Shown piece by piece: positions 1 through 46,371 of a DNA stretch of 46,371 bases (positions are counted from its first letter, which is position 1; each line of letters starts with the position of its first letter). The stretch lies in IMG/VR virus record IMGVR_UViG_3300046820_000930, positions 1 to 46,371 of that record; one strand, 5' to 3'. Source of the DNA: a virus. Made by a program: the position numbers and the translations under genes. Under the pieces are notes generated by a model. It saw only the letters and a program-made list of their open reading frames with translations, searched no databases and had not been told where the DNA came from.

Positions 1-2
1 GT

Positions 3-98
3 TATGGATATGTTGAGTTGACAAACACAGCATCTTCTCTAGGTAACGCTGCCGACTACCTAGGTACAGTTACTCCAAGTAACGTTACATTCAGTTAA
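3..98 (+). CDS. 3' end of an unidentified gene (partial)
   Basis: An open frame enters from the left edge and stops at TAA 96-98, giving the last 31 residues (ending TPSNVTFS). The piece is rich in Thr, Ser, Asn and Gly, like the fibre and structural proteins downstream, and it is followed by a strong terminator. It is therefore probably the end of a structural gene transcribed in the same direction. There is too little sequence to name a family. Confidence 0.55.
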   Translation, partial: YGYVELTNTASSLGNAADYLGTVTPSNVTFS

Positions 99-121
99 TC
101 AACTGCGTGTATTAAGTACAC

Positions 122-148
122 AAAAGAGCCCTTCGGGGCTCTTTTTTT
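122..148 (+). terminator. Rho-independent terminator with UUCG loop
   Basis: AAAAGAGCCC pairs perfectly with GGGCTCTTTT around a TTCG tetraloop (132-135), followed by a run of seven T (142-148). It ends the transcript of the partial gene at the left edge and touches the start region of the next gene, so the next gene needs its own promoter. Confidence 0.93.
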
Positions 149-152
149 ATGG

Positions 153-158
153 TAAATA
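153..158 (+). promoter_or_regulatory. T4-type late promoter box (TAAATA), leaderless arrangement
   Basis: TAAATA is followed by five T and then ATG at 164. In T4 the late box ends about six bases before the transcription start, which places the predicted first base of the mRNA on the A of that ATG. The box lies directly after a terminator, where a new promoter is needed. The spacing matches that at 44523-44536. Confidence 0.55.
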
Positions 159-163
159 TTTTT

Positions 164-445
164 ATGCAAGACTTCGTTATCACTTGTCCCGAAGATTGGT
201 ATAAAATACAAAACACTGTCATAGCACAGTGGAAAAAGAATCATGGTATGTTTTTAAAAGACATACAACGTTTAGAAAAATCAGTAAACGAATGTATCAC
301 TGATGCAAGCAAGTCACTGGTACTTTATCGACAAACTGGTCGTAGAAGTTGTTTAGAAGCAGCCAACGCACATTATCAACGTGCCAGTGATTATATTAGA
401 ACATTTTCAAAGCGTGAACTACTGGCAAGTCTTAGTAAAACATAA
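164..445 (+). CDS. small hypothetical phage protein, 93 aa
   Basis: I do not recognise this family. The protein (MQDFVITCPEDWYKIQ...) is charged, with no signal peptide or membrane segment, and looks mostly helical: an amphipathic middle section (about residues 20-60) is followed by a Tyr/Arg-rich tail. An upstream ATG at 149 would add five residues, but it overlaps the T-run of the terminator and would precede the TAAATA box at 153. I prefer the ATG at 164, which sits exactly where a late transcript would begin. There is no Shine-Dalgarno sequence for either start. The stop codon TAA (443-445) is also the first half of the next late promoter. Its composition is less Thr/Gly-rich than that of its structural neighbours, so it may not be a virion protein. 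Confidence 0.65.
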   Translation: MQDFVITCPEDWYKIQNTVIAQWKKNHGMFLKDIQRLEKSVNECITDASKSLVLYRQTGRRSCLEAANAHYQRASDYIRTFSKRELLASLSKT

Positions 446-448
446 ATA
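441..448 (+). promoter_or_regulatory. T4-type late promoter box (CATAAATA)
   Basis: CATAAATA differs from the T4 late consensus TATAAATA at one base. Its TAA is the stop codon of the preceding gene. The predicted start near 454 gives an 81-base structured leader before the gene at 535. Confidence 0.6.
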
Positions 449-479
449 CATAGTCTAAATTATGAACTGACACACGTCA

Positions 480-518
480 GACTTATGCAGTTACCCACTG
501 CGTAGACCTAGAACGTCA
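480..518 (+). repeat. structured leader repeat, copy 1
   Basis: This 39-base block matches 1662-1700 at all but one position. It contains a hairpin in which TATGCAGT (484-491) pairs with ACTGCGTA (497-504), with one G-U pair, around a five-base loop. The only difference between the copies (T492 here, C in the other) falls in the loop. A second hairpin, CTGAC-ACAC-GTCAG (467-480), lies immediately upstream. The block is followed by AAGGAG and the ATG at 535. Confidence 0.8.
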
Positions 519-534
519 TATTAAGGAGAAACAA

Positions 535-1638
535 ATGGGACGTCCATTAAGCAAACAACAACTGTTTGGCGCAAATTCTAATAGTAACATCAAAGTACAA
601 TTTTATAACGGTACAGCAAGTGTACCTGGATATATTTTAGAACAAACAGGTTCTAAAAGATTTAAGTGCGAAGACGCCGACGGAAATATTGCTGTTTGTT
701 ATCTAGTAGATAAAGCCAGCGCAGACTTAGCCGCAGGTGAAATGACTATTACATTAAAGTACGATGACGGCACAGTTCAGCAAGCAACAAAAATTAGTCG
801 TCATCGTGTTTCAGTAGTATACGATGGCATATTACAAAGTTTTCCATGGAACTTCAGTACAAGCACCACAGACGGTGCTTGGCAAATTGAGGAAGCAGGC
901 ACTGATGATCAATTAGCCAGTGCTACTGATTTAGAACAAGACGACGGCCCAACAATTCCTCCGGGAATGGATCGCAACGCACCATTACCAGGTTCTGGTA
1001 CATGGACTTCAGCCGCAGGCGCCGGAGTTCCTACATACGCACTACGCGGTTCACTAATTGCTGATCCAGGCGGAGCAGTAACAACAGTTCCAGGTACACC
1101 AGCAAACGGACTATATCGTCGCAAGCACGTTGGATTATGCTTTGATGGTGCAAATTTAACTAGCACATACGACTTCGCATTCTTCAGCGATCCTATGACA
1201 GGCCCAATATCAGAGGCCGCATACGAAGTTGATAACTTTATTGGCTTTGGCGCTCGTCTTGATTTACCAGCAGAAGATGGCTACTCATTTGAATGGAAAG
1301 GTTACATCAAAGTTCCAGCAAGCGGAAACTACAACACATTTATCAGTTGTGATGATGATGTAGCAGTATGGTTGGGTTCAGCCGCATTGAATCCGACTAA
1401 CTCAAACCAGTTCCACAAACAACCATATGTTAACGCAGATGCATCAGGTGGCTGTACGAACTCTGTAACATTAGATAGCACTAAGTGGTATCCAATTAGA
1501 ATTTGGTTTACAGAATTTGGTGGAGCAGAAAGATTCAAATTCTATATGAACAGTTCAGCCAATGGAAACTTATTAGGTTATGATGGTACATCGTCAACTA
1601 TACTGTGGTCACATAACTCGGTAACAAAAGGCTACTAA
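535..1638 (+). CDS. virion structural protein, MGRPL family, with PA14-like C-terminal domain
   Basis: The N-terminus MGRPLSKQQLFG matches, from memory, a widespread family of T4-like marine phage structural proteins that start MGRPL. The C-terminal part (about residues 240-345) reads like a PA14/GLEYA-type beta-sandwich: a YSFEWKGYIKVP strand, then SGNYNTFISCDDDVAVWLG, then KWYPIRIWFTEFGGAERFKFYM. PA14 domains often bind carbohydrate, so an adhesion role is plausible but inferred. The middle (about 120-190) is a Pro/Gly/Thr-rich linker. AAGGAG lies eight bases before the ATG. The gene follows a late promoter and a structured leader shared with the next gene, whose protein has the same first five residues. 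Exact virion location is unknown. Confidence 0.75.
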   Translation: MGRPLSKQQLFGANSNSNIKVQFYNGTASVPGYILEQTGSKRFKCEDADGNIAVCYLVDKASADLAAGEMTITLKYDDGTVQQATKISRHRVSVVYDGILQSFPWNFSTSTTDGAWQIEEAGTDDQLASATDLEQDDGPTIPPGMDRNAPLPGSGTWTSAAGAGVPTYALRGSLIADPGGAVTTVPGTPANGLYRRKHVGLCFDGANLTSTYDFAFFSDPMTGPISEAAYEVDNFIGFGARLDLPAEDGYSFEWKGYIKVPASGNYNTFISCDDDVAVWLGSAALNPTNSNQFHKQPYVNADASGGCTNSVTLDSTKWYPIRIWFTEFGGAERFKFYMNSSANGNLLGYDGTSSTILWSHNSVTKGY

Positions 1639-1641
1639 ATA
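1636..1641 (+). promoter_or_regulatory. T4-type late promoter box (TAAATA)
   Basis: CTAAATAC overlaps the stop codon (TAA 1636-1638) of the PA14-like gene. The predicted start at about 1646-1647 coincides with the 5' base of a hairpin, GTCCG (1646-1650) with CGGAC (1660-1664). Confidence 0.6.
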
Positions 1642-1661
1642 CAATGTCCGACATAGGTCCG

Positions 1662-1700
1662 GACTTATGCAGTCACCCACTGCGTAGACCTAGAACGTCA
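1662..1700 (+). repeat. structured leader repeat, copy 2
   Basis: This is the second copy of the 39-base leader block at 480-518, with one substitution in the hairpin loop (C1674). The stem is TATGCAGT (1666-1673) with ACTGCGTA (1679-1686). As in copy 1, a different hairpin ends just inside the 5' edge of the block. AAAGGAG and the ATG at 1719 follow. Confidence 0.8.
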
Positions 1701-1718
1701 CTTTAAAGGAGAAAACAA

Positions 1719-2123
1719 ATGGGACGTCCATTAAGAAATGATGTACTTGGTACAGATGTAAGAGGCAGTTATGCCAACCCTAATGCAGGTATTCGTTGCG
1801 ATTTTTACGATGCATCACTAAGAACTGACGGTGTTGTTGTAAAACAACGCGGTGCTAAAACTTTTGTTGTTACTCGTATTGGTAACTTAGGTGATCCTAA
1901 TATCAAAGACAGTGAAAGCACTGCAACCTGCGTATTAGTTGCTGACCAGCCATCTGTTGCTGGCACAATGCGTATCCTAGGTTCTACTAACGATCAAGTT
2001 CCAGGAACTGTTGCTATTGCTAAATTGACCAAGCGTATTGCTACAGATTTCAGCGGCAATCGTTATACATGGTATTTAGAAAACGATTCAACAGCAGACA
2101 TTATCCGCTTAACAGCAATCTAA
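1719..2123 (+). CDS. small virion structural protein, MGRPL family, 134 aa
   Basis: This protein begins MGRPLRNDVLG and shares its first residues, Shine-Dalgarno (AAAGGAG) and 39-base leader with the gene at 535. It lacks that gene's PA14-like domain. The remainder is a compact beta-rich sequence (for example GAKTFVVTRIGN and KRIATDFSGNRYTWYLEND) resembling the N-terminal module of MGRPL proteins in marine T4-like phages. It is probably a short paralogue that supplies only the conserved N-terminal fold. The next gene follows after 13 bases with no promoter, so the genes up to 4115 are likely one operon. Confidence 0.75.
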   Translation: MGRPLRNDVLGTDVRGSYANPNAGIRCDFYDASLRTDGVVVKQRGAKTFVVTRIGNLGDPNIKDSESTATCVLVADQPSVAGTMRILGSTNDQVPGTVAIAKLTKRIATDFSGNRYTWYLENDSTADIIRLTAI

Positions 2124-2136
2124 TCAAGGCAAAGTC

Positions 2137-3132
2137 ATGTCAAAAGTTTTAAGAATTGGTGCTAGTAATTACAAAGTCGTTGTTAACAACGGCGGCACAG
2201 TTACTTTGGATGTGGGAAACAGTCCAGGTAAAGTTGTAGTTACTGGTGACTTAATCGTACAAGGTGAAACAACTTCAGTTAACACAAGTCAAATTACCAT
2301 TGAAGATCAAATTCTTATACTTAACAAAGGCTTTGATGCTAACGGAAATGCATTAGATTTTCCTGCCGGTATTGAAGACAATGGAAGTGGAAGAGTCGCT
2401 GGTATTGAAATTAATCGAGGCAGTAACCCTTCCTATCCTCCAGCAAGATTTGTTTTCGACGAATCTATTAACTGGTACGATAGCCAAACAGGTGTTAGTA
2501 AGTTTGGTGCATTTTCAATGTCTGCGGACAACGATAATAACTTTATGGTTGGTTTAAGAACTAACGGTATTGTAACTAAGAATAATGCAGATTTAGTTTT
2601 TAGTCTAGGAACAGGTGCTTTAAGTGTTAGAGGTAGTGCAAGTAACTACGAAGACAGGGTCACTGACCCAGATGATATTCCCAACGTACAGTGGGTAGAT
2701 GACTTTGTAGTAAGTTATTTTGAAACTAATCCTCCACAATTTATTAAGAGAAGTGATAGCGTTTTACAAATTTATGATCAGAGCGTAGATGATGAAAGCC
2801 TATTACAACTTAAATTAGACGGCCAAGTTGCCGCAGAATGGCGCCCTAACGGATTTGAAGTCCAGAATATTAGAATTGCTGGCAACGAAATTTCTACTAC
2901 TACTAGTAATCAAGACTTGATTATTTCCTGTGAAGGTACAGGTTCAGTGGTAGTTAACGATATATTAAAGTTAACAGTATCTGCAGATCCAACATCTGAA
3001 ATTGATGGTGTTAAGATTTATGCAAAAACCGAAGCCTATGGTGGTTCGGGAATTTTCTTTGTAAATAAAGAAAATACACAAGACGAATTAATTAGCAAAC
3101 GCAAAGCGATTGCTTACAGTATGATATTTTAA
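2137..3132 (+). CDS. tail-fibre-like virion structural protein, 331 aa
   Basis: Residues about 30-65 carry the fibre module VVVTGDLIVQGETTSVNTS followed by ITIEDQILILNKG, the same module seen in the giant proteins at 6008 and 12206 (GTTTTINSTTLTVDDKNIEL). The C-terminus DELISKRKAIAYSMIF is, from memory, a hallmark of a conserved T4-like marine phage structural protein. The middle has beta-strand repeats (FSLGTGALSVRG; ISTTTSNQDLIISCEGTG). It is probably a fibre or fibre-connector component; its position in the virion is inferred only. AAGG lies before the ATG, and the gene is the second in the operon that begins at 1719. Confidence 0.75.
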   Translation: MSKVLRIGASNYKVVVNNGGTVTLDVGNSPGKVVVTGDLIVQGETTSVNTSQITIEDQILILNKGFDANGNALDFPAGIEDNGSGRVAGIEINRGSNPSYPPARFVFDESINWYDSQTGVSKFGAFSMSADNDNNFMVGLRTNGIVTKNNADLVFSLGTGALSVRGSASNYEDRVTDPDDIPNVQWVDDFVVSYFETNPPQFIKRSDSVLQIYDQSVDDESLLQLKLDGQVAAEWRPNGFEVQNIRIAGNEISTTTSNQDLIISCEGTGSVVVNDILKLTVSADPTSEIDGVKIYAKTEAYGGSGIFFVNKENTQDELISKRKAIAYSMIF

Positions 3133-3141
3133 GGAACGGTT

Positions 3142-3471
3142 ATGGCATTAACATGCACAGAAATTGTAACATCAGGATCGGACATTTTCTTTGTTGATCC
3201 TTTGTGGGGAAGTGATCAAGAATATGCAGTAACTTGCATGATTTTTTGTAATACATCTGCATCGGATGTTATTCTCGACCTTTATGCTGTTCCTGAAGGT
3301 TTAAGTGTTGCGGCACAAACACAAATTATTAAATCTTTATCTATTCCTGCAGGTGAGACATTTACCTTTGACAGTGAAAAAATGATTTTAAGCACCGGCG
3401 ATCGTATTCGTGCAGTGGCAAATGCTAACAGTCGTCTAAGTGTAACAGTAAGTTCAATGCGAGTAAGTTAA
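3142..3471 (+). CDS. small structural protein, 109 aa (paralogue of 5454-5783)
   Basis: A single beta-rich domain with the pattern SIPAGETFTFDSEKMILSTGDRI, ending VTVSSMRVS. The protein at 5454 has the same length and pattern (RIPAGTALAAMGGDQKLVINESSTL, ending VVVSVLEITV). I recognise the type from marine T4-like phages, where such small proteins sit beside fibre genes; no biochemical function is known to me. AAGGA precedes the ATG. The stop codon shares its last base with the next ATG at 3471, which suggests coupled translation. Confidence 0.75.
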   Translation: MALTCTEIVTSGSDIFFVDPLWGSDQEYAVTCMIFCNTSASDVILDLYAVPEGLSVAAQTQIIKSLSIPAGETFTFDSEKMILSTGDRIRAVANANSRLSVTVSSMRVS

Positions 3472-4115
3472 TGAAGTTTCTTAAACAAAGCCAACTTAAT
3501 AACCGTAATGTTAAAGATCGCTCAGTAAGTGTAGCCATCGACGGTCCCAATGATGATAGCGTTAATAGAGACGCTAGAGTTGTCTTTGATGTTACAAATA
3601 GTGTACAACTACCTAAAGGTTCAACAGTTCAACGTCCTTCTAGTATGAGCCCTGCAATGACTGACGGTATCATGCGATATAATGAAACTACTGGCGAAAT
3701 AGAAGTTCGCAGTGACGGGCAATGGCGCAGACTTGCTTATAAAGAACCTAACAGTATTCAAGTACAAACAGGTCCAATCGGCGGAGGAACACCGTGGGTA
3801 GGCGACAGCCTTGACGGTGGTACCACTGGAGAAATTTACTTTGGTCCTTTAGAGTACGACGATGATAACGCCACAGGCGCTTATCCTAGTTACGCAATAC
3901 CAGACACAACTAAGCCTCAGAACTTAATGGTATATGTCGAAAACGTACCACAACTTCCTGATGTTAACTATACATTAGAATCCAATCCTGCTGGTAATAG
4001 TTCTGCTACAGCATATCTTGCCGGCGCACCTTATCCAACAGGTGTTTATATCAAATTTAACGGAGCAGTTCCTTTTGGAAAACCTGTAACCGTTATCCAC
4101 GGTTTCGACCGCTAA
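3471..4115 (+). CDS. fibre-associated structural protein, 214 aa
   Basis: Residues about 42-85 hold the fibre box PKGSTVQRPSSMSPAMTDG then IMRYNETTGEIEVRSDGQWRRL, the same hairpin box found in the proteins at 4247, 6008 and 27358. The C-terminal half (LMVYVENVPQLPDVNYTL ... VTVIHGFDR) resembles a short beta-sandwich common at the ends of phage adhesins. It starts on the last base of the previous stop codon, so translation is probably coupled. The function is inferred as a fibre tip or connector; receptor binding is possible but unproven. Confidence 0.7.
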   Translation: MKFLKQSQLNNRNVKDRSVSVAIDGPNDDSVNRDARVVFDVTNSVQLPKGSTVQRPSSMSPAMTDGIMRYNETTGEIEVRSDGQWRRLAYKEPNSIQVQTGPIGGGTPWVGDSLDGGTTGEIYFGPLEYDDDNATGAYPSYAIPDTTKPQNLMVYVENVPQLPDVNYTLESNPAGNSSATAYLAGAPYPTGVYIKFNGAVPFGKPVTVIHGFDR

Positions 4116-4139
4116 CCTACCCTTATTTTTCCAAACCGC

Positions 4140-4145
4140 TAAATA
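4140..4145 (+). promoter_or_regulatory. T4-type late promoter box (TAAATA)
   Basis: CTAAATAC lies in the 131-base gap between 4115 and 4247. The predicted start at about 4151 is the first base of a hairpin stem (GTTCA 4151-4155 with TGAAC 4174-4178). Confidence 0.6.
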
Positions 4146-4246
4146 CAGTTGTTCATTGCCGACACCTGTCTGCTGAACAATTAAACTGTGGTAAACCCGC
4201 AATGCAAGGTGGTTAACCGTGAAACACGGGGTCTAAGGAGAGCGCA
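4146..4246 (+). promoter_or_regulatory. structured 5' leader of the 4247 gene
   Basis: About 100 bases rich in inverted repeats: TTGTTCA (4149-4155) with TGAACAA (4174-4180), an inner GACA-CC-TGTC, an outer ACAGTT (4145-4150) with AACTGT (4184-4189), and a later CCGTG-AAA-CACGG just before CTAAGGAG and the ATG. It differs in sequence from the 39-base leader repeat but has the same layout: late box, hairpin at the 5' end, second hairpin, Shine-Dalgarno. Confidence 0.55.
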
Positions 4247-5446
4247 ATGCCGGAAATCGGTCGTATTTCGGGTCAGATGCTCAGAGAAAATTTAACTCGT
4301 GACGGAGTTAATTTACGCTTTGAGAACAACCTGATTTATCTTGATGTTAATTCACATGCCGCGGATGTAACTAGCCAGCCATCGAATCCTACTTCTTGGA
4401 CTGGTAATGTTGGTATTCGCAATACTAACCCAGCATATCCCTTAGACGTACAAGGTACTACTCGCAGTAATGTATTGTTAGTAAAACCTAACGCTTCTTA
4501 CTCTGCTTACGCTGAAATCGATGATGTCAACATTGACGGCAACAAGATACAATCAATCGCTGGCAACCTTGTATTACAATCTGCAACAAGTTCAGACAGA
4601 GTACAAGTTAACAGTAACCTTGAAGTTACTGGCAACTACCTAACTACTAATCAAACAAGTTTCAACTTACTTGACAGCACAGCAACAACTATTCAAGCGT
4701 TTGGCGCGGCAACAACCTTAGTTTTTTCAACACTAGGCGGAACTACTACATTTAGAAGCGATGTAGTAATCAATCAAGACTTGCAGATCAAAGGTGGAGA
4801 TCTTACCACTAATGCAAGCACATTCAATTTATTCAACGCTGACGCATCTACAATAAATGCGTTTGGAGCCGCATCTACTATCACTATTGGTGCTCCTCTC
4901 AGCGGCACAACAAGAATACGCAATAATTTAAAAGTCGATGGCGACTTAGAAGTTGTTGGAGATATTACCCTAGGCGGCAGTATTAATATTGGTGATGCAC
5001 CTACAGATAATGTTGTATTCGGTGCTGATGTAAATTCTAGTATCATTCCTAATATTGCATCAAGTTATGACTTAGGTACACTAGCAAAGCCTTGGAGAGC
5101 AGGTTATTTTGACGACGTCCTGGTAGATGGATTGAGTGTTGGAAACATCACAGTTATTGGCAGTTTCTTAAACGATCAAGTTGAAATTGTTGGTAATCAA
5201 ATTAGAACATTCCGCAGTAATGCAGATTTAGAATTGGACACAGCAGGCACAGGACAAGTAGTTGTACTCGGTCAAGGAGGTATGATACTTCCAGTAGGTA
5301 CTACAGCAGAACGTCCTAGTCCAGCAAGAACAGGAACAATTCGTTTAAACACAGATACTCAACGTGTAGAAAACTTTAATGGAATAGCATGGAATCGTAT
5401 GTTGCATGATGATGACGCGATTGCTTTTGCTATTGCTCTAGGATAA
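4247..5446 (+). CDS. tail-fibre-like structural protein, 399 aa
   Basis: The N-terminal region has the fibre motif TGNVGIRNTNPAYPLDVQGT (compare the GIGTTxPxxxLDV pattern common in phage fibres). It is followed by two copies of the repeat TxFNLxxxxATxIxAFGAAxT (residues about 138-230) shared with the 6008 and 12206 proteins. The C-terminus holds PVGTTAERPSPARTG and IRLNTDTQRVENFNGIAWNRM, the hairpin box. Its first residues (MPEIGRISGQML) are not shared with its neighbours and may be the attachment domain. AAGGAG lies upstream. It is the first gene of an operon that runs through 12148 with gaps of 12 bases or less. Confidence 0.78.
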   Translation: MPEIGRISGQMLRENLTRDGVNLRFENNLIYLDVNSHAADVTSQPSNPTSWTGNVGIRNTNPAYPLDVQGTTRSNVLLVKPNASYSAYAEIDDVNIDGNKIQSIAGNLVLQSATSSDRVQVNSNLEVTGNYLTTNQTSFNLLDSTATTIQAFGAATTLVFSTLGGTTTFRSDVVINQDLQIKGGDLTTNASTFNLFNADASTINAFGAASTITIGAPLSGTTRIRNNLKVDGDLEVVGDITLGGSINIGDAPTDNVVFGADVNSSIIPNIASSYDLGTLAKPWRAGYFDDVLVDGLSVGNITVIGSFLNDQVEIVGNQIRTFRSNADLELDTAGTGQVVVLGQGGMILPVGTTAERPSPARTGTIRLNTDTQRVENFNGIAWNRMLHDDDAIAFAIALG

Positions 5447-5453
5447 TAAGAAA

Positions 5454-5783
5454 ATGGCAAACGTCTTTAATAATCAACTAACTTCTGATGTAGGTACAAC
5501 TCCTGTTGTAGTGTACTCTACAAACAGTGTAACCAAAGCAACTGTAATTGGTATTAACATTTCAAATAATACTACGTCAACAGTGACAGCAGATATTATT
5601 CTTGATAATGGTGTAGCAGAAGTTTACATTGTTAAAGGTGCAAGAATTCCTGCAGGAACAGCATTAGCCGCTATGGGCGGAGATCAAAAGTTAGTTATTA
5701 ACGAAAGTAGTACACTATCAGTGCAAACAGATACAGCAACGTCGAGTGATGTTGTTGTTAGCGTCTTGGAGATCACAGTATGA
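5454..5783 (+). CDS. small structural protein, 109 aa (paralogue of 3142-3471)
   Basis: It has the same length and layout as the protein at 3142, with RIPAGTALAAMGGDQKLVINESSTL and the C-terminal SVLEITV. Each paralogue follows a fibre-like gene and precedes a small accessory gene, so the pair looks like a duplicated cassette. The Shine-Dalgarno is weak (AATAAGAAA). The stop overlaps the next ATG (ATGA at 5780-5783), implying coupled translation. Confidence 0.75.
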   Translation: MANVFNNQLTSDVGTTPVVVYSTNSVTKATVIGINISNNTTSTVTADIILDNGVAEVYIVKGARIPAGTALAAMGGDQKLVINESSTLSVQTDTATSSDVVVSVLEITV

Positions 5784-5995
5784 CAAACAAATTCATAGGT
5801 CGTCAAGAACATACTACTTGTTTTCACGGATTTACTGTAAATGCCGAAGGCGAATTAATTTATACACGTAGCAATGACGATACAATCGATTTGCAAAATG
5901 CAAATCAAGAAGAAAATTATCGCGATTACTTTATTGGTATCAGCGATGGTGAGTTTGTAATAGATGACAACGGTAGACTTGTATTCAAGTACTAA
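5780..5995 (+). CDS. small hypothetical protein, 71 aa
   Basis: An acidic protein (MTNKFIGRQEHTTCFHGFTV...) with two similar segments, FTVNAEGELIYTRSND and EFVIDDNGRLVFKY, each a predicted beta-hairpin of the form F-x-V/I-x(3)-G-x-L-x-Y/F. Translation is probably coupled to the previous gene by the ATGA overlap. No family is recognised beyond a likely virion-associated role from context. Confidence 0.65.
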   Translation: MTNKFIGRQEHTTCFHGFTVNAEGELIYTRSNDDTIDLQNANQEENYRDYFIGISDGEFVIDDNGRLVFKY

Positions 5996-6007
5996 AGGAA
6001 ATATAAA

Positions 6008-9000
6008 ATGAGCATGATTAATTTAGGAAAAATTAAATTTAGTTGGAAAGGTGACTGGACAGTAACCACCGCCTATGCAAAAGATGATGTTGTAAGATAC
6101 GGTGCAAATAGTTACGTTTGTATTACAGCACACACATCTGGTTCAAACTTTGCCGCTAATGCAGACAAATTTGATTTAATGACAGAAGGTGTCAAGTGGG
6201 ATACAGCAGACTACAGTCCGTCTACTACCTATGCAGCCAACACTATTGTTCGCTACGAAGATACTCTTTATATTTCCTTAGACGATACAACTGGCAATGA
6301 TCCAACTAATGCTACATATTGGGATTTAGTATCAGTAGTTCGACCAGAAGGCAATGTATGGTACGTTGCTACTAACGGTCTTGATACTAGAGACGGTACA
6401 GATCCAAGTACAGCCTTCCGTACACTCGGCCAGGCTCTAAGTGTAGCAGAAAGCGGCGACACAATTAAAGTTAGTCCAGGTACATTTCCAGAAGAATTCC
6501 CGTTAACAGTTCCTCAAGGTGTTGCGATTGTTGGTAGCGGTATTCGTGCAACTAAAATTGTTCCTAGCGTTTTAACCAACGACAAAGATGCATTTTTACT
6601 AAACGGTGAAACTGGTATCAGCGATTTGACTATTTCTGACATGTTCTATAATGCTATCGATGACACTGGTTACGCATTTAAATTTGCTGACAATACAACA
6701 ATTACGCTACGTAGTCCTTACATTGAACGTGTAACCGTACTAAACAGAGGTAGTGTAACAAGTAGTGCAGATCCTTACGGATTCAACGAAGGTGATGCAG
6801 GCCGTGGTGCATTAGTCGACGGTGCTAAAGTTACTCGTGCAAGTCTAGAAGCCGCAATGTTGTTTAATGAATGTACATTTATTGTACCAAATAGCCGTGC
6901 GTTAATTATGACCAACGGTGGTCGTAGTGAATGGTTAACTTGCTTTACATACTTTGCAGATCTTGCTATTGAAGGTAAAGCCGGTACACAAGGCCGCGGC
7001 GGTGATGGTAAGACATTATTTGAATTTGCAGGTGTTAGTGGCCCAGGTTTCCAACTTGGTGAAACAATTCGTGTAACTAGTACAGATGCATCTAGTACAT
7101 TTGATTTTGTAGTTGACAGTATAGTTGGTAATACAGTCTATGTCGATGGCAAATATGACCTACTTGAAGGTGAAGATTTAACTCCAGGAACTGGTGGTAG
7201 TATTGCTGGTTTAACATCTGGTACTACTGCTACAAGTGTTACACGTTATGACAGAGGCGAGTTTGCCGCAGAACTACGTGCTATTTCTGGTGCTAACATC
7301 TATGGTAACCAAGGGGTTAAAGCCGACGGTGATGATGTTGTATTACAACTAATGGCATGGAACTTTGCTTACATTGGCACAGGCGCCGATCTAACCAACG
7401 ATGATACTGCGGTAGTACAAGCCAACGAAGTAATCGAAGTCAACGGTGGCCGTGTATTCTATAACAGTGTTGACCAAGGCGGTAACTATAGAATTGGTGA
7501 CTTATTCAGTGTCGACTTTGCCACAGGCAACGTTAGTTTCCAAGCACCAGCATTTGACGTTACCAGTTTAACAGGTATTAATTTTACAGATGGTTCTAAC
7601 ACAACCATTGTTAATCCAACACAAGTTAGTACAGGTAATTTAGTTTTATCTGGAAATACAATTAGTTCTGTATCTGGAAACATTGTAATGGATCCTAGTG
7701 GATCTGCAGATGTTAACATTAATGCAGACACTAATATTACAGGTAACTTAGATGTTACCGGAGATGTAACTATTGGTGGTAACATTACCATTGGTAATCA
7801 AACATTAGATACAGTTACCGTTGTTGCTGACTTTACAAGTAATCTAGTTCCTGACGTAACAGACACTTATGACTTAGGTACTAGTTTGAAAAACTGGAGA
7901 ACATTGTATGCTGATACAGTAATCTCCAACGGCAATGGCGCTTTCATAATCCCAGTTGGTAATGTAACACAGCGTCCAACTCCAGTTACTGGTATGATTC
8001 GTTATAACAGTGAACTTTCAACATTTGAAGGTTATGCTAGTTCAAGTTGGGGATCACTAGGTGGTGTTAAGTCAGTTGACGGACTAACATATATTATCCC
8101 TGAAACAACTCCAGGTGCAAGTAACGGACAATTAGAATTCTTTGCAGAAGATGCTGCCGGTACAGGTAGTGTTAAAGTTGCAGGAATGACTAGAACAGCA
8201 GTAACTATTCCACTATCAACAGCATCAACTACTAGCACCGATGGCGCTCTAGTTGTCACAGGTGGTGTCGGTGTTGCAGGAACTGTTAACATTGGCACAG
8301 ATTTAAATGTTACAGGTAACACAACTCTAACAGGTGAACTAAGAGGACCAGCAACATTTACAATTGATCCAGCAGGTGTTGGCGACAATACCGGTACTGT
8401 TGTAATCAAAGGTAACTTGCAAGTTGACGGTACAACAACTACAATTAATTCAACAACATTAACTGTTGATGATAAAAATATTGAACTTGCAAGTACAGCA
8501 AGCCCAACTGATTTAACCGCAGATGGTGCTGGTATTACTATCAAAGGTACTAGCGATAAGACATTTAACTGGGTCGATGCAACAAATTCTTTCACAGCAA
8601 ACCAAAACCTCGATGTACTATCTGGATTTGCTCTTAAAGTTGCAGGTGTCGATAAGGTTACAGAAACTGCATTGTTCCCTAACAGTGGAGTGACAATTGG
8701 TAGTGTACTAAGCACAGTAACTATCAACGATGAACTTTTAGTAAACAATAGTTTAGTTACTAACGGTGATGTGATCAGTGATAATGCAGTACAAAATTTA
8801 TATCCTGATGTAGTAACTACAATTAACATGGGCGGCACTGCTACCGCAGTTAACATTGGTGATACATTAGGAACAGGAAAAACAACAGTTAACAACAATT
8901 TAGATGTTACTGGTGTTGTTAGAATTGCAGGAAACAGTATTGCTACTAAACCTAACACATTAGTATCTGCAGGATTATTTGCTTTCTCTACAACAACAGC

Positions 9001-12000
9001 AACTGGTACAGGTGTTACATGGCGAATCGAAATTGAGTACGACACAGGAAACGTTGTAAGTATTACTCCAAGTACATCTGGTAACTTCTATAATTTCGGT
9101 GATACATTTACAATTCTTGGTAGCCAATACGGTGGTGTCGACGGCGTTAACGATTTAATACTAACTATAGATACATTTATTGTCGATCCATTCCCACTAA
9201 CTGGCCCAACTGTTGGTGGTAATATTGCTACAGTAACCTACACAGGTACTCCTCCAATTCTTCCAGGACCTGCTACAACATTTAGTTTAGTTGAAAACTT
9301 TGTTGAAACAGTTGACTTTGCTAAACAAGCAACAACAATTACCATGGGTGCTGTTGACGGACTAGGCGCACCAAATGGCACAACAACCATTAGAAACAAC
9401 TTCCAAGCCAACGGTGATGTTGTTCTTAACGGTGTATACAGTGGTATTCCAGCCAACATTTCAACTAACGCAATTCAACTTAATCTAGTTAATGATACTG
9501 CTACAATTATCAACTTTGCCGGCGCAGCCGACAATTTAAGTATTGGTAGTCAATTTGGCGAAACAGTAATTAACAACCGTTTAGTTGTTCCAACAGGTAT
9601 TACTGCTGATTTAAAAGGTAGCGTGTTTGGTGATTTCTCAAGTAAAATCATCGACGGCATTACAGGCGATGTTACAGCCAACGACTTGCAGGTCAACGGT
9701 AGCGCAACATTTGAATTTGATATCCTAGTCAAAGGCGGTGACATCCTAACTGATCAAACAACATTCAATTTGCTTAACGATACAGCAACTACATTGAATA
9801 TTGGTCAAGCCGCAACAAGTATTGTTACTGGTGCTACCACAGGCACTTATCAAATTCGTAATGCTATCACACAAATTGACGGTGACTTGTCTGTTAAAGG
9901 TGGAGACATTACCACTGACCAAACAATATTCAACATTGTTACCAGCGGTGCCACAGAAGTTAACTTGGCTACTAGTGCCAGTACAGTAAGTATCGGTTCT
10001 ACTTTAGGAACTACTACTGTTAATAACGATCTAAGTGTCAACTTAAATGTAAACATTGATGGCGACACACTTGACACATCTAATACAACATTTAATCTTG
10101 TAAACGACACTGCTACGACTGTAAACTTTGCAGGCGCGGCAACAACTATTAACGTCGGTGATGCTACAGGTACTGTAAACTTTGCTGGTAGTATGGTAAA
10201 CTTTAACGGTGACATTACTGTTAAGGGCGGCGACTTAATTACAGATCAAACAACATTTAACTTATTACAAACACCTACTACTGTTAATTTTGCTGACGCG
10301 GCAACAACATTAACTGTTGGAGCAGCCAGTGGAACAACTAATGTTAGAAATAATTTAACTGTAGATTTAGATTTAGCAGTTGAAGGCGGCGATATTACTT
10401 CAAGCCAGACAACATTTAATTTATTAAACTCTACAGTTACTACTCTAAACCTAGCAGGTGCTGGTACACAAGTTAACATTGGTTCAAGTAACGGTGCAAC
10501 AAACGTTAAGAATGATTTGAATGTTGACGGTAAGATTACTGTTGGTAGTTCAGCAGGTTCTACTTCAACAATTGATTCTGCTGACACAACATTCTATCTT
10601 GCTAACACAACAGCAGAAAACTTGTACATGGGCGGCGCAGCCACAGTAGTCGAAATTGGTTCTACTACAGGTACAACTAGCATCAACAATGCACTAGCAG
10701 TTGATGGACAAGCAACATTTGAGCAAGATATTTTAGTTAAAGGTGGAGACATTACCACTAACTTAACTACATTTAACCTAGTTAATGCTGTTGCTGAAAC
10801 TGTAAACTTTGCTGGCGCAGGTACCACAGTTAATATTGGTGCAACAACAGGCAAAACTATTGTTAGAAATGATGTTCAAGCCAACGGTGATATTGAAATC
10901 AGAGGCGGCGACTTAACAACCAATCAAGCAACATTTAATTTAATTAACACTAACGCAACAACTGTTAACTTTGCCGGTGGCGCTAACACTGTCAACGTGG
11001 CTGCTCCAGGCAGTGAAACAAACATTGCAGGTAATTTAAACATTACAGGGTTAACAACTGTAAGCAGTCACATTATTCCAGCAGACAACGTAACCTATGA
11101 CTTAGGTAGTTCAACAAATCGTTTCCGTGATTTGTATCTAAGCGGCGGCACAATTGACTTGGCTGGTGGTACAATTAGTTATGACGGTACAAGTTTTAAC
11201 TTCCAAGGTGGTACAAACGTTGGTCAAAGTGTTGACACAGATTCAACCACTTTTGATCTGTTAAACAATATTGCACAGACAATTAATTTTGGCGGCGATG
11301 CTACAACAATTAACATGGGTGCATTGAATGGTTCTACCAACATTAGACACAATCTAAATGTTGCAGGACAGATTACAGTTGGTTCTAGCGATAGTAGTGT
11401 ATCTACACTAGCAGTTACAGACACAACATTCTTCCTGGCCAATACTACAGCAGAAACAATTTACTTTGGTAATGCGGCAACAGCAATTAGCATGGGTAGT
11501 GTTGGAGGTTTAACTACTGTTAATACAGATTTAACAGTTACAGGTAACACATTACTAGAAGCAGATTTAACAGTTAACGGTAACTTAACATTAACATCGT
11601 TGAACACTAGCGGTGAAAACAACGACTTTGTTATTAGTCCACAAGGTACTGGTCAAGTTACCATTGAACCACAAGGTGGTTTAACAATTAATCCTTCAAC
11701 AGTTGGTAACATCAACAACGTTAACGTTGGTGCAACAACTAGAGGTACTGGTAGATTTACTTCGTTAGAAGCAAATGCGCAAACTAGATTTACCAGCGGT
11801 ATTAGTTCAGTGGATTCTACCACAGGTGCAGTTGTTGTACAAGGTGGTGTTGGTGTTTCTGAAAACTTGAACGTTGAAGGTAACGTAAGTGCTAACAGTT
11901 TAACACTACGTGGTACAGTATTGTTTGACAACGAATTAGCAGTTCCAAGCGGTGGTACAGGTAACGGTCAATTTAATGCAAGAGGTGTACTATATGGTAA

Positions 12001-12148
12001 TAGTACAGATCCAGTACAGTCAACAGCAGGCAGTGATTACCAAACACCGTACACTGGTACAAATCAACAGACTAGTTATGCAATGCTAACAACAGACGCT
12101 AACGGAGTACCAGTTTGGACAGATGTTATCGACTGTGGAACATTTTAA
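6008..12148 (+). CDS. giant tail-fibre/adhesin, 2046 aa, with beta-helix and tandem fibre repeats
   Basis: Domain order as read: residues about 13-110 are two CBM5/12-like modules (WKGDWTVTTAYAKDDVVRYG and WDTADYSPSTTYAANTIVRY). Residues about 116-480 are a pectate-lyase-like right-handed beta-helix beginning VWYVATNGLDTRDGTDPSTA, then TIKVSPGTFPEEFPLTVPQG. A fibre box (RPTPVTGMIRYNSE, near 660) and a GTTTTINSTTLTVDDKN module follow. Residues about 1155-1860 contain roughly eleven repeats of TTFNLLNxTATTVNFAGAAT of 45-65 residues each. The C-terminus includes GGTGNGQFNARGVLYGN. Beta-helices in phages often bind or cleave glycans; no catalytic residues can be assigned here. AAAGGA precedes the ATG. 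It ends 58 bases before the 3900-residue gene, which shares its beta-helix start and several modules. Confidence 0.82.
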   Translation: MSMINLGKIKFSWKGDWTVTTAYAKDDVVRYGANSYVCITAHTSGSNFAANADKFDLMTEGVKWDTADYSPSTTYAANTIVRYEDTLYISLDDTTGNDPTNATYWDLVSVVRPEGNVWYVATNGLDTRDGTDPSTAFRTLGQALSVAESGDTIKVSPGTFPEEFPLTVPQGVAIVGSGIRATKIVPSVLTNDKDAFLLNGETGISDLTISDMFYNAIDDTGYAFKFADNTTITLRSPYIERVTVLNRGSVTSSADPYGFNEGDAGRGALVDGAKVTRASLEAAMLFNECTFIVPNSRALIMTNGGRSEWLTCFTYFADLAIEGKAGTQGRGGDGKTLFEFAGVSGPGFQLGETIRVTSTDASSTFDFVVDSIVGNTVYVDGKYDLLEGEDLTPGTGGSIAGLTSGTTATSVTRYDRGEFAAELRAISGANIYGNQGVKADGDDVVLQLMAWNFAYIGTGADLTNDDTAVVQANEVIEVNGGRVFYNSVDQGGNYRIGDLFSVDFATGNVSFQAPAFDVTSLTGINFTDGSNTTIVNPTQVSTGNLVLSGNTISSVSGNIVMDPSGSADVNINADTNITGNLDVTGDVTIGGNITIGNQTLDTVTVVADFTSNLVPDVTDTYDLGTSLKNWRTLYADTVISNGNGAFIIPVGNVTQRPTPVTGMIRYNSELSTFEGYASSSWGSLGGVKSVDGLTYIIPETTPGASNGQLEFFAEDAAGTGSVKVAGMTRTAVTIPLSTASTTSTDGALVVTGGVGVAGTVNIGTDLNVTGNTTLTGELRGPATFTIDPAGVGDNTGTVVIKGNLQVDGTTTTINSTTLTVDDKNIELASTASPTDLTADGAGITIKGTSDKTFNWVDATNSFTANQNLDVLSGFALKVAGVDKVTETALFPNSGVTIGSVLSTVTINDELLVNNSLVTNGDVISDNAVQNLYPDVVTTINMGGTATAVNIGDTLGTGKTTVNNNLDVTGVVRIAGNSIATKPNTLVSAGLFAFSTTTATGTGVTWRIEIEYDTGNVVSITPSTSGNFYNFGDTFTILGSQYGGVDGVNDLILTIDTFIVDPFPLTGPTVGGNIATVTYTGTPPILPGPATTFSLVENFVETVDFAKQATTITMGAVDGLGAPNGTTTIRNNFQANGDVVLNGVYSGIPANISTNAIQLNLVNDTATIINFAGAADNLSIGSQFGETVINNRLVVPTGITADLKGSVFGDFSSKIIDGITGDVTANDLQVNGSATFEFDILVKGGDILTDQTTFNLLNDTATTLNIGQAATSIVTGATTGTYQIRNAITQIDGDLSVKGGDITTDQTIFNIVTSGATEVNLATSASTVSIGSTLGTTTVNNDLSVNLNVNIDGDTLDTSNTTFNLVNDTATTVNFAGAATTINVGDATGTVNFAGSMVNFNGDITVKGGDLITDQTTFNLLQTPTTVNFADAATTLTVGAASGTTNVRNNLTVDLDLAVEGGDITSSQTTFNLLNSTVTTLNLAGAGTQVNIGSSNGATNVKNDLNVDGKITVGSSAGSTSTIDSADTTFYLANTTAENLYMGGAATVVEIGSTTGTTSINNALAVDGQATFEQDILVKGGDITTNLTTFNLVNAVAETVNFAGAGTTVNIGATTGKTIVRNDVQANGDIEIRGGDLTTNQATFNLINTNATTVNFAGGANTVNVAAPGSETNIAGNLNITGLTTVSSHIIPADNVTYDLGSSTNRFRDLYLSGGTIDLAGGTISYDGTSFNFQGGTNVGQSVDTDSTTFDLLNNIAQTINFGGDATTINMGALNGSTNIRHNLNVAGQITVGSSDSSVSTLAVTDTTFFLANTTAETIYFGNAATAISMGSVGGLTTVNTDLTVTGNTLLEADLTVNGNLTLTSLNTSGENNDFVISPQGTGQVTIEPQGGLTINPSTVGNINNVNVGATTRGTGRFTSLEANAQTRFTSGISSVDSTTGAVVVQGGVGVSENLNVEGNVSANSLTLRGTVLFDNELAVPSGGTGNGQFNARGVLYGNSTDPVQSTAGSDYQTPYTGTNQQTSYAMLTTDANGVPVWTDVIDCGTF
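9470..11578 (+). repeat. tandem fibre repeats, about eleven units
   Basis: Each unit encodes TTFNL(L/V)N-x-(T)AT(T)VNFAGAATT(V/I)NIG, then a TTTVRNNL-type strand and DGDLxVKGGDITTDQ. The DNA is also repetitive (for example ACAACATTTAA recurs with ACTTTGC following). Two more units occur in 4247-5446 and one near 22100 in the next gene, making this a probable substrate for recombination between fibre genes. Confidence 0.8.
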
Positions 12149-12170
12149 AGATCACGAAAATTAGAAACGG

Positions 12171-12176
12171 TAAATA
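12171..12176 (+). promoter_or_regulatory. T4-type late promoter box (TAAATA)
   Basis: GGTAAATAAG lies in the short gap before the giant gene. The predicted start at about 12182 leaves a leader of roughly 24 bases that includes GAGG. Confidence 0.55.
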
Positions 12177-12205
12177 AGAACGGATAAGGAAAAACGAGGA
12201 ATATT

Positions 12206-15200
12206 ATGGCATCAAGAATCCTTTTTAAGCGAAATAACAACGCAGGTGTGACACCAAGTGCAGGTTCACTAGTTCAAGGCGAACTAGCAATGAACACTGC
12301 CGACGGTAAAGTCTTTTTAAAGAAAGAAGACGATACTGTACTTGACATTACCAAAACAACATTTGAACGTGATACAAGTATTACTACAAATGATGACGGT
12401 GGTACTACACCTAGTAAGATTGTTGCTAAAGTAGATAACGTAACAGAATTTGAAGTAACTTCAAACGGAACAGAATTTGTTAACGATGTTAGAATTAAAG
12501 ACCAAAAAGGTCTAATTTTCAATGATGCCGCAAATACTAACACAGTAACAATCAAAGGTCCAGACAATGTTGACTTTAGTTACGAAATTAAATTACCACC
12601 ATTCCAACCAATTGATAAAAGCGTACTAGGTCTAGACGGTAATGGTAATCTAGAATGGGGATCACCTGACAGTTTTGGTGGTAACCGCGTTTACGTTTCA
12701 GATAGAAAGGGCGATGACAACAACGACGGTATTAATGCTCCAGTTCGTAGTTTAAAACGTGCCGCACAGATTGCCGCAAGTTTAGGTCTACGTCCTCTTA
12801 CAGATCCAGGACAGGGCAAGTACAATGCTAAACGTTTACTAGAAGCCAACCGTAGTTTCATTCAAAGCCAAGTTATTAAGTGGATTGATGCTAACTTTGT
12901 TAACTTCCTATATGACGAAGAAAAGTGCCGTCGTGACTTAGGCATTATTATTGATGCTGTTGCTTTAGACTTTACTCTAGGAACAAACTATAAAGCCGTG
13001 ACTACAGGTCTTGCTTACCGTCGTGCTAATGCATATACAGTTATTCAAGATCAAATTCTTCAAACTAAGAGTGCAATCTTAAAAGCACAAGAAGAAGGCA
13101 CATCATTAATCACTAACTCAACTGCACTTGGTCGCTACAACACTGCATTTGCAGAAATTGTTGATATTCTTGAAAACGACATTGGTGACGATAGCACAGA
13201 TGCTATTGCATTTACTACACCAGGTAGTGCTTCTAACGAAGAAGTTGCAGCCAAAGACAAATTACAAGCAAACAAAAACTTCTTGAAAGAAGAAGTCATT
13301 GCTTGGATTAACACAAACTATTCTGATTTTACCTATAACGAAGAAAAGTGTGCTCGTGACACAGGTCTATTATTAGACGCCGCCGGTTTTGACGCAGTAT
13401 TGAATACAAACTACAATGCCGTAGTTGCTGGTCGTGCTTATCTACGTGCTAACGCAGACTATCTAGGTAACAATCAAAAGTTACAAACTGTTGCCGCATT
13501 CCAATATGCTAAAAGTCAAGCACTATTAAGTGTTGCAGGAGATGCTACAGCAACTCAACGTGTTACACTAGCATTCGATGAAATACTTGACATTATTAAC
13601 AACGCAGAAGGTGATGATAGTACCGATGCTATCGTATTCAATGCTCCAAGCAATGCTACACAAGATGCAGTCGATGCACGTGATCAACTACAAACAAACA
13701 AGAACTTTTTAGCAGATGCAGTTAGTTCTTATATTAACAAACAATTTGTAGGTTACATCTATAGAGATCAAGTAAAAGATACTTGTGAACGTGACCTTGG
13801 AATTATTATTGATGCCGCACGTTACGATGCCGCATTAGGTACTAACTACAACGCAGTTACCGCAGGACTAGCATACCAACGTGCAAATAGTGACTATGTT
13901 ATCAGTGGTCAAAACTTGCAGACTATTGCAGGTATTCAACATGCTCAAAATTTAGCAGCCACAGCCGTTGCAATTAACGGTACAACAGTAACTAGAGTTA
14001 ATGCCGCATTCTCAGAAGTGCTTGATATTTTAATTAATGGTATACAGTCTACAGAAGAATCTGCAGATGCACTGACATTTACAAACCCAAGTACTGCCAG
14101 TCAAAACGTTATTAACACAAAGAACCAGTTAATTGCTAATCGTGCGTTTGTCAAATCAGAAATTACTTCTTACATTGACAGCAACTTGACCGGCTACACT
14201 TATGGTAGTACCGTACAAACAAAATGCGAGCGTGATATTGAATTTATCACCAGAGCAGCCGCAATGGATGCCGCACTAGGTACAAACTATAATGCAGTTA
14301 CAGCAGGTCTTGCATATCAACGTGCAAATTCTAATTATGTGATCAGCAATCAAAACTTGCAGACTATTGCAGGTATTGAAAAATCCCAAAGCGAAGCACT
14401 AGCACTGACTAGTGATTCAACTTTTGAAACACGCTATCAGTCTGCTATTACCGAAGTAATTGATATTATCCGTAACGGTAGCACATCGACTGAAGATGCC
14501 GCAAATGCATTAGTGTTCCCAACACCGACTGGCACTAGTCAAGACAACGTTGATGCAAAAGATCAACTAGTTGCTAACCGTGCATTTATTAAAGCAGAAA
14601 TTACTGCTTGGATCAATACTCAAATTAGTAGTAATTTCTCTCCATTTATAGGATTTAGTTACGATGAAGCAAAGTGTGCAAGAGATGTCGGCTTTATCGT
14701 TGACGCTCTATGCCACGATATTCTTTACGGCGGTAACTGGGCAACTGTTCGTGCTGCCGAAGCGTACTTTGTTGGATCAACTGGACAATTAGGAGCAGGT
14801 CAAGCAGCCGGAACATCTGCGGCTTATGTTCGATTAAAAAATATTGTTGCACAGATTGTTCAGGAACAAACAGTAACAGTATCTTCTGGAAATACTTTAA
14901 CACAAAATACTGCATCGGGTGGTGCTACAAGCACAGAAGCAGATACATTACGAAATTTAATTGATATTATTATCAACGTAATCGATGCTGGTAACACAAG
15001 TGGATTACCAAGTATTACATATCCAAGCATTAGTTGGACAGATGCAAACATTCAAGCAGACCATGGTGCAGTGATTGCCGCATTGTCGACTATTAAATCT
15101 ACCGTCAGCACGTACATTACTAACAGTTTTGTAGGATTTACTTATGACAGTGCCAAGTGCTCACGAGATGTAGGTTATCTTGTTGATGCATTAACTTACG

Positions 15201-18200
15201 ATATTCTATACGGCGGTAACTCGGCCAGTGTAGCCGCAGCCAAGGCATACTTTGTTGGCGCTGTAAGTCAACTAGGTGCTGGCCAAAAAGAAGTTACTGT
15301 TTATGCTTACAAACACTTATCAAATATTTTAGGTAGAATTATTCAAGGTATTGAAATTACCAAGTCTACTGGAAACGTTGAAACTCAATTAGGAACAGGC
15401 CCAGGTGGTAACGGAACAAGTTCTGAAGCATCGGCACTAGCCGCTGACCTACAATTAGTAATCGATGTTATCATTGCCGACGATATCTCAGGATTGCCAA
15501 CCCCAACATATCCTAGTTTAGGTTGGGTTAATGCTAACATTGTTAGTGCAACAAACTCATTAAACAGTTCTAAGGCAAGTATTATTACTAATACTAGCAC
15601 ATATCTAACAACAACATTTGATGCATTTTCCTACAATCAAACAAAGTGCGAACGTGATGTAAGATATATTATTGACGCATTAACCTATGATTTGTTATAT
15701 GGTGGTAACACTGCTACACGCACAGCCGCAAACGCATATTGGGTAGGCGCTGTAACGCAAGTACCAGACCAAATCTTCCAAACAAAGAAAGCATTTGAAT
15801 ACCTAGCAACTATCGTTGACAATGTATTATTAGGTACATCAGTTACACCAAGTCAAGACCGTGCAGTTTACACTAAAGGATCTACTTCTAGCGATGCATT
15901 TGCAGTTACAAGTTGGTCTGGAAACACATTAGTTTTAACAGCAACAGGTAATGCTAACGGCACTGAATTTACAGGTAAATTTACAGCACTAGATGGCACA
16001 GAACCGTACGACATTTACATTAACGGTACAAAAGTATCTGTTAGCAACACAGTTATCAGCAGTACAATTACATTAACCACAGACAAAACACTTGCTCAAA
16101 CTTTAGGTGCTACAACAACTACAGCAGATGTTGTTAACGTTAGTTTCATTGAAGCATACAGTGGTGCTAGTCAAGATACTGCTACATACGGTGCTGCCAG
16201 TGCAACACAAACAGCAGCCGCAACTGCTCTACTAAGCATTATTACAAACGTAATCGAGAACGGTGTCAGCGTACTACCAACAGCAGTTAACCCAGATTTA
16301 ACCTGGGCAACTTCTGGATTACAAAATGCACGTTTAGAACTAGTTGCAGATCGTCAAACAATTATTGACGGAACTATCGACTACGTACAAACAACATTCC
16401 AAGACTTTGTCTATGATGAAGTACGATGCAGTCGTGACGTAGGATATATTGTTGATGCTATTACCTATGACGTATTATACGGCGGTAACAGCGCAACAGT
16501 TGATGCAGCCAACGCATATTGGATTACTTTAGACGGTAGTACATACGACACACAAGTACCTAATCAAGAAAGTGTAACATCTCTTGCTATTGATAGATTG
16601 TCATACCTAGTAGATAAAGTTGTTCGTGGAGTAACGGTCACTGATACTTATCAAAACGTTGTTACACAAACTACCAGCGGAAGCAATGCAACTACAGTTG
16701 AAGCAGGCATACTAACTGATTTGTTAGGTATTATCTCTGGTGTTATTGTCAACGGTATTGGTACAATACCAGCAGTTGTTGATCCAGATGTAAGTTGGGT
16801 ATCTGGTGCTATCACAGCAAACTACAATGCTTTCCGTACAACAAATAGAGAAGCAATTATTGACAACGTTGTCACTTATATTGCAGATACATTTACAGGA
16901 TTTACCTACAACAGTGCTATTTGTTCACGTGACACAGGATTAATTGTTGACGCAGTTATTCTTGACTTTATCCTTGGCGGTAATGAACGAAGCGTTGAAG
17001 CAGGTCTTGCTTACTATGAAGCAGGCAACACAAGCGCGGCATTAGTAGTCAGTGATCAAAGATTTGAAACAGCAGAAGCCAACAAGTATGCTAAGAAAAT
17101 CTGTAAACAAATTGTACAGAACCAAACAATTAGTCCGTTCTTCCAGCCATTGGGCGGAGAACCAACACAGGTAAAATATCCAAGTATCAGTGGTGCTGCC
17201 GCAGTTAACGATATTGAAACTTTATTCAATACTATTATTAGTATTTTCGAAGGATATCCTGCACCGACAGTAGTAGCAAACGCATTTAATCAGATTCCTA
17301 TTACTATCAGCGTTGCCGCAGGTGACTTCTACATTGACAACCCAATTATTATTCCAGACAAAGTTTCTGTAGTTGGTGACAGTCTACGTTCTGTGGTTGT
17401 TCGTCCATTGAACGCAGGTAAGGACATGTTCCGTATTCGTAACGGTGCGTACATGACTGGCTTTACGTTCCGAGACGGTCTAGATGAAAACCTAGTTCCT
17501 AACTACACATTTAACTGGTGTGTAGCATTCGACGATCCGACAGACGACACAGTTGACCGTTCTGGTTACTTTGGTCTACGTAAGACTAAACCACAAATTT
17601 CTTTATCACCATATATTCAGAACTGTTCTATTATTTCGTTCTTAGGTGGTAATGGTATTTGGGTTGACGGTAATAAGATTGTTGATCCTAACATCAGTCC
17701 TCCCGGATTTGAAATTGAACAAGAAAACCCAGTAGATGGTCCAACACCTCCACAAGGTAAGTCTATGGTTGCCAACGCATTTACCATGGTTTCCTTCGGT
17801 GGCACAGGTTGGTTATGTAGTAACGATGGTTATGCGCAGATCGTGTCCTGTTTCCAGATTTTCTGTTTGAACGGTTCATATACACAGTCAGGCGGTTACC
17901 TATCTATTACTAACTCTGCTACAAACTTTGGTTTGTATGCTCTACGTTCAAGCGGTTTCAGTCCAACAGCATTCTCTTTTGATAGAGGTTATGTTGCGGC
18001 AACAGGTACCAGCGGTGGTAGAATTACACTGACTACACTAGGTACAAACCGTGTTCCGATTCCGCAGTATGTTTTAAAATTCCGTAACGCAAGCACCGAC
18101 GCAGACGTAACCAGTAACTTTAAAGTTGCAAGTACTGAAATTAGTTTCAACTCTAATGCGTTTGATGCTATTAGTGGACGTACAGGTACTATTACAAACA

Positions 18201-21200
18201 TTGCAGGCAGTGGCCCTTACACAGCAACATTAACTGGCGTTAATACTACAGGTATTGTTACTGGTAAGTATCTAACAAAAACTGGTGGTGACGGTACATT
18301 AGGTAGTGTAACAACAGTTACCGCAGTGCGCTCGGGTGCTAATGAAATCGATATTTCTAGCAACGGCGTTATTGTAGCCGGCGCATTACCATTAGAATTT
18401 GCTGTAGGTGGTGCAATTAATACAGTTTCTAACTTGATCACTTTACCTGATCATGGGTTGTTAAACGGAGATAGTGTTTATTACTATGCAGATTTTAACA
18501 TTCCTGGAAACACTAGCGTGTTAGGTCTAATTGATAACGGTATCTACTATGTTAAAGTTATCAGTTCTAATACAATTCAGTTATTCAACGACAACGGCCT
18601 AGCATATCCAACAGACATGCAAACTGGCGGTATAGGTACACATCGTATTGCCAAGAACGTTGAAGAATTCTTCGTTGAAACAATTGAAAGCAGCCACAAC
18701 AGTTATCAAACATTGACACTGCCAGAAGTAAGCCCAGACTATGTATTTGCGATTGGTAGTGCAATTCAAGGTACAACTGGTGCATTTACAAACAATGCCT
18801 ATGTTTTAAGTTGGAATACAACAACCCGCGAACTTGTTGTTTCAAACGAATTAACTACAATCGGTGAAGAACAACAACGTATTAAGTTTACTACAAGTTC
18901 TATAATTCTTAACGATCAAAGCACTTATAGTTCTATTCCAGTTTCTGCGGTAGAAGATCGTACTGATCTATATACTGCTAAATTTAAAACAAACTCAACA
19001 CGTACAGCAAGTCAAATTCAAAACCCAAGCGGTGCAATTGGTTTCAAATGTAACTTCCACCGTCCAAGTATTTTGAACAGTTCTTCACATACTTGGGAAT
19101 ATGCAGGTTCTGGTACAGACTATAATGCTCTACCACAAAACGGTGGACAAACAATTCTTGCTTATCAGCAGTTCACTGAATTACCAGGACGAGTTTATAC
19201 TTCAGGTACAAACGAAATTGGTGACTTCTTAGTTGGTGACTTTATTAAGGCTGAGAACAACACTGGTAAGATTACATTCCGTACTGAAGTTACAGTTGGA
19301 CAGTTGAACGTTCTACGACTATCATTGTCTAGTATTGAAATTAGTGCTATCAGTAACGACACTGGTTTAGGTGATAACGAAATTGGTGGTGCAAGTGATA
19401 CACGACTAGCAACTCAAAAGGCTATTCGTAGTTTCATTAACAACAGATTAGGTAACGTACTTGACAAGAACGTTTCTACTAACGCAGTTGCTGGTGCTCT
19501 TGTTCAGTTGAATAGTGCAGGTCAAATTAACGTTGACTTGATTCCTCCACTACGTGGCGTTACAACTTATTCAACAACTGAGTTTGGTGGACGTTTATTA
19601 CTAAGCGAAAAGATTCCTACAGTTGAAGTATTCAACGGTGATAACGCCAGCGAAACTTATCAACAACAAACTCTAACACTAACTGGCGGTACACTAACCG
19701 CAGTTGTTGGAGATTTGATTACACAAAACGGAACAACTGGTAGTGGTTATGTTAAAGAAGCAGTCACTAGTGGAACAACTGTAACACTATATGGTGTAAC
19801 AGGTACATTCACTGAAGACAATGCCGCACAAACTATTCGTAAGAATGGTACAACAGTAACAGGTGTTTATCCAAGTGGATTGACTGCCGTTGCCGAAATT
19901 GTTGACAACTACTTCTTGAACAACGACACAAGCAGTCAGTTCTTAATTCTAGATGGCCCAGGCTATGACTTTACAGTTGGTAATACAATTACCAGCGCAA
20001 TTGGTCTTGCTCAAGGTGAAATTACAGAATATCGTGAAGGTGTTCTATATGGACTAAACTTGAATTCATTGCTTGGAGGTAGTAACTATACTCCAGCAAG
20101 CGGTAGTCAAACATATCTAAATGTTTCTCTAACTAATGTCAGTGGCAGTGGTACAGGTGCAAAAGCAGATATCACTGTTACTAACGGTGCAGTCACAGAC
20201 GTTACTATCCGTAGCGGCGGTAGCGGATATGCATCAGGCAACGTACTAAGTGCTAGTGCAAGTAACATTGGCGGCACAGGCAGTGGATTTCAAATTACTG
20301 CTAACCGTGCAGATACAAGATTATATGTTGACCTAGTTGGAAGTAAGACTAAATTCAACGCCACTAGCGCAGTCAACGATTACTTTGAAGATAACAATGC
20401 ACCAGTAGTATCAATTGCTAATCTTGCTACATTTGCAACATTTAGTTTTAGTGGAAACACAGATATTAATACCGGTACTGGTAATATTATCCTAACAAGC
20501 CACGGTTTAACTAACGGTGACATTTTACAGTATAGTAACCAAGGCAACACAAGCATCGGTGGGTTGACCAACAACCGTGCATATTTTGTCAAAGTTATTA
20601 ACTCAAATGCAATTCAACTTTATACTAACTACGCATTAGGTGCGGCAGATCAAGTATTGTTGACATCAACTTCTACAGGAACTCATACACTAACACGTAA
20701 CACTGTAAGTATTGGTTCAACAAGTCTAAGTTTCCTATACAAAGCCGCACACGGGTTCAACACAGGTGATGCTGTTTACATTGAAGGCGCAGACTTGCCA
20801 GCAGGTTTAATTGCTGATTCTTACTACTATATTGGTAGTGTAAGTACAAATACATTTACAGTTCATACAAGTAGAACAAACGCACTAGCAAGTGTGGGCG
20901 GCACTACAACTGGTAAAATTACATTCACTGATGTAGGAAGCGGAAGTGTTACATTTACAATTCAAAACGTTGCATTTACAGGTACTGTAAACGACAGTAG
21001 TAAACTAGCCGGTAACTGGGGCACTGTAAGCGTAAGCAGTTTAGATGCAAGTAACATTGTATCTGGTGTATTTGCTACAAGCCGTCTAGCAGGCACAGGA
21101 ACTGCTAACACACAAACATTCTTGCGTGGTGACAGTTCATGGAGTTTTGCTGTACAAGGTATTCGTAAGAATGCTGGAAGTTCTATCAGTCTAAGCGGCG

Positions 21201-23908
21201 ATAGTTACAGTGACGGCGGAGACACAGTTTACTACAACCAACCAATTCTTGACGTTGACAAAGTTGACGGGGATGGCGGTACTCCTAACTTTACAAACGT
21301 AGGTGTTGCGGCATTTGACAAGAGTCAATTTGCAGTCGGTAAGCCAACTAACATTCCAGCAGACACTGGTAACGTAAGTATTAAACCTGGTGTTATTGAT
21401 GCTGGTTTCCTAGGCGGACAACCAGGAACATACTACACTAACCCAGATAACTTGAGCAAGGCTGTGCCGATTCTAAAAGGCGGTACAGGTCTAACAACTT
21501 ATCTAGAAGGCGACATGCTTTATGCAGGTGCCGGCGGTTCTCTAACACAGTTACCAATTGGTGGTATCAGTAGTGTGTTAAGTTCCAACGGTGTTATTCC
21601 AAGTTGGACAAGTAACTTAACACTAGCCGGTGGTGTAACTGCTGGTAATGGTGTATTCAACAGTGATGTAAACAGCACAAATAGTACTAGTGGTTCTCTA
21701 CAAGTTCAAGGTGGTGCAGGTATTACACGTAACTTGTTTGTTGGTGGTAACTTATCCGTTAGTGGTTCTATTAACTTCAACAGTTCGTTGAGTATTACTG
21801 GTGACGATGCTGTTATTACACTAAGTCCAGGCGGAGCAGGTACTGTGAGTATTCAACCTGCTGGCGTAACAACAATTGGTACATTGGGTGTACAAACAAC
21901 ATTAGTTGGTAACCTAAGTGCTATACAGAACCAGCAGACTATTAACTTTAGCCCAACTGGTACAAACAGTGCTATTACATTGAATAGTGCTGGTACATTA
22001 ACTCTCGGTGCAGCCGCTGCCGGTGGTATCAGTGTTACTACAAACATCACCAGCGCAGGCGATATCGCAGTCAACGGCGGTGATATCACAACAACTGCAA
22101 CAACATTTAACCTAGTTAATGATACTGCTACAACAGTTAACTTTGCTGGTGCTGGTACTGCAATTACAATTGGTGCAAACGGTACTGGTACTACTACAGT
22201 TAGAAATAACCTAACAGTTAGTGGCGACTTAACAGTTAGTGGTACTAACACTACTATCAATGCAACCGCAGTAACAATTAGAGATAATGCAATTCAATTA
22301 GCCAACGTGGCTACACCAACTAACGCAGTTGCCGATGGTGGTGGTATTATCCTAAGAGGTACTACTGACAAGACTATCTTATGGGATGTAACTAATACTA
22401 ACTGGACACTAAGTGAACACGTTAATATTCCAACAGGTAAAACCTTTAAGATTAATAACACTAACGTATTAACTAGTACAGGTTTAGGTAGTGGTGTTAT
22501 TAGTTCTAGTTTGACCAGTGTTGGTACATTGACTAACGGTACATGGAACGCAAACGTAATTGCTGGTCAGTACGGTGGTACTGGTGTTGCTAACACAGGT
22601 AAGACAATTACCCTAGGTGGTAACTTAACTACTTCTGGTAGTTTTAACATTACTCTGACAGCAACTAACGTTTCTAGCGTTACATTACCAACAAGTGGTA
22701 CACTAATTGGTACAAACGATACAGGTACTGTTTCTAACAACATGTTGGCTGGAAGTATTCCAAACAACAAGTTGGCAAATAGCAGTATTACTCTAAACGG
22801 TACACTGGTGAACCTAGGCGATTCTGTAACAGTTACAGCCAACTTGGCCAACAACTTAACAGTTGGTACCGGTTTACAGTATGATAGCGGCACAACATTC
22901 AACGGTGGTGCGGCACGTACAATCAGTATTACTAGCGCAGTTGCTACACTAACCGGCACTCAGACATTTACTAACAAGACATTTACCGATAGTTCTACAT
23001 TGTTCCAAGACGATGTAGACAATACTAAGAAAATGGCATTTGATGTTAGTGCTGTAAGTGCTAATACAACACGTACATTGTCGGTGCCAAACGTAAGTGG
23101 TACAATCGTTACTACAGGTGATACTGGTAGCGTAACAAACACAATGTTGGCTGGCAGTATTGCTAACGCTAAGTTGACTAACAGCACAATTAGTGGTGTT
23201 AGCCTAGGCAGCAACTTGTTTAGTTTAACAGCAGGTTCATTCTTAACATGGAGTGTTGGTACTACCTATAACGGCAGCGCCGCAAGTACACTGGCAGTTA
23301 ACGCAACTAACGCTAACACAGGTAGTACAGTTGTTGCACGTGATGCATCAGGTAACTTTAGTGCAGGCACAATTACTGCTTCATTAAGTGGTCTAGCAAG
23401 TGCCGCAACTAACATCCGTGTAAGTGCTACAGACTATGCAGGTAATACTGCAAGTAGTGCCAACACAGTTGCTCTACGTGATGGTTCAAGCGACATTTAT
23501 GCTAACTTGTTCCGTGGTACAGCAACAACAGCACGTTACGCTGACTTGGCAGAAAACTACCTAGGTGATGTCAAGTACGAAGCAGGCACTGTTGTTATGT
23601 TTGGCGGAGATGCTGAAGTAACATTAGCCTCAGACGGAACACGTCAAGTAGCAGGTGTTGTTTCTACAAATCCAGCACACTTAATGAACGACGGACTAAA
23701 AGGCGAAACTGTAGTTGCTCTAGCACTACAAGGTCGTGTACCATGTAAGGTAACTGGTAAGATCCGCAAGGGTGATATGCTAGTTGCCGCAGGTAACGGA
23801 CACGCTCGTGCAGAAGAAGATCCACGTTTAGGCCAAGTAATTGGTAAAGCATTGGAAGACTTCGATGGCGAAAGCGGAGTTATTGAAGTAGTGGTAGGAC
23901 GTATGTAA
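12206..23908 (+). CDS. giant adhesin / tail fibre, 3900 aa, with a beta-helix split by nine tandem repeats
   Basis: The N-terminus (MASRILFKRNNNAG ... QGELAMNTADGKVFLKKED) is a fibre-type attachment module. Residues about 160-195 (NRVYVSDRKGDDNNDG, then APVRSLKRAAQ) are the first strands of a pectate-lyase-like beta-helix. The helix resumes only near residue 1698 (AAGDFYIDNPIIIPDKVSVV) and runs to about 1990. Between them lie nine repeats centred on Cys-x-Arg-Asp (C241, 382, 527, 674, 824, 985, 1148, 1408, 1573). Further on are Gly-rich GSGY modules (about 2624-2690), one TTFNLVNDTATTVNFAGAGT repeat, fibre linkers (VVARDASGNFSAGTI) and a C-terminal domain (about 3779-3900, ADLAENYLGDVKYEAGTVV ... 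ALQGRVPCKV) that I recall as a common T4-like fibre end. GAGG precedes the ATG. A role in host recognition is inferred. Confidence 0.85.
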   Translation: MASRILFKRNNNAGVTPSAGSLVQGELAMNTADGKVFLKKEDDTVLDITKTTFERDTSITTNDDGGTTPSKIVAKVDNVTEFEVTSNGTEFVNDVRIKDQKGLIFNDAANTNTVTIKGPDNVDFSYEIKLPPFQPIDKSVLGLDGNGNLEWGSPDSFGGNRVYVSDRKGDDNNDGINAPVRSLKRAAQIAASLGLRPLTDPGQGKYNAKRLLEANRSFIQSQVIKWIDANFVNFLYDEEKCRRDLGIIIDAVALDFTLGTNYKAVTTGLAYRRANAYTVIQDQILQTKSAILKAQEEGTSLITNSTALGRYNTAFAEIVDILENDIGDDSTDAIAFTTPGSASNEEVAAKDKLQANKNFLKEEVIAWINTNYSDFTYNEEKCARDTGLLLDAAGFDAVLNTNYNAVVAGRAYLRANADYLGNNQKLQTVAAFQYAKSQALLSVAGDATATQRVTLAFDEILDIINNAEGDDSTDAIVFNAPSNATQDAVDARDQLQTNKNFLADAVSSYINKQFVGYIYRDQVKDTCERDLGIIIDAARYDAALGTNYNAVTAGLAYQRANSDYVISGQNLQTIAGIQHAQNLAATAVAINGTTVTRVNAAFSEVLDILINGIQSTEESADALTFTNPSTASQNVINTKNQLIANRAFVKSEITSYIDSNLTGYTYGSTVQTKCERDIEFITRAAAMDAALGTNYNAVTAGLAYQRANSNYVISNQNLQTIAGIEKSQSEALALTSDSTFETRYQSAITEVIDIIRNGSTSTEDAANALVFPTPTGTSQDNVDAKDQLVANRAFIKAEITAWINTQISSNFSPFIGFSYDEAKCARDVGFIVDALCHDILYGGNWATVRAAEAYFVGSTGQLGAGQAAGTSAAYVRLKNIVAQIVQEQTVTVSSGNTLTQNTASGGATSTEADTLRNLIDIIINVIDAGNTSGLPSITYPSISWTDANIQADHGAVIAALSTIKSTVSTYITNSFVGFTYDSAKCSRDVGYLVDALTYDILYGGNSASVAAAKAYFVGAVSQLGAGQKEVTVYAYKHLSNILGRIIQGIEITKSTGNVETQLGTGPGGNGTSSEASALAADLQLVIDVIIADDISGLPTPTYPSLGWVNANIVSATNSLNSSKASIITNTSTYLTTTFDAFSYNQTKCERDVRYIIDALTYDLLYGGNTATRTAANAYWVGAVTQVPDQIFQTKKAFEYLATIVDNVLLGTSVTPSQDRAVYTKGSTSSDAFAVTSWSGNTLVLTATGNANGTEFTGKFTALDGTEPYDIYINGTKVSVSNTVISSTITLTTDKTLAQTLGATTTTADVVNVSFIEAYSGASQDTATYGAASATQTAAATALLSIITNVIENGVSVLPTAVNPDLTWATSGLQNARLELVADRQTIIDGTIDYVQTTFQDFVYDEVRCSRDVGYIVDAITYDVLYGGNSATVDAANAYWITLDGSTYDTQVPNQESVTSLAIDRLSYLVDKVVRGVTVTDTYQNVVTQTTSGSNATTVEAGILTDLLGIISGVIVNGIGTIPAVVDPDVSWVSGAITANYNAFRTTNREAIIDNVVTYIADTFTGFTYNSAICSRDTGLIVDAVILDFILGGNERSVEAGLAYYEAGNTSAALVVSDQRFETAEANKYAKKICKQIVQNQTISPFFQPLGGEPTQVKYPSISGAAAVNDIETLFNTIISIFEGYPAPTVVANAFNQIPITISVAAGDFYIDNPIIIPDKVSVVGDSLRSVVVRPLNAGKDMFRIRNGAYMTGFTFRDGLDENLVPNYTFNWCVAFDDPTDDTVDRSGYFGLRKTKPQISLSPYIQNCSIISFLGGNGIWVDGNKIVDPNISPPGFEIEQENPVDGPTPPQGKSMVANAFTMVSFGGTGWLCSNDGYAQIVSCFQIFCLNGSYTQSGGYLSITNSATNFGLYALRSSGFSPTAFSFDRGYVAATGTSGGRITLTTLGTNRVPIPQYVLKFRNASTDADVTSNFKVASTEISFNSNAFDAISGRTGTITNIAGSGPYTATLTGVNTTGIVTGKYLTKTGGDGTLGSVTTVTAVRSGANEIDISSNGVIVAGALPLEFAVGGAINTVSNLITLPDHGLLNGDSVYYYADFNIPGNTSVLGLIDNGIYYVKVISSNTIQLFNDNGLAYPTDMQTGGIGTHRIAKNVEEFFVETIESSHNSYQTLTLPEVSPDYVFAIGSAIQGTTGAFTNNAYVLSWNTTTRELVVSNELTTIGEEQQRIKFTTSSIILNDQSTYSSIPVSAVEDRTDLYTAKFKTNSTRTASQIQNPSGAIGFKCNFHRPSILNSSSHTWEYAGSGTDYNALPQNGGQTILAYQQFTELPGRVYTSGTNEIGDFLVGDFIKAENNTGKITFRTEVTVGQLNVLRLSLSSIEISAISNDTGLGDNEIGGASDTRLATQKAIRSFINNRLGNVLDKNVSTNAVAGALVQLNSAGQINVDLIPPLRGVTTYSTTEFGGRLLLSEKIPTVEVFNGDNASETYQQQTLTLTGGTLTAVVGDLITQNGTTGSGYVKEAVTSGTTVTLYGVTGTFTEDNAAQTIRKNGTTVTGVYPSGLTAVAEIVDNYFLNNDTSSQFLILDGPGYDFTVGNTITSAIGLAQGEITEYREGVLYGLNLNSLLGGSNYTPASGSQTYLNVSLTNVSGSGTGAKADITVTNGAVTDVTIRSGGSGYASGNVLSASASNIGGTGSGFQITANRADTRLYVDLVGSKTKFNATSAVNDYFEDNNAPVVSIANLATFATFSFSGNTDINTGTGNIILTSHGLTNGDILQYSNQGNTSIGGLTNNRAYFVKVINSNAIQLYTNYALGAADQVLLTSTSTGTHTLTRNTVSIGSTSLSFLYKAAHGFNTGDAVYIEGADLPAGLIADSYYYIGSVSTNTFTVHTSRTNALASVGGTTTGKITFTDVGSGSVTFTIQNVAFTGTVNDSSKLAGNWGTVSVSSLDASNIVSGVFATSRLAGTGTANTQTFLRGDSSWSFAVQGIRKNAGSSISLSGDSYSDGGDTVYYNQPILDVDKVDGDGGTPNFTNVGVAAFDKSQFAVGKPTNIPADTGNVSIKPGVIDAGFLGGQPGTYYTNPDNLSKAVPILKGGTGLTTYLEGDMLYAGAGGSLTQLPIGGISSVLSSNGVIPSWTSNLTLAGGVTAGNGVFNSDVNSTNSTSGSLQVQGGAGITRNLFVGGNLSVSGSINFNSSLSITGDDAVITLSPGGAGTVSIQPAGVTTIGTLGVQTTLVGNLSAIQNQQTINFSPTGTNSAITLNSAGTLTLGAAAAGGISVTTNITSAGDIAVNGGDITTTATTFNLVNDTATTVNFAGAGTAITIGANGTGTTTVRNNLTVSGDLTVSGTNTTINATAVTIRDNAIQLANVATPTNAVADGGGIILRGTTDKTILWDVTNTNWTLSEHVNIPTGKTFKINNTNVLTSTGLGSGVISSSLTSVGTLTNGTWNANVIAGQYGGTGVANTGKTITLGGNLTTSGSFNITLTATNVSSVTLPTSGTLIGTNDTGTVSNNMLAGSIPNNKLANSSITLNGTLVNLGDSVTVTANLANNLTVGTGLQYDSGTTFNGGAARTISITSAVATLTGTQTFTNKTFTDSSTLFQDDVDNTKKMAFDVSAVSANTTRTLSVPNVSGTIVTTGDTGSVTNTMLAGSIANAKLTNSTISGVSLGSNLFSLTAGSFLTWSVGTTYNGSAASTLAVNATNANTGSTVVARDASGNFSAGTITASLSGLASAATNIRVSATDYAGNTASSANTVALRDGSSDIYANLFRGTATTARYADLAENYLGDVKYEAGTVVMFGGDAEVTLASDGTRQVAGVVSTNPAHLMNDGLKGETVVALALQGRVPCKVTGKIRKGDMLVAAGNGHARAEEDPRLGQVIGKALEDFDGESGVIEVVVGRM
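12848..17120 (+). repeat. nine tandem Cys-x-Arg-Asp repeats coding for an insert in the beta-helix
   Basis: Each unit reads roughly A(x)I-x-W-I-x(4)-F-x-Y-(D/N)-x(2)-K-C-x-R-D-x-G-x-I-x-DA-x(3)-D-x-LG-x-N, then A(G/A)-x-AY. Cys-to-Cys spacing is 141, 145, 147, 150, 161, 163, 260 and 165 residues. The first four units carry an LGTNYxAV core and the next four an LYGGNxAxV core, so the array splits into two subfamilies; the ninth (ILGGNERSVEAGLAYY) is mixed. The long 260-residue interval holds an extra beta-rich piece of about 100 residues. Confidence 0.82.
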
Positions 23909-23911
23909 AAC

Positions 23912-23937
23912 AAAAATGCCCCGAAAGGGGCATTTTT
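23912..23937. terminator. bidirectional Rho-independent terminator, GAAA loop
   Basis: AAAAATGCCCC pairs perfectly with GGGGCATTTTT around a GAAA tetraloop, with A and T tracts on the two sides. It sits between the convergent giant gene (+) and the Nudix gene (-), whose stop it overlaps, and should end both transcripts. Confidence 0.93.
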
Positions 23938-24370
23938 ATATCAAGTCAACAATATCAAATACTGTTTGCAATTTGGTTCTTATAGTCTTGTTTGAAAAAC
24001 TCGACCTAAGTCCTTGATGCAGTGGTTTAGGTGCACCGTCTATGGTACACCAAGTCCAGCCTTGATGTTCTGTGCTGAGAATAGGAATAAATTCTTCTTC
24101 GATAACACAAAGGTAAGTGTGAAAATTAAACACACTATCATTACTAACAAAGGTTTCTAAAGGAATAGTTTTTATGATAGATGGAGAACTGCCAATTTCT
24201 TCAATGATTTCTCTTTGAAGCCCTTGCCACGCAGTTTCACCTTCGATGTTTGTACCGCCAACAAGCCCCCAGGTGCCTTGATGTTTACCTGTGGCTTTTT
24301 GCAGTAGTAGGATACGTTTTGTTGACTTGGCGTAGAACAATGCGCCTGAACAAACAATCTGATCTTTCAT
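23936..24370 (-). CDS. Nudix hydrolase, 144 aa
   Basis: The Nudix box GX5EX7REUXEEXGU is complete: G-TNIEG-E-TAWQGLQ-REIIEEIG. It is preceded by the usual GTWGLVGGT strand. Nudix enzymes use Mg2+ to hydrolyse nucleoside diphosphate-X compounds (NTPs, dinucleotides, NADH, ADP-ribose, or mRNA caps in some cases); the substrate cannot be told from sequence. At 144 residues it is a single-domain member with no extra domain. The start codon at 24370 has a TAAATA box nine bases upstream on its strand and no clear Shine-Dalgarno. It is the last gene of the minus-strand gp14-gp15-Nudix block, so it is probably made late, which is unusual for a metabolic enzyme. Its start lies in the 12-base palindrome CTTTCATGAAAG (24364-24375). 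Confidence 0.88.
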   Translation of the reverse strand: MKDQIVCSGALFYAKSTKRILLLQKATGKHQGTWGLVGGTNIEGETAWQGLQREIIEEIGSSPSIIKTIPLETFVSNDSVFNFHTYLCVIEEEFIPILSTEHQGWTWCTIDGAPKPLHQGLRSSFSNKTIRTKLQTVFDIVDLI

Positions 24371-24379
24371 GAAAGTACT

Positions 24380-24385
24380 TATTTA
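24380..24385 (-). promoter_or_regulatory. T4-type late promoter box before the Nudix gene
   Basis: On the minus strand the sequence reads TTTAAATAAGTACTTTCATG, so TAAATA is nine bases from the ATG. The box overlaps the gp15 stop codon (TAA at 24385-24383) and is flanked by the inverted repeat GTACTT (24375-24380) and AAGTAC (24386-24391). The predicted mRNA leader would be about four bases. Confidence 0.45.
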
Positions 24386-25744
24386 AAGTACAATCTTCCA
24401 AGATCCTTTCTGATACTCGCCTTCAAATGCTCGAGTCCACTCTCCGTCTTCGTACTTGTATTGCACACCAGTTCTTAGATTAGTGATGTAAACAATTTGT
24501 TCTATACTTAAGGCTTCTAATACTATTTCCCAAGCAGTTCCAGTCCACTCAATGATATCATTAGCCTTGGCACTAAAGTTGCCCCAGGCGTCTGTTGTGG
24601 TGTCAATGTCGTTTAAGATTAAGTAACGAGGGTTTCCGGTAACTATTCCAGGATTAAAAGTTTCTGGGTTTATAATGGCATCAACGTTTCCTCTAGTGAT
24701 ACCTGTTGTGTCTCCTATGATTGGGGTATTAGTGTTATAGGTATCTTGGTCAAAGTTGATTACTAGTTTAGTTTCGTCTGCTGGATTTATTGCCAGTGTT
24801 CCTACTATAAAGTTTCCGTTAGTTTGTTCTAAGAAAATTTGACTGCTACCAGCACGGAATTTGCCAGCATACTGATCCAGCAAAATTCTCCAGTTTAAAT
24901 CTTGACCAGTTTTCTGCCATGCTTCTGCCGCATCGTCGCTGAGTGCTATAACAGCAGTTTTTGGATCTAATAATTCTGCATTATATTGACCTGTATCTTT
25001 GTTGTAATGAACAAAAATATCAAAGCCGCCAATATTAATTTTTTCTGTAATATCTAAGTTATATGTTTGATCGTGTATGTTCATGATAATGTCATGAATA
25101 ACACCTAGTCGTTTGACTTTAGTTGGAGGGCTGATATAGATAGGAGTTTCAAATGTTATACTAGCAACGTCAATTTCACTGTCAACACCTGCAGGAATGG
25201 TCCTACCAGTGAAAGAAATATTAGTAATTTCTAAAACACTGATACTAGTCCAGTCTACAAAGTTATCTGTGGTCTGCAATTCTAAACTAGGATTGAACAA
25301 CATTAAAATCTGCTCCATAATTTGTAATTTCATGTCAGTGTTTGTTGCCCAGATATCTGCCTTAACCTGTAGTTTATAAGGTGTAGGCATTAATCGTTCT
25401 ACAGTATATCCATTGCCTTGTGTATTTGAATATCCTACAAAATCGCCTGCGGTATCGTAGAGTTTTTCTCGTTCTCTAATGTGTACTTTACTAACGTGAG
25501 TAGCATCTGCTAGGCGTGTTCTATCTAACTGTAGGTCTGTGATATAAACAGCAATCCTTGGAGCACTAGATACTTTGTTCTCACTGTTATCTTTAATAAT
25601 ACTTGCAACTTGTCTAGTTAAGTCTCCGTACATTACAGGCACAGTGGTTTGCTTACCATCTAGGCTTTGATATTTAAAACCACTAAGCATACGGACAATC
25701 TGTCCTACATAGCGTCTTATTTGTCCGTCATAAAACCATTGCAT
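24383..25744 (-). CDS. 15: tail sheath stabilizer and completion protein, gp15-like, 453 aa
   Basis: Residues about 1-225 follow the T4 gp15 pattern: FYDGQIRRYVGQIVRMLSGF at the start (T4 gp15 has FYNSSFRRYATLMGDLFS), a PVMYGD strand, PRIAVYITDLQLDRTR, MPTPYKLQVKADIWATN, MKLQIMEQILMLFNPSLEL and ITFETPIYISPP near the end of the core. Gp15 caps the tail and joins it to the neck. T4 gp15 has 272 residues; here a C-terminal extension of about 225 residues ends with the Trp box IIEWTGTAWEIVLE, then VQYKYEDGEWTRAF. Only two bases separate it from gp14, so they are co-transcribed. In T4, genes 13, 14 and 15 run together ahead of 18; here 14 and 15 are on the opposite strand. Confidence 0.85.
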   Translation of the reverse strand: MQWFYDGQIRRYVGQIVRMLSGFKYQSLDGKQTTVPVMYGDLTRQVASIIKDNSENKVSSAPRIAVYITDLQLDRTRLADATHVSKVHIREREKLYDTAGDFVGYSNTQGNGYTVERLMPTPYKLQVKADIWATNTDMKLQIMEQILMLFNPSLELQTTDNFVDWTSISVLEITNISFTGRTIPAGVDSEIDVASITFETPIYISPPTKVKRLGVIHDIIMNIHDQTYNLDITEKINIGGFDIFVHYNKDTGQYNAELLDPKTAVIALSDDAAEAWQKTGQDLNWRILLDQYAGKFRAGSSQIFLEQTNGNFIVGTLAINPADETKLVINFDQDTYNTNTPIIGDTTGITRGNVDAIINPETFNPGIVTGNPRYLILNDIDTTTDAWGNFSAKANDIIEWTGTAWEIVLEALSIEQIVYITNLRTGVQYKYEDGEWTRAFEGEYQKGSWKIVL

Positions 25745-25746
25745 AA

Positions 25747-27300
25747 TTATTCGTCCGCTGTGGGTTTGAGTTTGCGCAGAGCCTTGCTAAGACTTTGACG
25801 TTGTTCAACAACTTGATCATATACAGTCCAACGTATTACAGTACTTGCTAAAATTGGATGATTAACAGTAAATGCTAAAAAGCCGTTTGATTCTGATAGT
25901 GTAATATCTATAGCACGACTTTCTTCATCTAACCATACCTCAACAACCATGTTAGGTTGTTTAACAATATTTGTTAATATATAGAAAGAGTCTGTGCTCA
26001 TATAGAAGTTTACAGTACTTTCTCCTGTGGTAAAATCTGGATTTTTATCAAGATCGACCATTATAGTATCGCCGCCAACTTTACTAATGCCACTTAATTT
26101 ATCGTTATTGATAAATGATGTTTTTAGTGTTTGACGATCATCTGTGTTACTTAGTGTCATGCGTACATTATCTTCTTGCTTGACCCATTTAATACCGTTC
26201 CATCTAAACAATCTATTGGGCAAATAGTCTGTACGTAAAAATGTGTCACCGTCTACAGGGCTTCTTGGGAATTGAATACCAAACCCAAACTGGCCAGAAT
26301 CTAAATTAGGAGGTATACCATCCCCAACTAAGTATCCTTGATACCCGTCTCTTACAGGAGTTAAACTGCTTTGATTAACATTTAATAAACTAGCAACATT
26401 AGCATCAGCATCAGCAGTTACTAAAGCGGGTTTACCTTGATCGTTAACAGAAAGTGTAAAGAAATGCGCAGTGTCAAAGCCGCTTAAGCCAGCGTCTGCT
26501 TCTGCTTCTGCAACAATAGCATTGCCAAGTTGCATTTCTTTTTCGTAGGTACTTAAAATATCTTTTAGTGTATTGTCTTGGTACAATGCCCAAGCACTAG
26601 CGTTAGGTGGCTCTAATGTAGTTCCTTCTGCACCAACTTCTGGTTTTACTACATAGAGTGTGCCGTTGTGTCTTACAACTTCTCCAGGATAATATGTTCT
26701 AATTGAATCATAGTCTCCAGCAAAATTTTCTTCGTTTTCTGGACGATTAAGAATATCTTTAAACTCTTGACTATCAACTATAGGTTTTAGTTTTAATCTA
26801 TATAAGTGCGGATACCAAGTTGCTGAATAACCTTCTGCGGCTCGAGTGATTTCATCTACTACGTAATATCTTTTAAGAGCAGTCTTAAAATCATTTAGAG
26901 CAAAGTCGTCTTTCATGTTAGGCAATTCTACAACATCGCCACTCATGATTTTACGACCAACAATGTCGACACTATTGTTGATATGCACAGTTAAAAATAC
27001 TGTGTCATTTTGTAAAAATAAACCAAATTGGCTTAGATTAAAATCTGTATCTTGTACGTTATAGACACCACGCAAAGTATAAACATCCGTGTCATACTTT
27101 CTATCACGATTTTCTAAAAAGATTACATCTTGAATAGTAGTTTCGCCCATGGCTTTGTTAGGGTCACTGGGATCAGCAGGACCTATATATTTGTGCAGAT
27201 GTACATCTACACCGCCTACTTGAAACATTTCGTAGACAGTGCGGTCAATAAACTTGTAATCTGCGCCTTTTTGTGGGCGGTAAAGTGATAAGCGTGGCAT
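25747..27300 (-). CDS. 14: neck protein, gp14-like, 517 aa
   Basis: The N-terminal region (MPRLSLYRPQKGADYKFIDR, then HLHKYIGP, TTIQDVIFLENRDRKYDTDV and NLSQFGLFLQNDT) matches my memory of gp14 neck proteins in marine T4-like phages. Gp14 sits with gp13 at the head-tail joint. The protein is about twice the length of T4 gp14 (256). Two added elements stand out: residues about 188-240 read like a CBM5/12-type module (YDSIRTYYPGEVVRHNGTLY ... ASAWALY), and residues about 343-375 hold a fibre-type box (SPVDGDTFLRTDYLPNRLF, RWNGIKWVKQ). The ATG is seven bases from a minus-strand TAAATA, so the mRNA may have almost no leader. Confidence 0.82.
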   Translation of the reverse strand: MPRLSLYRPQKGADYKFIDRTVYEMFQVGGVDVHLHKYIGPADPSDPNKAMGETTIQDVIFLENRDRKYDTDVYTLRGVYNVQDTDFNLSQFGLFLQNDTVFLTVHINNSVDIVGRKIMSGDVVELPNMKDDFALNDFKTALKRYYVVDEITRAAEGYSATWYPHLYRLKLKPIVDSQEFKDILNRPENEENFAGDYDSIRTYYPGEVVRHNGTLYVVKPEVGAEGTTLEPPNASAWALYQDNTLKDILSTYEKEMQLGNAIVAEAEADAGLSGFDTAHFFTLSVNDQGKPALVTADADANVASLLNVNQSSLTPVRDGYQGYLVGDGIPPNLDSGQFGFGIQFPRSPVDGDTFLRTDYLPNRLFRWNGIKWVKQEDNVRMTLSNTDDRQTLKTSFINNDKLSGISKVGGDTIMVDLDKNPDFTTGESTVNFYMSTDSFYILTNIVKQPNMVVEVWLDEESRAIDITLSESNGFLAFTVNHPILASTVIRWTVYDQVVEQRQSLSKALRKLKPTADE

Positions 27301-27307
27301 AGTATTA

Positions 27308-27313
27308 TATTTA
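27308..27313 (-). promoter_or_regulatory. T4-type late promoter box for the gp14-gp15-Nudix operon
   Basis: On the minus strand the sequence is GCTAAATATAATACTATG, so TAAATA is seven bases from the gp14 start codon. This predicts a leader of about two bases. It lies nine bases from the divergent box at 27322. Confidence 0.5.
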
Positions 27314-27321
27314 GCCCACGA

Positions 27322-27327
27322 TAAATA
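27322..27327 (+). promoter_or_regulatory. T4-type late promoter box for the collagen-like fibre
   Basis: GATAAATACTATT is a close match to the T4 late promoter (TATAAATA followed by CTATT). The predicted start at about 27333 gives a leader of roughly 25 bases. With 27308-27313 it forms a divergent promoter pair. Confidence 0.65.
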
Positions 27328-27357
27328 CTATTAAATTAGCCCGGGAACGAAAAAAAT

Positions 27358-30300
27358 ATGGCACAACAAAAGATTAATATCGGCACGGGGGTAAACACCA
27401 AAGATGGTGATATTATCCGTGATGCGTTTGACAAAGTAAATGATAACTTTGACGAACTTTACGTTAGATTAACAGATAGTGGTCTAGCAGGACCACAAGG
27501 ACCGCAGGGCGAACAAGGACCCGCAGGGCCACAAGGGCCACAAGGTTTAACTGGTCCTAAAGGCGATACTGGAAACACCGGACCTGCAGGTCCCGCAGGA
27601 GCCACAGGTTTACAAGGACCGCAAGGATTACAAGGTGTTAAGGGCGATAAAGGTGATAAAGGCGACACTGGTGACCAAGGACCTACTGGACCACAAGGTG
27701 CTGCCGGAACACCTGGAGCAACAGGACCACAAGGTGCTACTGGACCACAAGGTGCTACTGGACCACAAGGTGCCACCGGACCTGCAGGACCACAGGGTTC
27801 TACAGGCGCTACAGGCGCCAAAGGTGATACTGGAGCACAAGGTGTTTCAGTAACACTACAAGGTACAAAAGCAACAATAGCAGACTTACCAGCCGCACCA
27901 CTAGATCCGCAAGATTTTGCTGGACACGGTTGGATTGTTACTACAGGCGATGGCAACACACATTTAGATGGTAGTCTATGGTTTTGGAACTTAACTGACG
28001 GTGCATGGAATGATGTTGGACCTATTGTTGGGCCACAAGGTGACCCAGGTCCACAAGGTGACCCAGGTCCTACAGGTGCTACAGGACCACAAGGCGATTC
28101 AGGACCAGCAGGCGCTGACGGTGCCGCAGGCGCCACAGGACCTGAAGGACCTACAGGTGCCACAGGAGCAAAAGGCGACAAAGGAGATCCAGGCGATCCG
28201 GGCCCAGCCGGAGCAGATGGTGCAGATGCGCTATGGAATTGGCAGGGTGATTATAATGACGGTCCGCAATATCAAGAAGGCGATATTGTTGCATACCAAG
28301 GATCAACTTATCGTAGAAATGGATTTGGCAATAGTGTAGTAGGAATTCATCCAACTAATGTAACTTATTGGAGTGTAGTAGCAGAGCGTGGCGCAGATGG
28401 AGCACCTGGAGCAGATGGTGCAGATGGTACAAACGGCACACCTCTTACTGTTATTACTACTGACGATATTGAATTATCAAATATTTCTACATTGGCATTT
28501 ACTGGTGCAGGAGTTACTACAAGTTCAGTAGGTAATGCTGTTACTATTGATATACCAGGCGGAGGCAATGCCAATACTGGTAACATATCATTCGACACAG
28601 GCGGTACGGCAGCAGGCATTTACAACAACCAAGGTGGTGGAATTTTTATCAGCAACTTCAGTTACTTGACTGCTGAAGCAGAAACAGCCTGGATAGAAAT
28701 TCCAGCAGGCAACGGCACTAATGCGTTACGAATTGTTCAAGAACAAGGTAATATTGTATTAGGAGCAACTGATAAGGCTTGGATGTTTGACACCAGTGGT
28801 GATTTAACTGTTCCCGGTGATATTAAAAAAGGTGACACTAGTCTTAGCCTAAACGCTAGTAACATTGGATCCATTGATCTAAAAACTACAAAGCCAAGTT
28901 TAACACAGGTTGCCGCTAACGAAAACATTGATAATAATAATATTATTTGGGTCTCTAAAGCGACCTATCCTAACTTCCTTGCCAATGTAACTATTGATTG
29001 GCAACTACTATGGGGCGGACAACGTTATAATATTGCCAGCATTGTAGACGAATCGCCGATACCAGGTTTTATTGCCGTTACCATGGCTGACAATTCGCTG
29101 TCAATCGGCTACAGAACATTGGTAGAATTCCGTAGTCCTATAGTTTTGAATACTTGGGGATTTGCCAACGATGGTATCTTAACGCTGCCATACAACAACT
29201 ATTTAGAAACTACTGACATTAACTTAAAAGTCGGTTCAGGCGGTGCCGTTACTATTCGTAGCAATGCCGCAGATAGTTTAACTACAAAAGCGTGGCAGTT
29301 TGGCACAGATGGTGCGTTAACAGTTCCTGGAACCATTGTATCTAACAATGGGTTTATTGTAATGTCAGAGGTCGGCGCAACAAGTTCGGGTGTATATCTT
29401 GACGGTGATGCAACTGCCTCTGGAAATGCAATATTGTTTGCTACCAAGGATGCTATTGTCCGTACTAATAACAACGGAACTCTTAAAGATTGGACATTTG
29501 GTGCAGATGGAAACATGTCCACTCCAGGCAGTATTCTTCCTAATGCTGACAATGTTTACGATCTAGGTAGTCCTAGTCTACGTTTCCGTCACGTTTATGT
29601 TGGTCCAGGGTCTGTAACTATTGGTGGTAGTGTTATTACGGAATCTACAACAGGTAAACTAGTTCTACCAGGTGTTACTCGTGCTACTACATTGTTTGCC
29701 GATGAAGTAGAAGATGTAGCAGATCAAACACGCACCTGGAGTGCTGGCCCATACTTGCTAGACGCATATCAGTTTGCGTTCTCTCAGGGTCTTGTAAACC
29801 CACCAAACACGTATGTGCCTGCGGACTACACTATTGACGCTATCAACGGTGATGGTTACATTGACGGCATTACCATTGATCCCCCAGGAGTATGGACGCA
29901 GGACGTTGCTGACTACAACCGTGCTAATAGAATGTATGCTTATATAGGCACAAACATCCAAGAACCATTTAATCCTAGTAACTGGGTTACTATTCCGTTT
30001 GTAGTTCGTGCCAAGGCTAACGATGTTGAATATGAATTTAACACAGGCGGCGGCGGTGCTGACTTAGGCGATTTTACCATCGACGGTAGCACACTTGAAG
30101 CAGAACAGATGACTGTCAAGACCAACGATGGTGATATTACTATCGAGTCCGACAGTGATGTATTCATTAAAACATCTAGTGGCAACAAATACTGGTCATT
30201 TGCCAATGACGGTAATTTAACACTACCAGAAGGCGGTGATATTCTCAACAGCAATGGTTCAAGTGTATTAGGTGGCGGTGGCAATACTGGCGATGTATTA

Positions 30301-31992
30301 TTTGATGGTCCTACTTTATCTGTCAAAGACGGTGATGGATATCGCCAAGGCTTCCTAAACTTACAAAATGAAGGCGACGAAGTTGTTTTAGGTTCTGATA
30401 CTGCGGCACCGATAAAAATTGGTGTTTATAATGCTCAAGGTGGAAATAAGGTCTGGACATTTGGCGCAGATGGTAATTTAACATTACCAACCAGTGGTCA
30501 ATTAAGAGTACCAACTTATGGTTACCTTGGTGTGCTTGATGACACGTTTTCTATTGTTGACAACAGCGATGGTGCTGTGGTTATTGCCTCAGCCAGTGAC
30601 AGTCATCGTTGGACATTTGAAACAGGTGGCGATTTAAGATTGCCAGCAGGCGGTGACATCGTTGACAGCAATGGCAATTCAGTATTAGGCGGCTCCGGTG
30701 GAAATAGTGACAGATTAGTAAACGGCAATAAAGAAGTTGTATTAGATGATGAAGGCGATTTATACTTGCCAACTGGCGGAGCATTGTGGTTTAGTTACGG
30801 TTACATTGATCAAGATACTGACAGAGACAACGATGCCCTGCGTATCAGCGGCGGCAACGGTGTAACAATCAAAGCAGACGAAGATGGTAAAACTTGGCGT
30901 TTTAACAACGACGGTAGCATTACATTCCCAGATGCTACAGTTCAAACAACAGCCTACACTGGACAAGCAGATGGAAGTTCTACAGTAGCCCGTCAAGACA
31001 CAGCACCTAATGCTGGCAACGGCACATTATGGTTCAACACCATAGAAGGTAGACTATACATCAAGTATAACAATCAGTGGGTAGATGCGGCTCCGTTGAT
31101 GATGCCTGTGCCAGACACTGACATTGATGTTAACTCAATCACATTCGCAGATGCTACGGTATTAACTTCAGCATACACTAACAAGTTGGTTAATGGTGTT
31201 CAGGAAGTCGCACTGGCCAGCAATGGTGTTTTACGATTAGCCGATGACCTTATTCTACCTCGTGGCAGTAGATGGATCAAAGACTGTGAAGGCAGTGGCG
31301 GCACAACCAGTATGCGTTGGTATAACGTTCCCTCTGACACCCAAGAAGTAGAATTATTCCGCGTCTACACAGGCGGCGAGGGAAATCTAAACAACACAGA
31401 ACGAGCAAAGATCAGTTTTGAGTGGCAAGACGCTGAAACCAGTGGTTTATCTATTACAGCATTTGATCGCACCGAAGGGGAAAATACATACAAGTGGAGT
31501 TTCCTTGGCGACGGTAGTTTGAAGTTCCCAGCAACGTCTGACTATAGAATTAGAGAAGGCGAACCTGGACTGGTCGTAACTAGTGAATTAGGCGTTGCTA
31601 TTACCACTGATTCAGGTGGAAGTGCGAAAAATTGGATATTTACTCCCAACGGTACTCTAATGCTGCCGGGCACAGTAATTAACAGCACCGTGGCAAAAAC
31701 AGGTGGACCTTTAGAAACACCTACAGCCATAGACCTAACTAAATCAGTGAACAAACTCGCAGATGGTGAGTACACATTGGCTGACGGCGTTGAAGGACAG
31801 ATCATGTATTTGGTTAGACAGACAGGATCGGCAAAAAATAATATCAGGGTAAATGTTGCCAATGCTCGTATTGACGGTGCATTATATACAACCATTGACT
31901 ACTATCCTTTTGAAAATATACCTGATGTGAACATGAGTACCTTGATCTACACAGACGGTGCTTGGCAAGCAAGTAACGGCGGGTGGGATTAA
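27358..31992 (+). CDS. collagen-like tail fibre, 1544 aa
   Basis: The N-terminal region ([13 protein letters not shown], then [19 protein letters not shown]) is a typical phage fibre attachment segment. Gly-X-Y collagen repeats fill residues about 45-161, 225-290 and a short run near 345-360. Between the first two is a small domain ending [17 protein letters not shown]; after the second comes a CBM5/12-like piece ([20 protein letters not shown]). The long C-terminal half repeats [12 protein letters not shown]- or GDLTVPGDI-type strands many times. It also has a box [20 protein letters not shown] near 1222. Collagen segments form trimers in phage fibres, so this is probably a trimeric host-recognition fibre. 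It has its own late promoter and no strong Shine-Dalgarno. Confidence 0.85.
27490..28230 (+). repeat. collagen-like Gly-X-Y coding repeats (two main blocks)
   Basis: Block one is about 27490-27843 and block two about 28030-28230, with units such as GGACCACAAGGTGCTACT repeated in tandem (GPQGAT). A 62-residue globular piece separates them. The tandem DNA units can change copy number by slippage. Confidence 0.85.
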
Positions 31993-31996
31993 CCGA

Positions 31997-32002
31997 TAAA
32001 TA
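31997..32002 (+). promoter_or_regulatory. T4-type late promoter box (TAAATA)
   Basis: GATAAATATC follows the fibre stop codon by five bases. The predicted leader of about 11 bases includes AGGA before the ATG at 32019. Confidence 0.55.
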
Positions 32003-32018
32003 TCAATAGGACACTTAA

Positions 32019-32222
32019 ATGGCAATAACATTTCCAACATCGCCCACAGTAGGGCAAGAATACGTAGCAGATAACTCTGCCACTTATCAATGGACAGGTA
32101 GCCGCTGGAGCACACAGGTTCCTTGGCTAGCAGGACGATCACAATATGTAGCAGACGGCGGGGTTGCCGATCAAACCTACAACGACAATTTAGACAACAC
32201 CCTTGGTGGAGGCGGAGCATAA
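32019..32222 (+). CDS. small virion-associated protein, 67 aa
   Basis: The first half (FPTSPTVGQEYVADNSATYQ, then WTGSRWST) is the stand-alone version of the Trp box found inside many larger proteins here, with the common form FPxSPxxGxxYxxxxxxYxWxGxxW. The second half is Asp/Asn-rich and ends in GGGGA. It may be a small fibre accessory or trimerisation unit, but this is inferred. It begins after a late promoter, and its stop is one base from the next start, so the two genes are likely translated together. Confidence 0.7.
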   Translation: MAITFPTSPTVGQEYVADNSATYQWTGSRWSTQVPWLAGRSQYVADGGVADQTYNDNLDNTLGGGGA

Positions 32223-32223
32223 T

Positions 32224-35200
32224 ATGACAACAAGAATTAAATTACGTAGAGATACAGCGGCCAACTGGACCACAGCGAATCCAATCTTAGCCGCTGGTGA
32301 ACCAGGTCTAGAATCAGACACTGGCAAGATCAAGTACGGTGACGGTGTTACCCGTTGGAACGCACTTGAACACAGTGGCGGTGACACACTGACCAATGAG
32401 GGTTCTATCACCGTTCAAACTGGTGATGCGGACCGTTGGTTTGTTAGACTACGTAAGGAAGATGACAGTTTAGCCTTTGACAGAGGTGTTATTGTCCTTA
32501 GCACTAACTATGACAGCGAGGGCAATGCTCTAGTAGTAGCACAGATTGACCTCAACACAGATGGTATTGTGGTATTCAAGTTTACACCAGCAGGTGAACT
32601 AGTTTGGAAAAAGTCAGTTGACGGATTCAGCAACAACTACTGGGTAGACAGTTATAACGCTGTAGTTGACAGCAATGACAACTTGTTGTTTGTTGTATCA
32701 ACAGAATCTAACACAGCAAATATTGTTAAGGTCAACGGATCAACAGGTGCTGTGGTGTTCACTGAAGGTCTAGACATTGGCACAAGTTATGATATCAATG
32801 CTATTGCTGTTGACAGCAATGACAACATCATTGTTGGTGGTCGTGTTTACCTCGGTGATTTCGACCTTGACACAGCATTTGTAGTTAAACTAAGTTCAGA
32901 CGCTACTACAATCACTTGGCAAAAAGAATTAACTGTTGACGGTGGAAATTCAGAAATCTTTGGCCTAGCCATTGACTTCAACAACGACATTATCGCCACA
33001 GGTAGTGCCAGTGTTGATCATCAACTTAACGGTAATACAGTAACAGACGAAGAAATGCTAGTGGCCAAGATTGCTGCCGCAGGCACATTGTCTTGGCAAA
33101 AAACAGTGGCTCTTGAAGCAGATATGCGTTCCGGTTCAGCATTTGGTGTCAGTGTTGACTCAATTGGTAATATCTATGTTACAGGCACATACCTTGTTGA
33201 CAACGCAGAAGCAGATACAGGTCCAAGTGATAACAAGAAAAGCAATGCTGTGGTGATATTTAAGATGACCACACTGGGTGTTATGGTATGGGATCGCAGA
33301 ATTGGTCCAGGACCATGTGCTTGGGTGGGCGTTAACACAGCAGTAGGCGACGATGGCGACTTGTACATATACGCCAGCACCTACGAATACAATCCACTAG
33401 CCCAAGTTGATTTTGGCAGTTCTGGTGTATACACTAGTCGTTTGGCATTGGCTCGTTATAACAAGACAACTGGTGCTGTTATTTGGCAAAGTTATTTTGA
33501 CAATCCATTGGCACAAGAAATTCCAGGATATGCTAATGCTCCTTGGGGTGCTCAGGGTGCTGATTTGTTGTCTGTGAGAGATGGCAAGATTCTTATTGGT
33601 GGTTCTGTGAGATTTGGTATAAGCGACCAGGATGCCGGAATGCCATGGAGTGGTTCTGCTACACACTTCAATCAAGGTTTCCTAGCACAGTTTGACACTG
33701 ATGCTACCTACTTCTCAGCAGATGGCTGGGAACTAAAAACAAGCCGTATTCCAGGCAAGTTAACTAACACACTAGTAGCCACTAGTAGCGCACTAGACTG
33801 GCAAGATACTCACACTACTATTAACACAGCCGCAGGTGCTGGTTTTGAAGAAGTTGACGCTCCTGTCAGTGTAAGACGCACAGCCAGCAAGACCAACACT
33901 TGGACATTTGGCAAAGACGGCACATTTACTGCTCCAGCAGATGCCAACATCAAGTTACAACAAACACAGTTGGGCTTTATCAACATGTATGGTAAGATGC
34001 TTGACCGTAACGAAAGTATTTGGTATAACAGCGTGTGTCACGACACAGAAGGCAATGCCTATGTGTTAAGTGGTAATAATTATGTCAGTGATAGAGCACA
34101 CATTCAGAAGTTTAGCCCAGAAGGCGAACTGCTATGGAATCGTCAACTACACAGTGGAGAAGGTGCTGAATTCTACATAGCCTGGGACGGTAATGAATAC
34201 ATTACTGCTACTATTGACAACGGTGGTAGTGGTTATAAAATAGGTGACAAGATTGTTCTACCAGGTAGCAACTTTGGCGGCACTGATGGTGTTAACTCTC
34301 TAACGTTAGAAGTAACCGAGATTACTAACGTTACAGACAATGTAGGTTCCATTCAAGCAGTTAGCATCGTGTCTGGTGTTGCGGTAGATGGCACATCGGA
34401 CACTGGTAACATTGCTGATCCATACGATGACGCAGAATGCTATCCACGAGCATTGGCATTTGATCCAGTAACTGGTAACATTGCTGTGTTGGTTACTACG
34501 CCTACATACAACGGTGACACACTCGACAACCAGTGGGATCAGGGTCTTATACTACAAATTGATTCAGGGTCTGGCGTAGTTGTAAAAACAATAACTCTAG
34601 CAGACGAAGGCGACATTTACTCCTACGATATCGCAGTAAGTTCAACAGGTAAACTGGCCATTGCGGGTGAAAAGTATAATGAATATCAAGATTACGGAGC
34701 CGTTACTCCAATAACAGGTAGCGATACTGACATCCTATGGGTCTCTAAATCAGACATTGATGCTGAACACTATCCAGGAGAACCAAACGGCTCGTTCAGT
34801 GATTGGTATCTAACTGGCAGTAACTTTACTGGCAAAGCACGAGTTACAGACGTCAACTATTACACAGGTCTAAGTGGAACTACACAGCAAGGTAGCGGTG
34901 CGGTGTTTACTATTACTAATAACGGTAACAGCACTTACTCTGCTGGTATTACCAGCGGCGGCTCAAACTATGTAGTGGGACACAAGATTAAAATCTTAGG
35001 CACAAGCCTAGGCGGTGCTACACCGGACAATGATATTGTTATCACTGTACAGGCTGTAGACGGAAGCGGTGCTATTACTGGTGTAGGCAATTCAGGAACA
35101 GCCGCAACTATTACTCCAACTCCTTACGCTTTTAATTCAAGTAACGATTACTTACAGTGGTCTTACCCGGGTGACGGTCAAGGATTCAACGCCGGCTCTC

Positions 35201-37158
35201 TAACAGTTACTGAACCTACAGGCAGTTTGCTCACACTACTTCAAGCAGGTACATTTATAGCAGGAACTACTGTGTTAGCATCTAGCGGTGCGGCAAACGG
35301 TACACTAGTTACACTTACCACCGCATTAGTATATGATGCGGCAGCGGGCGGAGGCACCGGCGGTTGGACAGCAGAAATTACCCCAGTTAGTACCTTTTCT
35401 CCAGGTAGTTCAACGGCTGTTACAGTAACTCCTCCGGGAACAGCAACTTACACAGGTTTATCAGGCACTAACACAGATGTAGGCAGCAACGCAGTATTTT
35501 ATCTATACTTTAATGCCACCAATGATAATGGCTCAATATATAACTGGGGTTGGCAGTCTTCTGGCTCAAACTATGTAGTAGGCGATGTCATTACCATCGC
35601 AGGAACTAACTTTGCTGGCGGAGCAAACCCTGCTAACAATGTAACTATTACTGTTACAGCCGTTGACGGCAATAATGGTGCTATCAACGGCATTGGAACT
35701 CCAAGTGGCACTCACCCAACTACTCACTTGTCGCTTAGAACTGACAAAGGTGTAGTGTTTGACGAAGGCGGAGCAACATTTGGTATCACACAGAACCTAG
35801 GCGGTGAAGCATTTGTCTGGACAGAAGATTGGAACAAGGCCATTGGCGGCAACAACACTGACAGTTTCCAAGGTGTTGTATGGGATGCCGCCGGTGATAA
35901 CTTGTATGCTGTGGGCACAGGACGTTACGAAGTTAACTATGACCAAGCATTGGTTGTCAAGTATAGTTCAACAGGCACACTACTAGCCAGCAAGTATATC
36001 AACGACAGCATGGGCAACAACAATGCCTATGACGGTGCTGTGGCCTTAATGGACAATGACAGCATTGTAGTTATTCATAAAATGTATAATGAAGAAAGAG
36101 ATGCTAGTAGCGAAGTGCTAGTTACCAAGTTAGACAGCGATCTGAACATGGTATGGCAACAGTTCTTGGCCTTCGATCACGGTGACGGCGGCTTCAATAG
36201 CCCAAATAACCAAATATCAGTGGCAGTAGATCCTGCTACAGATGAGATATTAGTTGTTTGGGAATCAACTGAAGAGGGCGACCTATTCAACGACGATGAA
36301 GTAATTCTTGTCAAGTTAGATACAGATGGACAGGTTCTATGGAAGCGTATGTTTGGCGTTTACGAAAGTGATACAAGATTCAACGACTATGGCAGCGGCA
36401 CTAAGTCTTTGAGCATCCATGGTGATAAGTTTACCATTGTTGGTAACACCGACGGCCCTAATGATTCAACTGACAATGCTTTTATAGCCACACTACCATT
36501 AGATGGCACAGGCACTGGCTTACATGACTTCTGGAAGTATGTTGATCTCGACGATACTAGAATCCGAGTTCAGAAAGTAACTTCACCGACATCGACAACA
36601 TTTACACCTAATGTTCACAGTGGCGGTATCACTGATGCTGAAAATCTTAAGTATTATTATACTGACTATCCAGAAGAAGAATTTACTGTATATCCAACAG
36701 TAATCCGTAGCAATGCGGGTGGTGCTATTGAGTTCAGTGACGGTAGCAAGCAGTCATTTAGTGCTGCTACTATTCCGCAGATTAAATCAGGTGCTAATCG
36801 TTATGAACTACGACCAGAAGACAGCGGTCGTCACATGCTTGTTGAAACTTCTAACTATAATATCATTATTCCTAACTATAACAAAGTCAAACTGCCAGTT
36901 GGTTTTACTATAACTATAGTCAACATCAGTGGCAATAATATCACTGTACAAAACGAAAGCCTTAACGGTCCCGGCTATCAAGGTGAAATGTGGATCTCGG
37001 GTGCTGATACAAAAACAGCATACGTTGGCATTGACGACAACGGTTCAGGACAGATGGTTACACTATTGAAGATCAAAGAAGGCACAGTATCAGATGACGG
37101 TGAATCACACGGTGACATTTGGATGATTGCTGGTGCTGATATTTACAACAACGACTAA
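32224..37158 (+). CDS. large adhesin with beta-propeller repeats, 1644 aa
   Basis: I place the start at 32224 (MTTRIKLRRDTAANW), because GGAG lies about nine bases upstream and the sequence fits the Mtd-type fibre N-terminal module (AAGEPGLESDTGKIKYGDGV). An in-frame ATG at 32203 lies inside the previous gene and would add seven unrelated residues. The body contains about eleven propeller-like blades of SBBP type, for example NAIAVDSNDNIIVGG, GVSVDSIGNIYVTG, AVSSTGKLAIAGEKY and VVWDAAGDNLYAVG. They fall in two main groups (about residues 70-450 and 590-860) and a later one (about 1210-1430). Between them are three GSGY-type modules (INDNGGSGYKIGDKI-like; SGGSNYVVGHKI; SSGSNYVVGDVI). The C-terminal part has no propeller. 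It is probably a fibre-borne glycan-binding protein, by analogy only. Confidence 0.78.
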   Translation: MTTRIKLRRDTAANWTTANPILAAGEPGLESDTGKIKYGDGVTRWNALEHSGGDTLTNEGSITVQTGDADRWFVRLRKEDDSLAFDRGVIVLSTNYDSEGNALVVAQIDLNTDGIVVFKFTPAGELVWKKSVDGFSNNYWVDSYNAVVDSNDNLLFVVSTESNTANIVKVNGSTGAVVFTEGLDIGTSYDINAIAVDSNDNIIVGGRVYLGDFDLDTAFVVKLSSDATTITWQKELTVDGGNSEIFGLAIDFNNDIIATGSASVDHQLNGNTVTDEEMLVAKIAAAGTLSWQKTVALEADMRSGSAFGVSVDSIGNIYVTGTYLVDNAEADTGPSDNKKSNAVVIFKMTTLGVMVWDRRIGPGPCAWVGVNTAVGDDGDLYIYASTYEYNPLAQVDFGSSGVYTSRLALARYNKTTGAVIWQSYFDNPLAQEIPGYANAPWGAQGADLLSVRDGKILIGGSVRFGISDQDAGMPWSGSATHFNQGFLAQFDTDATYFSADGWELKTSRIPGKLTNTLVATSSALDWQDTHTTINTAAGAGFEEVDAPVSVRRTASKTNTWTFGKDGTFTAPADANIKLQQTQLGFINMYGKMLDRNESIWYNSVCHDTEGNAYVLSGNNYVSDRAHIQKFSPEGELLWNRQLHSGEGAEFYIAWDGNEYITATIDNGGSGYKIGDKIVLPGSNFGGTDGVNSLTLEVTEITNVTDNVGSIQAVSIVSGVAVDGTSDTGNIADPYDDAECYPRALAFDPVTGNIAVLVTTPTYNGDTLDNQWDQGLILQIDSGSGVVVKTITLADEGDIYSYDIAVSSTGKLAIAGEKYNEYQDYGAVTPITGSDTDILWVSKSDIDAEHYPGEPNGSFSDWYLTGSNFTGKARVTDVNYYTGLSGTTQQGSGAVFTITNNGNSTYSAGITSGGSNYVVGHKIKILGTSLGGATPDNDIVITVQAVDGSGAITGVGNSGTAATITPTPYAFNSSNDYLQWSYPGDGQGFNAGSLTVTEPTGSLLTLLQAGTFIAGTTVLASSGAANGTLVTLTTALVYDAAAGGGTGGWTAEITPVSTFSPGSSTAVTVTPPGTATYTGLSGTNTDVGSNAVFYLYFNATNDNGSIYNWGWQSSGSNYVVGDVITIAGTNFAGGANPANNVTITVTAVDGNNGAINGIGTPSGTHPTTHLSLRTDKGVVFDEGGATFGITQNLGGEAFVWTEDWNKAIGGNNTDSFQGVVWDAAGDNLYAVGTGRYEVNYDQALVVKYSSTGTLLASKYINDSMGNNNAYDGAVALMDNDSIVVIHKMYNEERDASSEVLVTKLDSDLNMVWQQFLAFDHGDGGFNSPNNQISVAVDPATDEILVVWESTEEGDLFNDDEVILVKLDTDGQVLWKRMFGVYESDTRFNDYGSGTKSLSIHGDKFTIVGNTDGPNDSTDNAFIATLPLDGTGTGLHDFWKYVDLDDTRIRVQKVTSPTSTTFTPNVHSGGITDAENLKYYYTDYPEEEFTVYPTVIRSNAGGAIEFSDGSKQSFSAATIPQIKSGANRYELRPEDSGRHMLVETSNYNIIIPNYNKVKLPVGFTITIVNISGNNITVQNESLNGPGYQGEMWISGADTKTAYVGIDDNGSGQMVTLLKIKEGTVSDDGESHGDIWMIAGADIYNND

Positions 37159-37167
37159 GGAGCCGCA

Positions 37168-38472
37168 ATGAGTATAGTTCAAGCATTAATAGGTTCCATT
37201 GCTGGCGGTTCGGGGGGAGGTGGCCCTCCCCCTGGACCTAATGCCTACGCAACATTTGGAGCAAGCCCCGCTGAAGGCTACAGCACAAACATTACTGTCT
37301 ATGCGGAAAACTGGGACGGCCGTACTATCTATTGGACAGTGGTAGGTAAAGGTAGTCCGGCGGCTGATCCAAATACAGATATGTCTGGAACATTGTCAGG
37401 TTTTTGGAATCCTGGATTTGGTACTGATGCTAATCTAGTAACAGTTCTAACTTTTACCGAAGACTCCGCAACAGAAGGCACAGAGTACTGGGGTGTTAAT
37501 CTAGGAACCAGTCCTGGTGCTAGTGATATCTGGGCCAGTTCAGATTGGCCGATTAGCGATCTTAGCGCACAAGCACCAGCGGACTTTACCATCGAATGGT
37601 GGCAGAAAGTTGATAACGGTGGCGGATCAAGCCCTCGTCCGTGGGCAGTAGGCCTATACCCAACACAACAGTTGGCAGTAAGTTATGAAGGTAAAACTGC
37701 CGATTACTTCTGGATCAATAGCAGTTTTATAAACGCTACTAATCAGGATCACAGAGGTCAAGGTTGGCGTCACATAGCCTATGTGCGTAACGCTGGTGTA
37801 GTTACAGGTTACATCAATGGCACACAGTACACTGGTAATATTAACAATAGTCAACTGATAATTGGCACTGATATTCCTTTATATGTGGGTACTGGTGAAA
37901 CAGGTGCGGGTAACTTCAACGGCTATATCACCAACCTACACATTATGAAAGGTCATGCCAAGTATATTGGTAACTTTACTCCTCCAACAGAACCTACAGT
38001 TCCTACCGCTAGTTCCGTGTTCTTAATACCTGCTAAAGACAACGTGACTCCATATGCTGATATCACGGCCGATCCACATGGCTTATCATCTGCTGTTGGT
38101 ACTCCAACTTGGACCAGTGACACACCATTTACTGCACCAGCGGCAGCAGGTCCATATACCGCATACACCAATTCTTTTAGCCCCGATGGTGGTGAGTATG
38201 CTGGCAGCGTTGACTTTCAAGGCGCCAACTACAATACTGATCTATTAAATGTCAAACGAGGATGGACTGTTACCAACGGAACAAATACAGGCTATGTGAT
38301 AAACGATGCTTATGAAGTTATATCCGGTGTTATTAGAATGGAACTAACTATTCCTACAACAGATCCTGCCACATATACATTTACCCAGTATCAAGTAGGC
38401 GGAAGTATATACTTCAATGGCTCAAGTTATCTAAACTATGGTGCCAGTGCTGACTGGGCACCGGATGCTTAA
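37168..38472 (+). CDS. LamG-type lectin-like structural protein, 434 aa
   Basis: After a Gly/Pro-rich linker (residues about 14-24), residues about 26-115 look like a Calx-beta-type sandwich (GRTIYWTVVG ... FTEDSATEGTEYWGVNLG). Residues about 128-275 form a LamG/concanavalin-type jelly roll (ADFTIEWWQKVDNGG, GWRHIAYVRNAGVVTGYING, FNGYITNLHIMKGHAKYIG). The C-terminus, GGSIYFNGSSYLNYGASADW, is the usual opening strand of another LamG domain, but the protein stops four residues later. A carbohydrate-binding role at the fibre tip is plausible. AAGGAG precedes the ATG. The stop is followed within a few bases by the late promoter for the neck gene. Confidence 0.8.
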   Translation: MSIVQALIGSIAGGSGGGGPPPGPNAYATFGASPAEGYSTNITVYAENWDGRTIYWTVVGKGSPAADPNTDMSGTLSGFWNPGFGTDANLVTVLTFTEDSATEGTEYWGVNLGTSPGASDIWASSDWPISDLSAQAPADFTIEWWQKVDNGGGSSPRPWAVGLYPTQQLAVSYEGKTADYFWINSSFINATNQDHRGQGWRHIAYVRNAGVVTGYINGTQYTGNINNSQLIIGTDIPLYVGTGETGAGNFNGYITNLHIMKGHAKYIGNFTPPTEPTVPTASSVFLIPAKDNVTPYADITADPHGLSSAVGTPTWTSDTPFTAPAAAGPYTAYTNSFSPDGGEYAGSVDFQGANYNTDLLNVKRGWTVTNGTNTGYVINDAYEVISGVIRMELTIPTTDPATYTFTQYQVGGSIYFNGSSYLNYGASADWAPDA

Positions 38473-38475
38473 CGG

Positions 38476-38481
38476 TAAATA
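38476..38481 (+). promoter_or_regulatory. T4-type late promoter box before gp13
   Basis: GGTAAATAATACTATTATG places TAAATA eight bases before the ATG at 38490. The predicted leader is about three bases, too short for a Shine-Dalgarno. Confidence 0.55.
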
Positions 38482-38489
38482 ATACTATT

Positions 38490-39266
38490 ATGCCAACTAC
38501 AGAAATTAACGAACTACAACAAGCAAAAACAGCAGTCTACGACTACTGCCGCAACATGCTAGGCGACGGCATGATTGATGTTGAGTTAGATCCTAAGCAC
38601 TACGAAACTGCTCTAGATCGTGCTCTAGGAAAATACAGACAGAGGGGCGATAGTTCAGTAGAGGAAAGTTACATGTTCTTAACTACTGTACAGGATCAGA
38701 ACACATACATACTACCTAAAGAGGTTATAGAAGTACGTCAAATATTCCGCCGTAGTATTGGTTCTAGAACCGGTTCAGGACAAGGTGGTACAATATTTGA
38801 ACCATTTAACCTAGCCTACACAAACACATACTTGTTGTCCAGCAGTAACATGGGCGGTATTGCAACCTACGAACTATTCGCTCAATATCAAGAAATGGTT
38901 GGTCGTATGTTTGGTAGTTACATTGAATTTAAGTGGCATAGCCAATCACACAAATTGACACTTTTACAGCGTCCACGAAACTCGGACGAAGAACTACTAT
39001 TATTGTGCTATAACTACCGCCCAGATATTGGTATCTTAAATGATTATCAAGCACAGCAGTGGATCAAAGACTACACCCTGGCAAACTGCAAACTAATGCT
39101 AGGACAGGCCCGTGAAAAATTCGCACAAATTGCTGGCCCACAAGGCGGCACAGCACTAAACGGTGCTACACTAAAATCAGAAGCAACAGCGGAAATTGAA
39201 CGTTTAGAAACTGAGTTGGCAACACAAGTTGCCGGCGGACGTGGCTATACATTCATTATTGGCTAA
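38490..39266 (+). CDS. 13: neck protein, gp13-like, 258 aa
   Basis: The N-terminal half has the pattern of T4-type neck proteins: a helical start (AKTAVYDYCRNMLGDG), then VELDPKHYETALDRALGKYR, then a beta segment ending TYILPKEVIEVRQIFRR. The C-terminal half is helical (QQWIKDYTLANCKLMLGQAR; EATAEIERLETELATQ). Gp13 joins gp14 on the portal vertex to complete the head and accept the tail. T4 gp13 is about 309 residues, so this is somewhat short. Position ahead of the sheath and tube genes supports the call, although in T4 genes 14 and 15 would follow at once. The assignment rests on pattern and context, not on an alignment. Confidence 0.65.
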   Translation: MPTTEINELQQAKTAVYDYCRNMLGDGMIDVELDPKHYETALDRALGKYRQRGDSSVEESYMFLTTVQDQNTYILPKEVIEVRQIFRRSIGSRTGSGQGGTIFEPFNLAYTNTYLLSSSNMGGIATYELFAQYQEMVGRMFGSYIEFKWHSQSHKLTLLQRPRNSDEELLLLCYNYRPDIGILNDYQAQQWIKDYTLANCKLMLGQAREKFAQIAGPQGGTALNGATLKSEATAEIERLETELATQVAGGRGYTFIIG

Positions 39267-39273
39267 CAAATAA

Positions 39274-39309
39274 TTGACCCCTGTGATCTAACTGTTATAT
39301 ACTACAGTT
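39274..39309 (+). promoter_or_regulatory. sigma70-like promoter with symmetric site, upstream of the kinase
   Basis: TTGACC (39274-39279) and TATACT (39298-39303) each differ from the host consensus at one base and are 18 bases apart. The -10 box lies inside an inverted repeat, AACTGT (39290-39295) and ACAGTT (39304-39309). An outer pair, ACCCC (39277-39281) and GGGGT (39316-39320), encloses it. This is unlike the TAAATA boxes of the structural genes and suggests early expression by host polymerase, possibly controlled by a dimeric repressor. Confidence 0.65.
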
Positions 39310-39325
39310 ATTACGGGGGTTTCTT

Positions 39326-40024
39326 ATGATTATTGGTGTATGCGGGTTTATTGGTTCAGGCAAAGATACAGTAGCAGACTATCTAGTTAACTTTCACGGA
39401 TTTCGTAGAGAAAGTTTTGCCAACACTCTAAAAGATGCTGTGAGTCAAGTATTTGGCTGGGACAGAACCATGCTTGAAGGCCGCACAGCACAAGCCCGTG
39501 AATGGCGCGAACAAGTAGATCCATGGTGGGCAGAACGCCTAAATATGCCTAATTTAACCCCTAGATTAATGCTACAATTATGGGGTACAGAAGTGTGTCG
39601 TAGAGGGTTTCACGACGATATCTGGATCGCTAGTTTAGAAAATAAACTCCGTAACAGCAAAGATAACGTTGTCATCAGCGACTGCCGTTTCCCTAACGAA
39701 ATTGCTAGTATTCGCAAAGCAGGTGGAAAAATTGTATGGGTTAAGCGTGGCGAATTGCCTGAATGGTATGACTGGGCTGTAAGTGCTAACGCTGGCGAAT
39801 GGGGGAATATGACTTGGTCTACTAGTAAAGCAAGATTAGAACAAGCAGGTATTCATGCCAGCGAAACTGCATGGGTAGGAACAGAGTTTGATGCAGAATT
39901 AGACAATAACGGAAGCATTGACGACTTATATCAGCACGTTAAAAATCTGGTGTCAGATCACCTTGACGCCAACGAACTCCTTCGCGATGGAGAGTTCTCT
40001 GGCAGTTTGCACACACTGTCTTGA
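39326..40024 (+). CDS. 1: deoxynucleoside monophosphate kinase, gp1-like, 232 aa
   Basis: The P-loop is GFIGSGKDT (G7 to T15, Lys13), following MIIGVC. DCRFPNEIASIRKAGGKIVW near residue 113 is the second conserved block of the T4 gp1 family. The enzyme phosphorylates dNMPs (dGMP, dTMP and 5-hydroxymethyl-dCMP in T4) to dNDPs for phage DNA synthesis. Length is close to T4 gp1 (241). GGGGG lies nine bases before the ATG. It has a sigma70-like promoter, which fits early synthesis, though it sits among late structural genes. Residues from about 205 on are encoded opposite the 3' end of the HNH gene, and the last twenty or so (SDHLDANELLRDGEFSGSLH) look unrelated to the kinase. Confidence 0.85.
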   Translation: MIIGVCGFIGSGKDTVADYLVNFHGFRRESFANTLKDAVSQVFGWDRTMLEGRTAQAREWREQVDPWWAERLNMPNLTPRLMLQLWGTEVCRRGFHDDIWIASLENKLRNSKDNVVISDCRFPNEIASIRKAGGKIVWVKRGELPEWYDWAVSANAGEWGNMTWSTSKARLEQAGIHASETAWVGTEFDAELDNNGSIDDLYQHVKNLVSDHLDANELLRDGEFSGSLHTLS

Positions 40025-40343
40025 GATTGCTAGGGCGGCAATTATCTAAGTTGCCGTCTACATGAAATACGTTGAATACTTCAACGTTCTTGCTCTTAAA
40101 CCCACATTTTTCACAAAAGTCTTTTTGCCTATAACCTAGTTGGTACCACCTAGGTTGTTTAGGTGTGGCTCCTCTAGCACAAGTGTCGCACTGACTCCTA
40201 TAGTATACCTTGTTTTCCTTGTAATAGTTCACAGCACAAGGACGTTGATCGCAGGTTTTACATAAAGGACGCATACAATATTTAGCAACCGCCCTTTTTC
40301 GTGCCCTTTTCTTACAGTTATAACGGGCTATTTTACCAATCAT
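39939..40343 (-). CDS. small HNH endonuclease, 134 aa
   Basis: A basic N-terminus (KKRARKRAVAKY) is followed by four CxxC pairs: C28/C31, C52/C55, C77/C80 and C111/C114. The HNH core is FHVDGNLDNCRPSNLKTVC (H94, D96, N98, N106), with the last two zinc pairs bracketing it as in classical HNH nucleases. From memory, near-identical 130-residue proteins ending WRQGDLxPDF are common in marine T4-like phages. The role is unproven: homing, packaging-related nicking, or regulation. It is convergent with the kinase gene and overlaps it by 86 bases. No clear Shine-Dalgarno or TAAATA lies upstream of its ATG. Confidence 0.85.
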   Translation of the reverse strand: MIGKIARYNCKKRARKRAVAKYCMRPLCKTCDQRPCAVNYYKENKVYYRSQCDTCARGATPKQPRWYQLGYRQKDFCEKCGFKSKNVEVFNVFHVDGNLDNCRPSNLKTVCANCQRTLHREGVRWRQGDLTPDF

Positions 40344-40347
40344 ACGC

Positions 40348-40353
40348 TAAATA
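40348..40353 (+). promoter_or_regulatory. T4-type late promoter box before the tail sheath gene
   Basis: GCTAAATATT lies 27 bases before the sheath ATG. The predicted start at about 40359 leaves a 22-base leader carrying AAAGGAG, a standard arrangement for strong translation. Confidence 0.65.
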
Positions 40354-40380
40354 TTATGAGTAATAAAGGAGACCACTAAA

Positions 40381-43300
40381 ATGGCTTTAACTTCACCAGG
40401 CGTACAGGTTTCTGTAATCGACGAAAGTTTTTACACACCTGCTGAACCAGGTACTAGACCACTAGTAATCGTCGCTTCAGCAGCCAATAAGAGAAACGCC
40501 GCAGGTACTGGCACAGCCCAGGGCACACTTGCTGCCAATGCTGGAAAAGTTTATACAGTAACAAGTCAACGTGAACTAGCAGACTTGTTCGGAGATCCAA
40601 CATTCCGCGTTGATAATAACAACAACCCAATCCATGCAGGAGAACTAAACGAATACGGTCTACAAGCCGCATACAGTTTCTTAGGTGTGGCAAACTCTGT
40701 ATTGATTGCTCGTGCAGACATTGATTTAAATGCACTAGAGCCACAAGCAGAAGCACCAGGCGGTGAACCACAAGATGGTACATTCTGGTTAGACACAAGT
40801 ACAACAGCATGGGGTATTTTTGAGTGGAACGGTGCTGCCGCAAGCACACGCAACGGACAGAGTTTTGTTGCAAAGACTCCATTGATTGTACTAGAAGCAA
40901 GTCAACTAACTATTGACGGTCCTAAGCCTAGTGTGGGACGTATCGGCGAATACGCTGTAGCAGTTGGTACAAACGCATTGTCAGAAGGCGAACAAGAAGA
41001 TACAATTTCTAATGTTGACCAATCTACAAGCCACGAAGTTTCAATATATTACAAGAATCGCAGTGGTGTATGGGTCAAAGTTGGTACACCAGAGTGGACA
41101 GCAAGCCACCCAACAATCACAGCCAGTCCAGCAAGCAGTTCTGCAAGTTGGAGCGCAGGCACATACACTTTGGAAATTTTCCTAGATGGTGCTGTGTCTT
41201 CCTTGCCAGTTACATCAATGACAACTGCTACAGATTTAAGTGATGTTGCTGCCGCAATTACCAACGATATTGATGGTGTAAGTGCAACATACGCAAATGG
41301 TGTATTAGAAATTTTCTACTCAGGTGACAGTGTTAAATTAGGCGGTTCACTAGTACAAGGCGATCCTCTAACATTAGGTATTGATCCTGCTAAAACTTAT
41401 TACACACCAAAATTACAAATTTCTAAACATACACAAGTTCCGTCATATAAGGTTCGTGATTCTGAGCCTCGTCCTACAGGCTCTGTATGGATCAAGACCA
41501 CAGAACCAAATGCAGGAGCACGTTGGAGAGTTAAAAAATACAACGGTAATACACAACTATGGGAAAATGTTGAATCACCTATCTATGCAACAGCACATGC
41601 CGCTCTTGCAGAAGTTGACAAAACAGGCGGTGGTATCAACGTTCCATTGAACAGTGCCTTTGTTGAATTTAACTTCAATCAATACACAAAACCACAAGCA
41701 GATTTCCGTGTACTACGTCGTTTCCGTACAGGAGAAACTGTTCTACGTAGTAAAGAAATTACAAGTGCTGGTATTACACCAGCAGGTACATACACAATGC
41801 AGGTTGCAGAAAGCATTGTTGGCAGTGCAGTTCTAAATAGCAGAGCAATTCCGGTAACTGTTGCTGGTAATGCAACTGACAGCGAAACTATTGCAAGTGC
41901 AATCAACGGTGCAGGATTTACAAACATCGTTGCCAGTGTCGACAGTTTAAATCGTGTTGTTGTAACACACTCAACAGGCGGTGAAATTCGTTTCGCAGAC
42001 TTCGATGATAGTACAGCATTTGTAGGTACAAAATTACAGTTTGACAAAAACAGTAATGTCTACACTGTACGCGAAGAAGGTTCTACAACCAACGGCGAAG
42101 GCACATATCAGTATGTTGCAAGTAATTGGATTCCAATGACAATCACTCCTGATACAGCAACAGTTGTACGTCAGAGTTATTATATCAGCAACGATAATCC
42201 ACAAACACTTGTTGCAGACGGTGCTCTATGGTATAGCAGTGTTGTTGACGAAGTGGATATTATGGTTCACAACGGAAATACTTGGGTTGGTTACAGAAAC
42301 TACGACCACGGTCGCGGCGCAGGAGTTACAAACCCAATAGGACCAATTGTTGCAGCCAGCGAACCTGCTGAACAAAGTGACGGTACTGTACTAGAAGAAG
42401 GCGATCTATGGATCGACACCAGCGATATTGACAATTATCCACAAATTAAACGTTACGATTATACTAACAAGCGTTGGGTATTACTAGATAAGTCAGATCA
42501 AACAACAGAAAATGGTGTTCTATTTGCAGATGCACGTTGGAACGAAGACGGCCTAACAGCAGATCCAGCAAGCATTGAAGAATTATTAACCAGCAACTTT
42601 ATCGACTTTGATGCACCAGATCCTGCACTATACCCACGTGGTATGTTGCTATGGAATCTACGTCGTAGCGGCTTTAACGTTAAGAAGTTCAAGAAGAACT
42701 ACATCAACACATTAGACGATAACTTACGTTACAAAGCAAGTCAAAGTGACGAAGGTGATGCGCCTACAAGTGGCGATAGTATGGAACAATATTACCCACA
42801 TCGTTGGGTCACAGAAAGTGGTAACCAAGCAGACGGAAGTGGCTCATTTGGACGTTTTGCACAACGTAAAGTTGTTCTACAAAGCATCCAAGCATTGGTA
42901 AACAGCAATCAAGAAATTCGTGACACAGAGCGTAACGGATTTAACTTGTTGGCTTGCCCAGGTTATCCAGAACTAATTGGCGAAATGATCAGTCTAAACA
43001 ACGATCGTGGTTTAACAGCATTCGTAATTGGCGATACACCTGCACGTTTAACACCAGATGCTACAACAATCAACAATTGGGGTACAAACGCCGCACTAGC
43101 ACTAGAAGACAACGAAAAAGGTCTTGTAAGCAGTGACGAATACCTAGGCGTGTTCTATCCATGGGGATTCACCAGCGACAATGCTGGCCGCGATATTATT
43201 ATTCCGCCAAGCCACATGATTATGCGCATGATTGCACTAAGCGATCAAGTAAGTTTCCCATGGTTTGCACCAGCAGGTACACGTCGTGGCGGTATTACTA

Positions 43301-43791
43301 ACGCAACAGCAGTTGGTTATCTAACTGGCGAAGGCGAATTTAAGTCTGTGGCTCTAAACGAAGGTCAACGCGACACACTATACAATGTAAAAGTTAACCC
43401 AATTACATTCTTCGTAGGTAGCGGTCTAGTTAACTTCGGACAGAAGACTCGTGCTCGTAATGCAAGCGCACTAGACAGAATCAACGTAGCACGTTTGGTA
43501 ATTTATCTACGTAGCCAGTTGAACAAACTAGCAAAACCATACATCTTTGAACCTAACGATAAAATCACTCGTGATGAAATCAAGCAACAAGTCGAAAGTC
43601 TATTGCTAGAACTAGTTGGCCAAAGAGCACTGTATGACTTCTTGGTAGTCTGTGATGAAAGCAACAACACACCTAACAGAATTGATAGAAATGAACTATA
43701 TGTTGATATTGCTATCGAACCTGTCAAGGCCGTTGAGTTCATTTACATTCCAGTACGCTTGAAGAACACTGGCGAAATCGCTGGACTATAA
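40381..43791 (+). CDS. 18: tail sheath protein, gp18-like, 1136 aa
   Basis: The N-terminus (MALTSPGVQVSVIDES ... TSQRELADLFGDP ... YGLQAAYSFLGVANSVLIAR) and C-terminus (DRINVARLVIYLRSQLNKLA, PYIFEPNDKITRDEIKQQ, YDFLVVCDESNNTPNRIDRN) are those of the T4 gp18 sheath family. These parts polymerise around the tube and contract on infection. T4 gp18 has 659 residues, so this protein is about 1.7 times as long. The excess lies in the middle and includes four Trp boxes (about residues 133-155, 367-400, 614-640 and 674-703), each like GDLWIDTSDIDNYPQIKRYD. They should lie on the outer surface, where gp18 tolerates variable domains. Preceded by its own late promoter and AAAGGAG. Confidence 0.92.
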   Translation: MALTSPGVQVSVIDESFYTPAEPGTRPLVIVASAANKRNAAGTGTAQGTLAANAGKVYTVTSQRELADLFGDPTFRVDNNNNPIHAGELNEYGLQAAYSFLGVANSVLIARADIDLNALEPQAEAPGGEPQDGTFWLDTSTTAWGIFEWNGAAASTRNGQSFVAKTPLIVLEASQLTIDGPKPSVGRIGEYAVAVGTNALSEGEQEDTISNVDQSTSHEVSIYYKNRSGVWVKVGTPEWTASHPTITASPASSSASWSAGTYTLEIFLDGAVSSLPVTSMTTATDLSDVAAAITNDIDGVSATYANGVLEIFYSGDSVKLGGSLVQGDPLTLGIDPAKTYYTPKLQISKHTQVPSYKVRDSEPRPTGSVWIKTTEPNAGARWRVKKYNGNTQLWENVESPIYATAHAALAEVDKTGGGINVPLNSAFVEFNFNQYTKPQADFRVLRRFRTGETVLRSKEITSAGITPAGTYTMQVAESIVGSAVLNSRAIPVTVAGNATDSETIASAINGAGFTNIVASVDSLNRVVVTHSTGGEIRFADFDDSTAFVGTKLQFDKNSNVYTVREEGSTTNGEGTYQYVASNWIPMTITPDTATVVRQSYYISNDNPQTLVADGALWYSSVVDEVDIMVHNGNTWVGYRNYDHGRGAGVTNPIGPIVAASEPAEQSDGTVLEEGDLWIDTSDIDNYPQIKRYDYTNKRWVLLDKSDQTTENGVLFADARWNEDGLTADPASIEELLTSNFIDFDAPDPALYPRGMLLWNLRRSGFNVKKFKKNYINTLDDNLRYKASQSDEGDAPTSGDSMEQYYPHRWVTESGNQADGSGSFGRFAQRKVVLQSIQALVNSNQEIRDTERNGFNLLACPGYPELIGEMISLNNDRGLTAFVIGDTPARLTPDATTINNWGTNAALALEDNEKGLVSSDEYLGVFYPWGFTSDNAGRDIIIPPSHMIMRMIALSDQVSFPWFAPAGTRRGGITNATAVGYLTGEGEFKSVALNEGQRDTLYNVKVNPITFFVGSGLVNFGQKTRARNASALDRINVARLVIYLRSQLNKLAKPYIFEPNDKITRDEIKQQVESLLLELVGQRALYDFLVVCDESNNTPNRIDRNELYVDIAIEPVKAVEFIYIPVRLKNTGEIAGL

Positions 43792-43796
43792 GTGAA

Positions 43797-43802
43797 TAAA
43801 TA
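43797..43802 (+). promoter_or_regulatory. T4-type late promoter box before the tail tube gene
   Basis: AATAAATAAG follows the sheath stop codon by five bases. The predicted leader of about 15 bases contains CGGAGAG. Confidence 0.6.
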
Positions 43803-43822
43803 AGAATAACGGAGAGCATACA

Positions 43823-44449
43823 ATGGCTATTTCAACACTAAGCAAACTATCAGTACCGTTGGCCAGTGACCAATCTGCAAGCGCACAGGGCATGTTAATG
43901 CCTAAGTTGCAGTACAGATTCAGAGTTTCTTTTGAGAACTTTGGCGTGTCAACTCCAACAACTGAATTAACAAAACAAGTTATTGATTGCACAAGACCAA
44001 ACTTAACTTTTGAAGATATTGAACTTCCAGTTTATAACTCAAAAGTGCGTCTAGCAGGTCGTCATTCATGGGAAAACATCACAGTTAACCTACGTGACGA
44101 TGCCAGCGGTCAAGTACAAAAACTTGTTGGTGAGCAACTACAAAAGCAGTTCGACTTCTTTGAACAAGCAAGTGCCGCTTCAGGTATCGATTACAAATTT
44201 ACAACACGTATCGAAATTTTAGACGGTGGCAATGGTGCTAACACACCTAACGTTCTTGAAACATGGGAAGTCTATGGTTGCTATCTACAAGGTGCTAACT
44301 ATAACACACTAAACTATGCTACCAGTGAACCAGTAACAGTAGCACTAACAATTCGCTATGATAACGCTATCCAGAGCCCAACAGGCACTGGCGTTGGTAC
44401 AGCAGTTGGTCGTGCGCTAGGTACATTGGCCACAGGTGGTGGCGCATAA
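43823..44449 (+). CDS. 19: tail tube protein, gp19-like, 208 aa
   Basis: The sequence MPKLQYRFRVSFENFGV, then IDCTRPNLTFEDIELPVYNS, WENITVNLRDDASGQVQKLV and LETWEVYGCYLQGANYNTLN fits the gp19 tail-tube family, which stacks as hexamers inside the sheath. T4 gp19 has 163 residues; the extra length is a Ser/Ala-rich N-terminus of about 25 residues and a Gly/Thr-rich C-terminus. It follows the sheath gene directly, as in T4, and is closed by a terminator. Confidence 0.92.
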   Translation: MAISTLSKLSVPLASDQSASAQGMLMPKLQYRFRVSFENFGVSTPTTELTKQVIDCTRPNLTFEDIELPVYNSKVRLAGRHSWENITVNLRDDASGQVQKLVGEQLQKQFDFFEQASAASGIDYKFTTRIEILDGGNGANTPNVLETWEVYGCYLQGANYNTLNYATSEPVTVALTIRYDNAIQSPTGTGVGTAVGRALGTLATGGGA

Positions 44450-44468
44450 AACCCTTACCCGGGAGCCT

Positions 44469-44495
44469 AAAAAGGTCGCTTCGGCGGCCTTTTTT
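44469..44495 (+). terminator. Rho-independent terminator with UUCG loop, after the tube gene
   Basis: AAAAAGGTCGC pairs with GCGGCCTTTTT around TTCG, with one G-U pair (T76-G87 within 44476-44487), followed by T residues. It separates the sheath/tube transcript from the next gene. Confidence 0.9.
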
Positions 44496-44522
44496 ATTAT
44501 CTACACATAAAAAATACCTGGA

Positions 44523-44528
44523 TAAATA
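44523..44528 (+). promoter_or_regulatory. T4-type late promoter box, leaderless arrangement
   Basis: GATAAATATTTGTATGG places TAAATA exactly five bases before the ATG at 44534. As at 153-166, the predicted transcription start is the A of the start codon, and a terminator lies immediately upstream. Confidence 0.6.
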
Positions 44529-44533
44529 TTTGT

Positions 44534-45949
44534 ATGGCCAAATTTTTTAAAAACTTTCTCAGCAATGTAGGACAAGGCGTTACACGACCAAAGGGCAACC
44601 TTGGCGATTTTCAACACGCTAATAAACTCTTTGTACAAAGCAACTATAGACTTGCTCCTAAGCAAAAGTTCTTATATCATGTAGTTTTTAATATAAATCC
44701 AGTAGTCAAGGGAAAAACACAGTTTATTGCAAACAATACTTCCGCACTAAACATGTTAGTTAAAAGTGTTGACCTTCCAAAGTTTAAAATACAAACAGAT
44801 ACAGCATTCCAATATAATCGTAAAAAACAAGTACACACTAAAATAGAATACGATCCAGTTAACGTAACATTCTATGATGATAACTTAGGTGTAACTACAA
44901 ACCTATGGGCAAGTTACTACGGTTACTACTTTGCTGATTCTAGTCACGGACCTAGTGCAGGATCGATACCCAACGTGGGTAGTAGTAACATAGGCGGACT
45001 AGCACTAGGCGGTGTACTTGGCGTAGGTGTTAATTTACTTAAGAAATTTTTAGGAAAGCCAGCAAGCAGAACAGGATCTAGTGATCCAGCCACACCGGCT
45101 GCGTACCAAGGTAATTCTTATAGTAAAGATAATTTCTTTAGATTTGGATTAGATAACGGCAGTAGTGTTCCGTTCTTTACTAGCATACAAATTTTTCAAC
45201 TAAGTCGTAGAACCTATCAATGTTTTACACTTATTAACCCTAAGATTGTAAGTTTCCAACATGATAACTTACAATATGCTGAAGGCGCCGCAACAACACA
45301 AAATCAAATGAGTGTCATTTACGAAGGTGTTGTCTACGGTGTTGGTGCTGTGAAACAAGGAATCCCAACAGGATTTGGTACAGAATATTATGATCAACAA
45401 CCTAGCCCATTGAGTATTCTAGGTGGTGGATCTAGAAGTTTATTTGGTCAAGGTGGTGTACTCGGTGGTGTCTCAGATGTACTAGGGGACCTAAGTAATC
45501 CTGAAACTTACAAAGATCCTTTTGCACTATTTGGTACATTAGTAAAAGGCGCAAACACCATCAGCAATGCTAAAAAGTTAACTAAAGAAGGTATTAGACA
45601 AGAAGGATTTGGTCTTGTTAAAGATGCACTAGGAGCAGCCACAGGATTAAATCTAAGCGGTGTAGCCAACATTAATTTTCCTAAACAAGCAGGGCGCGGC
45701 CAAAATCAAACAACTAACGCTCTTGCACCTAAAGAAAGTGTAGGCCCGCAATCCCTAACAGCCAGCCAACAAAATGTTGTTAACACTACACCGGGAGCAT
45801 TAAATAGTCTTGTAACTTTGGCCACCGCGGCTGGCGTTGTTGCGGCTGGCACTAATGCACAGAGTCAAGTTCAAAGTTTAATGGCCAGCGGAAGAAATCC
45901 AAAATTAAATGCGTTGGCTCAAAAAGTTGTAGCAGAGATAAAGGCATAA
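44534..45949 (+). CDS. tail-tube-fold baseplate protein (gp48/gp54 type), 471 aa
   Basis: The N-terminal half has a tube-protein fold: RLAPKQKFLYHVVFNI, MLVKSVDLPKFKIQTDTAFQ, YNRKKQVHTKIEYDPVNVTF and DNLGVTTNLWASYYGYYFAD. This matches, from memory, the large tube-like proteins of marine T4-like phages that start the tube on the baseplate. The C-terminal half is a Gly/Ser/Asn-rich region with SILGGGSRSLFGQGGVLGG and an Ala-rich helical end. No in-frame Met occurs for more than 70 codons after the first, so the ATG at 44534 is the likely start despite having no Shine-Dalgarno. Which of gp48 or gp54 it corresponds to is unresolved. Confidence 0.7.
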   Translation: MAKFFKNFLSNVGQGVTRPKGNLGDFQHANKLFVQSNYRLAPKQKFLYHVVFNINPVVKGKTQFIANNTSALNMLVKSVDLPKFKIQTDTAFQYNRKKQVHTKIEYDPVNVTFYDDNLGVTTNLWASYYGYYFADSSHGPSAGSIPNVGSSNIGGLALGGVLGVGVNLLKKFLGKPASRTGSSDPATPAAYQGNSYSKDNFFRFGLDNGSSVPFFTSIQIFQLSRRTYQCFTLINPKIVSFQHDNLQYAEGAATTQNQMSVIYEGVVYGVGAVKQGIPTGFGTEYYDQQPSPLSILGGGSRSLFGQGGVLGGVSDVLGDLSNPETYKDPFALFGTLVKGANTISNAKKLTKEGIRQEGFGLVKDALGAATGLNLSGVANINFPKQAGRGQNQTTNALAPKESVGPQSLTASQQNVVNTTPGALNSLVTLATAAGVVAAGTNAQSQVQSLMASGRNPKLNALAQKVVAEIKA

Positions 45950-45950
45950 T

Positions 45951-46322
45951 ATGGCAGACAGTAATTTACCAGTAGAACAAAACACTGACAGTAGTCAGGC
46001 CGTTAAACTATTTTTTAACAACTACTTCAATGAAGCAATATCTTTCCCAGCCAGCGAAATAGATGCTGTAATAGGATTTTTTAAAAAACGCGGGTTCGAT
46101 GACTTAGCCAGCAATTCAACTGCTATCGTATTATTACAACAGGCTAAGATTGACGATGTAGAAGTGTTTAAACTTCTAGACACATTAAAAGGTCTTACAG
46201 AAATACAATTAAGTAGTGTTGTAGCAGAAGTTTTAAACTACAACAGACAAAAAAATTCAACACTGGGTTATCGTCAACAAGATACCAGCGACAGTTTAGA
46301 AAAACGTAACGTATTAATATGA
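45951..46322 (+). CDS. small conserved T4-like phage structural protein, 123 aa
   Basis: A helical protein with the pattern NYFNEAISFPASEIDAVIGF, FKKRGFDDLA, LLQQAKIDDVEVFKLLDTLK and LNYNRQKNSTLGYR. Its overall layout (helical body, LNxNRxxxSxLGxx, then a short tail ending RNVLI) reminds me of a small protein found next to gene 4 in marine T4-like phages. The function is not known to me. It starts one base after the previous stop and overlaps the next gene by four bases (ATGA), so all three are translated as a unit. Confidence 0.72.
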   Translation: MADSNLPVEQNTDSSQAVKLFFNNYFNEAISFPASEIDAVIGFFKKRGFDDLASNSTAIVLLQQAKIDDVEVFKLLDTLKGLTEIQLSSVVAEVLNYNRQKNSTLGYRQQDTSDSLEKRNVLI

Positions 46323-46371
46323 CAAAGTTTGCACAGGGCAAATTTACCTTAAAAAATCCTGAAAAGTATAT
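46319..46371 (+). CDS. 4: head-completion protein, gp4-like, 5' end only (partial)
   Basis: Only 17 residues lie in the window: MTKFAQGKFTLKNPEKY. The GKFTxKNPEKY start resembles T4 gp4 (GKWVPKNISKY) and the corresponding proteins of marine T4-like phages. Gp4 is a nuclease-fold protein that completes the filled head. The ATG overlaps the previous stop (ATGA). The identification depends on a short match plus context. Confidence 0.6.
   Translation, partial: MTKFAQGKFTLKNPEKY

Follow-up and report, generated by a model that had tools for sequence, protein, structure and literature searches.

A giant tail-fibre protein of an uncultured phage, 3900 residues long and encoded in the window (the whole stretch of 46,371 nucleotides that was analysed), was found to carry an array of nine tandem, all-helical repeats that interrupts its beta-helix, and these repeats are almost certainly remote relatives of the phycobiliproteins in both fold and descent. 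The copy number of the repeats varies between phages, and the residue triad of the phycobiliprotein bilin site is kept. We consider it probable that the array decorates the fibre and binds bilins, its phycobiliprotein-superfamily domains extending from a loop on the surface of the beta-helix. The positions of the features are given in Table 1.

Table 1 Features of the tail-fibre gene and the neighbouring beta-helix (window positions; residue numbers of P0001; repeat boundaries are approximate).
Feature	Position	Strand	Basis
Tail-fibre protein P0001, 3900 aa, holds the insert	12206..23908	+	PHROG matches
Beta-helix, N-terminal part: first strand and capping helix, aa 155-198	12668..12799	+	Runs on into the remaining helix in L018, L020, L037 and others
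Insert of ~1,500 residues, aa 199-1696, in the loop between capping helix and next strand	12800..17293	+	
Phycobiliprotein-like repeat 1, Cys aa 241	12812..13231	+	HMM
Repeat 2, Cys aa 382	13232..13657	+	HMM
Repeat 3, Cys aa 527	13658..14098	+	HMM
Repeat 4, Cys aa 674; missing in 7-copy orthologues	14099..14536	+	HMM
Repeat 5, Cys aa 824	14537..14977	+	HMM
Repeat 6, aa 946-1092, Cys aa 985; unit used for structure prediction	15041..15481	+	
Repeat 7, N-terminal part, Cys aa 1148	15530..15955	+	HMM
Extra beta-rich stretch of ~110 residues nested in repeat 7	15869..16195 (approximate)	+	Sequence, Cys spacing
Repeat 8, Cys aa 1408	16310..16744	+	HMM
Repeat 9, Cys aa 1573	16805..17251	+	HMM
Beta-helix continuation, aa 1697 to ~1975	17294..18130	+	Orthologue comparison, AF2, Foldseek
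Uninterrupted homologous beta-helix in neighbouring protein P0002	6359..7123	+	

P0001 matched PHROG families 5342 (tail fiber, E 9e-223), 4527 (short tail fiber) and 701 (virion structural protein). A motif scan of the whole protein found exactly nine C.RD motifs, one in each of the nine repeats at the cysteines listed in Table 1; all of them follow the first strand VYVSDRKGDDNNDG (aa 162) and precede the continuation AAGDFYIDNPIIIP (aa 1704), and none was found elsewhere in the protein. The repeat period is 141-165 residues, except that Cys 1148 and Cys 1408 are 260 residues apart because of the extra beta-rich stretch in unit 7. Since the HMM domain E-values were below 1e-3 for 9/9 repeats, and since each of them pairs with one repeat of L004, a relative that also has nine copies (112-residue core, 78-98% identical), we regard them as homologous units and not as chance occurrences. 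The original prediction of a beta-helix broken by about 1500 residues with nine Cys-x-Arg-Asp repeats was thus borne out by the nine motifs and by uninterrupted orthologues, with the extent of the insert now refined to the approximate limits in Table 1. Its assumption of one cysteine per unit holds for most units and fails for units 5 and 9, which contain a second one (aa 836 and 1633, respectively).

The split of the helix is real because orthologues run through the same point without an insert, reading GGNRIYVS..GDDNNDGVSAPVQSIKKALQLASALVYTSGGSVNGTRVAVMVAAGDYVVDNPVIIP (L018, L020, L037, L044 and others). In the orthologues, the helix is either uninterrupted or holds 2-9 repeats within the same loop. 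The protein at position 6008, which had been proposed as the uninterrupted counterpart, is a valid comparison, as the uninterrupted orthologue L018 aligns to its helix start over strand 1, the helix and the continuation (E = 2e-8). Judged from this contiguity in the sequences of uninterrupted orthologues, the first strand and the later rungs of P0001 probably belong to one helix. In the AF2 model of a 3-repeat orthologue (L013), residues 51-500 are helical and beta rungs start at 511; the repeats themselves make no rungs, and the insert is all-helical and quite unlike the surrounding beta structure, as had been suspected. The presence of parallel beta-helix rungs was seen both in this model and by Foldseek, which returned beta-helices (PL6 alginate lyase, CBA120 TSP2 and phi29 gp12) as well as phycobiliproteins for the 3-repeat orthologue, among unrelated low-probability matches. 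The beta-helix half is alike in fold to right-handed beta-helix tailspikes and fibres of this kind, but differs from them in that its first strand and helix are followed by an inserted array of antenna-protein-like domains, whose number varies (0-9).

In order to identify the repeats, a profile of 44 of them was compared with the sequences of the PDB. Phycocyanin or phycoerythrocyanin chains made up 33 of the 36 matches, the other three being weak; the best E-value, for phycocyanins, was 5.7e-5, and CxRD was aligned to the bilin site of phycocyanin, Cys84/Arg86/Asp87. A phmmer search with the window insert alone gave four matches, three of which were phycocyanin alpha chains. The Pfam model PF00502 matched 9/44 repeats (best 9.8e-7) and, when applied to whole phages, 20 records, all of them repeat-bearing, with 6/20 reaching the Pfam gathering cut-off; there was no match in the repeat-free isolates or controls (0/9). 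None of the nine window repeats taken singly reached this model, and an alignment profile was therefore needed. The sole Pfam match of the full-length protein, SBP_bac_3 (E 0.037), was rejected as spurious. A single window repeat was modelled by AF2 with a pLDDT of 87, and the best 50 PDB matches listed by Foldseek for this model were all phycobiliproteins, with a probability of 1.00, TM-scores up to 0.74, modest E-values (1.6e-3) and sequence identities of 12-19%. The strongest match of the 44-repeat profile spans only about the first 60 positions, beyond which support comes from similarity in fold and from a small number of Pfam matches at the C-terminal end. The low identity and the failure of Pfam to match single window repeats are also what one would expect of an unrelated helical bundle that resembles the family in CxRD by chance; we consider such convergence highly improbable, because sequence profile, Pfam model and fold search agree on both the family and the register of the motif, and no other family was matched comparably. 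The original prediction had noticed Cys-x-Arg-Asp but missed its identity as the bilin-attachment motif, to which the profile, AF2, Foldseek and Pfam results point.

The repeats share with the phycobiliprotein family (PF00502; phycocyanin alpha, phycoerythrin beta) the all-helical globin-like fold, a similar unit length (~145-165 residues versus 160-177 in the subunits) and C-x-R-D at the bilin site with equal spacing to the following G-G. They differ from it in their tandem arrangement inside a phage fibre protein, in an identity below 20%, and in a bilin that we only infer. Antenna phycobiliprotein subunits have N-terminal X/Y helices and assemble as alpha-beta heterodimers. The profile match begins at phycocyanin residue 38, corresponding to repeat position 5, which leaves no room for X/Y helices; by sequence, these seem to be missing from the repeats, which were thus classed as remote homologues and not as antenna subunits.

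The invariance of C, R and D in our alignment A1 arose by selection, as only C.RD units had entered it, and conservation was therefore recounted on all HMM-detected repeats. Of 112 non-redundant repeats, 97 (87%) have all three residues and 10 have lost all three, compared to 0.15 expected, with D54, N60 and Y70 staying in place. Retention of the triad in most of these diverged repeats and its loss as a unit indicate a ligand site. The ten repeats devoid of the triad also show that the fold survives without it, in line with a reading in which the homology is the same and the virion contains no pigment, the phage having taken over the fold as a robust helical building block of a spacer arm or adhesin, with CxRD being kept for folding. 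The array architecture and variable copy number would suit a length-adjustable arm, and the apparent lack of X/Y helices points the same way, but the frequent retention and joint loss of the triad, and the co-occurrence of the repeats with bilin lyase or bilin synthesis genes, argue against it, and we regard a pigment-free arm as possible but rather unlikely. We lean slightly towards bilin being bound in virions. Where a spacer arm or an independent array had been envisaged, a projecting independent array is the best reading, made up of phycobiliprotein-fold domains and not of anonymous helical spacers.

A profile search of 50,697 phage records gave 335 matches to the repeat, in cyanophages only, and a scan of 84,980 bacterial and archaeal genomes with two window repeats, which finds close relatives only, gave none. 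The 17 repeat-bearing isolates have 3-11 copies per genome, in proteins annotated as tail fibre or baseplate wedge, such as gp7 of P-HM2 and the fibre ORF of Syn9. Giant tail proteins of T4-like cyanophages (PHROG 5342, 4527 and 701; 'short tail fiber' and gp7-type baseplate ORFs) thus carry the same repeat under annotations as tail fibre or virion structural protein that leave phycobiliproteins unmentioned, and a search of the open-access literature found no description of phycobiliprotein domains in virion proteins. The window phage differs from T4-like cyanophages in its tail sheath, whose nearest counterparts come from jumbo phages that infect Sinorhizobium, Agrobacterium and Pseudomonas. 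Among the relatives of the window phage, only G007 has psbA.

The occurrence of repeats and of the bilin lyase gene cpeT agreed in 26/26 isolates, with cpeT present in 17/17 repeat-bearing and 0/9 repeat-free ones. On the gp20 tree, this association comes down to 2-3 independent changes and fails to reach significance once the tree is accounted for, so the raw agreement was discarded as decisive evidence. In S-PM2, Syn1 and S-RSM4, cpeT sits just upstream of the giant fibre gene that carries the repeats; in S-CAM1 it is, by coordinates, close to that gene. No CpeT was found in the window, which is a fragment, or in 80 flanks, and no CpeS lyase in the phages tested. Repeats were present in 10/10 uncultured contigs of 128-400 kb, chosen only for a PcyX-like (haem-oxygenase-linked) bilin reductase; in a set of portal-selected control contigs, too fragmentary to weigh PcyX against repeats, 5/7 had repeats and none showed a reductase in 66-150 kb. 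P-SSM2 and S-SSM7 have a bilin reductase and no repeats, which counts against the bilin-binding reading.

The phage genes that co-occur with the repeats, those of CpeT, PebS, PcyA and PcyX, are known cyanophage bilin genes, published as auxiliary metabolic genes for host antennae with a role called a mystery or unresolved (PMC3037559). Cyanophage pebS, pcyA and ho1 are functional, and the same is said of their purpose and that of cpeT, a notable puzzle where the host, Prochlorococcus, has no phycobilisomes (PMC3037559, PMC2984593). The lack of an agreed target for phage cpeT and pebS (PMC3037559) would also fit domains acting in the infected cell, as phycobiliprotein mimics that sequester host bilin or tie up lyases or linkers during fibre synthesis, and bilins are indeed present in the host cytoplasm, where fibre proteins are produced. 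We find this improbable, since domains inside tail-fibre and baseplate-wedge proteins end up in the virion, and a sponge would need no fusion to a virion protein.

For the bilin-binding decoration that we favour, we propose that the nine domains are looped out of the surface loop, which would give a trimeric fibre three arms with nine domains each. Each unit would bind an open-chain tetrapyrrole (bilin) by a thioether to the CxRD cysteine; as in phycocyanin, Arg and Asp would hold the propionate and pyrrole nitrogens of the bilin. It could be taken from the host or made by the phage (haem oxygenase with PebS, PcyA or PcyX), and the phage CpeT lyase may help to load it in many phages. The most likely use of the pigment, on which we can only speculate, would be to stabilise the arm, make the fibre light-responsive and gate adsorption. 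Several cyanophages need light to adsorb by an unexplained mechanism; dark adsorption is absent for P-HM2 and present for P-SSP7 (PMC7112961, PMC2984593). We counted four repeats in P-HM2 and none in P-SSP7. Light-responsive adsorption is speculative and, in our view, doubtful. Similarly a long shot is the full scheme, in which cyanophages and related uncultured phages would bear bilin-loaded arms on fibres and baseplates, phage bilin synthases and CpeT would pigment the phage's own tail, and the pigment would serve as a virion photoreceptor permitting adsorption only in light.

If pigment is bound, these viruses would build coloured, perhaps light-sensitive tails, and the unexplained cyanophage pigment genes would have a target. 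A tail with up to dozens of phycobiliprotein-fold domains and an intact bilin site would offer one target for the bilin genes, cpeT and light-dependent adsorption. The idea is testable by simple assays on already cultured phages, including the speculative role in light-dependent adsorption. The re-use of a light-harvesting fold as a building block of virus particles is a striking case.

The beta-helix of the 3900-residue giant fibre protein was originally predicted to be split by an insert of nine repeats, and this reading held: the protein contains nine Cys-x-Arg-Asp (CxRD) motifs, all of them between VYVSDRKGDDNNDG (residue 162) and AAGDFYIDNPIIIP (residue 1704) and none outside this stretch, and all nine units (r1 to r9) were detected by HMM. 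The neighbouring protein encoded at 6008, which had been described as having an uninterrupted helix start, indeed has a homologous helix without a break. The same helix is encoded at 80 IMG/VR loci. In many orthologues (L018, L020, L037, L044 and others), the helix KKALQLAS comes right after strand 1 and is itself followed directly by the continuation VAAGDYVVDNPVIIP; other orthologues have 2, 3, 5, 7 or 9 CxRD units in that loop, some of the contigs being incomplete. The split of the window helix is an insertion. The window repeats correspond unit by unit to those of a nine-copy relative (78-98% identity). Relatives with seven copies are without window repeat 4 and have a single unit in place of repeats 5/6, and those with three copies have one r1-type, one r5/6-type and one r9-type unit; the array therefore grows and shrinks. 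A second, independent loop further on holds the same domain in other orthologues (residues 473-627 in L048; residues 466-953, with three copies, in L076). These second-loop orthologues have no array at the first loop, and the C-R-D triad is gone from several of their copies. The 260-residue gap between Cys 1148 and Cys 1408 of the window protein is due to an extra beta-rich stretch nested in repeat 7. Contig G003 (399,796 bp, containing locus L026) has 44 repeats, most of them in a single ORF of 6682 aa, and contig G040 (121,982 bp, containing L230) has 36, most in a single ORF of 6792 aa.

In a PDB search with the raw window sequence, the top three matches were phycocyanin alpha chains (E about 0.06-0.1) and the fourth was a cytochrome P450 (E 1.5). 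When an alignment of 44 repeats was used as search profile, 33 of 36 matches, with a best E of 5.7e-5, were chains of phycocyanin or phycoerythrocyanin, the remaining three being weak. In this search, CxRD aligned on the bilin-binding residues Cys84, Arg86 and Asp87 of phycocyanin, and the subsequent GG was equally spaced. The Pfam model PF00502, made without phage data, matched nine of the 44 repeats (best 9.8e-7). It also matched 20 of 37 phage records, exclusively repeat-bearing ones and giant ORFs, with six records exceeding the curated cut-off; nine isolates or controls free of repeats gave no match. An isolated repeat (window residues 946-1092) was modelled by AlphaFold2, as proposed with the original prediction (pLDDT 87, pTM 0.82); every one of the 50 best Foldseek PDB matches listed for the predicted fold was a phycobiliprotein (TM up to 0.74 at probability 1.00, with E-values between 1.6e-3 and 0.07). 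The expected contrast between a helical insert and its beta surroundings is reproduced in the AlphaFold2 model of L013 (781 aa, pLDDT 83), an orthologue with three repeats that is predicted to form a strand, a helix, three helical domains and then beta rungs. Foldseek matched this model to phycobiliproteins, with a probability of up to 0.99, and to the beta-helices of PL6 lyase, CBA120 TSP2 and phi29 gp12, along with low-probability matches to unrelated proteins. The repeats are remotely homologous to phycobiliproteins and do not represent antenna subunits. Antenna subunits have N-terminal X/Y helices, which in phycocyanin serve alpha-beta assembly, whereas the phage repeats appear to be without them and carry a bilin only putatively.

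Among 112 non-redundant units, taken from all HMM-detected repeats, C, R and D are all present in 97, all gone in 10 and mixed in five. Joint loss would be expected in 0.15 units under independence and never exceeded three in 20,000 shuffles; kinship among units somewhat inflates the count, which at 60% redundancy was 63 kept, 7 lost and 5 mixed (n=75). D54, N60 and Y70 are still conserved in triad-less units and, together with the joint loss, this argues that the triad behaves like a single ligand site that can be uncoupled from the fold.

The search in other phages that had been advised was productive: the consensus repeat matched 335 of 50,697 phage records, all of them named cyanophages, by the hosts stated in the records, except one 'Marine' record. 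The repeats of P-HM2 are located in the baseplate protein gp7 and S-PM2 has nine, while none were found in T4, pelagiphage HTVC008M or podovirus P-SSP7. Among phage records, the window repeat type is known from cyanophages only, whereas the window sheath is nearest to those of jumbo phages of proteobacteria (Phosso, Atu_ph07, PA5oct). The window represents a 46-kb piece of a T4-like myovirus genome, encoding a gp15-like sheath stabiliser, sheath, tube and head-tail adaptor, and its locus contains at least four giant fibre proteins.

Features of the window (nucleotide positions)
Feature	Position	Strand	Remark
CBM family 5/12 match (PF02839)	6056-6148		N-terminus of neighbouring helix protein
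Giant fibre ORF	12206-23908	+	3900 aa
Beta-rich stretch in repeat 7	15869-16195		~110 residues
Fibre with collagen-like Gly-Pro-Gln repeats	27358-31992
Another large fibre, Mtd_N domain (PF18454)	32203-37158
Tail sheath protein	40381-43791		1136 aa, unusually long

Among 26 isolate genomes, 17 have both the repeats and the bilin lyase CpeT, and the other nine have neither. In S-PM2, Syn1 and S-RSM4, cpeT lies a short way upstream of the giant 'short tail fiber' gene that bears the repeats and, by coordinates, it is likewise near such a gene in S-CAM1; these four phages form a single clade. When mapped on a portal tree, this agreement comes down to two to three independent changes of uniform direction, which is not significant; contig G007, which is nested among repeat-free phages, has both repeats and CpeT. 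In S-PM2 and Syn1, cpeT and the repeat-bearing fibre gene are separated by a 2OG-Fe(II) oxygenase gene (L096 2953-4889; L097 2439-3645), and the fibre or the bilin could be the target of this enzyme. In uncultured contigs, haem oxygenase adjoins a PcyX/PcyA-like bilin reductase. Three repeat-bearing contigs (L141, L142, L143) have a cassette of ClpS, haem oxygenase and this reductase, the first two assigned by eye. All ten contigs of 128-400 kb selected solely by such a reductase contain repeats (3-44 each); related contigs selected otherwise often contain them too (5/7). Two observations speak against a link between the repeats and bilin genes. P-SSM2 (NC_006883) and S-SSM7 (NC_015287) have a bilin reductase and neither repeats nor CpeT, so there is no strict coupling of bilin synthesis to the repeats, and the repeat-bearing contigs G001, G006, G008 and G009 showed no CpeT and no reductase.

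We found no description of phycobiliprotein domains within virion proteins in the open literature. What phage pebS and pcyA do has been termed a mystery, and the role of cpeT unresolved (PMC3037559), and the purpose of phage bilin genes has been posed as a question, with an unknown acceptor being suggested (PMC11480375). We propose that every repeat unit would have a bilin attached to its Cys and, more speculatively, that this pigment may render the fibre light-responsive. Several marine cyanomyoviruses were reported to adsorb light-dependently (PMC2984593), and modelling of infection data suggests that dark adsorption of P-HM2 is essentially nil and that P-SSP7 is indifferent to light or dark (PMC7112961). 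P-HM2 has four repeats and P-SSP7 none, a parallel from two or three phages that proves nothing. If the fibre pigment were light-responsive, the direct prediction would be a link between the repeats and light-dependent adsorption.
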